Part shown: piece by piece, positions 1 to 64,000 of the stretch
Position numbering within the stretch: the first letter of the stretch is position 1
Layout of the letters: the number at the start of each line of letters is the position of its first letter
Translations under genes and position numbers: made by a program
The notes under the pieces: generated by a model
What the model was told of the DNA's origin: nothing
Seen by the model: only the letters and a program-made list of their open reading frames with translations
Database searches by the model: none
Assembly (NCBI GenBank): GCA_003194525.1
Contig: NBIV01000202.1
Location: forward strand, 87,089-151,088
DNA from: Gracilariopsis chorda
Taxonomy: Eukaryota; Rhodophyta; Florideophyceae; Gracilariales; Gracilariaceae
Direction of reading: 5' to 3'
Length of the DNA: 64,000 bases

Positions 1-1138
1 AGGGGCTATCAAACTGCTTCCGACGTTGGTGCAAGACATCCAGTGGTGAGATAGATGCCACATACTCTCTCATATTGGCACGAATGGATCCATTTGAATG
101 ACGACGATTTTGAAGCCGATTGCAGATTAGATCGGCCGCCAACTCGAATATGCCGACGTTGAACCGTTGATCAAGACGATTATGGAAATCTCGTATGTGT
201 GCGGTGTGACCGGCTATGATCATATCACCCACAACGTTTGCAAGCACAAAGTGGATCTTCTGATCAGAGCGGAGGACCAAAAGCTGTCAAATTCCATGAG
301 TGGCTTCAAAGCCACAATTGAACAACAACTTTTCTTTGACCTTCAACTGCCGGAGGCGTCCGGATTCTACGAGCCCATAAGTGGGAGTCAAGATTTTCCA
401 CACGACGATTCTTCTTTCCGAACTCCATGGAGAAATCATGTATATATCTCTGTTGAGAGATCCACCTTGCCGATAGGCACCTTTACTGTCAATCGTGGCT
501 AACGGGAAAGAGAGGATGGCAGCAAGAGAGAGAACAGATCGAATGATGGGAAACTGAGCAGATGAGGAATCTTTCCGAATCAGTTCCTTGTCCTTATCTT
601 GGTTGCTATGAGGCACAAGTCGGCATTTAAGTCGTAGCTGGGCCTTATCTCCATCGCCTTTGATATAGAAGAAGTGATGTGAAGACACAATATTGGCATC
701 CTCTGGGAGAGAGGAACGAGCGACCTGAGAATAAAAACCCTCATACACATTTTTCTCTTTCTTAATAGCCTTGTCCACAATCCACCGAGGGAGAAACTGA
801 AGACGGAACTCACGCACATGCTCAACCCCAAGAACTATCTTTGCCTTGCGGAAGATTTCCTGTTCAGCGTTATTGAGCATTTGGGGAGTATCCACAGGGG
901 ATACTTTCGTGGATCCAATATGTTTTTCCAGACGAGGTGGATCACTAGTCGACCCAATGTCCATTGATGGGTTGGTGACCACTTGTGCCTTTTTCTCGGC
1001 CAGAATGGCCGAAAGACTAGGATATTGTGACCAAAAAGCAACTTCCTCATTGAGGAGGAAGTCTATGATTCCCCGTTGGGGTTGCACATGGTCATGGGAG
1101 GAGGTCTGCCCTTGCCTGTTATCCTTCAAAAGGTGCAA
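1..1138 (-). pseudogene. Reverse transcriptase remnant (divergent copia-like clade)
   Basis: An open frame of 283 codons ends at a TGA at 287-289, and the same frame then stays open to the left edge, so the domain carries one visible nonsense codon. Seen in order: a KCRLVPH block, the IDSKGAY motif that holds the first catalytic Asp, a YGLVESGR segment, and, beyond the stop, VVGDMIIAG where the catalytic YVDD box should be. The first Asp of that box is Gly, so the enzyme would be inactive even without the stop. Downstream residues (NMREYVASISPLD) resemble the RT-RNase H connector of this clade. RNase H itself lies outside the window. The call rests on motif reading only. Confidence 0.7.
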
Positions 1139-1582
1139 ACCTGATGAATTGAGCGCCTCTGAATCCTTCTAGAGTACAGAGTAAGACAACTGCGATACCA
1201 ATCCCATTTGATCCAGCTCCACAAGAAGCGCTGACTCTAGCATTGACCGGAGATCCTCATAGTCAACTCCGATATAAGGACCATGGTGACGTTCATTCGA
1301 AGATAGGAGAAGAGAATGGTCTTGCAATTTTCGGACGAAGGGAACGTGCCATGAACCGAATTTGGTACCGCGTTTGAATTAGTAAGCAGGCATGTCCTCC
1401 TTGAATTGATTTGCGGATGGGAGTCGGGGGTTCGTTGAAGCGGCTAGAGTTTTTATAGCACGTCGGGCGGTCTGTTCCTGATAGGCCTGAAAGACCTCCT
1501 CCGAAATCTGAGTCTGCGGGAGGCCCATAATCCCAGTGGTGTAAACCCTGGCAATTTCGAAGCTAATCAATTTCTTCCCGCC

Positions 1583-2022
1583 TTACAATACATTACTGAG
1601 GAACGTAGCTCTTGACAGGATTTCAGCGAAAGTAAACTCCGTATTACTCACGGCTGGAAAATAGTCAGCATCCTGGAGGAGTCCGGTGGAGATTACAAGC
1701 ACAATGGTTTGTTTTGACTCAACCGTGCCGATCGTATTGCGTCTCCGAGCTGTTCGAGGTTCAGAACTAGTGAAATAAGACGTCAGAAAGTTCTTTAAGA
1801 CCCCCTTGTCGTATTCGGCGTCACCATAAACTGACTTTGGTGCGCCTTGAACATTGATCCAGCCTCGTTCAAATGCCAACCGGACCTTCTCAAGTTCACT
1901 CGACTCAAGCACCGTAGTGACCGAGAAAGCCGAAAAAGATTCCCCATGTGAATGATTGTTGTATTCTCCATCTCACTGATGAACATGAAGTCGATTTGTA
2001 TATATTGACTGAACGGTACCAA
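1583..2022 (-). pseudogene. Integrase core remnant (divergent clade)
   Basis: Two overlapping minus-strand frames (1795-2022 and 1583-1912) together show a retroviral-type integrase core: QIDFMF with a likely first Asp, then KSVYGDAEYDKG with the second Asp, then RRRNTIGTVESK where the catalytic Glu is expected. The change of frame at roughly 1800-1900 marks a frameshift. The stretch from 1139 to 1582 between this and the RT holds only short frames and probably the degraded integrase C-terminal part. Order and spacing relative to RT and gag support the call. It is not expected to encode a working protein. Confidence 0.6.
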
Positions 2023-2109
2023 AAGCCTCCGAAAGGAACCTTTTTCTGAAGAAGACAGTCATCCGGTCGAACTACAAGTCTGGCATTTAGAGAAGGAGCT
2101 CTGCCACAT

Positions 2110-2717
2110 CTATTTGAGAACGGGCTTCAAAACTCCAACTCGTGAGCAAATCTTCTCCATGTCCGTTGGTGGCATACGGGTGAAACCATGGAGCTTCGAA
2201 GCAAACTTCTTGCATATCTTCCCGTCCGAAAACCTTTCCTTCATTTGCTCTGACGACTGTTGTGCATAGAGACCTCGAAAGGAAACAAAGTAGGACTTAA
2301 TAGTCTGGATGTTGGATGGTACAACCAGTAGTCGGGTCCTAATGGAGTCTTCTGAGTCACCCTGAAATCTAGAGTTGTATGTCTGCAAAGCAAGACCTAC
2401 GTTTCCTGCAACACCCGCTGGGATTGTTAGCAGGGAATCTTGGCCAAGGAGATTTCCTCGGTCAACAAATCCATTTCCGAGTAGAAGCAGCCCATCACCG
2501 TCAGTGATATAGAATGGTATGGACGGTTCACTACCCAAAGTATCGACAACGGGAAGACCGCACATTGCGAACACCAAACCATCAGTAAATTCAGTACCGT
2601 ATCCATGGAAGAACGGATCACGGTCCAGCTCACGCAGCCTGAAAGGAATTCCAAGTACTGAAGCCAGCCTTGCAGCTGACTGAACCCCACCAACTTTTCT
2701 GGGACAACGGATATCAA
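2110..2717 (-). pseudogene. Protease / pre-integrase region remnant
   Basis: Two overlapping minus-strand frames cover this stretch. One ends with KLHGFTRMPPTDMEKICSR, a region with His and Cys placed where the integrase N-terminal zinc-binding or pre-integrase segment should lie; the upstream part (VDTLGSEPSIPFY...GNGFVD) resembles the protease and linker of this clade. No clear DSG or DTG protease triad is readable. The assignment relies mainly on position between the gag zinc knuckle and the integrase core, so it is tentative. Confidence 0.4.
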
Positions 2718-2774
2718 TTATTGGATTCGGTTCGTCCTGAATAGATGGTGGCTGTGCGGCTTCATGTCTGGAAA

Positions 2775-3780
2775 TCAGGCCTGATGGTCGCTCGAGGGAG
2801 TGGAGCCTGGATGAAAAAACTTATCACCAGTCTTCCTTTTCTGAGAGCTCTCCCGTTCAAAGTGGTTCATTATTTCCAGGAAAGATTCACCCCCACGGAA
2901 GGAACACTCTTTAGAACCTATATGGTGATTGGTTGCCCCACAGTTGAAGCAGAACCCATAAGTTTTTGCCTGGTCATTGCCGGCTTCGTTCTTCCTAGAG
3001 CTATTGCCATTATAATTCTTGGATCCCCGCTTCTTGTTGCTTTGTTTGACATTCTGAATGCCACTGGATGCGGGGCCGGTCCGTTGCAAACTAGACTTGT
3101 TCGTTGAAGAAGTAACACCGAAGGCGAGAAGGGCCTTATGAACTTTTTCCTGAACCATTGCTTCAGTTTCATTGCGAGTCATATCTGAACTGGACTGCTT
3201 GGAGGTAGAAGATGGAGAGTACAACACAATGACAGCGTCCTCTAGGTGAAGTACTACCCTCGGTTCGGAAGAATTTGCAATGGCCTTAATGTTCGATGGT
3301 TTGCTGTATCCTTTCTGCACGGGGAGCCGTGCAGTGTGGAGAGCAAGCTTATTTTTGATGTTCGAGACTTCCTTTCGAAAATCTTCGAATGTCTTGACCA
3401 TTTCGTCCTAAGCCTCAGGAATTTGAATTGAATTCATTACTTTCACTAAGTCTTCTTGACACTCGCGAATCTTATCCATTATGGAAAAGGGTACCAAACC
3501 TCTGTCGGTTACCACACCTTGCGAGTTCCGGGACTGAGACTGAGTCAGTAATTTGAGCACAGCGTTATGTAATATGTTCTCCGGTAGCATGTCGTTGTTG
3601 ATCAATGTAATAGTCAGAACCTCACCTATGTGTATCGACGACTCAAACACTGTGTGCATAAGTTGCTTGGGTGCTAGGCCTCGAAAACTATCAACAAACG
3701 CGACAAGGTATTCATTCTTCTTTCTCCGACAGTTTGATACTTTGTTGATTGATGTAATCAAACGATTGACCACTTGATGT
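2775..3780 (-). pseudogene. Gag remnant with zinc knuckle (divergent clade)
   Basis: Gag binds the RNA genome and forms the particle shell. One frame (3408 to about 3780) carries a capsid-like helical segment (GEVLTITLINNDMLPEN). A second frame (2775-3401) holds a Lys/Ser-rich linker and a knuckle that reads CFNCGATNHHIGSKEC, that is C-x2-C-x4-H-x6-C (or C-x2-C-x5-H-x5-C if the second His is used), longer than the usual C-x2-C-x4-H-x4-C. The two frames do not join directly, so a frameshift or stop lies near 3400. The 5' end is missing: at about 3780 the frame passes straight into family A sequence, which supplies an artificial start. Confidence 0.6.
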
Positions 3781-4489
3781 CTGGGTTCATTTTCAATATA
3801 TATGCTGCTCATCCAAACGCTTTATCATACTTTAACGACGGCTTACCACCACCCACCAAAAGGCATAGATTTGGAGAGATCTATCGCATATATAAATATC
3901 ATATTTCAATGCATACGGCCATAGGCATTCTTGCCAGTGTGCCTGAATCAGCAAAGCTCGATCAGCTCCTTCCATTGTGCAATTGATGCTCTTTGCAATG
4001 GAATTATGGTCTTGAGTGTACGGAGGTTAGAATAACGTTCCCTGCAGACCATTTGTGGTTGGGTCTTGGAGAGCAATGTAACCTTCGGCATTTTTTGCAT
4101 GCAAACTCTGAATATGCACATGCACACCTCCAACATTCTGATGAAGAACATGCGCTCCCTCAAAATTCTGATGAAGCATATGTGCTCCTTCAACATTCTG
4201 ATGAAGCACATGCACTCCTCCAAGCTGTGGGATATTTTGCCCAACATCAAAAAACATTGCACTAACACCATAGCTATGTGAAACGAAGTCGTTATGCTCA
4301 ATTGGGTTTTGCAGCGTGTATAAACAAGATGACATGCGTTGACAATATCCAATATCCAAGCTCTAACCAATCTTCTTGTATAACGCAAACCTCACTCGCA
4401 CAGAAAAAGGACTGAATGCCTTTATCGGCCAGACGACCTACAGACACCAAGTTGTATCCAAGATCCGAGATTTGAAGCACATCTTTCAA
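3781..4489 (-). pseudogene. Pre-integrase/integrase remnant with large deletion
   Basis: Starts with the end of the protease/linker region (DLGYNLVSVGRLADKG) and then, after a scrambled stretch, jumps to the late part of the integrase core (HAKNAEGYIALQ, where HSDNAQE is normal), skipping the HHCC zinc-binding region and the first catalytic Asp. It ends inside a KPSLKY...YILKMNP segment, which in intact copies lies between integrase and RT. Several frames are needed to follow it. A 30-bp tandem repeat (4131-4220) sits in the middle. Non-functional. Confidence 0.7.
4131..4220. repeat. 30-bp minisatellite inside integrase remnant
   Basis: Three head-to-tail 30-base units at 4131-4160, 4161-4190 and 4191-4220, each beginning CAAMATTCTGATGAAG, with a degraded partial unit just to the left. 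On the coding strand each unit encodes about ten residues of the type GAHVLHQNVE, so the repeat keeps frame. The related copy at 13192-13251 has only two units, and intact elements have one (GGEHVLIRKV). Confidence 0.85.
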
Positions 4490-4518
4490 CCTTAGATTTG
4501 CCCCCGAAAATGGGTGTA

Positions 4519-5673
4519 TTACATCCCTTTTTGTGTAGCGGAGACCGTAGTGTTGTCAGCGACCTTAATCGTCTTTTGCTGTAGGTCAACCAATGTGTTT
4601 GAGAGGAACGCCGAAGCACAACCGAGGAAGTGGGATGTGACACCACCTTCTGCGCAGGTGTCTATGAAAGCAGACGCAGGGGGCATCACTGCAGACTTTT
4701 CAGCATATATTGCAGCGATCTCAATCTTAGATTCCTTTCGTGATGACCTTTCGGAGTGCTTGGGTTTGTCATCGGAACTAGTTATGAGTTTATTCAAGAT
4801 AGCTTTAGGCAGATGATTTTCTGGATTGTAATGATTTATGTGACATCGGTCCTGCGCGTGGCCATGTTTGTCACAGAAGCTGCAATGATAAGTATTTTTG
4901 CCTGCAATAGCATAAGCGTGCCCGTTGTAGTCATTGCATGAGTTGGGATCTGATGTACTTGCATCAATGTCGTAAACATTTGACGATGAGGTATGTTCAC
5001 TTGAAAGGCTACTGCTCTTACTTCTGCTCTTCATGCGTTTGAAACTATGAGCAAAACCGGCTGAATTGATTTGGCGAGCATTTAATTCGTTCTTGAGGGT
5101 AGTGGCCACGAAATCACATATCAATTCCGAGATGTCCTCTGTACGAAGTGCCGCAGCTGTTAACTCCATTGAGCAGCTGGGATCAATAGAGGCTAACAGC
5201 ATTGGCGCCATATGCGATTCGGGAATGGCAGCATCCTTCCCCATTTGGTCTAGCAGCGAGAATAGGGACGCAAACTGGTCGACATAGCCCGGCATAATCT
5301 GACTATTATACGACATTGGGAATAGCTGGGTCTGTACAGCAATACGTGACACTGTCCTGTTAGACGCATACTTCGCATCAAGAAGTTGGATGATACGCCC
5401 AGGATCGTCATCGACGTATATAACCACATGCAGAGAGGTATCTGCAAGTGCGCATATTATGACTGCGCATGGTTTTTCTCGTTTCGCAAGTACACGGGTA
5501 GTGGTCTGCGGAGCGCTTGAGCCCGACGCCTGCGTCATAGTAACACTGCATGTCCTCTCCGAGCCTGAGATTACGACATTCCAAACACTTTTGATGGGAC
5601 ATGCAGCCCGTAGACGAAATGGCCATAACATATAATCTTCACCACTTTTACCATGGAGGCGTGGGATTTTCAC
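4519..5673 (-). pseudogene. Family A gag and protease fragment
   Basis: Open frame of 384 codons starting MKIPRLHGKSGEDY, the start shared by all family A and C gags here. It holds a gag domain of the copia (UBN2-like) type, a Ser-rich linker, and a perfect CCHC knuckle (CSFCDKHGHAQDRC, C-x2-C-x4-H-x4-C) near residue 265. The protease site is destroyed: where other copies read DTYADSGATSHF this one reads DTCAEGGVTSHF, so the catalytic Asp-Ser-Gly is gone. The frame ends at 4519 before the integrase. Gag could still be made, but the element cannot mature or integrate on its own. Confidence 0.8.
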
Positions 5674-6370
5674 ACCAGAGGTGGTTTTGGAGTCAAATTC
5701 GGAGACGGAAATTGTTCCAGAAGGAGTTCAAATAGCAAAGTAAATAATACAAATGTAGCAGAGTGAGGGACTCAATGCCTTGATTCGACGATGAGATGGG
5801 ACTAAAGAAAATGATCACGGTACAGCCGCTTAATGGTAGCTGATGTCACACTAAGAAAGATATACTGGAGTGGAGATTTGTCGACACTCAACAGCTCAGA
5901 TGCCAATGGAGACCGTGTAACAAAGTCTTAACGCTCAGTGGGATAGTGGGATGAGTCCCGTATGCGAATCACAGGGCTAGTTCGGGTACCCTACCCCCGG
6001 AGTATACTCAAGAGCAGCTGTGCAGCACAATCAGAAAGGAAAATAAAATATGAAACTTCGTAAAAGCGGGTGCAATGACAGGAGAAACTACCTCCGCTAC
6101 CCTGAGGCTTGAACCCCTGGACCCTGGATGCCCTCTCCAGGTGCGAGGTGCGATTTTCGCCGACCTGCTCTACTCGGCGCACTTCACGATTAGGGTGCTC
6201 AATCTGTACAAAACGTCCCAGAGAAGTTACTAAAAGCGTGATATGCTTTCACCAGTTAACCTCTGCTGGTCTCTTGCGGGATATCAGCTCAATCTCACGC
6301 GCGCACGTAAAAATAGAATAAGTTGAAACGGAGCGAGGTCTGCAAGTGTTGACGCTCTGAGTCCATTACC
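5674..6370 (-). promoter_or_regulatory. Family A leader with paired hairpins and primer site
   Basis: Untranslated leader between LTR and gag. The primer site at 6351-6370 (plus-strand GACGCTCTGAGTCCATTACC) abuts the LTR and matches the anticodon half of initiator tRNA-Met, with two changes relative to other copies. At 6067-6145 lies the two-hairpin block found in all three families (see findings). No long frame is supported. Compared with copy E, this leader lacks the 69-base segment shared with family C. Confidence 0.65.
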
Positions 6371-6689
6371 GGTTCATATGAAATTATGTTGATTGATGAT
6401 GTTGGGCTTGGATGGAAATGAAAATGAAAGAAAGAAAATAAAGAATGAAGGCTGCCAGTCTTGGGTGCGAGTTTACTAGGTACTGCGACTTCAGAGTCTT
6501 ATATAGCACCTCTACTTCGCACTAACTTTACAAAAAAAACCTACACCACTAATTGGGGCCACCCAATACTACCGATCATAATCAAACATAACACAATAAG
6601 GGTTGCAAACACTGATTAAAGCTAAGTAAAACCATGCATAACAACATAACAACACATTACAACAACGCAGACCAAGTGAACCAAGCAAC
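6371..6689 (-). repeat. Family A 5' LTR, truncated
   Basis: Matches the R/U5-side part of the family A LTR (poly-pyrimidine stretch, TATA region, CACCCAATACTACC block) in minus orientation. It breaks off at about 6689, where minus-strand gag sequence of another copy starts without transition. The outer end (U3 with the CATATG module) is missing. Confidence 0.75.
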
Positions 6690-6975
6690 CAGGGTCGTCA
6701 TCGACGTCTATAACCACACGCAGAGGGGCATCTGCAAGTGCGCATATTATGATTGCGCTTGCCTTTTCTCGTCGGGAAAATACACGGGGGTGGTCTGCCG
6801 AGCGCTTGAGCCCCACGCCTGCGTCTTGGTAGCACTGTATGACCCCTCCCAGCCTGAGATTACGACATTCCAGACTCCTTTAATGCGACATGCAGCGCAA
6901 AGACGATGTTGCTATAACGTATAATCATCACCACGTTTACCGTAAAAGTGTGGTATGTTCACACCAGAGGTGGTT
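6690..6975 (-). pseudogene. Family A gag N-terminal fragment
   Basis: Minus-strand frame with the N-terminal part of gag, including the IIICALADAPLRVVIDVDDDPG segment read in two pieces. The start region is degraded: the MKIPR start and the following residues carry substitutions, and a stop separates the first third from the rest. It is cut at about 6690 by the LTR piece of the neighbouring copy. Only about 95 codons survive. Confidence 0.65.
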
Positions 6976-7651
6976 TTGGACTCAAATTCGGGGTCAGGCA
7001 TTGTTCTAGAAGGAGTTCAAATACCAAAGTAAATAATACAAATGTAGCATAGTGAGGGACTCAATGCCTTGATTCGACGATGAGCTGGGATTAAAGAGAA
7101 TAATCGCGGTATAGCTGTTGAACTGTAGCTGATGTGACATTAAGAAAGAGATACTGGAGTGGAGATTTGTCGACACTCAACAGCTTGGATACCAGCGGAT
7201 ACCGTGTAAAAAAGTCTCAACGCCCAATGGGATGAGTTCCGTATACAAATAACACGCAGAGCTCGGGTATTCTACGCATGGAGTATACTCACGAGCAGCT
7301 GTGCAGCAAACTCATAAAAGAAAATTAAATATGAAACTTCGTAAAAGCGGGCGCACTGACAGGATAAACTAACTCCGCTACCCTAAGGGTTGAACCCCTG
7401 GACCCTGCATGCCCTTTCCAGGTGCGAGGTGTGATTTTCTTCGACCTGCCCTACTCCGCGCACTTCACGAGTAGGATGCTCAATCCGTCAAAAGGTCCCA
7501 GGGAGGTTACTAAAAGCGCGATATGCTTTCAACAGTTAACCGCTGCTGGTCTCTTGCGGGATATATGATCAATCTTAGGCGTGCACGCAAAAAATAAAAG
7601 AAGTTGAAACGGAGGGACCTCTGCAAATATCGACGCTCTGGGCCCATAACC
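6976..7651 (-). promoter_or_regulatory. Family A leader and primer site (second copy)
   Basis: Leader of the same type as at 5674-6370, aligning along its length. The two-hairpin block is at about 7347-7430. The primer site at 7632-7651 reads GACGCTCTGGGCCCATAACC on the plus strand, the undamaged form found also in family C. No coding frame is supported in these 676 bases. Confidence 0.65.
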
Positions 7652-8454
7652 TGGTGCTTGTACCGATTTTTGGGCTACGGCAGTTCTGATGGACGAAGAA
7701 AGAGAAAAAATTAAAAGTGAAGGTTGGCAGTCTTTGGGGCGAGTTTACTTGGTACTGTCACTTTGTAATCTTATATAGCAGCTCTACTTCGCACTAAAAC
7801 AACAAGAAAACCCTACAAAACTAAGTGGGGACACTTAATACTACCAATCATATTCAAACATAACACAATAAGGGTTGCACACACTGATTACAGCTAAGTA
7901 CAACCACATAACACCACATTACAACAACGCAGACCAAGTAAACCAAAAAGCCAACAATGCGCACCAAGTACACCAGTCATGCCAAAAATGTGCCAGCATG
8001 TGAAAGCACTCTGTAAACACTTACTTGCACCATCATGACTATGAAAAAACACAAATTTATATGCAACCGCATCCATGTACATACCCTACGTGTGTTGCGT
8101 GCATGGCCCGTGCTTACTTGCACAACTGCACCTATGTAACACCTGCATGTACCTGTAAACCAGATGTAGCCACACATATTTCTAAGTACTATGCCCGTTC
8201 ACCTTATGCCATGTGGCCAGGTCCATGCCTATGACCCATAGGATCCAAACACTTGTAACTATTACATTGCATATGCTTATATGCAGTAGCCAATCATATG
8301 CTCGTTCCAATTTGGATTTGAGAACATAAGCATATGCGATGTTGCAAAGCAGCTCTCAAAAACAGCCCTCCCTTACATGAAACTTTGTTTCCAACTGCTG
8401 CACCATGATATCCAAGAACTACCAGGCACTAGAACATGTGCTAACATCATCAAC
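7652..8454 (-). repeat. Family A LTR (5' LTR of the 6690-7651 copy)
   Basis: About 803 bases in minus orientation, beginning right after the primer site and ending near CTAACATCATCAAC, a slightly altered form of the family terminus. Contains the TATATA region, the CATATGC and ATTGG module of the U3 end, and the same short frames as other family A LTRs, which I do not regard as genes. To its right the sequence switches to plus-strand pol of another copy. Confidence 0.75.
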
Positions 8455-10024
8455 CTAACACTTCAGGAGGCATTGTTCTCAACTCCATCAGAAAGAGTGC
8501 AATGGGAGAGCGCTATTGATGAAGAGCTCGCATCACTAAATGACAAAGGTACTTGGGTTGCTGATGACTCACTGCAGTCACAGTCGCTACCTACATATGT
8601 CATTCTCAAGGTGAAACGTGATGCAAATGCTGCAGTTGACCGAATATGAGCTCCTATCGTAGCAGGAAGAAACCACCAGACATATGGTCAGGATTATATG
8701 GAGAGCTATGCACCAGTTGTGTCTTTCAACTTGGTTTGAATGTTCCTGTACACTATGCTATGCATGCAAATGTATATCGCACAGGTTGACATTAAGACTG
8801 CATTCCTGAATGGTGACCTGAAGGAAGACATTTGGGTAATATCTCCACGTGGTATCCCTGGACTGAATTCACGATGCTACAAACTGCTAAAGGCCACATA
8901 TAGACTCAAGCAGGCTCTTCTTGCGTGGCACAACAAGTTCAGTACTGAAATTAAAGGCTTAGGATTTGAGGAACTGCCTAGTGCCCCATGTGTGTTTCGA
9001 CGGAAGTTGACCCATAGCATCTATGCGTACATCCTTATATAAGTGGACGACCTTCTCATCTTTACGCCAAGTGCTGAAGAACGGTCCCGAATATTGGAGA
9101 ACCTCAAAACATTGTATGAACTGAGAGTTGAAAATCATGTCAGACTCTAGCTCGATGTGGAGTTTACCTAGAAGCTGGACTCCAATTGGCAGCTGCTGGG
9201 TGTAAAACTCGCTCAACCCATATATACCGAAGAGATACTGCGCAGATTTGGAGGGCAAAATTTGAAACCAGCATCAAGCCCTATGGTGGATATCGTTCTT
9301 TACTTCACTTGATGTGGAGGAGGGCAAATCACCGCGTGATGTTCAATTTTATCTGCAGATGATCGAGTTTCTGCTGTACTTGCCATTACGGACGGGTTTG
9401 GAGATTTTGGCTCCTGTTCTTATACTGGCGTGCTTCCAGAATGCTCTTACAGCATACTGCCATCGAGCAGCCAAACGTGTGTTACGCTACCTAAATGGTA
9501 GTGGTGATCATGGTTTAGTGTACCGGCATGGACGTCTATGTATAAATCATTTTGTAGACTCTGATTTCGCGGGTGATACAACAGATAGGAAGTCTTTGTC
9601 TGGGTATTTGATTAAACTCGGCTCCAACTAATGTTTCTTTGGTGCTCGTAAGCAATGCTCAGTTGCATTGTCTACTACTGGTGAGGCCTAGTACTATGCA
9701 TTGGTAATGGCGGCTCGAGAGATACTTTGGATATAAGGTGTGCTGAGGGAGTGTGGAATAGCAGTTGATAAATGCGTTCCATTCATTTCGGACAACCGAT
9801 GTGCTATTGATTGGGCTGTTGGTGAACGTTGCCCTTCTAGCCGTGCGAAGCATATAGATGTCAAGGTGCACTTCATTACGCAACTGGTAAAGAACACAGT
9901 CCTATCTGTGATGTATGTTGCCATTGAAGACAATGACGCAGACATCCGCACCAAGCCACTTAGCCCTGTGGCTGCACGAGTGATATTGGAACGAGTGGGA
10001 CTTGACCAGGAACTCCAGGAGGAG
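8455..10024 (+). pseudogene. Family A reverse transcriptase/RNase H remnant
   Basis: Plus-strand remains of the 3' half of pol. Readable pieces: the pre-RT region (ESAIDEELASL), VDIKTAFLNGDL (first RT catalytic Asp), KLTHSIYAYILI followed by a stop exactly at the YVDD box (the Tyr codon is TAA, and VDD follows), the RNase H segments FVDSDFAGD and GEA, and the end NDADIRTKPLSP...LQEEW. At least four stops or frameshifts break it. It ends at 10029, overlapping the first bases of the adjacent LTR. Non-functional. Confidence 0.8.
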
Positions 10025-10817
10025 TGGTGATGTTTGCACATAGTCGGAGTGCCTGGAAGCCCTAGGAAGTCATGGTAAACCACTTGGAAACAAATTTGCA
10101 TATAACGATTGGCACTTTTGAGCACCTCCGTTGCAAAAGCGCATATGCGCGTGTGCTCGAAACCAACGTGAAGCCGGCTTATGATTGGCTACTGTATTTG
10201 CCCATATGCGTTACGTGGTTTACAAGTAGTATACCTTATATGGGTGGTAGGCACAGCATGGGCCACTTTGCATAATGTGGATGGACAACATACATGAGAT
10301 TTTGTGTGGCTACAATGGTTTACAGGGACATCACGTTGCGGCAGACCTGTGATTTTGTGTGTCAGCACGTGCACTGCACGCAATGGACTTAGGTTATCGA
10401 TATGGATACAGTGTCATGTGAACTTGTGCATTGCCATGGTCATGATGACGCAAGTAAGTCCTTATACAGGGCTGTGACATGCTGGCATATTATTGTCATG
10501 GTTGTTTCACTTACCGTGCTTCGTTGGTATGTGCTGGAATAATTTTATGCATGGTTGTAGTGAGCTGTCCCCAGTTTGTGCAACCCTTATTGTGTTATGT
10601 TTGAATACCATTGGTAGTACTGGCTGTCCGCACTTAGTATTTAGGGTTTTTCTTGTAGTTGTAGTGCAATGTAGTGGTGCTATATAAGTTGCAGATAGTG
10701 CATCTCCAAGTAAACCCCCCCAAGGCAGACAACCTTCAATCTTGTTTTTACTTCTTTCTTTCTTTCTCATTTCAGTCAAAGCCAAACTTCATCTATCACC
10801 TTCATTTGTAATGAACA
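10025..10817 (+). repeat. Family A 3' LTR, degraded
   Basis: Plus orientation, directly after the pol end, where a GAGGAG purine run precedes TGGTGATG (the family start is TGTTGATG). Carries the CATATGCGC module near 10141, a CT-rich stretch before its end, and ends near AATGAACA. Many substitutions compared with 13671-14495 show that it is an old copy. Confidence 0.75.
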
Positions 10818-11531
10818 TGTGGCAAGTGATTTTCAGGGTTATCTGGATTCATGTGAAAGCGGTATTGAGTGGTTCCATCGTGCTCACAGAAGTTGCAATG
10901 GTACCCATTTTTGCTTCCAGCAGCGTATGCACGACCAGTAACGTCACTAACTGCTGTTGAATCTGATGCATTACCATCATTTTCGTTACCATTTGATGAT
11001 TTGCTGTTTCCACCTTTACGGGCACCACCCCTGTTCCTGTTCTTCTTGCGACTGTGACCTCTACGAGAACTGACTGAACCCATTTGGCTGGCCTTGTATT
11101 CATCAATCAGGGTTGTCGCCACGTAGTCCCATATGATTTTTGAAATCTCCTTGGTCCTAAGTGCTGCTGCAGTTGACTCCAATGAGCAGCTGGGGTCAAT
11201 AGATGCCAGAAGCATGGGTTCCTTGTGAGATTCTGGTATAGTGGCATCCTTACCCATGAAGTCCAGCTTCGAGAACAGAGAGGCAAACTGGTCCACATAC
11301 TAGGACATTTTTTGGCCATTATACGACATTCTGAACAGCTGCGTTTGCCCTGCTATACGAGACACTGTCCTGTTTGATGCATATTACACATCAAGTAGCT
11401 GAAGCATGCGACCGGGGTCATCATCCACATCCATAACTACAGGCAGTGGGGCATCGCCAGTGCACAAATGATGATTGCACATTCCTTTCCGCGCTTTGCC
11501 ACTATACGGGTGGGGGTCTTGGTAGCACTAG
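10818..11531 (-). pseudogene. Family A gag fragment
   Basis: Minus-strand gag from the N-terminal third to the zinc knuckle. The longest piece (10802-11296) begins MDQFASLFSKLDFMGKD. The knuckle reads CNFCEHDGTTQYRF: the zinc-binding His is Thr and the last Cys is Phe, so it cannot bind zinc in the normal way. A stop interrupts the frame just before MDQF. Both ends are cut by family A LTRs of plus orientation. Confidence 0.75.
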
Positions 11532-12036
11532 TGTTGATGTTAGCACATGGTCGAGTGCCTGGTAGTCCTGGTAAATCATGCTGCAGCACTTGGAAACAAA
11601 TTTTCATACAACCGAGAGCTGTACTTGAGAGCTGCTTTGCAACAGCGCATATGCGTATGTTCTGAAATCCAACGTGAAACGAGCATAGGATTGGCTACTG
11701 CATATAAGCATATGCAATGTAATGGTTACAAGGGTTTTGCATCCTATGGGTCATAGGCATGGAACTGACCACCTTGCATAAGGTGAACGGCCATAGTACT
11801 TAGAAATATGTGTGGCTACATCTGGTTTGCAGGTACGTGCAGGTGTTACATAGGTGCAGTTGTGCAAGTAAGCACGGGCCATGCACGCAACACACCTACG
11901 GTATGTACATGAATGCGGTGGCATGTGAATTTTTGCTTTGTCATATTCATGATGATGCGAGTAAGCGTTTACTGAGTGCTGTCACATGCTGGCACATAGT
12001 TGGCATGACTGGTGTACTTGGTGCGCATTGTCTTCT
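11532..12036 (+). repeat. Family A 5' LTR, truncated and fused to gag
   Basis: Begins TGTTGATGTTAGCAC, the family A terminus, and follows the LTR for about 505 bases, including the CATATGCG module. At about 12036 it breaks off inside the LTR and continues straight into gag (CTTCTTGATGCAAGG). The TATA region, leader, primer site and gag N-terminus are all missing, so this copy is a deletion product. Confidence 0.7.
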
Positions 12037-12613
12037 TGATGCAAGGTATGCATATAACAGGACAGTGTCGCGTATTGCTTTATAGGCCTGGCTATTCCGA
12101 ATGTCGTATAATGGTCAGAATATGTCCGACTATGTCGACCAGTTTTCGTCCCTATTCTTGCAGCTAGAACGAATGGGGAAGGATGCTGCTATTCCTGAAT
12201 ACCACAAGGCGCCAATGCTGCTAGCCTCTAATGATCCAAACTGCCCACTGGAGTCAACGGCTATCGCACTTCGGACAAAGGACATCTCGGAATTGACATG
12301 GGACTACGTTGCCACTACCCTCATAGACGAATATAATGCTCGCCAAATTGATTCAACTGGTTCTGCTCTTAGTCGCAAACGCATGAAAAGCAGAAGTAAG
12401 AGCAGTAGCCTTTCAAGTGAACATACCTCATCGTCAAATGTTTACGACATTGATGCAATTACATCAGATCCCAACTCATGCAATGACTACAACGGGCACG
12501 CTTATGCTATTGCAGGCAAAAATAGTTATCATTGCAGCTTCTGTGACAAGCATGGCCACGCGCAGGACCGATGTCACATGAATCCTGAAAATCCAGACAA
12601 CCACCTGCCTTAA
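12037..12613 (+). pseudogene. Family A gag, 5'-deleted
   Basis: Plus-strand gag from the LLDARYA segment onwards. The best open part is 12101-12613 (MSYNGQNMSDYVDQF to NHLP). The CCHC knuckle is intact (CSFCDKHGHAQDRC). A stop (TAG) lies just upstream of 12101 and a TAA ends the frame at 12611-12613, where other copies continue into the protease. It is closely related to the gag at 4519-5673, sharing the same Ser-rich linker. Confidence 0.8.
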
Positions 12614-13670
12614 GCTATCTTGGAGAAACTTAAATTAGTTCCAGTGAGAAACTCAAGCACTCCGGAAGGTCATCACAAAAGGAATCTAAGATTGAGATCG
12701 CTGCAATGTCTGCTGAAAAGTTTGCAGTGGTGGCACCTGCGTCTACTTTCATAGACACCTACGCAGACAGTGGTACCACATCCCACTTCTTCACTTATGC
12801 TTCTGCGTTCGTCCAGAACACATTGGTTGACATACAGCAAAGGACGATTAAGGTCGCTGAAAACACTACAGTCTCTGCTACACAAAAAGGGGATGTAATA
12901 CTCCCTTTTTCGGAGGCTAACCTCAGGTTGACAGATGTACTTTTAGTCCCAGATCTTGGATACAACTTGGTCTCTGTAGGTAATATGGTCGATAAAAACA
13001 TTCAATCCTTTTTCTGTGCGAATGAGGTTTGCGTTGTACATGAAGATGGGTTAGAGATTGGATGTGGGCAACGTGACATGTCCTCTCGTTTATACACGCT
13101 GCCAAATCGAAGGGAGCATAACGACTTCATTTCGCATAGCCATGGTGTTAGTGCAGTGTTTCCTGATGTTGGGCAAAATCTCCCGCAGCTTGGAGGAGCG
13201 CTCGTGTTTCATCAGAATGTTGGAGGAGCGCATGTGCATATTCAAAATTTGCACGCAAACAATGTCGAAGAGTACGTTGGTCTCCAAGACCCAACCACGA
13301 ATGGTCTGCAGGGAATGATATTCTCACCTCCCTACAACCCAGACCATGATGCCATTGCCGAGCGCATCAATCCCACAGTTGAAGAAGCTGCTCGACCTTT
13401 GCTGATTCAGGCACACTGGCAGAATGCCTATGGCCGTATGCATTGAAGTATGATACTTTTATATGCCAAATATCTCTCCACTGTACCACATGTTTGAATC
13501 TCTACCTTTTGGTGGGTGGTGGTAAGCCATCGTTGAAATATGCTAAAGCATTTGGATTCGCAGCATATATATTGAAAATGATCCCATACACCAAGTTCGA
13601 GTCTCTTGCACTTGAGGGAGTGTACTTGCAAACTATGGAGCATGGTGCTTCCCAGGACCTCGAGGAGGAA
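12614..13670 (+). pseudogene. Family A protease and deleted integrase; RT/RNase H absent
   Basis: An open stretch at 12706-13446 carries an aspartic protease with DTYADSGTTSHF (catalytic Asp-Ser-Gly intact), then skips the HHCC region and the first integrase Asp, and resumes at PQLGG with two 30-bp repeat units and the late integrase core (NPDHDAIAERIN holds the Glu). After a stop, 13443-13676 encodes the segment between integrase and RT, and then EHGA joins directly to SQDLEEEC, the extreme C-terminus of pol. RT and RNase H are therefore completely deleted, leaving a small non-autonomous element next to its 3' LTR. Confidence 0.8.
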
Positions 13671-14495
13671 TGTTGATGCTACCACATGGTCGAGTGCTTG
13701 GTAGTCCTGGGACATCATGGTGTAGCACTTGGAAACAAAGTTTCATATAACGGAGGGCTGTTTTTGAGAGCTGCTTTGCAACAGCGCATATGCATGTGTT
13801 CTCAAACCCAACCTGAAACGGTCATATGATTGGCTACTGCATATAATCATATGCAATGCATTGGTTACAAGTGTTGTGCATCCTATGGATCGTGGGCATG
13901 GAACTGGCCACTTGGCATAAGGTGAATGGGCATGGTACTTAGGAATATGTGTGGCTACACCTGGTTTTACAGATACATGCAGGTGTTGCATATGTGCAGT
14001 TGTGCGAGTAAGCACGTGCCATGCACGCAACAAACTTAGAGTATGTACATGGATGCGGTGGCATGTGAATTTTTGCTTTTTCATCTCATGATGATGCAAG
14101 TAAGTGTGTACAGAGTGCTGTCACATGCTGGCACATTTTTGGCATGAGTGCTGTACTTGGTGCGCATTGTTGGCTGTTTGTTTTACTTGGTCTGCGTTGT
14201 TGTAATGTAGTGTTATGTTGTTAAGCATGGTTGTACTTAGCTGTAATCAGTGCGTGCAACCTTTATTGTGTTATGTTGGATTGTGATTGGTAGTATTGGG
14301 TGTCCCCACTTAGTGGTGTAGGGTTTTCTTTTAGTGGTAGTGCGAAGCAGAGGTTCTATATAAGACTCTGAAGTCGCAGTACCAAGTAAACTCGCCCCAA
14401 AGCCTGGGAACCTTCACTCTTTATCTTCTTTCTTTCTTTCCTTTTCATTTCTGTCGAAGCCCAACATCATCTATCAACATCATTTCATATCAACA
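13671..14495 (+). repeat. Family A 3' LTR, best-preserved copy
   Basis: 825 bases from TGTTGATGCTACC to TCATATCAACA, with TGTTGA/TCAACA inverted ends. It follows a GAGGAGGAA purine run that would serve as polypurine tract. Contains the U3 module (about 13789-13863: GCGCATATGC, AACCCAACCTGAAA, GATTGGCTACTGCA), a TATA box TATATAAG at 14357-14364 and, about 30 bases later, CCAAGTAAACT, a motif also placed after the TATA box of families B and C. A TTCTTTC-rich stretch precedes the end. This copy is a useful reference for the family. Confidence 0.85.
14357..14364 (+). promoter_or_regulatory. TATA box of family A LTR
   Basis: TATATAAG, followed about 30 bases downstream by CCAAGTAAACTCG. The same pairing of TATA-like box and AGTAAA motif is seen in family C (34055-34060 and CGAGTAAACTGG) and, on the minus strand, in family B LTRs. 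Inferred transcription start region. Confidence 0.6.
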
Positions 14496-15350
14496 TGTGG
14501 TATGGCACTGGAAAAGTCTTCCATCGTACCTCCCGACAGTTGTGATATGGACACCTATGCCGATAGTGGTGCTACATCACACTTTTTCCATTCGGTGTCT
14601 GCGTTTATTCCCGAGTCTTTGCACAACGTAGAAACTCGAACCATCATGCTTGCCGGCAATACTGAAGTATGTACAACGCAGCGGGGTGACATAGTATTGC
14701 CATTTGAGTACGCAAACCTACGATTGACTGATGTCCTGTTCGTTCCAGAACTGGAATACAATTTGGTGTCCATAGGATGCTTGGCGGACAAGGGCATTGA
14801 ATCTTTCTTTCGCTCAAGTGAAGTTCGTCTCACCTTGGGCAATGGGTTTGTAGTCGGCAGTGGCCACCGCGATCGACGCTCGGGGTTGTACACCTTACCC
14901 GATCCGATATTGCAAGGTACCAACCCAACCCCATTCTCGTCACCAACTAGTGGAGATCATTGCATGAAGACATCGGAGTCCATTATTGCTAATCTATGGC
15001 ATCGGCGACTTGCCCACATCAATGCGCGCGACCTCCAGTCAGTTTACAAACATGCTGAAGGGGTGCCGAAGATGTCAGGAATGGAGGAGATATGCCGCCC
15101 GTGTATGCTTGGTAAGGCGCATAAACTTCCGTTCCCTGGCAAATACGACCGAGCATCAGCCGTAGGTGAGGTGGTACACTCCGATATACTAGGACCCCTT
15201 GTACCTTCATTCCCACAAAGGTTTCAATATGCCTCTACCTTCCTTGACGAGCATTCAAGGTATGCACTCTTAGGCTTCATGACCCATAAAAGTGAAATTG
15301 CTGTTGTATTCGATGCAATTGAGCACAAGTTCCAGCAGCTTGGATGAGTG
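14496..15350 (+). pseudogene. Partial copy 0: protease/integrase N-terminus, family C
   Basis: Open from MALEKSS (14502) to a TGA at 15345-15347. Encodes the protease (DTYADSGATSHFF), the HHCC pre-integrase region (LWHRRLAH ... CRPCMLGK) and the first catalytic Asp of integrase (VHSDILGP). The pol sequence ends at GAGTG (15346-15350), where a LTR begins with TGTTGG; the stop arises from one G-to-T change just before. Unlike the unit copies it has Arg, not a stop, in VETRTIM. It abuts the family A LTR at 14495 with no visible target duplication. Confidence 0.85.
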
Positions 15351-15789
15351 TGTTGGAAAAGTACCTGTTCTGTCACTGAAAACCAAATGTGCCGGGGAGC
15401 ATGGGCTGTGTTGGAGGGTGCCGCTGCAAAAGCGCATATGCGTCGCTGTGCAAATTCAACGTGAATCTGGATTGTGATTGACTACTGCAAATACGCATAT
15501 GCACTGTAGTGCGTACAAGTGGTAGTACACAAGTGGGTTAGATTGGCACACCCACGTGTCCAGCTAGTACAGTGCGCACAGTGTACAGGGCACGTACCTA
15601 TGATAGATGGACACACCGCACATGTGGTACAGAAGTGGTACCTTGGTGAGGAGTATGGGCACTGGTATCAGGTTTACCGGTACAACAAGTGGAAAATGAC
15701 GTGTCAGTTGATGCAGTTACACGTACAAGTGATGTGGTGAATTACTGTGACGTGCATGGATGAATTTGGATGCGTTGGCATGCGTTGGC
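15351..15789 (+). repeat. Truncated B-like LTR (B2), unit 1
   Basis: Starts TGTTGGAAAAGTACC, related to the family B start TGTTGGCAGTAGTACC, and carries the same module (GCGCATATGCG, CAACGTGAAT, GATTGACTACTGCA, CATATGCA at about 15432-15515), but is clearly diverged from the B LTR that follows. It lies in pol right after GAGTG, consistent with an insertion there. Its 3' half is missing, replaced by the inverted B LTR. Equivalent positions in the other units are 3,907, 7,814 and 11,721 bases further on. Confidence 0.75.
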
Positions 15790-16585
15790 TATTGAAAGTT
15801 GGTAAGGAAGTTGAGGGGATGGAAGGGAAGTTCGCCAGCTCTAGCTTGGATTTACTTGGAGGTCCTTCAGGCATATCTTATATACCACTCTAAACTCGAA
15901 TTGCGCGGGAACACCAACTACAAGTAAAACCTAAACCACTAAGCAGGGACACTCAATACTACCAATCATCATCTAACATGACATAGCCAGCTCAGCACAA
16001 CCTCATTACATCAACGCACACCAACGCACTAACGTTCCGTAATAGTTACGTGCATACACATGACCATGACAAGGCACAAATTCACGACTCCAACACACGC
16101 CAGCACATGCCAACACATCACGGCAAGTCAACACATCACGGTAAGTCGGCACGTAACCTGTGGTGTTAGCGCCATGTCATCAAGTGGCAATGCATCAAGT
16201 GGCAATGCACACAACACCCACGTCATCAATATACCCGTGCATGTGTAAACCTGTTGACAGTGCATGCGCACCTTACCATTGTACCAACCACTGCTGTACC
16301 ACTTGTACCAGGTGTCAACCACTTCACCAGTATCCCCTGCACACAACGTACACTGTGACTACTGTAATAGCTGGACACGTGGGTGTGTCCAACCGATCCA
16401 GTTATGCCATACCACTTGTACGCACCACGTTGCATATGTACATGTGCAGTACCCAATCAGAAGCCAGTTTCACGTTGGGTTCGCGCACACGCGCATATGC
16501 GCTTTTGCAGAGGTACCCTCCAAAACATCCCATGCTCCCCGGAACATTTGGTTTTCAGTGACAGCATAGGTACTACTGCCAATAC
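15790..16585 (-). repeat. Family B LTR, inverted, unit 1
   Basis: Nearly complete family B LTR on the minus strand, from about ATTGAAAGTT (the normal terminus is TGTTGAAAG) to ACTACTGCCAATA. Contains TATATAAG on the minus strand near 15879-15890 and the CATATG module near its right end (16430-16510). It has two copies of a 15-base repeat (CATCAAGTGGCAATG) at about 16185-16214, which the element at 54938-61762 lacks. With the B2 LTR to its left it forms a long imperfect inverted repeat. Confidence 0.8.
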
Positions 16586-16627
16586 CTAACCCGCGTGCGT
16601 TGCAACAGGTTATGGGCCCAGAGCGTC
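16586..16627 (+). promoter_or_regulatory. Family C LTR stub and primer binding site, unit 1
   Basis: Only the last 22 bases of the family C LTR (CTAACCCGCGTGCGTTGCAA, then CA) remain at 16586-16607. The primer site GGTTATGGGCCCAGAGCGTC follows immediately (16608-16627). Its complement matches the anticodon stem-loop half of initiator tRNA-Met, as in Drosophila copia. The LTR promoter is missing, so the units have no normal 5' LTR. Confidence 0.75.
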
Positions 16628-17394
16628 GACTGTTTGCAGACGTTGCGCTCTACTAATATCTTTTTGGATTTTACGAAGACTGGTTTTTCTTTCGCGCAGG
16701 TACGCGTTGCGTTGCAAGCGAGCGAATCTTGTGGAAGTCGAGTGGCAGTGGTGAAAGTAGGCAAAGCGTTCAGAGACACCTTCTCTGGTAAGCCGACCTG
16801 CGCCTGTTCCGATCCCTGCTTCTTTGCTTCAGTGCATAAGGAAGACCGCGCTATTTTCCGGCAAGCGACTAGAAGGGGTTAACTGGTGAAAGCTTATTGC
16901 GTCAGCTACTAGCCTCCCTTGGACGTCTCGTACGGATTGTAAAGCCCCTCCCTCTGAAGTGCGCAGAGCAGTATTGGTCGCAGAAACCGCATCTCACCTG
17001 AAGAGAGTTACCAGGGACCAGAGGATTCGGACCTCTAGGGTAGCGGGGATAGTATCTACTGCCAGTGCGCCCATCTTAAGAAGTTTTATTTGTGTCCAGG
17101 CTCGTATCAGTACGTCCTGTGAGTATATTCCGGGCGTTGAGTACCCGAAATCCGCATGAGATCGCGTACGAGACGCGTCTCGACAAGCGTAGTAGACTTG
17201 GTTACACGGTCTCCGCTGAAGTTTTCGCTGTTGAGTGTTTGAGATTCTTCTCCACTCCAGTTTTTCTGGTTCTTTGTGTAACAGAAGCCTTGAAATACCT
17301 CTTTCGGCTTCAATACATTGCGTGGATATCACTACATTTGGCATCTACATAGTTGCTTTTGTTGCTTTTCTTTGGTTCTAGTCCCGTAGGAACC
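16608..17394 (+). promoter_or_regulatory. Family C leader, unit 1
   Basis: 787 bases between primer site and gag ATG. Holds a 95-codon frame (16595-16882, GTG start, not proven to be used) that includes the 69-base segment 16748-16816, identical to family A copy E and containing CTGGTAAGC, a splice-donor-like site. The two-hairpin block common to all families is at 16995-17074. Recurs in units 2-4 and, with changes, on the minus strand at 42221-43007. Confidence 0.65.
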
Positions 17395-19254
17395 ATGTCC
17401 AACTCCGAAGTTGAAACGGAATCCACCTCTGGAATGAAAATTCCTCGTTTACATGGTAAGCGTGGTGATGATTATATTCTGTGGCGTCACCGTCTCCGTG
17501 CTGCATGCCGTATTAATGGTGTCTGGAATGTCGCAAATCTCTCTGGGGTTCAATCTACCACATATATTTTAACTCAAGACACAACTACCGCAGGTAGTGG
17601 CACTGAAATAGCAACTCCCCGTATCATTGCGAAACCATAAAAGGCTTGTGGTATCATCATCTGTGCTCTTGGTGATGCTCCATTACGCGTAGTCATGGAC
17701 GTGGATGATGATCCTGCCCGTATGTTGCAACTCTTGGATGGACTTTATGCCTCCAATAGGACTGTATCTAGAATTGCAGTGCAGACACGATTGTTCCGAA
17801 TGTCGTACAGCGGTGAGAACATGTCCAGCTATGTGGATCAATACACGGCATTCTTTGCTCAGTTAGACCGTATGGGCAAGGATGCTGCTATACCGGAGTC
17901 TCACAAGGCACCTATGCTACTTGCTTCCATTGGTCCGAACATTTCGTTGGATTCCACGGCTGCTGCACTACGTACCAAGGACATATCGGAACTGACTTGG
18001 GACTATGTGGCAACCACTTTGATCGATGAGTACAATGCTCGTCTGGTCAGTTCTTCTAGTTCTGGACGTACGCGAAGTCGAAAGAAGAACAGAAGCAAAG
18101 GTTCTGGTGGTTCACGTGTGTCCCAAAACTCCAGTCACACTCAGTTCAGGGATGGAAGTGACTCTGATGATCGGCCAAGTACAGCTGGTAGAGCATATGT
18201 GGTGTCCAGTAACCGGACTTATCACTGTGAATTTTGTGATCGTGATGGTAACACAAAGGACAGATGCCATGTGAATCCCGATAACCCGGATAATCACTTA
18301 CCCAAAAGCATCCTGGACAAGCTTAACATCAAATGGAAGAGCAAATCTGGGGCGTCCAAGTCTTGCAATAAGCCGGCTGGTAGTTCATCAAAGATTGAGG
18401 TATGTGGTATGGCACTGGAAAAGTCTTCCATCGTACCTCCCGACAGTTGTGATATGGACACCTATGCCGATAGTGGTGCTACATCACACTTTTTCCATTC
18501 GGTGTCTGCGTTTATTCCCGAGTCTTTGCACAACGTAGAAACTTGAACCATCATGTTTGCCGACAACACTGAAGTATGTACAACGCAGCGGGGTGACATA
18601 GTATTGCCATTTGAGTACGCAAACCTACGATTGACTGATGTCCTGTTCGTTCCAGAACTAGAATACAGTTTGGTGTCCATAGGATGCTTGGCGGACAAGG
18701 GCATTGAATCTTTCTTTCGCTCAACTGAAGTTCGTCTCACCTTGGACAATGGTTTTGTAGTCGGCAGTGGCCATCGCGATCGACGCTCGGTGTTGTACAC
18801 CTTACCCGATCCGATATTGCAAGGTACCAACCCAACCCCATTCTCGTCACCAACTAGTGGAGATCATTGCATGAAGACATCGGAGTCCATTATTGCTAAT
18901 CTATGGCATCGGCGACTTGCCCACATCAATGCGCGCGACCTCCAGTCAGTTTACAAACATGCTGAAGGGGTGCCGAAGATGTCAGGAATGGAGGAGATAT
19001 GCCGCCCGTGTATGCTTGGTAAGGCGCATAAACTTCCGTTCCCTGGCAAATACGACCGAGCATCAGCCGTAGGTGAGGTGGTACACTCCGATATACTAGG
19101 ACCCCTTGTACCTTCATTCCCACAAAGGTTTCAATATGCCTCTACCTTCCTTGACGAGCATTCAAGGTATGCACTCTTAGGCTTCATGACCCATAAAAGT
19201 GAAATTGCTGTTGTATTCGATGCAATTGAGCACAAGTTCCAGCAGCTTGGATGA
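17395..19254 (+). pseudogene. Family C gag-protease-integrase start, unit 1
   Basis: One frame from ATG (MSNSEVETES, CC-ATG context) to a TGA at 19252-19254, with two internal stops: TAA at 17638-17640 (where the minus-strand copy reads KREKACG) and TGA at 18544-18546 (CGA to TGA in VETRTIM). There is no frameshift. Domains: gag (about 1-250), a knuckle reading CEFCDRDGNTKDRC in which Asn replaces the zinc-binding His, protease DTYADSGATSHFF, pre-integrase HHCC, and the first integrase Asp. The same two stops in all four units show that the amplification was passive. Confidence 0.9.
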
Positions 19255-19257
19255 GTG

Positions 19258-22200
19258 TGTTGGAAAAGTACCTGTTCTGTCACTGAAAACCAAATGTGCC
19301 GGGGAGCATGGGCTGTGTTGGAGGGTGCCGCTGCAAAAGCGCATATGCGTCGCTGTGCAAATTCAACGTGAATCTGGATTGTGATTGACTACTGCAAATA
19401 CGCATATGCACTGTAGTGCGTACAAGTGGTAGTACACAAGTGGGTTAGATTGGCACACCCACGTGTCCAGCTAGTACAGTGCGCACAGTGTACAGGGCAC
19501 GTACCTATGATAGATGGACACACCGCACATGTGGTACAGAAGTGGTACCTTGGTGAGGAGTATGGGCACTGGTATCAGGTTTACCGGTACAACAAGTGGA
19601 AAATGACGTGTCAGTTGATGCAGTTACACGTACAAGTGATGTGGTGAATTACTGTGACGTGCATGGATGAATTTGGATGCGTTGGCATGCGTTGGCTATT
19701 GAAAGTTGGTAAGGAAGTTGAGGGGATGGAAGGGAAGTTCGCCAGCTCTAGCTTGGATTTACTTGGAGGTCCTTCAGGCATATCTTATATACCACTCTAA
19801 ACTCGAATTGCGCGGGAACACCAACTACAAGTAAAACCTAAACCACTAAGCAGGGACACTCAATACTACCAATCATCATCTAACATGACATAGCCAGCTC
19901 AGCACAACCTCATTACATCAACGCACACCAACGCACTAACGTTCCGTAATAGTTACGTGCATACACATGACCATGACAAGGCACAAATTCACGACTCCAA
20001 CACACGCCAGCACATGCCAACACATCACGGCAAGTCAACACATCACGGTAAGTCGGCACGTAACCTGTGGTGTTAGCGCCATGTCATCAAGTGGCAATGC
20101 ATCAAGTGGCAATGCACACAACACCCACGTCATCAATATACCCGTGCATGTGTAAACCTGTTGACAGTGCATGCGCACCTTACCATTGTACCAACCACTG
20201 CTGTACCACTTGTACCAGGTGTCAACCACTTCACCAGTATCCCCTGCACACAACGTACACTGTGACTACTGTAATAGCTGGACACGTGGGTGTGTCCAAC
20301 CGATCCAGTTATGCCATACCACTTGTACGCACCACGTTGCATATGTACATGTGCAGTACCCAATCAGAAGCCAGTTTCACGTTGGGTTCGCGCACACGCG
20401 CATATGCGCTTTTGCAGAGGTACCCTCCAAAACATCCCATGCTCCCCGGAACATTTGGTTTTCAGTGACAGCATAGGTACTACTGCCAATACCTAACCCG
20501 CGTGCGTTGCAACAGGTTATGGGCCCAGAGCGTCGACTGTTTGCAGACGTTGCGCTCTACTAATATCTTTTTGGATTTTACGAAGACTGGTTTTTCTTTC
20601 GCGCAGGTACGCGTTGCGTTGCAAGCGAGCGAATCTTGTGGAAGTCGAGTGGCAGTGGTGAAAGTAGGCAAAGCGTTCAGAGACACCTTCTCTGGTAAGC
20701 CGACCTGCGCCTGTTCCGATCCCTGCTTCTTTGCTTCAGTGCATAAGGAAGACCGCGCTATTTTCCGGCAAGCGACTAGAAGGGGTTAACTGGTGAAAGC
20801 TTATTGCGTCAGCTACTAGCCTCCCTTGGACGTCTCGTACGGATTGTAAAGCCCCTCCCTCTGAAGTGCGCAGAGCAGTATTGGTCGCAGAAACCGCATC
20901 TCACCTGAAGAGAGTTACCAGGGACCAGAGGATTCGGACCTCTAGGGTAGCGGGGATAGTATCTACTGCCAGTGCGCCCATCTTAAGAAGTTTTATTTGT
21001 GTCCAGGCTCGTATCAGTACGTCCTGTGAGTATATTCCGGGCGTTGAGTACCCGAAATCCGCATGAGATCGCGTACGAGACGCGTCTCGACAAGCGTAGT
21101 AGACTTGGTTACACGGTCTCCGCTGAAGTTTTCGCTGTTGAGTGTTTGAGATTCTTCTCCACTCCAGTTTTTCTGGTTCTTTGTGTAACAGAAGCCTTGA
21201 AATACCTCTTTCGGCTTCAATACATTGCGTGGATATCACTACATTTGGCATCTACATAGTTGCTTTTGTTGCTTTTCTTTGGTTCTAGTCCCGTAGGAAC
21301 CATGTCCAACTCCGAAGTTGAAACGGAATCCACCTCTGGAATGAAAATTCCTCGTTTACATGGTAAGCGTGGTGATGATTATATTCTGTGGCGTCACCGT
21401 CTCCGTGCTGCATGCCGTATTAATGGTGTCTGGAATGTCGCAAATCTCTCTGGGGTTCAATCTACCACATATATTTTAACTCAAGACACAACTACCGCAG
21501 GTAGTGGCACTGAAATAGCAACTCCCCGTATCATTGCGAAACCATAAAAGGCTTGTGGTATCATCATCTGTGCTCTTGGTGATGCTCCATTACGCGTAGT
21601 CATGGACGTGGATGATGATCCTGCCCGTATGTTGCAACTCTTGGATGGACTTTATGCCTCCAATAGGACTGTATCTAGAATTGCAGTGCAGACACGATTG
21701 TTCCGAATGTCGTACAGCGGTGAGAACATGTCCAGCTATGTGGATCAATACACGGCATTCTTTGCTCAGTTAGACCGTATGGGCAAGGATGCTGCTATAC
21801 CGGAGTCTCACAAGGCACCTATGCTACTTGCTTCCATTGGTCCGAACATTTCGTTGGATTCCACGGCTGCTGCACTACGTACCAAGGACATATCGGAACT
21901 GACTTGGGACTATGTGGCAACCACTTTGATCGATGAGTACAATGCTCGTCTGGTCAGTTCTTCTAGTTCTGGACGTACGCGAAGTCGAAAGAAGAACAGA
22001 AGCAAAGGTTCTGGTGGTTCACGTGTGTCCCAAAACTCCAGTCACACTCAGTTCAGGGATGGAAGTGACTCTGATGATCGGCCAAGTACAGCTGGTAGAG
22101 CATATGTGGTGTCCAGTAACCGGACTTATCACTGTGAATTTTGTGATCGTGATGGTAACACAAAGGACAGATGCCATGTGAATCCCGATAACCCGGATAA

Positions 22201-23164
22201 TCACTTACCCAAAAGCATCCTGGACAAGCTTAACATCAAATGGAAGAGCAAATCTGGGGCGTCCAAGTCTTGCAATAAGCCGGCTGGTAGTTCATCAAAG
22301 ATTGAGGTATGTGGTATGGCACTGGAAAAGTCTTCCATCGTACCTCCCGACAGTTGTGATATGGACACCTATGCCGATAGTGGTGCTACATCACACTTTT
22401 TCCATTCGGTGTCTGCGTTTATTCCCGAGTCTTTGCACAACGTAGAAACTTGAACCATCATGTTTGCCGACAACACTGAAGTATGTACAACGCAGCGGGG
22501 TGACATAGTATTGCCATTTGAGTACGCAAACCTACGATTGACTGATGTCCTGTTCGTTCCAGAACTGGAATACAGTTTGGTGTCCATAGGATGCTTGGCG
22601 GACAAGGGCATTGAATCTTTCTTTCGCTCAACTGAAGTTCGTCTCACCTTGGACAATGGTTTTGTAGTCGGCAGTGGCCATCGCGATCGACGCTCGGTGT
22701 TGTACACCTTACCCGATCCGATATTGCAAGGTACCAACCCAACCCCATTCTCGTCACCAACTAGTGGAGATCATTGCATGAAGACATCGGAGTCCATTAT
22801 TGCTAATCTATGGCATCGGCGACTTGCCCACATCAATGCGCGCGACCTCCAGTCAGTTTAAAAACATGCTGAAGGGGTGCCGAAGATGTCAGGAATGGAG
22901 GAGATATGCCGCCCGTGTATGCTTGGTAAGGCGCATAAACTTCCGTTCCCTGGCAAATACGACCGAGCATCAGCCGTAGGTGAGGTGGTACACTCCGATA
23001 TACTAGGACCCCTTGTACCTTCATTCCCACAAAGGTTTCAATATGCCTCTACCTTCCTTGACGAGCATTCAAGGTATGCACTCTTAGGCTTCATGACCCA
23101 TAAAAGTGAAATTGCTGTTGTATTCGATGCAATTGAGCACAAGTTCCAGCAGCTTGGATGAGTG
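19258..23164 (+). repeat. Array unit 2
   Basis: Same content as unit 1 (15351-19257): B2 LTR 19258-19696, inverted B LTR 19697-20492, C LTR stub and primer site to 20534, leader, and a gag-protease-integrase frame 21302-23161. The pol part has an additional stop, TAC to TAA at about 22859-22861 (QSVYKHA in other copies), which splits the frame into 22460-22861 and 22877-23161. Confidence 0.95.
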
Positions 23165-26100
23165 TGTTGGAAAAGTACCTGTTCTGTCACTGAAAACCAA
23201 ATGTGCCGGGGAGCATGGGCTGTGTTGGAGGGTGCCGCTGCAAAAGCGCATATGCGTCGCTGTGCAAATTCAACGTGAATCTGGATTGTGATTGACTACT
23301 GCAAATACGCATATGCACTGTAGTGCGTACAAGTGGTAGTACACAAGTGGGTTAGATTGGCACACCCACGTGTCCAGCTAGTACAGTGCGCACAGTGTAC
23401 AGGGCACGTACCTATGATAGATGGACACACCGCACATGTGGTACAGAAGTGGTACCTTGGTGAGGAGTATGGGCACTGGTATCAGGTTTACCGGTACAAC
23501 AAGTGGAAAATGACGTGTCAGTTGATGCAGTTACACGTACAAGTGATGTGGTGAATTACTGTGACGTGCATGGATGAATTTGGATGCGTTGGCATGCGTT
23601 GGCTATTGAAAGTTGGTAAGGAAGTTGAGGGGATGGAAGGGAAGTTCGCCAGCTCTAGCTTGGATTTACTTGGAGGTCCTTCAGGCATATCTTATATACC
23701 ACTCTAAACTCGAATTGCGCGGGAACACCAACTACAAGTAAAACCTAAACCACTAAGCAGGGACACTCAATACTACCAATCATCATCTAACATGACATAG
23801 CCAGCTCAGCACAACCTCATTACATCAACGCACACCAACGCACTAACGTTCCGTAATAGTTACGTGCATACACATGACCATGACAAGGCACAAATTCACG
23901 ACTCCAACACACGCCAGCACATGCCAACACATCACGGCAAGTCAACACATCACGGTAAGTCGGCACGTAACCTGTGGTGTTAGCGCCATGTCATCAAGTG
24001 GCAATGCATCAAGTGGCAATGCACACAACACCCACGTCATCAATATACCCGTGCATGTGTAAACCTGTTGACAGTGCATGCGCACCTTACCATTGTACCA
24101 ACCACTGCTGTACCACTTGTACCAGGTGTCAACCACTTCACCAGTATCCCCTGCACACAACGTACACTGTGACTACTGTAATAGCTGGACACGTGGGTGT
24201 GTCCAACCGATCCAGTTATGCCATACCACTTGTACGCACCACGTTGCATATGTACATGTGCAGTACCCAATCAGAAGCCAGTTTCACGTTGGGTTCGCGC
24301 ACACGCGCATATGCGCTTTTGCAGAGGTACCCTCCAAAACATCCCATGCTCCCCGGAACATTTGGTTTTCAGTGACAGCATAGGTACTACTGCCAATACC
24401 TAACCCGCGTGCGTTGCAACAGGTTATGGGCCCAGAGCGTCGACTGTTTGCAGACGTTGCGCTCTACTAATATCTTTTTGGATTTTACGAAGACTGGTTT
24501 TTCTTTCGCGCAGGTACGCGTTGCGTTGCAAGCGAGCGAATCTTGTGGAAGTCGAGTGGCAGTGGTGAAAGTAGGCAAAGCGTTCAGAGACACCTTCTCT
24601 GGTAAGCCGACCTGCGCCTGTTCCGATCCCTGCTTCTTTGCTTCAGTGCATAAGGAAGACCGCGCTATTTTCCGGCAAGCGACTAGAAGGGGTTAACTGG
24701 TGAAAGCTTATTGCGTCAGCTACTAGCCTCCCTTGGACGTCTCGTACGGATTGTAAAGCCCCTCCCTCTGAAGTGCGCAGAGCAGTATTGGTCGCAGAAA
24801 CCGCATCTCACCTGAAGAGAGTTACCAGGGACCAGAGGATTCGGACCTCTAGGGTAGCGGGGATAGTATCTACTGCCAGTGCGCCCATCTTAAGAAGTTT
24901 TATTTGTGTCCAGGCTCGTATCAGTACGTCCTGTGAGTATATTCCGGGCGTTGAGTACCCGAAATCCGCATGAGATCGCGTACGAGACGCGTCTCGACAA
25001 GCGTAGTAGACTTGGTTACACGGTCTCCGCTGAAGTTTTCGCTGTTGAGTGTTTGAGATTCTTCTCCACTCCAGTTTTTCTGGTTCTTTGTGTAACAGAA
25101 GCCTTGAAATACCTCTTTCGGCTTCAATACATTGCGTGGATATCACTACATTTGGCATCTACATAGTTGCTTTTGTTGCTTTTCTTTGGTTCTAGTCCCG
25201 TAGGAACCATGTCCAACTCCGAAGTTGAAACGGAATCCACCTCTGGAATGAAAATTCCTCGTTTACATGGTAAGCGTGGTGATGATTATATTCTGTGGCG
25301 TCACCGTCTCCGTGCTGCATGCCGTATTAATGGTGTCTGGAATGTCGCAAATCTCTCTGGGGTTCAATCTACCACATATATTTTAACTCAAGACACAACT
25401 ACCGCAGGTAGTGGCACTGAAATAGCAACTCCCCGTATCATTGCGAAACCATAAAAGGCTTGTGGTATCATCATCTGTGCTCTTGGTGATGCTCCATTAC
25501 GCGTAGTCATGGACGTGGATGATGATCCTGCCCGTATGTTGCAACTCTTGGATGGACTTTATGCCTCCAATAGGACTGTATCTAGAATTGCAGTGCAGAC
25601 ACGATTGTTCCGAATGTCGTACAGCGGTGAGAACATGTCCAGCTATGTGGATCAATACACGGCATTCTTTGCTCAGTTAGACCGTATGGGCAAGGATGCT
25701 GCTATACCGGAGTCTCACAAGGCACCTATGCTACTTGCTTCCATTGGTCCGAACATTTCGTTGGATTCCACGGCTGCTGCACTACGTACCAAGGACATAT
25801 CGGAACTGACTTGGGACTATGTGGCAACCACTTTGATCGATGAGTACAATGCTCGTCTGGTCAGTTCTTCTAGTTCTGGACGTACGCGAAGTCGAAAGAA
25901 GAACAGAAGCAAAGGTTCTGGTGGTTCACGTGTGTCCCAAAACTCCAGTCACACTCAGTTCAGGGATGGAAGTGACTCTGATGATCGGCCAAGTACAGCT
26001 GGTAGAGCATATGTGGTGTCCAGTAACCGGACTTATCACTGTGAATTTTGTGATCGTGATGGTAACACAAAGGACAGATGCCATGTGAATCCCGATAACC

Positions 26101-27071
26101 CGGATAATCACTTACCCAAAAGCATCCTGGACAAGCTTAACATCAAATGGAAGAGCAAATCTGGGGCGTCCAAGTCTTGCAATAAGCCGGCTGGTAGTTC
26201 ATCAAAGATTGAGGTATGTGGTATGGCACTGGAAAAGTCTTCCATCGTACCTCCCGACAGTTGTGATATGGACACCTATGCCGATAGTGGTGCTACATCA
26301 CACTTTTTCCATTCGGTGTCTGCGTTTATTCCCGAGTCTTTGCACAACGTAGAAACTTGAACCATCATGTTTGCCGACAACACTGAAGTATGTACAACGC
26401 AGCGGGGTGACATAGTATTGCCATTTGAGTACGCAAACCTACGATTGACTGATGTCCTGTTCGTTCCAGAACTGGAATACAGTTTGGTGTCCATAGGATG
26501 CTTGGCGGACAAGGGCATTGAATCTTTCTTTCGCTCAACTGAAGTTCGTCTCACCTTGGACAATGGTTTTGTAGTCGGCAGTGGCCATCGCGATCGACGC
26601 TCGGTGTTGTACACCTTACCCGATCCGATATTGCAAGGTACCAACCCAACCCCATTCTCGTCACCAACTAGTGGAGATCATTGCATGAAGACATCGGAGT
26701 CCATTATTGCTAATCTATGGCATCGGCGACTTGCCCACATCAATGCGCGCGACCTCCAGTCAGTTTAAAAACATGCTGAAGGGGTGCCGAAGATGTCAGG
26801 AATGGAGGAGATATGCCGCCCGTGTATGCTTGGTAAGGCGCATAAACTTCCGTTCCCTGGCAAATACGACCGAGCATCAGCCGTAGGTGAGGTGGTACAC
26901 TCCGATATACTAGGACCCCTTGTACCTTCATTCCCACAAAGGTTTCAATATGCCTCTACCTTCCTTGACGAGCATTCAAGGTATGCACTCTTAGGCTTCA
27001 TGACCCATAAAAGTGAAATTGCTGTTGTATTCGATGCAATTGAGCACAAGTTCCAGCAGCTTGGATGAGTG
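23165..27071 (+). repeat. Array unit 3
   Basis: Same content as unit 1; the gag frame starts at 25209 and the unit ends after the TGA at about 27066-27068. It carries the same extra TAA as unit 2 (26766-26768), so units 2 and 3 share a more recent common source than either does with unit 1. Confidence 0.95.
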
Positions 27072-30000
27072 TGTTGGAAAAGTACCTGTTCTGTCACTGA
27101 AAACCAAATGTGCCGGGGAGCATGGGCTGTGTTGGAGGGTGCCGCTGCAAAAGCGCATATGCGTCGCTGTGCAAATTCAACGTGAATCTGGATTGTGATT
27201 GACTACTGCAAATACGCATATGCACTGTAGTGCGTACAAGTGGTAGTACACAAGTGGGTTAGATTGGCACACCCACGTGTCCAGCTAGTACAGTGCGCAC
27301 AGTGTACAGGGCACGTACCTATGATAGATGGACACACCGCACATGTGGTACAGAAGTGGTACCTTGGTGAGGAGTATGGGTACTGGTATCAGGTTTACCG
27401 GTACAACAAGTGGAAAATGACGTGTCAGTTGATGCAGTTACACGTACAAGTGATGTGGTGAATTACTGTGACGTGCATGGATGAATTTGGATGCGTTGGC
27501 ATGCGTTGGCTATTGAAAGTTGGTAAGGAAGTTGAGGGGATGGAAGGGAAGTTCGCCAGCTCTAGCTTGGATTTACTTGGAGGTCCTTCAGGCATATCTT
27601 ATATACCACTCTAAACTCGAATTGCGCGGGAACACCAACTACAAGTAAAACCTAAACCACTAAGCAGGGACACTCAATACTACCAATTATCATCTAACAT
27701 GACATAGCCAGCTCAGCACAACCTCATTACATCAACGCACACCAACGCACTAACGTTCCGTAATAGTTACGTGCATACACATGACCATGACAAGGCACAA
27801 ATTCACGACTCCAACACACGCCAGCACATGCCAACACATCACGGCAAGTCAACACATCACGGTAAGTCGGCACGTAACCTGTGGTGTTAGCGCCATGTCA
27901 TCAAGTGGCAATGCATCAAGTGGCAATGCACACAACACCCACGTCATCAATATACCCGTGCATGTGTAAACCTGTTGACAGTGCATGCGCACCTTACCAT
28001 TGTACCAACCACTGCTGTACCACTTGTACCAGGTGTCAACCACTTCACCAGTATCCCCTGCACACAACGTACACTGTGACTACTGTAATAGCTGGACACG
28101 TGGGTGTGTCCAACCGATCCAGTTATGCCATACCACTTGTACGCACCACGTTGCATATGTACATTTGCAGTACCCAATCAGAAGCCAGTTTCACGTTGGG
28201 TTCGCGCACACGCGCATATGCGCTTTTGCAGAGGTACCCTCCAAAACATCCCATGCTCCCCGGAACATTTGGTTTTCAGTGACAGCATAGGTACTACTGC
28301 CAATACCTAACCCGCGTGCGTTGCAACAGGTTATGGGCCCAGAGCGTCGACTGTTTGCAGACGTTGCGCTCTACTAATATCTTTTTGGATTTTACGAAGA
28401 CTGGTTTTTCTTTCGCGCAGGTACGCGTTGCGTTGCAAGCGAGCGAATCTTGTGGAAGTCGAGTGGCAGTGGTGAAAGTAGGCAAAGCGTTCAGAGACAC
28501 CTTCTCTGGTAAGCCGACCTGCGCCTGTTCCGATCCCTGCTTCTTTGCTTCAGTGCATAAGGAAGACCGCGCTATTTTCCGGCAAGCGACTAGAAGGGGT
28601 TAACTGGTGAAAGCTTATTGCGTCAGCTACTAGCCTCCCTTGGACGTCTCGTACGGATTGTAAAGCCCCTCCCTCTGAAGTGCGCAGAGCAGTATTGGTC
28701 GCAGAAACCGCATCTCACCTGAAGAGAGTTACCAGGGACCAGAGGATTCGGACCTCTAGGGTAGCGGGGATAGTATCTACTGCCAGTGCGCCCATCTTAA
28801 GAAGTTTTATTTGTGTCCAGGCTCGTATCAGTACGTCCTGTGAGTATATTCCGGGCGTTGAGTACCCGAAATCCGCATGAGATCGCGTACGAGACGCGTC
28901 TCGACAAGCGTAGTAGACTTGGTTACACGGTCTCCGCTGAAGTTTTCGCTGTTGAGTGTTTGAGATTCTTCTCCACTCCAGTTTTTCTGGTTCTTTGTGT
29001 AACAGAAGCCTTGAAATACCTCTTTCGGCTTCAATACATTGCGTGGATATCACTACATTTGGCATCTACATAGTTGCTTTTGTTGCTTTTCTTTGGTTCT
29101 AGTCCCGTAGGAACCATGTCCAACTCCGAAGTTGAAACGGAATCCACCTCTGGAATGAAAATTCCTCGTTTACATGGTAAGCGTGGTGATGATTATATTC
29201 TGTGGCGTCACCGTCTCCGTGCTGCATGCCGTATTAATGGTGTCTGGAATGTCGCAAATCTCTCTGGGGTTCAATCTACCACATATATTTTAACTCAAGA
29301 CACAACTACCGCAGGTAGTGGCACTGAAATAGCAACTCCCCGTATCATTGCGAAACCATAAAAGGCTTGTGGTATCATCATCTGTGCTCTTGGTGATGCT
29401 CCATTACGCGTAGTCATGGACGTGGATGATGATCCTGCCCGTATGTTGCAACTCTTGGATGGACTTTATGCCTCCAATAGGACTGTATCTAGAATTGCAG
29501 TGCAGACACGATTGTTCCGAATGTCGTACAGCGGTGAGAACATGTCCAGCTATGTGGATCAATACACGGCATTCTTTGCTCAGTTAGACCGTATGGGCAA
29601 GGATGCTGCTATACCGGAGTCTCACAAGGCACCTATGCTACTTGCTTCCATTGGTCCGAACAGTTCGTTGGATTCCACGGCTGCTGCACTACGTACCAAG
29701 GACATATCGGAACTGACTTGGGACTATGTGGCAACCACTTTGATCGATGAGTACAATGCTCGTCTGGTCAGTTCTTCTAGTTCTGGACGTACGCGAAGTC
29801 GAAAGAAGAACAGAAGCAAAGGTTCTGGTGGTTCACGTGTGTCCCAAAACTCCAGTCACACTCAGTTCAGGGATGGAAGTGACTCTGATGATCGGCCAAG
29901 TACAGCTGGTAGAGCATATGTGGTGTCCAGTAACCGGACTTATCACTGTGAATTTTGTGATCGTGATGGTAACACAAAGGACAGATGCCATGTGAATCCC

Positions 30001-30978
30001 GATAACCCGGATAATCACTTACCCAAAAGCATCCTGGACAAGCTTAACATCAAATGGAAGAGCAAATCTGGGGCGTCCAAGTCTTGCAATAAGCCGGCTG
30101 GTAGTTCATCAAAGATTGAGGTATGTGGTATGGCACTGGAAAAGTCTTCCATCGTACCTCCCGACAGTTGTGATATGGACACCTATGCCGATAGTGGTGC
30201 TACATCACACTTTTTCCATTCGGTGTCTGCGTTTATTCCCGAGTCTTTGCACAACGTAGAAACTTGAACCATCATGTTTGCCGACAACACTGAAGTATGT
30301 ACAACGCAGCGGGGTGACATAGTATTGCCATTTGAGTACGCAAACCTACGATTGACTGATGTCCTGTTCGTTCCAGAACTGGAATACAGTTTGGTGTCCA
30401 TAGGATGCTTGGCGGACAAGGGCATTGAATCTTTCTTTCGCTCAAGTGAAGTTCGTCTCACCTTGGACAATGGTTTTGTAGTCGGCAGTGGCCATCGCGA
30501 TCGACGCTCGGTGTTGTACACCTTACCCGATCCGATATTGCAAGGTACCAACCCAACCCCATTCTCGTCACCAACTAGTGGAGATCATTGCATGAAGACA
30601 TCGGAGTCCAGTATTGCTAATCTATGGCATCGGCGACTTGCCCACATCAATGCGTGCGACCTCCAGTCAGTTTACAAACATGCTGAAGGGGTGCCGAAGA
30701 TGTCGGGAATGGAGGAGATATGCCGCCCGTGTATGCTTGGTAAGGCGCATAAACTTCCGTTCCCTGGAAAATACGACCGAGCATCAGCCGTAGGTGTGGT
30801 GGTACACTCCGATATACTAGGACCCCTTGTACCTTCATTCCCACAAAGGTTTCAGTATGCCTCTACCTTCCTTGACGAGCATTCAAGGTATGCACTCTTA
30901 GGTTTCATGACCCATAAAAGTGAAATTGCTGTTGTATTCGATGCAGTTGAGCACAAGTTCCAACAGCTTGGAGGAGTG
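27072..30978 (+). repeat. Array unit 4, fused to full family C element
   Basis: Same B2 LTR, inverted B LTR, stub and leader, but with several differences from units 1-3: TACTGG for CACTGG at about 27380, AATTATC for AATCATC near 27687, ACATTTGCAG for ACATGTGCAG near 28163, and AACAGTTCG for AACATTTCG near 29660. The last two match independent copies elsewhere in the window, so unit 4 keeps the older state. Its pol part lacks the interruption at GAGTG and continues into the rest of pol. Confidence 0.9.
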
Positions 30979-33465
30979 GCCATTGCGAAAGTGCACTCGG
31001 ATAATGCCCAGGAGTGTATTGCGTTGCAGTTGAACCCTGCCAACAGTCTTGAAGACACTTCTTTCTCTCCTCCGTATACTCCGGAACACAATGCAATAGC
31101 CGAGCGCATCAATCGCACTATGGAGGAAGCTGCTCGAGCTTTGCTCATACAGGCAAGTCTCCCAGAGTGCTTGTGGCCATACGAATTAAAGCACGTCATA
31201 CATGTTCCCAATAGGGTTTATCACTCAGCCACTGGAAGCAGCCCTTACCTTTTGATGACTGGTTCAAAACCATCCCTGAAGCATGTCAAAGTGTTTGGGT
31301 GTGCTGCGTTCGTGCTTAAGATGAAACCGGATACCAAGTTCGAGTCTCGTGCACTTAAGGGAGTGTACTTGCAAACTCTTGAGCATGGTGTGTATGATGT
31401 TTTAGTCAATGATAGTGATGAGATTCCACGCATTGTAAAGTCTCGGCATGTGACATTTGACGAGTCCAAGTTCCCTGGGGCACCATTTCTGGAACATGTT
31501 ATGAGTGATGAAGGTGCATCAAATGATACTTATGAATGCACAGATCACTCTGAAATCGATACTGAGAGTGGTATTATGGTTTCTGTGGACACCCAATTCG
31601 ACATTGAGAGTGATACGGAACATATTGAATCCACTCCTATACCAACGGCACAGAGCATTGAAAGCGGTACCGATCATCCAGATGATAGCGAGCATACGTC
31701 TGGTGACGATTCGGACCCAGACAATTGTGGTGAGCATGCCCCAAGTGCTAGTCAACATACTTCGGACACTGATGTCTTACCGGAATCTGAACCAGAACCA
31801 CGCTATCCTCGCCGTACACGACGTGCACCAGCTAAGTGGTGGTACATGGCCGGTAGTGCAACGTCACAAATGGATATTACTACCAGTGATGAACCTACTC
31901 TGGGCGAAGCACTGTCTGCCACACCACTTGAGCAGAGCCTTTAGAAGAGTGCCATTGATGAAGAACTGACATCTTTGGAGGAGAAGAACACTTGGGAGGA
32001 GGATGAATCACCTGCCTCTCAGCCTCTTCCTACTCATGTCATTTTAAACGTAAAGCGCGATGCCAAAGGATCGGTTGACAGACTCAAGGCTAGGGTTGTG
32101 GCTGCTGGCAATCACCAGACATTCGGGCAGAACTACATGGAGACATATGCGCCAGTAGTGCCATTTAGCCTGGTCCGCATGTTCCTGTACGTCGCACTTT
32201 GTCTTCAGATATATGTGGCCCAAGTAGATTTTAAGACTGCATTTCTCAATGGTGAGCTTAAAGAAGACGTGTGGGTGATGTCGCCGCGTGGTGTTACCGG
32301 TCTGACCACAAAGTGCTATAAGTTACTCAAGGCTATGTACGGTTTGAAACAGGCTCATCTAGCATGGCACACCAAGTTCAAAGCAGACATGAAGAGGTTG
32401 GGTTTTGAGGAACTACCCAGCGCACCGTGCGTATTCAAGCGAAAGCTTGGAGATGGCATCTATGCCTACATACTAGTATATGTGGACGACATTCTGGTGT
32501 TCACGCCAACGCTGGAGCAACGGGCTACGGTGTTGGAGGAGCTCAAAACACTCTATGACCTCCGCATTGAGAACCGAATCACTCTGTACCTTGGCGTGGA
32601 GCTGTCATGGAAGATAGGTACAGCCGTACAACTCCTTGGTGTCAAGCAGGGACAGTCGCTGTATATTGAAAGTATACTTCGAAGATTTGGTGTTCAGAAC
32701 GCTAAGCCAGTACCTAGCCCTATGGTGGAGTGCTTCTTCACATCTCTAGCAATCGAGGAGGACAGATCACCAATGGATGTGCAGTTGTACCAGCAGATTA
32801 TCGGGTCTCTGCTGTACTTGGCACTACGTACTAGGGTGGATATAGTTGCTCCAGTTCTCATCTTGGCTGGTTTTCAGAGTGCTCCTACCGCTTGATGTCA
32901 CAAAGCTGTGAAGCGTGTGCTCAGGTACCTGTGTGGAATGCAACAGCATGGGCCATGCTACAGGCCTGGGTCGCTAGATCTGCATGGTTTTGTGGACTTT
33001 GACTACGCTGGAGACACTGAGAGTCGGAAGTCGATGTCTGGGAATATCGTTACACTTGGGTCAGCAACCTGCTGGTATAGTGGTAGAAAACAAGCGTCAG
33101 TTGTGCTATCAAGTGGTGAGGCGGAGTACTATGCTCTGACTTTGGCTCCACAGGAAGTGGTATGGGTTGCTCGTGTGCTACGGGAATGCGGCATCGACAT
33201 GAAACCTTTGGTTCCTCTACACTCTGACAACCAGTGCGCATTGGAGTGGGCTGGTGGTGAAAGGTGTCCTTCTAGTCGTGCTACGCACATTGATGTAAAC
33301 GTTCACTTTATCCGAGATCTCATAAGAGACAATGTGATTAGTGTTCAATACGTCCCAAGTGAGCTGAATGATGCCGATTTACTCACCAAGCCATTGGGAC
33401 GTATGAGTGTTAAAGCAATTCTCAAACGGCTTGGTCTTGGACAGGAACTCGAGGAGGAGTGTTGA
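29116..33465 (+). pseudogene. Full-length family C gag-pol with four stops
   Basis: A single frame of 1,450 codons runs from the gag ATG to the terminal TGA without any frameshift, broken only by TAA (29359-29361), TGA (30265-30267), TAG (31942-31944) and TGA (32893-32895). Domains in order: gag, knuckle (His to Asn), protease DSGATSHF, HHCC, integrase Asp/Asp/Glu (VHSDILGP, VHSDNAQE, AIAERINRT), an acidic Ser-rich linker, RT (VDFKTAFLNGEL, YVDDILVF) and RNase H (FVDFDYAGD, SSGEAEYYAL, HSDNQCAL). The last two stops replace Trp codons. The C-terminus EEEC-TGA overlaps the 3' LTR. The catalytic motifs are otherwise kept, so the copy died recently. Confidence 0.9.
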
Positions 33466-34192
33466 AGTGTTGAACTCTACAAGTAGTCGAGTGCCCTGCC
33501 AGCCCCCACAGAAGGTGTCAGCTTGGTCCAAAACCAAAACTTCAGGGGACGATGGACACTTTTGGAGCCCCTCGCTCCAAAAGGGCATATGCGCCTCTGC
33601 TCAAACCCAACGTGAAATGGCAATGTGATTGGCTACTGCAAAATGCTATATGCATTGTATACCGTACAAGTGTTATGGAGTGTATGGTACTGGATTGCGG
33701 ATATGCACAAGTGGAGCAATGTGGTTGGTCCAAGTGTGCGCGCAGTAGACGGTTGTGCTGCAATGCCGAAGATGCGAATGGGAGCTGTATTGGGTGATTT
33801 GGGACAATGTGCGTTTGCGGGCTGCGCGGAGGGGTTGGAGTGCCAGGATGGTAATTGTTGTTTTTTTAGAGCTGGTTCCAGATCAAGGGACTGGCAATGG
33901 ATTTGCCGCATTGATTGATTTAGTTATTTGAAATTGTGACCCTCTAGATTGTGCGCGCTTTTCGTGTACACCTGCACACACGAATAACGTGTAGTGTAAT
34001 GGTGCCATAACCGCTGTCGCTTGCTGCGACGACGGTGAAGTGTGTGCGGTAGGGTATATGTAGATTGGCTTTGCCTGCTGTCGAGTAAACTGGTTGAATA
34101 AGGCTGACCACCTTCCTTGTTTTATTTTCTTGTTTCTTCTTCCTCCCGTTGTTTCTTCCCTTTTGTTTTCATAACCCGCGTGCGTTTAAACA
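33460..34192 (+). repeat. Family C 3' LTR
   Basis: 733 bases from TGTTGAAGTGTTGAACTC to CGTGCGTTTAAACA (other copies end GTTGCAACA). The pol stop codon lies inside its first bases, and a GAGGAGGAG purine run just before it would be the polypurine tract. The U3 module is at about 33577-33657 (GGCATATGCGC, AACCCAACGTGAAA, GATTGGCTACTGCA); the TATA-like box TATATG is at 34055-34060, followed by CGAGTAAACTGG. Its outer end abuts family A pol (copy E) at 34193, so it seems to have inserted there. Confidence 0.85.
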
Positions 34193-37142
34193 TAGTTTCA
34201 CACCTAACAAATGGCCATTGGAGTCCATGTTACAGCCTAATTCAACACCAAGATAGATTCTGACACGGGTCTCAACACGTAGGTCATACAGTGACTTGAG
34301 CTCCTCCACTATGTGGGAACGTTGTTCAGCAGTTGGCGTAAATATGAGAAGGTCATCTACGTATACCAGGATGTATGCGTAAGTGTTGCCGGCTAGTTTG
34401 CGCCTGAAAACACATGGTGCACTGGGTATTTCTTCAAAACCTACGCCTGTAATTTCCGTGCTGAACCTCGTGTGCCATGCCAGATGAGCCTGCTTAAGCC
34501 CGTATTTCGCCTTTAGCAGTTTGTAGCATTGTGACTTGAGACCAGGAATGCCACGCGGTGACATCACCCACACATCTTCTTTTAGTTCACCATTAAGGAA
34601 CGCTGTCCCTATGTCAACCTGTGCAACAAACATCTGCATACACAACATCAGGTACAGGAACATGCGAACCAAATTGAACGAAACAACTGGTGCATACGTC
34701 TCTAAGTAGTCCTGACCATATGACTGCTGGCTGCCCCCAGCCACTATTGCTCTAAATCGGTCAACGGAGTCATCTGCGTCACGTTTCACCTTCAGTATGA
34801 CATGCTTTGGTAGTGGCTCGGACTTTGGTGAGTCATCAGGAATCCATGTAGCCTTGTATTCTAAAGATGCCAACTCTTCATCAATGGCATTTAGCCATTG
34901 CTCTCTTTCAGTTAGGGTGGCAGACAGTGCTTGCTTTAGTGTGGGACCATCACTAGTGGTCACCTCAACCTCAGATTTGGCAGTGCCAGCCATATGCCAC
35001 CAGCGTTGTGGTGCACGCCTTGTGCGACGAGGATACCGTGACTGTGACTCAGAGTCAATATTTTCATGTTCAATGTCACCTCCATCGTCATTTGACTGCT
35101 CTTCATCACTTGAACTGTCCTCGGCAGCATCAACGTTCACTGTTGCAGGGTCAACCATAATGTCTGTTGGTGCCTCAGGGTGGTCTATTGTACCATTTTC
35201 TGAGTTTGACATGATGTTCTCAACATCATCAACAGAGAATTCATCCGAACTGATGCTATCCATATCGTTCTCAGAATGATAAGTACTATCTGATGTGCTT
35301 TCGTCATCATATAGTTATTGAGATATGGTGCACTAGGGAACCTAGATTCATCAAAAGTGACATGACGGGACCTTACTATTCGAGGAATATCGTCGTCATC
35401 AGTAACTAGGACCTCATAAACACCATGCTCCAGAGTCTGCAAGTACACTCCCTCAAGTGCACGAGACTCGAACTTGGTGCCCGGGTTCATTTTTAATACA
35501 TATGCGGCACATCCAAATACTCTGACGTACTTCAAAAAAGCCCTGGTTTCAGTCATTAGCACATACGGTGTTACGCCAGTGGTGGAGTGCGGCACTCTAT
35601 TGCGAACATAAATAACATGTTCCAGTGCATATGACCACAAACATTCTGGAAGATTTGCTTGAATGACCAAAGCTCGGGCAGCTTCACCCATAGTGCGATT
35701 GATGCGCTCTGCAATAGCGTTATGTTTCGGGGTATACGGTGGAGAAAACAATACCTCCTGGAGACCATTCTTGGGATTCTCTTGCAAGGCAATGTAATAT
35801 TATGCATTGTCAGAGTGCACCTTTCGAATGAGCACATGCTCTCCTCCAAGCTGTTTGAGCTTCTGCCTCACATCCAAGAACACTTGTGCAATCTCAGACC
35901 TATGCATCATGAACCCAATTACTGCATATCGCGAGTGATCATCCACAAATCCAGATGCATACCGGAATCGATCTGGGAACGATGGCACTAATGGACCCAT
36001 AATGTCTGAGTGCACAATGTCTCCAACGTTGTCAGATCTTTTAAATTTGCCCAGAAATGGCAGTTTATATGCTTTGCCAAGCCGACACGATCGACATATC
36101 TCCTCCATGCACTTGAGTTTTGGGACTCCGTCGACATGTTCATTAACCTTTTGTACGTCATGCTCATTCATATGTGCCAGTCTGCGATGCCACAATGTAC
36201 TTGTGCTGTCGTCTGTTGCAGAAAGCATCTTGGATGTATCCCAATGGTCAATGGGGTTGGGTAGCATGTATAGACGGGAACGATAATGACGAGTCCCACG
36301 TCCAATGTCATACCCGTCCTCATGTTGTAGGGTTACCTCCTTACCACAGAACAGTGACTGGATACCCTTGTCAGCTAAGCGACCTACAGATACTAGGTTA
36401 TATCCAAGATTCCGAACTAGCAGCACTTTCGACAACCTGAGGTTCACATCCGAGAAGGGTAGTATGACATCTCCTTGTTGCGCGGCATTAACCGTGGTGT
36501 TGTCAGCTAGCTCAATTGTCTTCTCTGGTATGTCAATCAGTGTGTCCTGAACGAACGCAGATACAGAACAGAAGAAATGAGACGTAGCACGACTGTCCGC
36601 ATAAGTGTCGATGTGACTAATAGCTTGCGGTACCACTGAAGACTTCTCACTAGCAACACCAACAATCTCAACTTTGGACGCTCTACTTGATGACATCCCA
36701 GAACGCTTTGGCTTCCCAACTGCGTTCACCCTCAGCTGGTCCAAGATTGCTTGTGGCAGATGGTTGTCAGGGTTGTCTGGATTCACGTGACATCGGTCTT
36801 GAGTATGTCCATCACGGTCGCAGAAGGTGCAGTGATAGCCGTTTCTGCTTCCAGCAGCATACGCACGACCAGTGTGGTCGTTAACAGTGGTCGAATCTGA
36901 CGCGTTACCATCATTTTCATTACCAATCGATGATCTGATGTGTCCACTTATTCGGGCACCACCCTTGTACCTGTTCTTTTTGCCATTACGACCTCTACTA
37001 AAACTACCTGAACCCATTTGACGAGCATTATATTCATCAATCAGGGTTGTCGCCACATAGTCCCATGTCAGTTCGGAGATCTCCTTGGTCCTAAGTGCTG
37101 CTGCAATTGACTTCAAAGAGCAGTTGGGGTCAATAGAGGCCA
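34193..37142 (-). pseudogene. Copy E: gag C-part, protease, integrase, RT
   Basis: Continues gag from the family C insertion. Seen: an intact knuckle (CTFCDRDGHTQDRC), a protease whose catalytic DSG is changed to DSR (DTYADSRATSHF), HHCC, integrase VHSDIMGP and VHSDNA followed at once by a TAA (near 35800), the Glu region AIAERINRT, a frameshift near 35310 after PSAPYLNN, then an acidic linker and RT with VDIGTAFLNGEL and YVDDLLIF. It ends at GVKL. Three lesions (Gly to Arg in protease, one stop, one frameshift) plus loss of RNase H make it dead, although most motifs remain readable. Confidence 0.85.
37138..37142. repeat. Target duplication GGCCA, left
   Basis: GGCCA immediately left of the family C element; the same five bases lie at 43741-43745 on its right. 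Removing the element and one copy restores the gag frame of copy E (PMLLA followed by SIDPN). Confidence 0.9.
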
Positions 37143-37875
37143 TGTGGAAACGCCTGCGGGTTATGAAAACAAAAGGGAAGAAACAACGGGAGGAAGAAGA
37201 AACAAGAAAATAAAACAAGGAAGGTTGTCAGCCTTATCCGACCAGTTTACTCGACAGCATGCAAAGCCAATCTACATATACCCTACCGCACACACTTCAC
37301 CGTCGTCGCAGCAAGCGACAGCGGTGGTTGCACCATTACACTACACGTTATTCGTGTGTGCAGGTGTACACGAAAAGCGCGCACAATCTAGAGGGTCAAG
37401 ATTTCAAATAACTAAATCAATCAATGCGGCAAATCCATTGCCAGTCCCTTGATCTGGAACCAGCTCTAAAAAATCAACAATTACCATCCTGGCACTCCAA
37501 CCCCTCCGCGCAGCCCGCAAACGCACATTGTCCCAAATCACCCAATACAGCTCCCATTCGCATCTTCGGCATTGCAGCACAACCGTCTACTTCGCGCACA
37601 CTTGGACCAACCACATTGCTCCACTTGTGCATATCCGCAATCCAGTACCATACACTCCATAACACTTGTACGGTATACAATGCATATAGCATTTTGCAGT
37701 AGCCAATCACATTGCCATTTCACGTTGGGTTTGAGCAGAGGCGCATATGCGCTTTTGGAGCGAGGGGCTCCAAAAGTGCCCATCGTCCCCTGAATGTTTG
37801 GGTTTGGACCAAGCTGACACCTTCTGTGGGGGTTGGCCAGGCACTCGACCACTTTTAGAGTTCAGCACTTCAACA
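37143..37875 (-). repeat. Family C 3' LTR
   Basis: From TGTGGAAACGCCTG (altered; the partner has TGTTGCAACGCACG) to GCACTTCAACA. Contains the CATATGCGC module near 37741-37752 and a TATA-like region near 37276. The pol stop codon falls inside its last bases. Confidence 0.85.
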
Positions 37876-40800
37876 CTCCTCCTCGAGTTCCTGTCCAAGA
37901 CCAAGCCGTTTGAGAATTGCTTTAACACTCATACGTCCCAATGGCTTGGTGAGTAAATCGGCATCATTCAGCTCACTTGGGACGTATTGAACACTAATCA
38001 CATTGTCTCTTATGAGATCTCGGATAAAGTGAACGTTTACATCAATGTGCGTAGCACGACTAGAAGGAAACCTTTCACCACCAGCCCACTCCAATGCGCA
38101 CTGGTTGTCAGAGTGTAGAGGAACCAAAGGTTTCATGTCGAAGCCGCGTTCCCGTAGCACACGAGCAACCAATACCACTTCCTGTGCAGCCAAAGTCAGA
38201 GCATAGTACTCCGCCTCGCCAGTTGAAAGCGCAACTGACGCTTGTTTTCTACCACCATACCAGCAGGTTGCTGACCCAAGTTTAACGATATACCCGGACA
38301 TCGACTTCCGACTCGTAGTATCTCCAGCGTAGTCAAAGTCCACAAAACCATGCAGATCTAGCGATCCAGGCCTGTAGCATAGCCCATGCTGTCGCGTTCC
38401 ACACAGGTACCTGAGCACACGCTTCACAGCTTTGTGACACCAAGCGGTAGGAGCACTCTGAAAACGAGCCAGGATGAGAACTGGTGCAAGTATATCCAAC
38501 CTAGTACGTAGTGCCAAGTACAGCAGAGACCCGATCATCTGCTGGTACAAATGCACATCCATTGGTGATTTGTCCTCCTCCATTGCTAGAGATGTGAAGA
38601 AGCACTCCACCACAGGGCTAGGTACTGGCTTAGCGTTCTGGAGACCAAATCGTCGAAGTATACTTTCAATATACAGCGACTGTCCCTGCTTGACACCAAG
38701 GAGTTGTACGGCTGTACCAATCTTCCATGACAGCTCCACGCCAAGGTACAGAGTGATTCGGTTCTCAATGCGGAGGTCATAGAGTGTTTTGAGCTCCTCC
38801 AACACCGTAGCCCGTTGCTCCAGCGTTGGCGTGAACACCAGAATGTCGTCCACATATACTAGTATGTAGGCATAGATGCCATCTCCAAGCTTTCGCTTGA
38901 ATACGCACGGTGCGCTGGGTAGTTCCTCAAAACCCAACCTCTTCATGTCTGCTTTGAACTTGGTGTGCCATGCTAGATGAGCCTGTTTCAAACCGTACAT
39001 AGCCTTGAGTAACTTATAGCACTTTGTGGTCAGACCGGGAACACCACGCGGCGACATCGCCCACACGTCTTCTTTAAGCTCACCGTTGAGAAATGCAGTC
39101 TTAACATCTACTTGAGCCACATAAATCTGAAGACAAAGTGCGACGTACAGGAACATGCGGACCAGGCTAAATGGCACTACTGGCGCATACGTCTCCATGT
39201 AGTTCTGCCCGTATGTCTGGTGATTGCCAGCAGCCACAACCCTAGCCTTGAATCTATCAACCGATCCTTTGGCATCGCGCTTTACGTTTAAAATGAAATG
39301 AGTAGGAAGAGGCTGAGAGGCAGGTGATTCATCCTCCTCCCAAGTGTTCTTCTCCTCCAGGGATGTCAGTTCTTCATCAATGGCACTCTTCCAAAGGCTC
39401 TGCTCAAGTGGTGTGGCAGACAGTGCTTCGCCCAGAGTAGGTTCATCACTGGTAGTAATATCTATTTGTGACGTTGCACTACCGGCCATGTACCACCACT
39501 TAGCTGGTGCACGTCGTGTACGGCGAAGATAGCGTGGTTCTGGTTCAGATTCCGGTAAGACATCAGTGTCCGAAGTATGTTGACTAGCACTTGGGGCATG
39601 CTCACCACAATGGTCTGGGTCCGAATCGTCACCAGAAGTATGCTCGCTATCATCTGGATGATCGGTACCGCTTTCAATGCTCTGTGCCGTTGGTATAGGA
39701 GTGGATTCAATATGTTCCGTATCACTCTCAATGTCGAATTGGGTGTCCACAGAAACCATAATACCACTCTCAGTATCGATTTCAGAGTGATCTGTGCATT
39801 CATAAGTATCATTTGATGCACCTTCATCACTCATAACATGTTCCAGAAATGGTGCCCCAGGGAACTTGGACTCGTCAAATGTCACATGCCGAGACTTTAC
39901 AATGCGTGGAATCTCATCACTATCATTGACTAAAACATCATACACACCATGCTCAAGAGTCTGCAAGTACACTCCCTTAAGTGCACGAGACTCGAACTTG
40001 GTATCCGGTTTCATCTTAAGCACGAACGCAGCACACCCAAACACTTTGACATGCTTCAGGGATGGTTTTGAACCAGTCATCAAAAGGTAAGGGCTGCTTC
40101 CAGTGGCTGAGTGATAAACCCTATTGGGAACATGTATGACGTGCTTTAATTCGTATGGCCACAAGCACTCTGGGAGACTTGCCTGTATGAGCAAAGCTCG
40201 AGCAGCTTCCTCCATAGTGCGATTGATGCGCTCGGCTATTGCATTGTGTTCCGGAGTATACGGAGGAGAGAAAGAAGTGTCTTCAAGACTGTTGGCAGGG
40301 TTCAACTGCAACGCAATACACTCCTGGGCATTATCCGAATGCACTTTCGCAATGGCCACTCCTCCAAGCTGTTGGAACTTGTGCTCAACTGCATCGAATA
40401 CAACAGCAATTTCACTTTTATGGGTCATGAAGCCTAAGAGTGCATACCTTGAATGCTCGTCAAGGAAGGTAGAGGCATATTGAAACCTTTGTGGGAATGA
40501 AGGTACAAGGGGCCCTAGTATATCGGAGTGTACCACCTCACCTACGGCTGATGCTCGGTCGTATTTTCCAGGGAACGGAAGTTTATGCGCCTTACCAAGC
40601 ATACACGGGCGGCATATCTCCTCCATTCCCGACATCTTCGGCACCCCTTCAGCATGTTTGTAAACTGACTGGAGGTCGCACGCATTGATGTGGGCAAGTC
40701 GCCGATGCCATAGATTAGCAATACTGGACTCCGATGTCTTCATGCAATGATCTCCACTATTTGGTGACAAGGATGGGGTTGGGTTGGTACCTTGCAATAT

Positions 40801-41205
40801 CGGATCGGGTAAGATGTACAACACCGAGCGTCGATCGCGATGGCCACTGCCGACTACAAAACCATTGTCCAAGGTGAGACGAACTTCAGTTGAGCGAAAG
40901 AAAGATTCAATGCCCTTGTCAGCCAAGCATTCTATGGACACCAAATTGTATTCCAGTTCTGGAACGAACAGGACATCAGTCAATCGTAGGTTTGCGTACT
41001 CGAATGGCAATACTATGTCACCCCGCTGCGTTGCACATACTTCAGTATTGTCGGAAAGCATGATGGTTCGAGTTTCTACGTTGTGCAAAGACTCGGGAAT
41101 AAACGCAGACACCGAATGGAAAAAGTGTGATGTAGCACCACTATCGGCATAGGTGTCCATATCACAACTGTCGGGAGGTACGATGGAAGACTTTTCCAGT
41201 GCCAT
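37870..41205 (-). CDS. Family C pol: protease, integrase, RT, RNase H
   Basis: Uninterrupted frame of 1,111 codons. The aspartic protease (DSG with Asp21) would cleave the polyprotein. The integrase has HHCC (LWHRRLAH, CRPCMLGK) and Asp228, Asp291, Glu325, which insert the DNA copy. The RT has VDVKTAFLNGEL and YVDD at residues 784-787, and RNase H has FVDFDYAGD, STGEAEYYAL and HSDNQCAL. All catalytic residues I can check are present, making this the best family C pol in the window. The listed ATG (MALEK) is internal: normally the protein would be made as gag-pol from upstream, but a one-base insertion at 41301-41303 puts gag in another frame. Whether anything is translated from MALEK is unknown. 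Confidence 0.85.
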   Translation of the reverse strand: MALEKSSIVPPDSCDMDTYADSGATSHFFHSVSAFIPESLHNVETRTIMLSDNTEVCATQRGDIVLPFEYANLRLTDVLFVPELEYNLVSIECLADKGIESFFRSTEVRLTLDNGFVVGSGHRDRRSVLYILPDPILQGTNPTPSLSPNSGDHCMKTSESSIANLWHRRLAHINACDLQSVYKHAEGVPKMSGMEEICRPCMLGKAHKLPFPGKYDRASAVGEVVHSDILGPLVPSFPQRFQYASTFLDEHSRYALLGFMTHKSEIAVVFDAVEHKFQQLGGVAIAKVHSDNAQECIALQLNPANSLEDTSFSPPYTPEHNAIAERINRTMEEAARALLIQASLPECLWPYELKHVIHVPNRVYHSATGSSPYLLMTGSKPSLKHVKVFGCAAFVLKMKPDTKFESRALKGVYLQTLEHGVYDVLVNDSDEIPRIVKSRHVTFDESKFPGAPFLEHVMSDEGASNDTYECTDHSEIDTESGIMVSVDTQFDIESDTEHIESTPIPTAQSIESGTDHPDDSEHTSGDDSDPDHCGEHAPSASQHTSDTDVLPESEPEPRYLRRTRRAPAKWWYMAGSATSQIDITTSDEPTLGEALSATPLEQSLWKSAIDEELTSLEEKNTWEEDESPASQPLPTHFILNVKRDAKGSVDRFKARVVAAGNHQTYGQNYMETYAPVVPFSLVRMFLYVALCLQIYVAQVDVKTAFLNGELKEDVWAMSPRGVPGLTTKCYKLLKAMYGLKQAHLAWHTKFKADMKRLGFEELPSAPCVFKRKLGDGIYAYILVYVDDILVFTPTLEQRATVLEELKTLYDLRIENRITLYLGVELSWKIGTAVQLLGVKQGQSLYIESILRRFGLQNAKPVPSPVVECFFTSLAMEEDKSPMDVHLYQQMIGSLLYLALRTRLDILAPVLILARFQSAPTAWCHKAVKRVLRYLCGTRQHGLCYRPGSLDLHGFVDFDYAGDTTSRKSMSGYIVKLGSATCWYGGRKQASVALSTGEAEYYALTLAAQEVVLVARVLRERGFDMKPLVPLHSDNQCALEWAGGERFPSSRATHIDVNVHFIRDLIRDNVISVQYVPSELNDADLLTKPLGRMSVKAILKRLGLGQELEEEC

Positions 41206-41287
41206 ACCACATACCTCAATCTTTGATGAACTACCAGCCGGCTTACTGCAAGACTTGGACGCCCCAGATTTGCTCTTCGATTTGATG

Positions 41288-42220
41288 TTAAGCTTGTCCA
41301 GGGATGCTTTTGGGTAAGTGATTATCTGGGTTATCGTGATTCACATGGCATCTGTCCTTTGTGTGACCATCACGATCACAGAATTCACAGTGATAAGTCC
41401 GGTTACTGGACACCACGTATGCTCTACCAGTTGTACTTGGCCGATCATCAGAGTCACTTCCATCCCTGAACTGAGTGTGACTGGAGTTTTGGGACACACG
41501 TGAACCACCAGAACCTTTGCTTCTGTTCTTCTTTCGACTTCGCCTACGTCCAGAACTAGAAGAACTGGCCAGACGAGCATTGTACTCATCGATCAAAGTG
41601 GTTGCCACATAGTCCCAAGTCAGTTCCGATATGTCCTTGGTACGGAGTGCAGCACCCGTGGACTCTAACGAACTGTTCGGATCAATGGAAGCAAATAGCA
41701 TAGGTGCCTTGTGAGACTCCGGTATAGCAGCACCCTTGCCCATACGGTCTAACTGAGCGAACAATGCCGTGTATTGATCCACATAGCTGGACATGTTCTC
41801 ACCGCTGTACGACATTCGGAACAATCGTGTCTGCACTGCAATTCTAGATACAGTCCTATTGGAGGCATAACGTCCATCCAAGAGTTGCAACATACGTGCA
41901 GGATCATCATCCACGTCCATGACTACGCGTAGTGGAGCATCACCACGAGCACAGATGATGATACCACAAGCCTTTTCTCGTTTCGCAATGATACGGGGAG
42001 TTGCTATTTCAGTGCCACTACCTGCGGTAGTTGTGTCTTGAGTTGAAATATCTGTGATAGATTGAACCCCAGAGGGATTCGCGACATTCCAGACACCATT
42101 AATACGGCATGCAGCACGGAGACGGTGACGCCACAGCATATAATCATCACCACGCTTACCCTGGAAACGAGGAATTTTCATTCCAGATGTGGATTCCGTT
42201 TAAACTTCGGAGTCGGACAT
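41288..42220 (-). pseudogene. Family C gag, frameshifted at its end
   Basis: Starts at the ATG at 42218-42220 (MSDSEV), but codon 7 is TAA (42200-42202, GAA to TAA), so the long frame begins only at MKIPR (42181). 297 codons then encode gag up to an intact knuckle (CEFCDRDGHTKDRC). At 41301-41303 a run of three G (two in the array units) shifts the frame and gives a premature end (SIPGQA). With one base fewer, gag and pol would be one frame, as in the array copy at 29116-33465. The array units share this start but keep Glu at codon 7. Confidence 0.85.
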
Positions 42221-43007
42221 GGTTCCTATGGGACTAGAACCAAAGAAAAGCAACAAAAGAAACTATGTAGATGCCAAATGTAGTGATATCCACGCAATGT
42301 ATTGAAGCCGAAAGAGGGATTTCAAGGCTTCTGTTACACAAAGAATCAGAAAAACTGGAGCGGAGAAGAATCTCAAACACTCAACAGCGAAAACGTCAGC
42401 GGAGACCGTGTAACCAAGTCTACTACGCTTGTCGAGATGCGTCTCGTACGCGATCACAGGCAGAGTTCGGGTACTCAACGCCCTGAATATACTCACAGGA
42501 CGTACTGATACGAGCCTGGACACAAATAAAACTTCTTAAGACGGGCGCACTGGCAGGAGATACTATCCCCGCTACCCTAGAGGTCCGAATCCTCTGGTCC
42601 CTGGTAACTCCCTCCAGGTGAGATGCGGATTCTGCGACCAATCCTGCTCTGCGCACTTCAGAGGGAGGGGCTTTACAATCCGTACGAGACGTCCAAGGGA
42701 GGCTAGTAGCTGACGCAATAAGCTTTCACCAGTTAACCCCTTCTAGTCGCTTGCCGGAAAATAGCGCGGTCTTCCTTATGCACTGAAGCAAAGAAGCAGG
42801 GATCGGAACAGGCGCAGGTCGGCTTACCAGAGAAGGTGTGTCTGAACGCTTTGCCTACTTTCACCACTGCCACTGGACTTCCACAAGATTCACTCGCTCG
42901 CAACGCAACGCGTACCTGCGCGAAAGAAAAACCAGTCTTCGTAGAATCCAAAGAGATATTAGTAGAGCGCGATGTCTGCGAAACGTCGACGCTCTGGGCC
43001 CATAACC
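42221..43007 (-). promoter_or_regulatory. Family C leader and primer site
   Basis: Primer site at 42988-43007, with the plus-strand half-tRNA-like sequence ending GGGCCCATAACC next to the LTR. The two-hairpin block is at 42541-42620. A 95-codon frame (42733-43020) corresponds to the one in the array leaders; it is open here too despite several substitutions. Confidence 0.65.
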
Positions 43008-43740
43008 TGTTGCAACGCACGCGGGTTAGGAAAACAAAAGGGAAGAAACAACGGGAGGAAGAAGAAACAAGAAAATAAAACGAGGAACGTTTTCAGCATT
43101 AGTCGACCAGTTTACTCGACAGCAGGCAAAGCCAATCTACATATACCCTACCGCACACACTTCACCGTCGTCGCAGCAAGCGACAGCGGTTATTGCACCA
43201 TTACACTACACGTTATTCTTGTGTGCAGGTGTACACGAAAAGCGCGCACAATCTAGAGGGTCAAGATTTCAAATAACTAAATCAATCAATGCGGAAAATC
43301 CATTGCCAGTCCCTTGATCTGGAACCAGCTCTAAAAAATCAACAATTACCATCCTGGCACTCCAACCCCTCCGCGCAGCCCGCAAACGCCCATGGTCCCA
43401 AATCACCCAATACAGCTCCCATTCGCATCTTCGGCATTGCAGCACAACCGTCTACTGCGCGCACACTTGGACCAACCACATTGCTCCACTTGTGCATATC
43501 CGCAATCCAGTACCATACACTCCATAACACTTGTACGGTATACAATGCATATAGCATTTTGCAGTAGCCAATCACATTGCCATTTCACGTTGGGTTTGAG
43601 GAGAGGCGCATATGCGCTTTTAAAGCGAGGGGCTCCAAAAGTGCCCATCGTCCCCTGAATGTTTGGTTTTGGACCAAGCTGACACCTTCTGTGGGGGTTG
43701 GCCAGGCACTCGACCACTTGTAGAGTTCAACACTTCAACA
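43008..43740 (-). repeat. Family C 5' LTR
   Basis: 733 bases, TGTTGCAACGCACGC to GCACTTCAACA on the plus strand, directly next to the primer site. The U3 module is at about 43543-43622 (read on the minus strand), and the TATA-like box lies on the minus strand near 43140. It drives transcription of the element leftward. Confidence 0.85.
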
Positions 43741-44223
43741 GGCCAGAAGCATAGGTGCCTTGTAAGACTCAGGTATAGCCGCATCCTTGCCCATGCGGTC
43801 CAGCTGCGAGAACAGGCAGGCAAACTGGTCCACATACTCAGACATGTTTTGGCCTTTGTATGACATTCTGAACAGCTGAATCTGCACAGCTGTACGAGAC
43901 ACAGTCCTGTTTGAGGCATATCTGGCATCAAGTAGTTGAAGCATGTGATCAGGGTCATCATCCATATCCATGACTACCCGCGGTGGGGCATCACCAAGTG
44001 CACAAATGATGATTGCACATGCCTTTTCGCGCTTTGCAAGTATACGGGAGGGTGTCTGGGTCGCACTAGAAACAGACGCTTGTGTCATTGTGGCACTAGA
44101 TGACTCCTCCGAACTGGACATAACCACATTCCAGACACCTTTAATTCGACACGCGGCACGTAGACGGATTCGCCATAGGGTGTAATCTTCACCTCGCTTA
44201 CCATGGAAGCGTGAGATCTTCAC
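43741..44223 (-). pseudogene. Copy E: gag N-terminal part
   Basis: Open from MKISRFHGKRGEDY to PMLLA, 161 codons, followed by the family C element. The continuation is at 37142 and leftward. The segment GDAPPRVVMDMDDDPDHML and the MSYKGQNMSEYVDQF motif are typical of the family gag. No stop lies in this part. Confidence 0.85.
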
Positions 44224-44446
44224 ACCAGAGGTGGTTTCGGACTCAACTTCGGAGTCAGAAATTGTTCCGGAAGGAGATCAACCACCAAAAAACTAAACCA
44301 AATGAAATGAAAATGAAGCAGAGTGAGGGACTCGATGCTTAGAAAGTTGACCAGAAGCTAATATGAATTCCTGATCGTGATACAGCTATTGACTTGCAGC
44401 TGATGTCACACTATGATGAGGGAACTGGAGCGGAGTATCTCAACAC
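44224..44446 (-). promoter_or_regulatory. Copy E leader, gag-proximal part
   Basis: Leader just upstream of gag. It ends at CTCAACACTCA, where the Harbinger transposon begins. The other half resumes at 49772, and the two align end to end with the uninterrupted leader at 5674-6370. Nothing coding is seen. Confidence 0.8.
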
Positions 44447-44774
44447 TCAGGGCCTGTCTTAACAAGCGTTGAAGAAGCCAGCGTTCAGGCGTGAACGGAA
44501 CGTGTCTTTAAATGATTGGCAGTTTGGAAGCCCCTACCTTGCGCCCCTTAACATTTCTTAAACCTCTCGGTCTTTAAGCAAAGCTTGCAATTTTTGAATT
44601 CAAAGGACCTCTTGCTAGCAGTCCGACCTCCACATCCGCCTCTTGGAGCCGCGCAAATTAAAGCATAGTCGCTTTGGCGCGTCCCATGTACTTCTAGCAT
44701 GCTTCTTTAATCTCCCCCACAAACTTACCCGCTCCCTACCCAATCTTCCTGTTCTAATTCTTCCTCGTATTAAG

Positions 44775-46415
44775 ATGGTCAACAGCGTTCCCACCGATCA
44801 TTGTCAACGCGTGTCAGCACATTTCCTGCCTCTCGAACAACCAGACGCAGGAAATGGTCCACATCATGTACAACGTCTGTTAGACGATCCTACGCCGCGA
44901 ATCGCGTCGGTTACGACTCCCAGCAACTCTACAGGTCAAACAAGTCAGCCTCAGATTGCATACGTTTCCACTGCACCTCAACCACTCCTTCCTTCTACTT
45001 CTGAATTGCACTCGGCTCATGTTTCGGCTGTTACGCAAGCTCGCGTTATCCGACGTAGCCCTCGCAAGCATCCTTCCGTAAATCAACAAAGAAGCAACAA
45101 CAGCAACGTAGGGAGTTTGGCTGGTACTTCGGAGCTTGAAGGTCTTTCATTTACTGAAAAGGACAACGCGGTACGGTTCTACTCCTACTTGAAAGAGAAA
45201 ACCGTGAAGAAAATTCAGCTGATCGCAAGACAATGGAAGCTGAAGATAAGTAACAGATCGGAAAGCGAACTGATATCTAGATGCATGCTACACTTGTATA
45301 TGACAACCAGGAAAAACATTTCTTTTGATAATATTGTGAAACAGAACAGAGCTTGTAATGACTATGATGTGTGGGTTCAAAATGCGGTTAAGAGTTTACG
45401 AACGTGGGAATTGCTTCCAGAAATTCAATCTCTTTTGCACATGGTGTATCCTGGAGAGAAATCGGGAGTGCTGAGGTCACTGTTTGGAGGGGGGAGTAGA
45501 AGCGATGCTGACAATGGTCCATCAAATTCTGGGACAGCGAACTTCTCTCTCAACGAGTTTGCTCACTTGCTTGTGCTTCTGCGGGACGATTTACTCTGTG
45601 GACATGCGGTATTTAAAGCTTGTGGTGGGCAGCTTACCCGGGAAGAGAGCGATGCTCGTGTCACGCGTGAGTCCTTTTGGGGAGCGATTGCTCAGAGATT
45701 TAACGATGTTCGTGTAGATTCAAGGGAAGATTTAACTGGCCTTTTGGAAGGAGTTGATTCAAACAGTCGCCCTCTTGCTATCAGAACGGCCTCATCTCTC
45801 AAAGATCATTTTTTCGCGGCAAAGAGATCTTTTACTATAGTGTACGACAGATGGTCGGCGTCAGGGCAGAACGATCCTACTCGCATTACAGCTTTTTTGT
45901 CGCTGTGCAGTACCAGCGGAGACTACTCATCGGATTAGAAAAGGACTTTGATAATGTTCTTGGTGTGCATGGTGGGAACTTCCCAAGAGGACACAGAGCT
46001 TCTTCAGATGGCTTCCAAACTTATTAGTAATGAAAGAGGATGGCTAGATGAAGGCGTAAAGGAAACGCTAACGGATAGAACATGTGAAACAAAACAGAAA
46101 AAAAGGAAAATTACGGAACTTCAGAATGGTTTGGAGGACTTGTCTAAGTCTATAAGTAATTTTACTGGCTATGTGAAGCAGCAATTTGAGATCCAGAAAG
46201 CACAAAGCGAGACTGCGCATGGAAGGGGTTTGATTTACGCCAATGAAGCTGAAGAGGAAGGAGTTTTAGTCGGTAAGCTGTTGGAGAGTGCGGAACGATA
46301 CCAGCGTGCTTCTGAGTATATTGATGAAGAAGTCCAGGACATTTTGCGAACAAGTCTTATGCGAAGCAAGAAACGATACAGAAAGTTCTGCAAGGAAACA
46401 AGTGAAAATGACTAG
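44775..46415 (+). pseudogene. Harbinger ORF1, Myb/SANT-like DNA-binding protein
   Basis: ORF1 proteins of Harbinger transposons bind DNA and help the transposase reach the nucleus and the ends. I chose the ATG at 44775 (AAG-ATG-G); the open frame extends further upstream only with a TTG. A Pro/Ser-rich N-terminus is followed by a helical region (VKKIQLIARQWKLKI) and, near residues 290-370, a pattern FWGAIAQRFN ... RTASSLKDHF ... YDRWSASGQND typical of the Myb/SANT-like domain. A TAG at 45936-45938 breaks the frame; the same frame then resumes with a Lys/Glu-rich, coiled-coil-like tail to 46415. An alternative frame from the T6 run (45893-45898) avoids the stop and reads more naturally, suggesting two compensating indels. 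Confidence 0.6.
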
Positions 46416-46815
46416 GACAATGAAGATAACTGACTTTCTCCGTGCTTCTGCAATTGTTGTTTGCTTCTAGGCACTGTTCATAATCTGTTCATATCGTAAC
46501 GTTTCTAGTGATTTGATCGTGGTGGCAATGTCTGCTAGAGACTTGTCATCGGGTAATGGCGGAAAGCGATCATTCTTGATGAGTTCTATGTTATAAAGGA
46601 GTTTGTTTTACAGAATTCGTTCTCTCTTCCCCTTCGTAGCAATGTGCTAATCATACTCGCGAGCAGACACGGTAACACCACCACGACATTGGCCCAGTGC
46701 CCGCATTGGCGTTGAAGCCGAACCCAATAACATCCATCTTCTCTCTCCCTCTCTTTACAGAGCACAATCCTGGAAAGTGCCTCTTCAACCAAGGCATTCT
46801 CTTCGTACTCTTGGT

Positions 46816-47923
46816 TTAGATGAACAAGCTGAGTAGTAGCTGCAAAAGATGTTTGAATTGGCGGCGGGCTTGAACTCTCTTCGTCTTCTTCTTCTTATCA
46901 ATGTAGTGTACGAACTGAGACTTCTCTGGTTGCGGAATGAGCTCCAAGTTCCTTCGAATTCCGGAACCAATCTCATCTATGATCGCATTTACAACAGTCT
47001 TCAAGAGCCGCATGGCAAACCTCTGATCTTCTGCTGAGGTGTCCCTGTCCCGCCAAGCTGGATTAGCCATGAGGAACAAATGAATATCACGAAGAAGCTC
47101 ACTAACTCGACAGTTAGAAAACCCTCGTTTCGAGACCTTTGCGACAGATTTGATACATATAGAAGATTTGGCCAATGCAGAAGATTTCTCCGACTCAGAG
47201 CGTTGAATAGCTCTGATGTTAGTCAACAAAAGGTTAATAAGCGCAGTTAGAAGAAGGTTTTGATCACACGACTCCAGCACCTTAATAACAAGGTTCTTAA
47301 CCGCGTTTCGAACCGCCTTCTGCGAATGATTAAGCCGCGGCGGAATCTTCGCGGCAACGGTGTTAGTCGGGATTACCCGACTTCCATACGTTTCTAGAGC
47401 AACGGCGATAGCCTCCACAACGGCGACTACAACCTTCGGGGTGCGATGGTTAAAGCCGACTGTTGCGACGACATCGACAGCGACATCGCCCGCATCAGCG
47501 CCCACATACATGGCAAATGTGTCTTGCTTTTGTCTTGTTGAGCGGTCTTCCGGCAAACCTCTTTTCAGCGACAGCCTTAGCGACTTCGGCGGCGGACCTT
47601 CGCACCATTCGTGGCGGCACCGTGTCCGCATATTTGGTAATGGACTCAAAGGCGGCAAGCGGTGCAGCGGCGCTTGCATCGCGAGCCATCTTAGCGAGGT
47701 AAGGAAAGAAGTCAGAGTAAATCTTGTCATCTTCTGGAGTGACGGCAAACTTGTCGGCCCCCTCCCTGCACACAAGTTCCTCGATGCGCCACGCTTTGTG
47801 CACGATTCGCTCGGAGTAAGGCAGCTTTGTGGCCGCCTTGACAATGTCATCTTGCTGTGCGCTTTCGGCAGAAGCATTGGCGTTTATGTGAGCAACAGAA
47901 GCCCAACAAAGGTCTTGTAGCAC
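46816..47923 (-). pseudogene. Unrecognised gene inside Harbinger transposon
   Basis: Two overlapping minus-strand frames. The upstream one (47495-47923, no ATG start visible) is rich in Ala and charged residues (DKIYSDFFPYLAKMARDASA) and ends in CHVCGR before a stop, followed by more Cys and Arg codons. The other frame is open over 46816-47877, and its downstream part (about 46816-47490) looks coding: SELLRDIHLFLMANPAWRDR, then NAIIDEIGSGIRRNLELIPQ and a Lys-rich end. A frameshift near 47500-47520 or a small intron would join them. I recognise no family. It lies between ORF1 and the transposase, in the transposase orientation, so it could be a third transposon gene or a captured host gene. 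Confidence 0.45.
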
Positions 47924-48089
47924 TGAGCGGAGGAATGCTGGAAGAGCGATAGACGACTAAATATCGCGTCACCGGCAGCCACCTACCTGGAGCAGACTGG
48001 AGGAATTAAAGAATCCAAGCAGTTACACTTTCCTTCGACTTCAGAACTCGATCCAGAAGAGGGCTCGGCAACGCCTTGACGTTCTAAAT

Positions 48090-49538
48090 CTATAACTCAG
48101 AACTTCGACACGGCGCACCTGCAACAGCCGGGCGGCTGAGACCTTTCCTTCGTATCACCTCAACCAACTCCTCTCTCTTCGAAAACATGCCCCTACCACT
48201 CTCTGCACTCATTGCTTCCCCTGTTACACAAGTTGAGTGGCGATCTTTACAGCAGTCATACCACTCGAGTACGTCTTTGTTACGTTCGCAAACATCGTCC
48301 TGGGTGACTTCCTTCCAGCTACCGGGTTTATTATCGATACAAAAGTTGTGAAGCTTCATGCATAACGCCACAATCTCTGAACATATCTCAGGGGAAAACT
48401 CTAAATCTCGTAGCACACGCCATCTTGCCACGAGCATCCCAAAAGCTTGCTCCACGTGAATACGAAGAGAAGAAAGAAAAAAATTAAAGGCATCTTCCCA
48501 ACAACTACTCACTTGTGATATGGGTATTGGACAAATAAGACTGTTGGTACAAAGATAAGCCTCATCCCCCGCGATCCAATACTCGATCTGAAGCTTATTA
48601 TTTGCAAGATACTGCCCAAGCTCAGACACAGTATGTGCCAATTGGTCATGCGTTGAGCCGACGCATCGAATAGAAACGTCCAAAAACCGATAACGAGAAT
48701 CCACAAGAGCCTGAACTGGTAGCGAGTAGAATCCTTTCCGACAATAGAACGCAGCTGCATGAGGACAAGAAGGTTTCTTAATTTTTATCGCGATGCCATC
48801 GAGTGCACCTACACAGCCGGTGAGAGGACTAAGCGTACGTAGAGAATGCTTGAACCCCATACACAATTCATGAAGTTCCTCTTCTGAGCGCGGTAGACCT
48901 GGAAGAACGAGAACCTTCATTAAAGCCTTTTGCGTCTCGTGAAACACTTGATATGTAGATGACCGCCCAATATGAAAAGAGAGCATAATATCACCATAGC
49001 TCGCTCCAGCCAACATCCGTAATGTAATCGCTAATCGCGTTCTCGGCGTTATTGTTAATCTACCAGATCGTTCTCCCATTTCCGTATTCTTCATTAGCAA
49101 ATATGAGACTTGTCCATATAGAAGTTCAAAATCGTCGTTCGAGATGCGAAACACCGGCCTAAAGGCACGAGAATTCAGATTGGATGACAAAGTTTCAAAC
49201 GTTAGATGGCGCTTGACAACTGCCGGGGTGCGGCGACGGACAGGTTTTGTAGCATTCAAAACTGTTCTGGTGACGTCCAAGTAATGCGAGTAAAGATCTA
49301 CAACCACTGCAGTCTGCATTAGAAGTCTGTTAGTTGAAGAGCTAGAAATGATGGCCACCATGTTTGTTGTGTGCCAGTGTATTTTCGATAGTGATTGCAG
49401 TGTAGTTATAAGAAGTATTGTTATGTCTGCTTCATTGAAAACTTTCTTTAACCGCAAGACGTACCCACAATCGGTATACAAGACGGAGAGTATAATGAGA
49501 TGGAATGCGATTGACAAACGAGTTTCGGAGGAGATCAT
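48090..49538 (-). CDS. PIF/Harbinger DDE transposase
   Basis: 482 codons, uninterrupted. It cuts and joins the transposon ends in the nucleus. A helix-turn-helix-like region (RTRLAITLRMLAGASYGDIM) begins at residue 166. The nuclease core of the DDE_4 type has GALDG (Asp247), GSTHD (Asp298), GDEAYL (Asp325; GDSAYP is more usual) and RIHVEQAFGMLVARW (Glu363), followed by LCMKLHNFCID. The first 59 residues are hydrophobic and unlike the family, so translation may start at Met60 (49361). Length and motif order fit the family, and no inactivating change is evident. This is the strongest candidate for an active enzyme in the transposon. Confidence 0.9.
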   Translation of the reverse strand: MISSETRLSIAFHLIILSVLYTDCGYVLRLKKVFNEADITILLITTLQSLSKIHWHTTNMVAIISSSSTNRLLMQTAVVVDLYSHYLDVTRTVLNATKPVRRRTPAVVKRHLTFETLSSNLNSRAFRPVFRISNDDFELLYGQVSYLLMKNTEMGERSGRLTITPRTRLAITLRMLAGASYGDIMLSFHIGRSSTYQVFHETQKALMKVLVLPGLPRSEEELHELCMGFKHSLRTLSPLTGCVGALDGIAIKIKKPSCPHAAAFYCRKGFYSLPVQALVDSRYRFLDVSIRCVGSTHDQLAHTVSELGQYLANNKLQIEYWIAGDEAYLCTNSLICPIPISQVSSCWEDAFNFFLSSLRIHVEQAFGMLVARWRVLRDLEFSPEICSEIVALCMKLHNFCIDNKPGSWKEVTQDDVCERNKDVLEWYDCCKDRHSTCVTGEAMSAESGRGMFSKREELVEVIRRKGLSRPAVAGAPCRSSEL

Positions 49539-49771
49539 TACCTCTTGTAGCAGAGGAGGTTCAACATAGTGGTGCGGAATAACACTGCGTCAAAGCATTT
49601 TGTCGGGCAGATCGGCGATGCTTAATAGACAGAGGGGCTAGCGCCCCGGTTCGGGGCACTAGAGAAGACAAGACATTAACTTACAGCCATTCAAATTTTG
49701 AAAAACTCAATGTATGGGGGCGTTCACGTTTTTGCATTCACGATCGTCAACGCTGTTAAGGCAGGCCCTCA

Positions 49772-50366
49772 ACAGCGAGGGCGCCAGCGGAGACCGTGTA
49801 ACCAAGTCTCAACGCTCGTCCAGATGCGTCTGGTACGCGAATCACAGGCGGAGGTCGAGTCCTCTACGCCTGGAGTATCCTCACGAGTAGCTCTGAAGCA
49901 AACTCGGAAATGTAATAAATTCGTAAAGGCGGGCGCACTGACGGGAGAAAATACCTCCGCTACCCTAAGGGTTGAACCCCTGGACCCTGGTAACTCTCTC
50001 CAGGTGAGGTACGAAATTCTTCCCGACCTACCCTGTTCTGCGCACTTCAGAACGAGGTAATCCGTACGTGTCGTCCCAGGGAGGTTAGTAGCTGTCGCGA
50101 TAAGCGTTCACCAGTTAACCCCTGCTAGACACTTGCAGGAAAATAGCGTGGTCTCCCTTGTGCGCTGAAGCAATGAAGCCGGGATCGGAACAGGCGCAGG
50201 TCGGCTTACCAGAGAAGGTGTCTCTGAACGCTTTGCCTACTTTCACCACAGCACCAAATACTTCCACAAGACTCGCAAAGATGATCTGCGCAAGAAGATG
50301 AATCGAACGAAAGAAACTCAAAAGAGCGCGACGTCTGCAAAATATCGACGCTCTGAGCCCATAACC
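49772..50366 (-). promoter_or_regulatory. Copy E leader, LTR-proximal part, with primer site
   Basis: Contains the two-hairpin block (49930-50006), the 69-base segment 50181-50249 identical to the family C leader, with the splice-donor-like CTGGTAAGC, and the primer site 50347-50366. The other family A leaders (5674-6370 and 6976-7651) lack the 69-base segment, so this leader looks like an A/C mosaic. Confidence 0.7.
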
Positions 50367-51179
50367 TGATGATGTAAACGATAGTTGGGTTTCGGCGGAA
50401 ATGAAAAAGGAAAGAAAGAAAGAAAATAAAGAGTGAAGGTTGCCAGCCTTCGGGCCGAGTTTACTTGGTACTGCGACTTCAGAGTCTTTTATAGCACATC
50501 TACTTCGCACTTCCACTACAAGAAAACCCTACAGCACTAAGTGGGGACACCCAATACTACCAATCATAGTCAAACATAACACAATAAGGGTTGCCCAAAC
50601 TGATTACAGCTTAGTACAACCAGGCATAACAACATTACAACACATTGCAACCACGCACACCAAGTGAACCAAGCAGCCAACAACGCACAATAAGTGAACC
50701 GGACATGCCAACAATGTGCCAGCATGCTGCAGCACTGTATACACACTTCCTCGCATCATCATGACAATGACAAAGCACAAATACACATGCCACCGCATCC
50801 ATGTACATACCCTAGGTGTGTTGCGTGCATGCCACGTGCTTACTTGCACAAGCGCACACATGAAACACTTCCATATACCTGTAAACCACATGTAGCCACA
50901 CATATTCTTCAGTACCATGCCCATTCACCTTATGCCAAGTGGCCAGTTCCGTGCCCAGGACCAATAGAATGCATAACACTTGTAACCAATACGTTGCATA
51001 TGAGTATTTGCAGTAGCCAATCATATGCCCGTTTCACGTTGGGTTTGAGAACACATGCATATGCGCTTTTGTAGAGCAGGTCCCAAGAACAGCCCTCCGT
51101 TATATCAAACTTTGGTTCCAAGTGTTGCTTTACGATGTCCCCGGACTACCAGGCACTCGACTATGTGCTAACATCAACA
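50367..51179 (-). repeat. Family A 5' LTR of copy E
   Basis: 813 bases from TGATGATGTAAACG to GCTAACATCAACA. The U3 module is near its right end (about 50995-51070). To its right the sequence AGGTA (51180) begins family C pol, the expected target of the E insertion. The matching left copy of the duplication is lost with the E 3' end. Confidence 0.85.
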
Positions 51180-52029
51180 AGGTACATCCGGACAACTCCT
51201 TGGTGTCAAGCTGGGACAGTCGCTGTATATTGAAAGTATACTTGGACGGTTTGGTCTCCAGAACGCTAAGCCAGTACCTAGCCCTATGGTGGAGTGCTTC
51301 TTCACATCTCTAGCAATCGAGGAGGACAGATCACCAATGGATGTGCAGTTGTACCAGCAGATTATCGGGTCTCTGCTGTACTTGGCACTACGTACTAGGG
51401 TGGATATAGTTGCTCCAGTTCTCATCTTGGCTGGTTTTCAGAGTGCTCCTACCGCTTGGTGTCACAAAGCTGTGAAGCGTGTGCTCAGGTACCTGTGTGG
51501 AATGCAACAGCATGGGCCATGCTACAGGCCTGGGTCGCTAGATCTGCATGGTTTTGTGGACTTTGACTACGCTGGAGATACTGAGAGTCGGAAGTCGATG
51601 TCTGGGAATATCGTTACACTTGGGTCAGCAACCTGCTGGTATAGTGGTAGAAAACAAGCGTCAGTTGTGCTATCAAGTGGTGAGGCGGAGTACTATGCTC
51701 TGACTTTGGCTCCACAGGAAGTGGTATGGGTTGCTCGTGTGCTACGGGAATGCGGCATCGACATGAAACCTTTGGTTCCTCTACACTCTTACAACCAGTG
51801 CGCATTGGAGTGGGCTGGTGGTGAAAGGTGTCCTTCTAGTCGTGCTAAGCACATTGATGTAAACGTTCACTTTATCCGAGATCTCATAAGAGACAATGTG
51901 ATTAGTGTTCAATACGTCCCAAGTGAGCTGAATGATGCCGATTTACTCACCAAGCCATTGGGACGTATGAGTGTTAAAGCAATTCTCAAACGGCTTGGTC
52001 TTGGACAGGAACTCGAGGAGGAGTGTTGA
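51180..52029 (+). pseudogene. Family C pol end: RT tail and RNase H
   Basis: Plus-strand frame continuing from the E insertion point (QLLGVKLGQSLYIESILGRFG) through RNase H (FVDFDYAGD, SSGEAEYYAL) to EEEC-TGA. It shares private variants (CGMQQHGPCY, DTESRKSMSGNIV) with the copy at 29116-33465 but keeps Trp where that one has a TGA at 32893-32895. In the RNase H motif HSDNQCAL this copy reads HSYNQCAL: the catalytic Asp is Tyr, so the domain is inactive. The left part of this element is not visible in the window. Confidence 0.85.
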
Positions 52030-52757
52030 AGTGTTGAACTCTACAAGTGGTCGAGTGCCCTGCCAGCCCCCACAGAAGGTGTCAGCTTGGTCCAAAACCA
52101 AACCTTCAGGGGACGATGGGCACGTTTGGAGCCCCTCACTCCAAAAGCGCATATGCGCCTCTGCTCAAACCCAACGTGAAACGGCAATGCTATTGGCTAC
52201 TGCAAAATGCTATATGCATTGTATACCGTACAAGTGTTATGGAGTGTATGGTACTGAATTGCGGATATGCACAAGTGGAGCAATGTGGTTGGTCCAAATA
52301 TGCGCGTAGTAGACGGTTGTGATGCAATGCCAAAGATGCGAATGGGAGCTGTATTGGGTGATTTGGGGCAATATGCGTTTTTGGGCTGCGCTGAGGGGTT
52401 GGAGTGCCAGGATAGAAATTGTTGATTTTTTAGAGCTGCTTCCAGATCAAGGGACTGGCAGTGGATTTGCTGCATTGATTGATTTAGTGATTTGAAATTG
52501 TGACCATCTAGATTGTGCGCGCTTTTCGTGTACACCTGAACACACGAATAACGTATAGTGTAATGATGCAAGCACCGCTGTCGCTTGCTGCGACGACGGT
52601 GAAGTGTGTGCGGTAGGGTATATGTAGATTGGGTTTGCCTGCTGTCGAGTAAACTGGTCGACCAATGCTGAATATCTTCCTTGTTTTATTTTCTTGTTTC
52701 TTCTTCCTCCCTTTCTTTCTTCCCTTTTTGTTTTCATAACCCGCGTGCGTTGCGACA
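52024..52757 (+). repeat. Family C 3' LTR
   Basis: About 734 bases, TGTTGAAGTGTTGAAC to GTGCGTTGCGACA. The U3 module is at about 52145-52222, with a TATATG box near 52620. It is followed at 52758 by plus-strand family A gag, so this element inserted into an A gag. Confidence 0.85.
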
Positions 52758-53279
52758 GAGACATCGTCTACGGGCTGCATCTCGCATCAAAGGAGTCTGG
52801 AATGACGTAATGTCAGGCTCGGAGGGGTCATACAGTGCTACCACGACGCAGGCGTCAGGCTCAAGCGCTCCACGGACCACTCCCCGTGTACTTTCCAAAC
52901 GAGAAAAGGCATGCGCAATCATAATATGCGCACTTGGAGATGCCCCTCTGCGTGTGGTTATAGACGTCGATGATGACCCTGGGCGTATGCTCCAACTTCT
53001 TGATGCGAGGTATGCGTCTAAAAGGACAGTGACACGTATTGCTGTACAGACCCAGCTATTCCGAATGTCGTATAATGGTCAGAATATGTCGGACTATGTC
53101 GACCAGTTTGCGTCCCTATTCTCTCAGCTAGACCGAATGGGGAAGGATGCTGCCATTCCCGAACCCCACAAGGCGCCAATGCTGTTAGCCTCTATTGATT
53201 TCAACTGCTCACTGGAGTCAACGGCTGCAGCACTTCGGACAGAGGACATCTCGGATCTGACCTGGGACTTTGTGGCCGC
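52758..53279 (+). pseudogene. Family A gag fragment
   Basis: Plus-strand frame RHRLRAASRIKGVWNDV to DLTWDFVA, about 170 codons with no stop. The N-terminal dozen residues lie left of the family C insertion and are not visible. On the right it is cut by a minus-strand family A LTR before the zinc knuckle. Confidence 0.8.
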
Positions 53280-54902
53280 TGTTGATATGAAATGATGTTG
53301 AGAGATGATGTTGGGCTTCGGCGGAAATGAAAAGGAAAGAAAGAAAGAAAATAAAGAGTGAAGGTTGCCAGGCTTGGGGGCGAGTTTACTTGGTACTGCG
53401 ACTTCAGAGTCTTATACAGCACATCTACTTCGCACTACCACTACAAGAAAACCCTACCCCACTAAGTGGGGACACCCAATACTACTAATCATAATCAAAC
53501 ATAACACAATAAGGGTTGCACACACTGAGTACAGCTTAGTACAACCATGCATAACAACATAACAACACATTACAACCACGCAGACCAAGTGAACCAAGCA
53601 GCCAACAATGCGCAACAAGTGAACCAGACATGCCATTAATGTGCCAGCATGTGACAGCACTGTGTAAACACTTACTTGCATCATCATGACTATGACAAAG
53701 CACAAATTCACATGCCACCACATCCATGTACATATCCTAGGTGGGTTGCGTGCATGGCACGTGCTTACTTGCACAACTGCAAATATGGAACACCTGCATG
53801 TACCTTTAAACCAGATGTAGCCACACATATTCCTAACTACAATGCCCATTCACCTTATGCCAAGCGGCCAGTTCCGTGCCCAGGACCCATAGAATGCATA
53901 ACATGTTGAAAGTTGTAAGGAAGTTGAAGGGATGGAAGGGAAGTTCGCCAGCTCTGGCTTGGATTTACTCGGAGGTCCTTCAGGCACATCTTATATACCA
54001 CTCTAAACTCGAATTGCGCGGGAACACCAACTACAAGTAAAACCTAAACCACTAAGCAGGGACACTCAATACTACCAATCATCATCTAACATGACATAGA
54101 CAGCTCAGCACAACCTCATTACATCAACGCACACCAACGCACCAACGTTCCGTAATAGTTACGTGCATACACATGACCATGACAAGGCACAAATTCACGA
54201 CTTCAACACACGCCAGCACATGCCAACACATCACGGTAAGTCAACACGTCACGGTAAGTCGGCACGTAACCTGTGGTGTTAGTGCCATGTCATCAAGTGG
54301 CAATGCATCAAGTGGCCATGCACACAACACCCACGTCATCAATATACCCGTGCATGTGTAAACCTGTTGACAGTGCATGCGCACCTTACCATTGTACCAA
54401 ACACTGCTGTACCACTTGTACCAGGTGTCAACCACTTCACCAGTATCCCCTGCACACAACGTACACTATGACCACTGTAGTAGCTGGACACGTGGGTGTG
54501 TCCAACCGATCCAGTTATGCCATACCACTTGTACGCACCACGTTGCATATGTACATTTGCAGTAGCCAATCAGAAGCCAGTTTCACGTTGGGTTCGCGCA
54601 CACGCGCATATGCGCTTTCGCAGAGGTACCCTCCAGAACAGCCCATGCTCCCCGGAAAATTTGGTTTTCAATGACAGCACAGGTACTACTGCCAACATAA
54701 CACTTGTAACCAATACGTTGCCTATGAGTATTTGCAGCAGCCAATCATATGCCCGTTTCACGTTGGGTTTGAGAACACACGCATATGCGCTTTTGCAAAG
54801 CATCTCCCAAAAACAGCCCTCCGTTATATGAAACTTTGTTTCCAAGTGCTGCACCATGATGTCCCAGGACTACCAGGCACTTGACCATGTGCTAACATCA
54901 AC
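53280..54902 (-). repeat. Family A LTR split by a solo family B LTR
   Basis: Two blocks of family A LTR (53280-53903 and 54698-54902) that join correctly once the family B LTR and one TAACA are removed. Starts TGTTGATATGAAATG and ends near CTAACATCAAC. The right block has the U3 module. It lies between an A gag (plus) on the left and a 35-base scrap of A pol on the right. Confidence 0.85.
53904..54697 (-). repeat. Solo family B LTR with target duplication
   Basis: 794 bases, TGTTGAAAGTTGTAAGG to CTACTGCCAACA, flanked by TAACA at 53899-53903 and 54698-54702. No internal region, so it is what LTR-LTR recombination leaves. Has TATATAAG on the minus strand near 53990 and two copies of the 15-base CATCAAGTGGC... 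repeat near 54291-54320. Confidence 0.9.
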
Positions 54903-54937
54903 GCAGCCATTTCTCTCTTTCAGTTGGGGTTGCAGAC
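54903..54937 (-). pseudogene. 35-base scrap of family A pol
   Basis: Matches copy E pol just upstream of RT (near 34888-34923; coding sense SATPTEREKW). It separates the family A LTR from the family B element and marks the sequence into which one of them inserted. Confidence 0.6.
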
Positions 54938-55716
54938 TGTTGAAAGTTGTAAGGAAGTTGAGGGGATGGAAGGGAAGTTCGCCAGCTCTAGCTTGGATTT
55001 ACTTGGAGGTCATTCAGGCACATCTTATGTACCACTCTAAACTCGAATTGCGCGGGAACACCAACTACAAGTAAAACCTAAACCACTAAGCAGGGACACT
55101 CAATACTACCAATCATCATCTAACATGACATAGCCAGCTCAGCACAACCTCATTACATCAACGCACACCAACGCACCAACGTTCCGTAATAGTTACGTGC
55201 ATACACATGACCATGACAAGGCACAAATTCACGACTTCAACACACGCCAGCACATGCCAACACATCACGGTAAGTCAACACGTCACGGTAAGTCGGCACT
55301 TAACCTGTGGTGTTAGTGCCATGTCATCATGTGGCAATGCACACAACACCTACGTCATCAATATACCCGTGCATGTGTAAACCTGTTGACAGTGCATGCG
55401 CACCTTACCATTGTACCAACCACTGCTGTACCACTTGTACCAGGTGTCAACCACTTCACCAGTATCCCCTGCACACAACGTACACTATGACCACTGTAGT
55501 AGCTGGACACGTGGGTGTGTCCAACCGATCCAGTTATGCCATACCACTTGTACGCACCACGTTGCATATGTACATTTGCAGTAGCCAATCAGAAGCCAGT
55601 TTCACGTTGGGTTCGCGCACACGCGCATATGCGCTTTTGCAGAGGTACCCTCTAAAACAGCCCATGCTCCCCGGAACATTTGGTTTTCAGTGACAGCACA
55701 GGTACTACTGCCAGCA
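54938..55716 (-). repeat. Family B 3' LTR
   Basis: 779 bases, TGTTGAAAGTTGTAAGG to CTACTGCCAGCA (normally CCAACA). The TATA position reads TACATAAG in both LTRs of this element, compared with TATATAAG in the solo and array copies. One copy of the 15-base repeat is present. Confidence 0.9.
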
Positions 55717-55736
55717 CCCCCCCTCTGTCACTGACT

Positions 55737-58700
55737 TCAAAGGTCTAAGGGGAGCAAGCCACAGTCCCCGCGGAACCTTGCCAGCTTAACTCGACCGAGC
55801 GCTTTCGTCAGCATATCGGCAACCATGTCTTCCGTGGAACAGTACTGCAACTGGACGGCTTTGTCGCGTAGAGCCTCTCTGGTGAAGTGAAAGCGAATAT
55901 CAATGTGCTTAGTACGCTTGTTCACAACTCCATTTCGAGCAAGGTCGATGCAACCTTGATTGTCCACGTACACAGTTGTGGGCTCAACCATTAGCGTCAC
56001 TGACTCATCCACGTGTAGTCCACTTGCGTTGCCAATGCCACTCCACAGTCGTCTCAGCCAGATCGCTTCCTTCGTCCCACTGCACAGACTCACATACTCA
56101 GCCTCAGCGCTAGACAATGCAACTACTTCCTGTTGGCGCGAGCTCCAAGACACAGGAGCACCGCACATCATGAACAAATACCCACTGGTGGACTTGCGGT
56201 TGGATGTATCACCTGCCCAGTCAGAGTCTACGTATCCATACAGCTGAGTATCAGTCGTAATGCCATAAGTAAGTCCGAGGGAGCGAGTGCCATTGAGGTA
56301 ACGCAGAACACGCTTGACCGCTTTCCAATGAGTCTCTCCAGGTTTCTCGACATACTTGGCTAGCTTGGACACTGCAAACGAGATGTCCGGTCGAGTGCCA
56401 ACAGAGAGATACATCAGACAACCGATCACCTGGCGATACGGGATGTTCGTCAGAGGCTCTTCTACCTTAGTGAGGTCAGCACCAGAGTCCATGGGAGTGT
56501 CCATTGGTTTGCACTGCAACATGCCAAAACGTTGTAAGACCTTACGCGTGTATGCAGACTGTGCCAGGTACAGCTGTCTTTTGGATCGATCACGATGGAT
56601 CTCGAACCCAAGTACCATGCGCGCTTCACTGAGATCCTTCATCTGAAAACGTTTTGACAGTTCACGCTTTACGCGATTCATTGTCTCCATACTTGGGCTC
56701 GCAATGAGCAAGTCGTCCACATAAAGAGCAATGATCACAAGCGCTCCCAGTACCTCTCCGGTGTAGACGCACTCGTCTGCAACGTTTGGCTTCAGACCCA
56801 TCCAACCCACGAGGAACAAGTACATCTTTGCAAACCACTGCCTTGATGCCTGTCGTAGCCCATAGATGGCTTTCTTGAGAAGACATACCAAGTCCTCGTT
56901 CCCAGGTTTGATGAATCCGTCCGGCTGCTCCATGTACACAGTCTCTTCCAGGTCGCCATTCAAGAATGCAGTCTTCACATCCATCTGGTGCAGATGATAG
57001 TCCTGCACTGCTACAATGGACAGAATCATTCTAATGGATGTGAATTTGACCACTGGTGCATACGTCTCGGAGAATTCTACACCTTCGATCTGCAGAAACC
57101 CTCGAGCCACCACACGAGCCTTGTACCTCACTGTCGGTTCATCGTTGTCGCCAGCCTCATATTTTTGCACAAATACCCACTTGGATGATATCACGTTGCT
57201 GTCAGCTGGCCTTGGCACTAACTCCCATTTGTCATGCTCCATCAGAGACTCGTACTCACTGTTCATGGTCTTGGTCCACGCTTTTGAATCAGGACGTGAC
57301 ACCGCATCCGAGTATGAGGATGGGATGTCATCACTGGCAGTGAGTAGGGCAGTTCCGCGCCACCACGAGGTAGGCGCTCTACGCTCACGAGTGGATCTCC
57401 GAAGTGGTTGTGGATCTGGTACGTCTGGACCAACTTCTGTCTCAGCTGTAGGCTCATCGTGGCCACTGCCTGAAGCTTCTTCTGGTGGAGTATCTGGTGC
57501 AGCGGGTTCAACTTGGGCAGCATCGGTGGGTGTAGTAGAGGTGGAGGTGATGTTTGATTTCGGCTTGTCCGAGATGTCGATCTCAGCATAGCCGTCATCA
57601 TCAACGTGGTCAGTACCTTGATCTGAACCACTACATTCGTCAAACCTCACATCTCTCGACACAACCACCTTCTTCTTTTGCGTATCCCACAGTTTATAAC
57701 CGTTCGATCCAGATGTGTACCCAATAAAGATCGCCTCCACGGCACGTTGCTCCAGCTTCTTCAGCTTGTGTTCCACCACTTTGTACCAGCATCGGCTACC
57801 GAACACACGCAGATTGCTCAAGTCAGGTTCATATCCACTCCACATCTCGAGTGGTGTCACGTCACTCGGAAGGGCCTTGCAGGTGACTCGATTGCGCACA
57901 TACACTGCAACGTTCAATGCTTCAGCCCAGAAGCTCTTTGGCAGTTTCTTGTGATGCAGCATCGATCTCACCAAGTCCATGAGTGTTCGGTTTAACCGTT
58001 CGGCCAGACCATTCTGATGTGGATTGTAAGGCACCGTTCGCTGATGTTCAATACCGTGACGTTCAAGCTCTTGTGAAAACTTCTTTGACACATATTCACC
58101 AGCATTGTCTGTGCGTAACGCATGTAGCACAGAATCACGTGCGGTGATGGTTTTCACATGTCGGTCACTCTGATTTTGAACCATCTTGAGCCACTTCACG
58201 AACACGTGGAACACCTCATCCTTGGTCTTGAGCATGTACAAGAAGCAAAAACGGGAGTGATCATCGATGAATGTGACGAAGTAGCGTGAGCCTCCCAAGG
58301 AACCTACTTGGATTGGACCACAAATGTCCGAATGCACTAGGTCCAATGGGTGGAAAGCCCGTTCCCCCCCTTGCTTGGGAGTTGGAGCACGTGTAGATTT
58401 TCCTACTACACAAGAGTCACACACATCCATCGATTGATTCAAGTCCACATTCAGCCCTGACACAACACCGTCACGAGCCATATGTTTGATACCATCCACA
58501 TTCACATGAGCCATTCGAGCATGCCATAGTGACAGGTCAGTCACAAGTGCGTTGTCCATGTCTTCTGGTACTTCAATCGCAGTACATAGGTAGTACAGTC
58601 CTTTCATGCGACGGCCCTGGGCGATCATGGTGTTGCCTTTGTATACACATACTTTGGTTTTGTCAAACACCACTCGCGCACCCAGGTCACACATCGCAGA

Positions 58701-59762
58701 TACTGACAGCAGATGATACCTTAAATTCGGTACGTGCACTACTTCACCCAACCGGCACTTGCTCTTACGCCCTTCAACAGCGAGATCGAGGTGGACACTG
58801 CCATGACCAAGAGACTCCAGCTTCGAGTCATTGCCGATACTCACACCGGCAGACTCTCTTTTGCTATAACTGTCAAACATGGACTCGTCATACGTCATAT
58901 GGGCGGTGGCACCAGAGTCAATGATCCAGTCACTGATACTTTCTTCCACAGAACCTGTCGCAATGAGACAAACAAAGTCAGAGTCACTGTCACATCCTCT
59001 TTTCTCGTTGCCGAGATCGGTCTGCACAGCTGGGTTTGCGGCAGCACTCTGCTCTTTGCTAGCTTTGTCACGTTGTCTCTTGAAACAGTTTCTCTGGATA
59101 TGCCCCTTCTTACCACAGTAGTACCACACCATGGACTTCTTTCGTGACTGCGCACCGACCAAAGCTGTGTCACTTCCGGACTCCTCCTTGGCACGATCGT
59201 TCATTCGCTGTTCCTCTTGCAGCAAACGACTTTTCACAAACTCTAAATCGAGTTTACGATCACCAATCGTGGTGTCCATAGCGACAATGAGGTGTTCGAA
59301 GCGGTCTGGTAGCCCACATAGGATTGCCATAGCGATGTCTTCTTCCTCAACCACTACGTCCATGCTCTTCAGATCCGATGCAAGATGACGAACACGATTG
59401 ATGAAGTGTAACAGTTTCTCATCATCTCGCATCTTGGCTGTGTAGAAGGCACGTCTTGCATTGATTTGGTTGAGCAGCGTTTTACGCTGGAACACATCGC
59501 AAATGGCTTTCCACATTTCCGCAGCATTCTCGGTATCCCTCACATGGTCCAAATGCTCATCACTGATGCTGAGACCAATAACAGCCCTGGCCTTAGAGTC
59601 TTTCTTCTTCCATGATGACAACTCGTCATCGTCCGTAGGCCTGGTTGATTCAAGATGGTCATCGAGGTCCTTGAGTGCAAGCAGCAACTCAACCTTTTGC
59701 TTCCATACATGGAAGTTATCCTCGCCCAACTTTTCAATCTTGATGCCACCGAATGAATCCAT
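55737..59762 (-). CDS. Family B copia gag-pol polyprotein
   Basis: 1,341 codons, no interruption, ATG at 59760-59762. Gag (residues 1-210, UBN2-like; DNFHVWKQKVELLL) is followed by a zinc knuckle where the first Cys is Trp213 (W-YYCGKKGHIQRNC; C216, H221 and C226 remain), which should weaken RNA binding. The protease has DSGATAHM (Asp282), and the pre-integrase region LWHARMAHVN ... CDSCVVGK. Integrase has Asp479, Asp552 and Glu588, RT has Asp928 (MDVKTAFLNGD) and YVDD at 1014-1017, and RNase H has DSDWAGD, SSAEAEYVSL and VDNQG (Asp1267). Length and order are those of complete copia proteins. Apart from Trp213 it looks competent. Confidence 0.93.
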   Translation of the reverse strand: MDSFGGIKIEKLGEDNFHVWKQKVELLLALKDLDDHLESTRPTDDDELSSWKKKDSKARAVIGLSISDEHLDHVRDTENAAEMWKAICDVFQRKTLLNQINARRAFYTAKMRDDEKLLHFINRVRHLASDLKSMDVVVEEEDIAMAILCGLPDRFEHLIVAMDTTIGDRKLDLEFVKSRLLQEEQRMNDRAKEESGSDTALVGAQSRKKSMVWYYCGKKGHIQRNCFKRQRDKASKEQSAAANPAVQTDLGNEKRGCDSDSDFVCLIATGSVEESISDWIIDSGATAHMTYDESMFDSYSKRESAGVSIGNDSKLESLGHGSVHLDLAVEGRKSKCRLGEVVHVPNLRYHLLSVSAMCDLGARVVFDKTKVCVYKGNTMIAQGRRMKGLYYLCTAIEVPEDMDNALVTDLSLWHARMAHVNVDGIKHMARDGVVSGLNVDLNQSMDVCDSCVVGKSTRAPTPKQGGERAFHPLDLVHSDICGPIQVGSLGGSRYFVTFIDDHSRFCFLYMLKTKDEVFHVFVKWLKMVQNQSDRHVKTITARDSVLHALRTDNAGEYVSKKFSQELERHGIEHQRTVPYNPHQNGLAERLNRTLMDLVRSMLHHKKLPKSFWAEALNVAVYVRNRVTCKALPSDVTPLEMWSGYEPDLSNLRVFGSRCWYKVVEHKLKKLEQRAVEAIFIGYTSGSNGYKLWDTQKKKVVVSRDVRFDECSGSDQGTDHVDDDGYAEIDISDKPKSNITSTSTTPTDAAQVEPAAPDTPPEEASGSGHDEPTAETEVGPDVPDPQPLRRSTRERRAPTSWWRGTALLTASDDIPSSYSDAVSRPDSKAWTKTMNSEYESLMEHDKWELVPRPADSNVISSKWVFVQKYEAGDNDEPTVRYKARVVARGFLQIEGVEFSETYAPVVKFTSIRMILSIVAVQDYHLHQMDVKTAFLNGDLEETVYMEQPDGFIKPGNEDLVCLLKKAIYGLRQASRQWFAKMYLFLVGWMGLKPNVADECVYTGEVLGALVIIALYVDDLLIASPSMETMNRVKRELSKRFQMKDLSEARMVLGFEIHRDRSKRQLYLAQSAYTRKVLQRFGMLQCKPMDTPMDSGADLTKVEEPLTNIPYRQVIGCLMYLSVGTRPDISFAVSKLAKYVEKPGETHWKAVKRVLRYLNGTRSLGLTYGITTDTQLYGYVDSDWAGDTSNRKSTSGYLFMMCGAPVSWSSRQQEVVALSSAEAEYVSLCSGTKEAIWLRRLWSGIGNASGLHVDESVTLMVEPTTVYVDNQGCIDLARNGVVNKRTKHIDIRFHFTREALRDKAVQLQYCSTEDMVADMLTKALGRVKLARFRGDCGLLPLDL

Positions 59763-60980
59763 GCTTGGTAGATGTCAACAAACAGCACAGTTGCGATGAA
59801 AGACCTACGGCACTTAAGTAGTACAAAAATGGCAACAACGACAACAATAACAACAAAAACAACGACAACAACAACAACAAAACTTCAAATTCGGGCGCAC
59901 TGACGGGAGAAACTACCTCCGCTACCCTAGGGTGTCGGACCCCTGGCCCCCGGAGATGCTCCGGGTACAAGACGTCTTCTTCTGTCTTCCCTCTCCTACG
60001 TCTAAGGAGAAGATGCGTCGCTCTCTACGAGGCTTCCAGAGGATGGTTAATGACCCACGATATGCCCTCACCAAGTATAACCCTTTCTGGCCTCTTGCAA
60101 GAACTTGCGCGACCTCGAAACTGAAGCTACTATGGCAACCAAAGTACGCTGCTAACGCGCAACCACTTAAGGTCACACGCGGCCTGATCCTAAGAAGGAG
60201 GTCAGCCTACGCCACGTCGCCTCCCCGCACAAACGCCCAAGGGTCAGATGCACGGATCAGAAGCTCGTTATGGAATACCTTCGCAACAGCCCAAGAATCC
60301 CGACACGCAGTCAGGATCAAAACAAATAATTCAATCACCCGCACCAGCGCAGTACGCCACGGCACCCCGTCCACAGATGCACCCGCTGAACTTACCAGGT
60401 CTTAACGACCGTCACCGTTATCTGTCCAAATGGACCGGTGGGAAGCCACTCGACAGTACACCCGCTTTGGTTCAAGCCGCCAGGCTCACGTCCCCGGATA
60501 TCTGGACTCACCCAAAGTAACCCGGATCAACCGCTCGTCGCACTGGACACCAGATGATGATTAAGAAACACGAAAAACAAACAAATGCTGAGCACACGAT
60601 CACGGAGCCCAGACTTCGAAACTAGACCGACTCGACCTCACGGATACGACCCGACAAACGACTCGGGGATCCCAAAACACAAGATAGAGGGAGTGTCACA
60701 CACAAAGTAGATAGCGATCGACAACAGGGGCAACAACGGAGGCCCAACTCAACAACGATAGGAAGTAAACGTCAAACCACTACCACCACAACGCCCTCAG
60801 GGAGGAACGCAAACCAAAGGAGAATGACCAACACCGACCAACAATGGGATCAAGACACCCGACGCAACGACGAAAGAGGCAACAACAGCGAAACGGATGA
60901 ACGGCGGTGAGGGAGAGCGGCGACAGACGAACGATACGGAAAGGGATAGCGGCAGCGGTCAGCGGGGCTGGGCCATAACC
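59763..60980 (-). promoter_or_regulatory. Family B leader, long
   Basis: 1.2 kb between LTR and gag, longer than in families A and C. The primer site 60967-60980 (plus-strand GCTGGGCCATAACC) is the half-tRNA type with one G missing. At 59890-59977 lies the two-hairpin block shared with A and C. A CAA-rich stretch (59832-59883) is next to the gag start. The rest (about 59980-60960) has only short frames; I see no gene in it. Confidence 0.6.
59832..59883. repeat. CAA-rich microsatellite in leader
   Basis: Imperfect CAA/ACA repeats of about 52 bases just upstream of the gag start (on the coding strand, TTG repeats). Likely unstructured; it may vary in length between copies. Confidence 0.8.
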
Positions 60981-61762
60981 TGTTGAAAGTTGAAAGGAAG
61001 TTGAGGGGATGGAAGGGAAGTTCGCCAGCTCTAGCTTGGATTTACTTGGAGGTCCTTCAGGCACATCTTATGTACCACTCTAAACTCGAATTGCGCGGGA
61101 ACACCAACTACAAGTAAAAACCTAAACCACTAAGCAGGGACACTCAATACTACCAATCATCATCTATCATGAACATAGCCAGCTCAGCACAACCTCATTA
61201 CATCAACGCACACCAACGCACCAACGTTCCGTAATAGTTACGTGCATACACATGACCATGACAAGGCACAAATTCACGACTCCAACACACGCCAGCACAT
61301 GCCAACACATCACGGTAAGTCAACACGTCACGGTAAGTCGGCACGTAACCTGTGGTGTTATTGCCATGTCATCATTTGGCAATGCACACAACACCTACGT
61401 CATCAATATACCCGTGCATGTGTAAACCTGTTGACAGTGCATGCGCACCTTACCATTGTACCAACCACTGCTGTACCACTTGTACCAGGTGTCAACCACT
61501 TCAGCAGTATCCCCTGCACACAACGTACACTATGACCACTGTAGTAGCTGGACACGTGGGTGTGTCCAACCGATCCAGTTATGCCATACCACTTGTACGC
61601 ACCACGTTGCATATGTACATTTGCAGTAGCCAATCAGAAGCCAGTTTCACGTTGGGTTCGCGCACACGCGCATATGCGCTTTTGCAGAGGTACCCTCTAA
61701 AAACAGCCCATGCTCCCCGGAACATTTGGTTTTCAGTGACAGCACAGGTACTACTGCCAACA
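60981..61762 (-). repeat. Family B LTR shared by two tandem copies
   Basis: 782 bases, TGTTGAAAGTTGAAAGG to CTACTGCCAACA. It is the 5' LTR of the element on the left and, followed by the C-rich tract and the pol end at 61783, the 3' LTR of the copy on the right. Confidence 0.88.
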
Positions 61763-64000
61763 CCCCCCCTCTGTCACTGACTTCAAAGGTCTAAGGGGAG
61801 CAAGCCACAGTCCCCGCGGAACCTTGCCAGCTTAACTCGACCGAGCGCTTTCGTCAGCATATCGGCAACCATGTCTTCCGTGGAACAGTACTGCAAACTG
61901 GACGGCTTTTGTCGCGTAGAGCCTCTCTGGTGAGTGAAAGCGAATATCAATGTGCTTAGTACGCTTGTTCACAACTCCATTTCGAGCAAGGTCGATGCAA
62001 CCTTGGTTGTCCACGTACACAGTTGTGGGCTCAACCATAGCGTCACTGACTCATCCACGTGTAGTCCACTTGCGTTGCCAATGCCACTCCACGGTCGTCT
62101 CAGCCAGATCGCTTCCTTCGTCCCACTGCACAGACTCACATACTCAGCCTCAGCGCTAGACAATGCAACTACTTCCTGTTGGCGCGAGCTCCAAGACACA
62201 GGAGCACCGCACATCATGAACACATACCCACTGGTGGACTTGCGGTTGGATGTATCACCTGCCCAGTCAGAGTCTACGTATCCATACAGCTGAGTATCAG
62301 TCGTAATGCCATAAGTAAGTCCGAGGGAGCGAGTGCCATTGAGGTAACGCAGAACACGCTTGACCGCTTTCCAATGAGTCTCTCCAGGTTTCTCGACATA
62401 CTTTGGCTAGCTTGGACACTGCAAACGAGATTGTCCGGTCGAGTGCCAACAGAGAGATACATCAGACAACCGATCACCTGGCGATTACGGGATGTTCGTC
62501 AGAGCTCTTCTACCTTAGTGAGGTCAGCACCAGAGTCCATGGGAGTGTCCATTGGTTTGCACTGCAACATGCCAAAACGTTGTAAGACCTTACGCGTGTA
62601 TGCAGACTGGTGTCAGGTACAGCTGTCTTTTGGATCGATCACGATGGATCTCGAACCCAAGTACCATGCGCGCTTCACTGAGATCCTTCATCTGAAAACG
62701 TTTTGACAGTTTCACGCTTTACGCGATTCATTGTCTCCATACTTGGCTCGCAATGAGCAAGTCGTCCACATAAAGAGGCAATGATCAACAAGCGCTCCCA
62801 GTACCTCTCCGGTGTAGACGCACTCGTCTGCAACGTTTGGCTTCAGACCCATCCAACCCACGAGGACAAGTACATATTTGCAAACCACGCCTTGATGCCT
62901 GTCGTAGCCCATAGATGGCTTTCTTGAGAAGACATACCAAGTCCTCGTTCCCAGGTTGATGAATCCGTCCGGCTGCTCCATGTACACAGTCTCTTCCAGG
63001 TCGCCATTCAAGAATGCAGTCTTCACATCCATCTGGTGCAGATGATAGTCCTGCACTGCTACAATGGACAGAATCATTCTAATGGATGTGAATTTGACCA
63101 CTGGTGCATACGTCTCGGAGAAGTCTACACCTTCGATCTGCAGAAACCCTCGAGCCACCACACGAGCCTTGTACCTCACTGTCGGTTCATCGTTGTCGCC
63201 AGCCTCATATATTTTGCACAAATACCCACTTGGATGATATCACGTTGCTGTCAGCTGGCCTTGGCACTAACTCCCATTTGTCATGCTCCATCAGAGACTC
63301 GTACTCACTGTTCATGGTCCTGGTCCACGCTTTTGAATCAGGACGTGACACCGCATCCGAGTATGAGGATGGGATGTCATCACTGGCAGTGAGTAGGGCA
63401 GTTCCGCGCCACCACGAGGTAGGCGCTCTACGCTCACGAGTGGATCTCCGAAGTGGTTGTGGATCTGGTACGTCTGGATCAACTTCTGTCTCAGCTGTAG
63501 GCTCATCGTGGCCACTGCCTGAAGCTTCTTCTGGTGGAGTATCTGGTGCAGCGGGTTCAACTTGGGCAGCATCGGTGGGTGTAGTAGAGGTGGAGGTGAT
63601 GTTTGATTTCGGCTTGTCCGAGATGTCGATCTCAGCATAGCCGTCATCATCAACGTGGTCAGTACCTTGATCTGAACCACTACATTCGTCAAACCTCACA
63701 TCTCTCGACACAACCACCTTCTTCTTTTGCGTATCCCACAGTTTATAACCGTTCGATCCAGATGTGTACCCAATAAAGATCGCCTCCACGGCGTTGCCAG
63801 CTTCTTCAGCTTGTGGTCCACCACTTTGTACCAGCATCGGCTACCGAACACACGCAGATTGCTCAAGTCAGGTTCATATCCACTCCACATCTCGAGTGGT
63901 GTCACGTCACTCGGAAGGGCCTTGCAGGTGTGACTCGATTGCGCACATACACTGCAACGTTCAATGCTTCAGCCCAGAAGCTCTTTGGCAGTTTCTTGTG
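61763..64000 (-). mobile_element. Second family B copy, partial
   Basis: Internal region of another family B element in the same orientation, from the polypurine tract to integrase, leaving the window on the right. It aligns base by base with 55717 to about 57990. Confidence 0.85.
61783..64000 (-). pseudogene. Family B pol, second copy, many one-base indels
   Basis: RNase H, RT and the end of integrase nearly identical to 55737-57990 but with well over ten single-base insertions or deletions (for example near 61895, 61931, 62038, 62403, 62430, 62486, 62503, 62611, 62709, 62780 and 63798), while substitutions are rare. The longest open parts are 62712-63221 (RT with MDVKTAFLNGD) and 63205-63837 (acidic linker before RT). 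As written it cannot make a protein. The indel excess is unusual for natural decay and may be base-calling error. Confidence 0.85.

What the first reader, a model, noticed from the sequence alone, without database searches (positions are those of the whole stretch)
14496..30978. Near-perfect tandem array of a 3,907-bp retroelement fragment
Four units plus a partial copy repeat with an exact 3,907-base period. Each unit joins family C leader-gag-protease to two LTRs of other types, and every unit shares the same two in-frame stops and the same His-to-Asn zinc-knuckle change. Retrotransposition cannot produce this: it is DNA-level amplification of a dead composite. Such arrays can turn into satellite DNA.
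Basis: seen in the sequence. Interest (0 to 1): 0.88.

Follow-up and report, generated by a model that had tools for sequence, protein, structure and literature searches.

The report
Tandem retrotransposon array from unequal crossover
A dead piece of a jumping gene, most likely in a red alga, has been copied about four times in a row by misaligned DNA exchange between two neighbouring copies, and the spot of the first exchange can still be read; the process is a known one.

Summary
The array is real: an indel-free 3,907-bp period over window 14496-30978, in a 91.3-Mb, 1,081-contig eukaryotic assembly with phycobilisome-linker genes (most likely a red alga). The unit combines a Ty1/copia element (leader, gag, protease, pre-integrase, start of integrase) with a truncated LTR (X) and a full antisense LTR (D) of other families. 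Exact words across its three internal junctions occur only here.

The partial first copy (A, 856 bp) and the same part of the last, longer element (Z) differ at 19 sites. All three middle copies carry Z's base at the first 9 and A's at the last 10. This single switch, inside a 98-bp identical stretch, is what duplicating unequal recombination between A and Z predicts; one further site does not fit. The array's ends are the limits of A-Z homology. Differences between units suggest at least three growth steps, the last giving two identical units. Z already had both stops and the His-to-Asn change, so a dead element was amplified.

Six other contigs show head-to-tail copies of these families (two read, four by spacing alone). 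This is a well-resolved new member of a known kind: a recombination-made tandem array, not yet a satellite. Copy number cannot be verified without reads.

The parts
13671..14495 (+). 3' LTR of copia-like element E (TGTTGATG...CAACA), preceded by a purine-rich tract; its right edge is the left edge of the array
14496..15350 (+). A: left, truncated copy of element C (protease to integrase start). One partner of the inferred crossover; lacks the second shared stop
14885..14982 (.). 98-bp stretch identical in A and Z in which the inferred crossover lies (by the period: 30513-30610 in Z; 18792-18889, 22699-22796 and 26606-26703 in the hybrids)
15351..15789 (+). X: first 439 bp of an LTR of another family. 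It begins right after GAGTG, the base run at that point of element C; truncated where D begins
15790..16584 (-). D: full-length antisense LTR of a third family, with TA...TA ends and no target-site duplication
16585..16607 (+). last 23 nt of element C 5' LTR
16608..18401 (+). element C leader and gag body (ATG 17395, in-frame TAA 17638, knuckle with N for H)
15351..19257 (+). unit 1 (X-D-leader-gag-protease-pre-integrase-integrase start); its last 856 bp are the first Z/A hybrid
19258..23164 (+). unit 2, identical to unit 3 over 3,907 bp; differs from unit 1 at 2 sites
23165..27071 (+). unit 3, identical to unit 2
27072..30122 (+). last X-D-leader-gag block; 4 of 3,051 sites differ from the other three blocks; ancestral base at 3 of the 4
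30123..34192 (+). [not shown]
37143..43740 (-). complete copy of element C, used as outgroup: LTRs 733 bp, 96.6% alike, TGGCC on both sides; knuckle His present
54938..64000 (-). family D element followed head-to-tail by a second one sharing the middle LTR, cut by the contig end (period 6,043-6,049)

Best explanation
[not shown]
For: A and Z differ at 19 of 856 sites. 3 of 3 middle copies read ZZZZZZZZZAAAAAAAAAA across them: one switch, in the direction that a duplicating exchange requires. Only 1 of 92,378 orders of 9 Z and 10 A looks like this. The array begins where A begins (right end of the E LTR) and ends where A ends (X insertion point). Growth in steps: blocks 1-3 share the derived base at 3 sites and block 4 has the derived base at 1; unit 1 differs from unit 2 at 2 sites; unit 2 equals unit 3. 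Age order: A-Z differ by 2.2%, block 1 from block 4 by 0.13%, units 2 and 3 by 0. D LTR is full length with different flanks (TTGGC / CCTAA) and no duplication; 16 of 16 relatives of X that were looked at run on past the point where D starts. Same process elsewhere: head-to-tail repeats of C at C993 (99.8% alike over 1,137 bp, one LTR between), element-minus-one-LTR spacing at C184 and C581; D at C582 and C468 (spacing); a 6,494-bp duplication with X-family LTRs at C101.
Against: At offset 323 all three hybrids have C while A and Z both have G, against expectation. The outgroup copy has C and another C-family copy has G, so it needs a back-mutation, a conversion tract or a family polymorphism. 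Step order in the growth phase rests on six sites (258, 552 and the four block-4 columns); one of the four polarities rests on 3 relatives, and at another 2 of 19 relatives disagree. Gene conversion after duplication can also make mosaics, and it is the route favoured by the authors for the maize CRM repeats. Read depth and read spans were not available, so the number of units, above all the identical units 2 and 3, is as assembled. The D-D recombination is inferred from one LTR with unmatched flanks. The missing left half of A was not found.
Confidence: 0.86

Rival explanations
1. Recombination between A and Z within one chromosome cut out a 3,907-bp circle carrying the Z/A hybrid; rolling-circle copies of it went back into the locus by homology.
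For: Gives the same hybrid and the same ends. Circles are one of the routes that the authors of the maize CRM1TR/CRM4TR paper say they cannot exclude, next to unequal exchange; they favour gene conversion (passages of PMC3648361).
Against: A single burst should give all inserted units alike at once. Here unit 1 differs from unit 2 at 2 sites and block 4 from the others at 4, which fits steps better; but the sites are few.
Confidence: 0.08
2. Assembly artefact: one or two true units multiplied during assembly.
For: Units 2 and 3 are identical over 3,907 bp. The last 3 kb of the contig, the second D copy, has 26 gap columns against the first, so the assembly has poor stretches.
Against: At least three kinds of middle segment are distinguishable (sites 258, 552 and the four block-4 sites). 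No indel in the whole array. The hybrid switch cannot come from a plain repeat of either A or Z. Exact junction words are confined to one contig.
Confidence: 0.04
3. Product of reverse transcription: template switching or insertion of a concatemeric cDNA.
For: LTR retrotransposons can form complex cDNAs (recalled).
Against: The unit contains an antisense LTR of another family and a truncated LTR of a third, and lacks an LTR pair of its own. The 5 bases outside the two array ends, CAACA and GCCAT, do not match. The array ends match A-Z homology exactly.
Confidence: 0.02

Closest known systems
CRM1TR and CRM4TR, tandem repeats derived from maize centromeric retrotransposons (PMC3648361; 12 passages read)
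   Same: Tandem repeats whose monomer is a fragment of an LTR retrotransposon; recombinant monomers are reported; gene conversion (favoured there), unequal exchange and circles are discussed as routes
   Different: Those monomers come from the LTR-UTR of Ty3/gypsy elements; CRM1TR monomers average 696 and 819 nt at two loci, 187 full-length ones extracted. Here a 3.9-kb three-family copia composite, four units, one locus, with the founding breakpoint still readable
Cassandra tandem arrays (PMC7215508; 12 passages read) and Wukong TRIM elements in maize (PMC4528315; start of abstract in a listing)
   Same: Head-to-tail arrangements of LTR elements attributed to recombination (unequal crossing over is named in the part of the Wukong abstract seen)
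   Different: Cassandra arrays are LTRs separated by internal domains; here the exchange lay in coding sequence of two nested copies. The shared-LTR form is seen elsewhere in this assembly (C993)
Sobo satellite of potato (recalled; only counted as a word in PMC3648361, passage not seen)
   Same: From memory, a kilobase-size satellite monomer related to an LTR retrotransposon, at one locus
   Different: From memory, a much longer array; not compared by sequence here

Membership tests
Ty1/copia LTR retrotransposon (element C) | protease, integrase, then reverse transcriptase in that order | tested here: met
   37870-41205 minus: Pol_BBD 19-98, gag_pre-integrs 148-205, rve 220-297 (31.1 bits, just under its 32.6 cut-off), RVT_2 621-866; copia-type gag in the ORF before it. 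A D-S-G protease motif (name recalled) is readable at 14562-14570
Ty1/copia LTR retrotransposon (element C) | LTR pair with TG...CA ends and 5-bp target duplication | tested here: met
   733-bp LTRs, TGTTGAAG...ACA, TGGCC on both sides of the copy at 37143-43740
Tandem array by unequal homologous recombination | direct homologous copies at both ends of the array, array ends equal to homology ends | tested here: met
   A and Z, 856 bp
Tandem array by unequal homologous recombination | hybrid junction copies with one switch, right-hand partner first | tested here: met
   3 of 3 middle copies, 19 of 19 diagnostic sites; one further site, 323, does not fit either parent
Tandem array by unequal homologous recombination | copy-number variation between individuals or alleles | not testable with these tools
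   one assembly, no reads; exact words at the E-A junction and the three internal junctions are found at this locus only
LTR-sharing tandem retroelement array (Cassandra type) | successive elements share an LTR, period = element minus one LTR | tested here: not met
   period 3,907 versus 5,864-5,865 for element C (6,598 minus 733; for C993); the unit has no C LTR beyond 23 nt
Satellite DNA | long arrays, many copies, often several loci | tested here: not met
   four units; exact junction words at one locus only

The most novel reading that the evidence does not exclude
In this alga, exchange between neighbouring LTR-retrotransposon copies keeps turning nested elements into head-to-tail arrays, so that unequal recombination is a main source of new tandem repeats and possibly of satellite-like DNA; the present array is a seed caught a few steps after its founding crossover.
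Probability: 0.2. Interest if true: 0.55.

Novelty: new member of a known kind. Interest (0 to 1): 0.38.

Why it matters
How satellites begin is usually argued from mature arrays whose origin has been blurred by homogenisation. Here the two founding copies, the recombinant between them and later steps of growth are all present in one 20-kb stretch, so the order of events can be read and then tested with long reads or other strains. It also shows that retroelement tandem duplications recur in one algal assembly.

Tried and rejected
Reverse-transcription origin: rejected because the unit holds an antisense LTR and a truncated LTR of other families and the array ends carry no matching flanks. LTR-LTR exchange of element C as the cause of this array: rejected because the period is not element minus LTR, although that form exists at C993. 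Left half of A: not found; only 65-71% matches and one 36-bp match of 92% in the preceding 87 kb of the contig and window 1-14495.

Naming the species: the SSU-rRNA search gave no answer in four tries. A phycobilisome-linker search gave 7 matches, all over the cut-off, on 7 contigs, and rang in 1 of 14 control genomes, a cyanobacterium. Linkers also occur in glaucophytes, but few, and the one glaucophyte genome discussed has 1.77% LTR elements against 35.6% in the red alga Gracilariopsis chorda (passages of PMC6811547 and PMC6704402). Hence most likely a red alga. Two protein searches gave no usable species name: one of 30 hits bears a transcriptome accession, one of 8 is labelled Pseudomonas sp. 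MAG002Y. That size and base composition recall Gracilariopsis is memory, not tested; one search gave no figures for it.

Literature: searches concerned red-algal genomes, retrotransposons or tandem arrays; 30, 38, 43, 45, 51 the general phenomenon. No report of this array was seen in these listings; most subscription papers are not held, and the Gracilariopsis genome paper (seen only as a reference) was not looked up. Two maize papers on recombination at duplicated loci (PMC2686159, PMC3014980) were seen in listing 51 only.

The family lists are capped: 40 candidates were scored of 600 (C), 376 (D), 682 (X-element internal) and 1,242 (X LTR), so the tally of other tandem loci is a lower bound and not a rate. 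Of the six named, only C993 and C101 were read; C184, C581, C582 and C468 rest on spacing alone. Same-strand pairs in these lists that do not fit element-minus-LTR spacing: the third match of C581 (12,692 on), C496 (19,279) and C212 (2,907 and 10,229).

Full report
OBSERVATION. The window is the right end of contig C202 (C202:87089-151088) of an unnamed eukaryotic assembly, G000, of 91.3 Mb in 1,081 contigs. Seven phycobilisome-linker matches over the family cut-off, together with many LTR elements, make it most likely a red alga. Self-comparison shows an exact, indel-free period of 3,907 bp from 14495/14496 to 30978. Over the whole array only 26 columns vary between copies. Exact words across the three internal junctions (C into X, X into D, D into C) occur 4 times each in the assembly, all here, with no hits for the patterns read backwards; the left junction E into A occurs once.

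ANATOMY. Element C is a Ty1/copia retrotransposon. The copy at 37143-43740 (minus) has 733-bp LTRs, 96.6% alike, TGGCC on both sides, a copia-type gag frame and a pol frame with beta-barrel (protease), pre-integrase, integrase and reverse-transcriptase domains in copia order. The array unit holds the last 23 nt of a C LTR, leader, gag, protease, pre-integrase and the start of integrase (the integrase match is in Z's longer frame and just under its cut-off). It then has 439 bp of the 5' end of an LTR of family X, and then a full LTR of family D in antisense. X starts right after GAGTG, the base run at that point of C, as expected for an insertion there. 16 of 16 relatives of X run on past the point where D begins, so X was cut by D. 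D is full length but its two flanks, TTGGC and CCTAA, do not match each other. I infer two D insertions joined by LTR-LTR recombination; this step rests on this one LTR.

BROKEN BEFORE COPYING. All four gag bodies carry a TAA at codon 82 and a TGA at codon 384 from the ATG at 17395, and N in place of H in the zinc knuckle; the complete copy has H. The last body belongs to Z, so these changes came before the array. The partial first copy A has CGA at the second stop. Two of four bodies have a further TAA, and three of four end in a TGA that A also has.

FOUNDING EVENT. A (14495-15350) and the same part of Z (30123-30978) differ at 19 of 856 sites. Each of the three middle copies has the Z base at the first nine and the A base at the last ten. 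The switch lies in 98 bp that are identical in A and Z. A duplicating unequal exchange between A and Z must leave just such a copy, Z on the left and A on the right. With nine Z and ten A labels, one order in 92,378 looks like this. The left end of the array is the left end of A, where E's LTR stops; the right end is the last base that A shares with Z before X. One site does not fit: at offset 323 the middle copies have C and both parents G. The outgroup copy has C and another C-family copy G, so a conversion, a back-mutation or a family polymorphism is needed.

GROWTH. The 3,051-bp X-D-leader-gag blocks 1, 2 and 3 are identical; block 4 differs at four sites. Against relatives, blocks 1-3 carry the derived base at three of these (in one case judged on 3 relatives only) and block 4 at one, where 17 of 19 relatives have the base of blocks 1-3 and 2 have that of block 4. 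Unit 1 differs from unit 2 at two sites, and units 2 and 3 are identical over 3,907 bp. The simplest history is a first duplication, a second after some substitutions had built up, and a last one too recent to show any. A-Z divergence is 2.2%, block 1 to block 4 0.13%. No clock is available, so no years are given.

NOT UNIQUE IN THIS ASSEMBLY. Among the 40 scored matches to the C leader (4 in this array, 1 at 37-44 kb, 35 others), three contigs (C184, C581, C993) hold same-strand pairs 5,863-5,864 bp apart, that is, element minus one LTR. C993 was read: internal region, one LTR, internal region again, 99.8% alike over the 1,137 bp that could be compared. Among 40 scored D matches, C582 and C468 hold pairs 6,044 and 6,043 bp apart, as does the contig end in this window. 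C101 holds a 6,494-bp duplication, 99.5% alike over 7,275 bp, with X-family LTRs. Pairs with other spacings exist too (C581, C496, C212). The lists are capped, so this shows recurrence, not a rate.

ARTEFACT? The middle segments are of at least three kinds by their differences, there is no indel, and a hybrid copy is not what a repeated assembly of one parent would give. The unit count, above all the pair of identical units, still needs reads.

COMPARISON. Arrays made from LTR-retrotransposon fragments are known: CRM1TR and CRM4TR of maize, whose authors favour gene conversion and do not exclude unequal exchange or circles (passages of PMC3648361), Cassandra arrays (passages of PMC7215508) and Wukong (listing only). 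The present array differs in that the exchange lay inside coding sequence of two nested copies, that three families are joined in one unit, and that the founding crossover is still visible. It is not a satellite by copy number or spread. Verdict: a clear new member of a known kind.

Noticed in passing
window 54938-64000: Two family-D copia elements head to tail sharing the middle LTR, period 6,043-6,049, cut by the contig end; the second copy has 26 gap columns against the first in about 3 kb, as in poorly polished long-read sequence.
   Followed up: partly
L034 and L035 (C101:262001-282000): A 6,494-bp tandem duplication carrying X-family LTRs, 99.5% alike over 7,275 bp.
   Followed up: partly
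L047 (C993:6001-13000): Element C internal region, one LTR, then the internal region again, 99.8% alike over 1,137 bp: an LTR-sharing tandem.
   Followed up: yes
window 15790-16584 and its three repeats: The D LTR in the array has TA...TA ends where the three other D LTRs looked at begin TG and end CA; whether this is mutation or a subfamily is not known.
   Followed up: no
window offset 323 of the overlap (14818, 18725, 22632, 26539, 30446): All three hybrids have C although both parents have G; the one site that the simple exchange does not explain.
   Followed up: partly
window 48090-49538 minus: 482-aa open frame with a DDE_Tnp_4 endonuclease domain, a DNA-transposon-type nuclease among the copia elements.
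   Followed up: no
window 4163-5385 and 12032-13250 (inverted); 5399-6684 and 6689-7946 (direct): Older repeated element fragments, 82-86% alike, left of the array.
   Followed up: no
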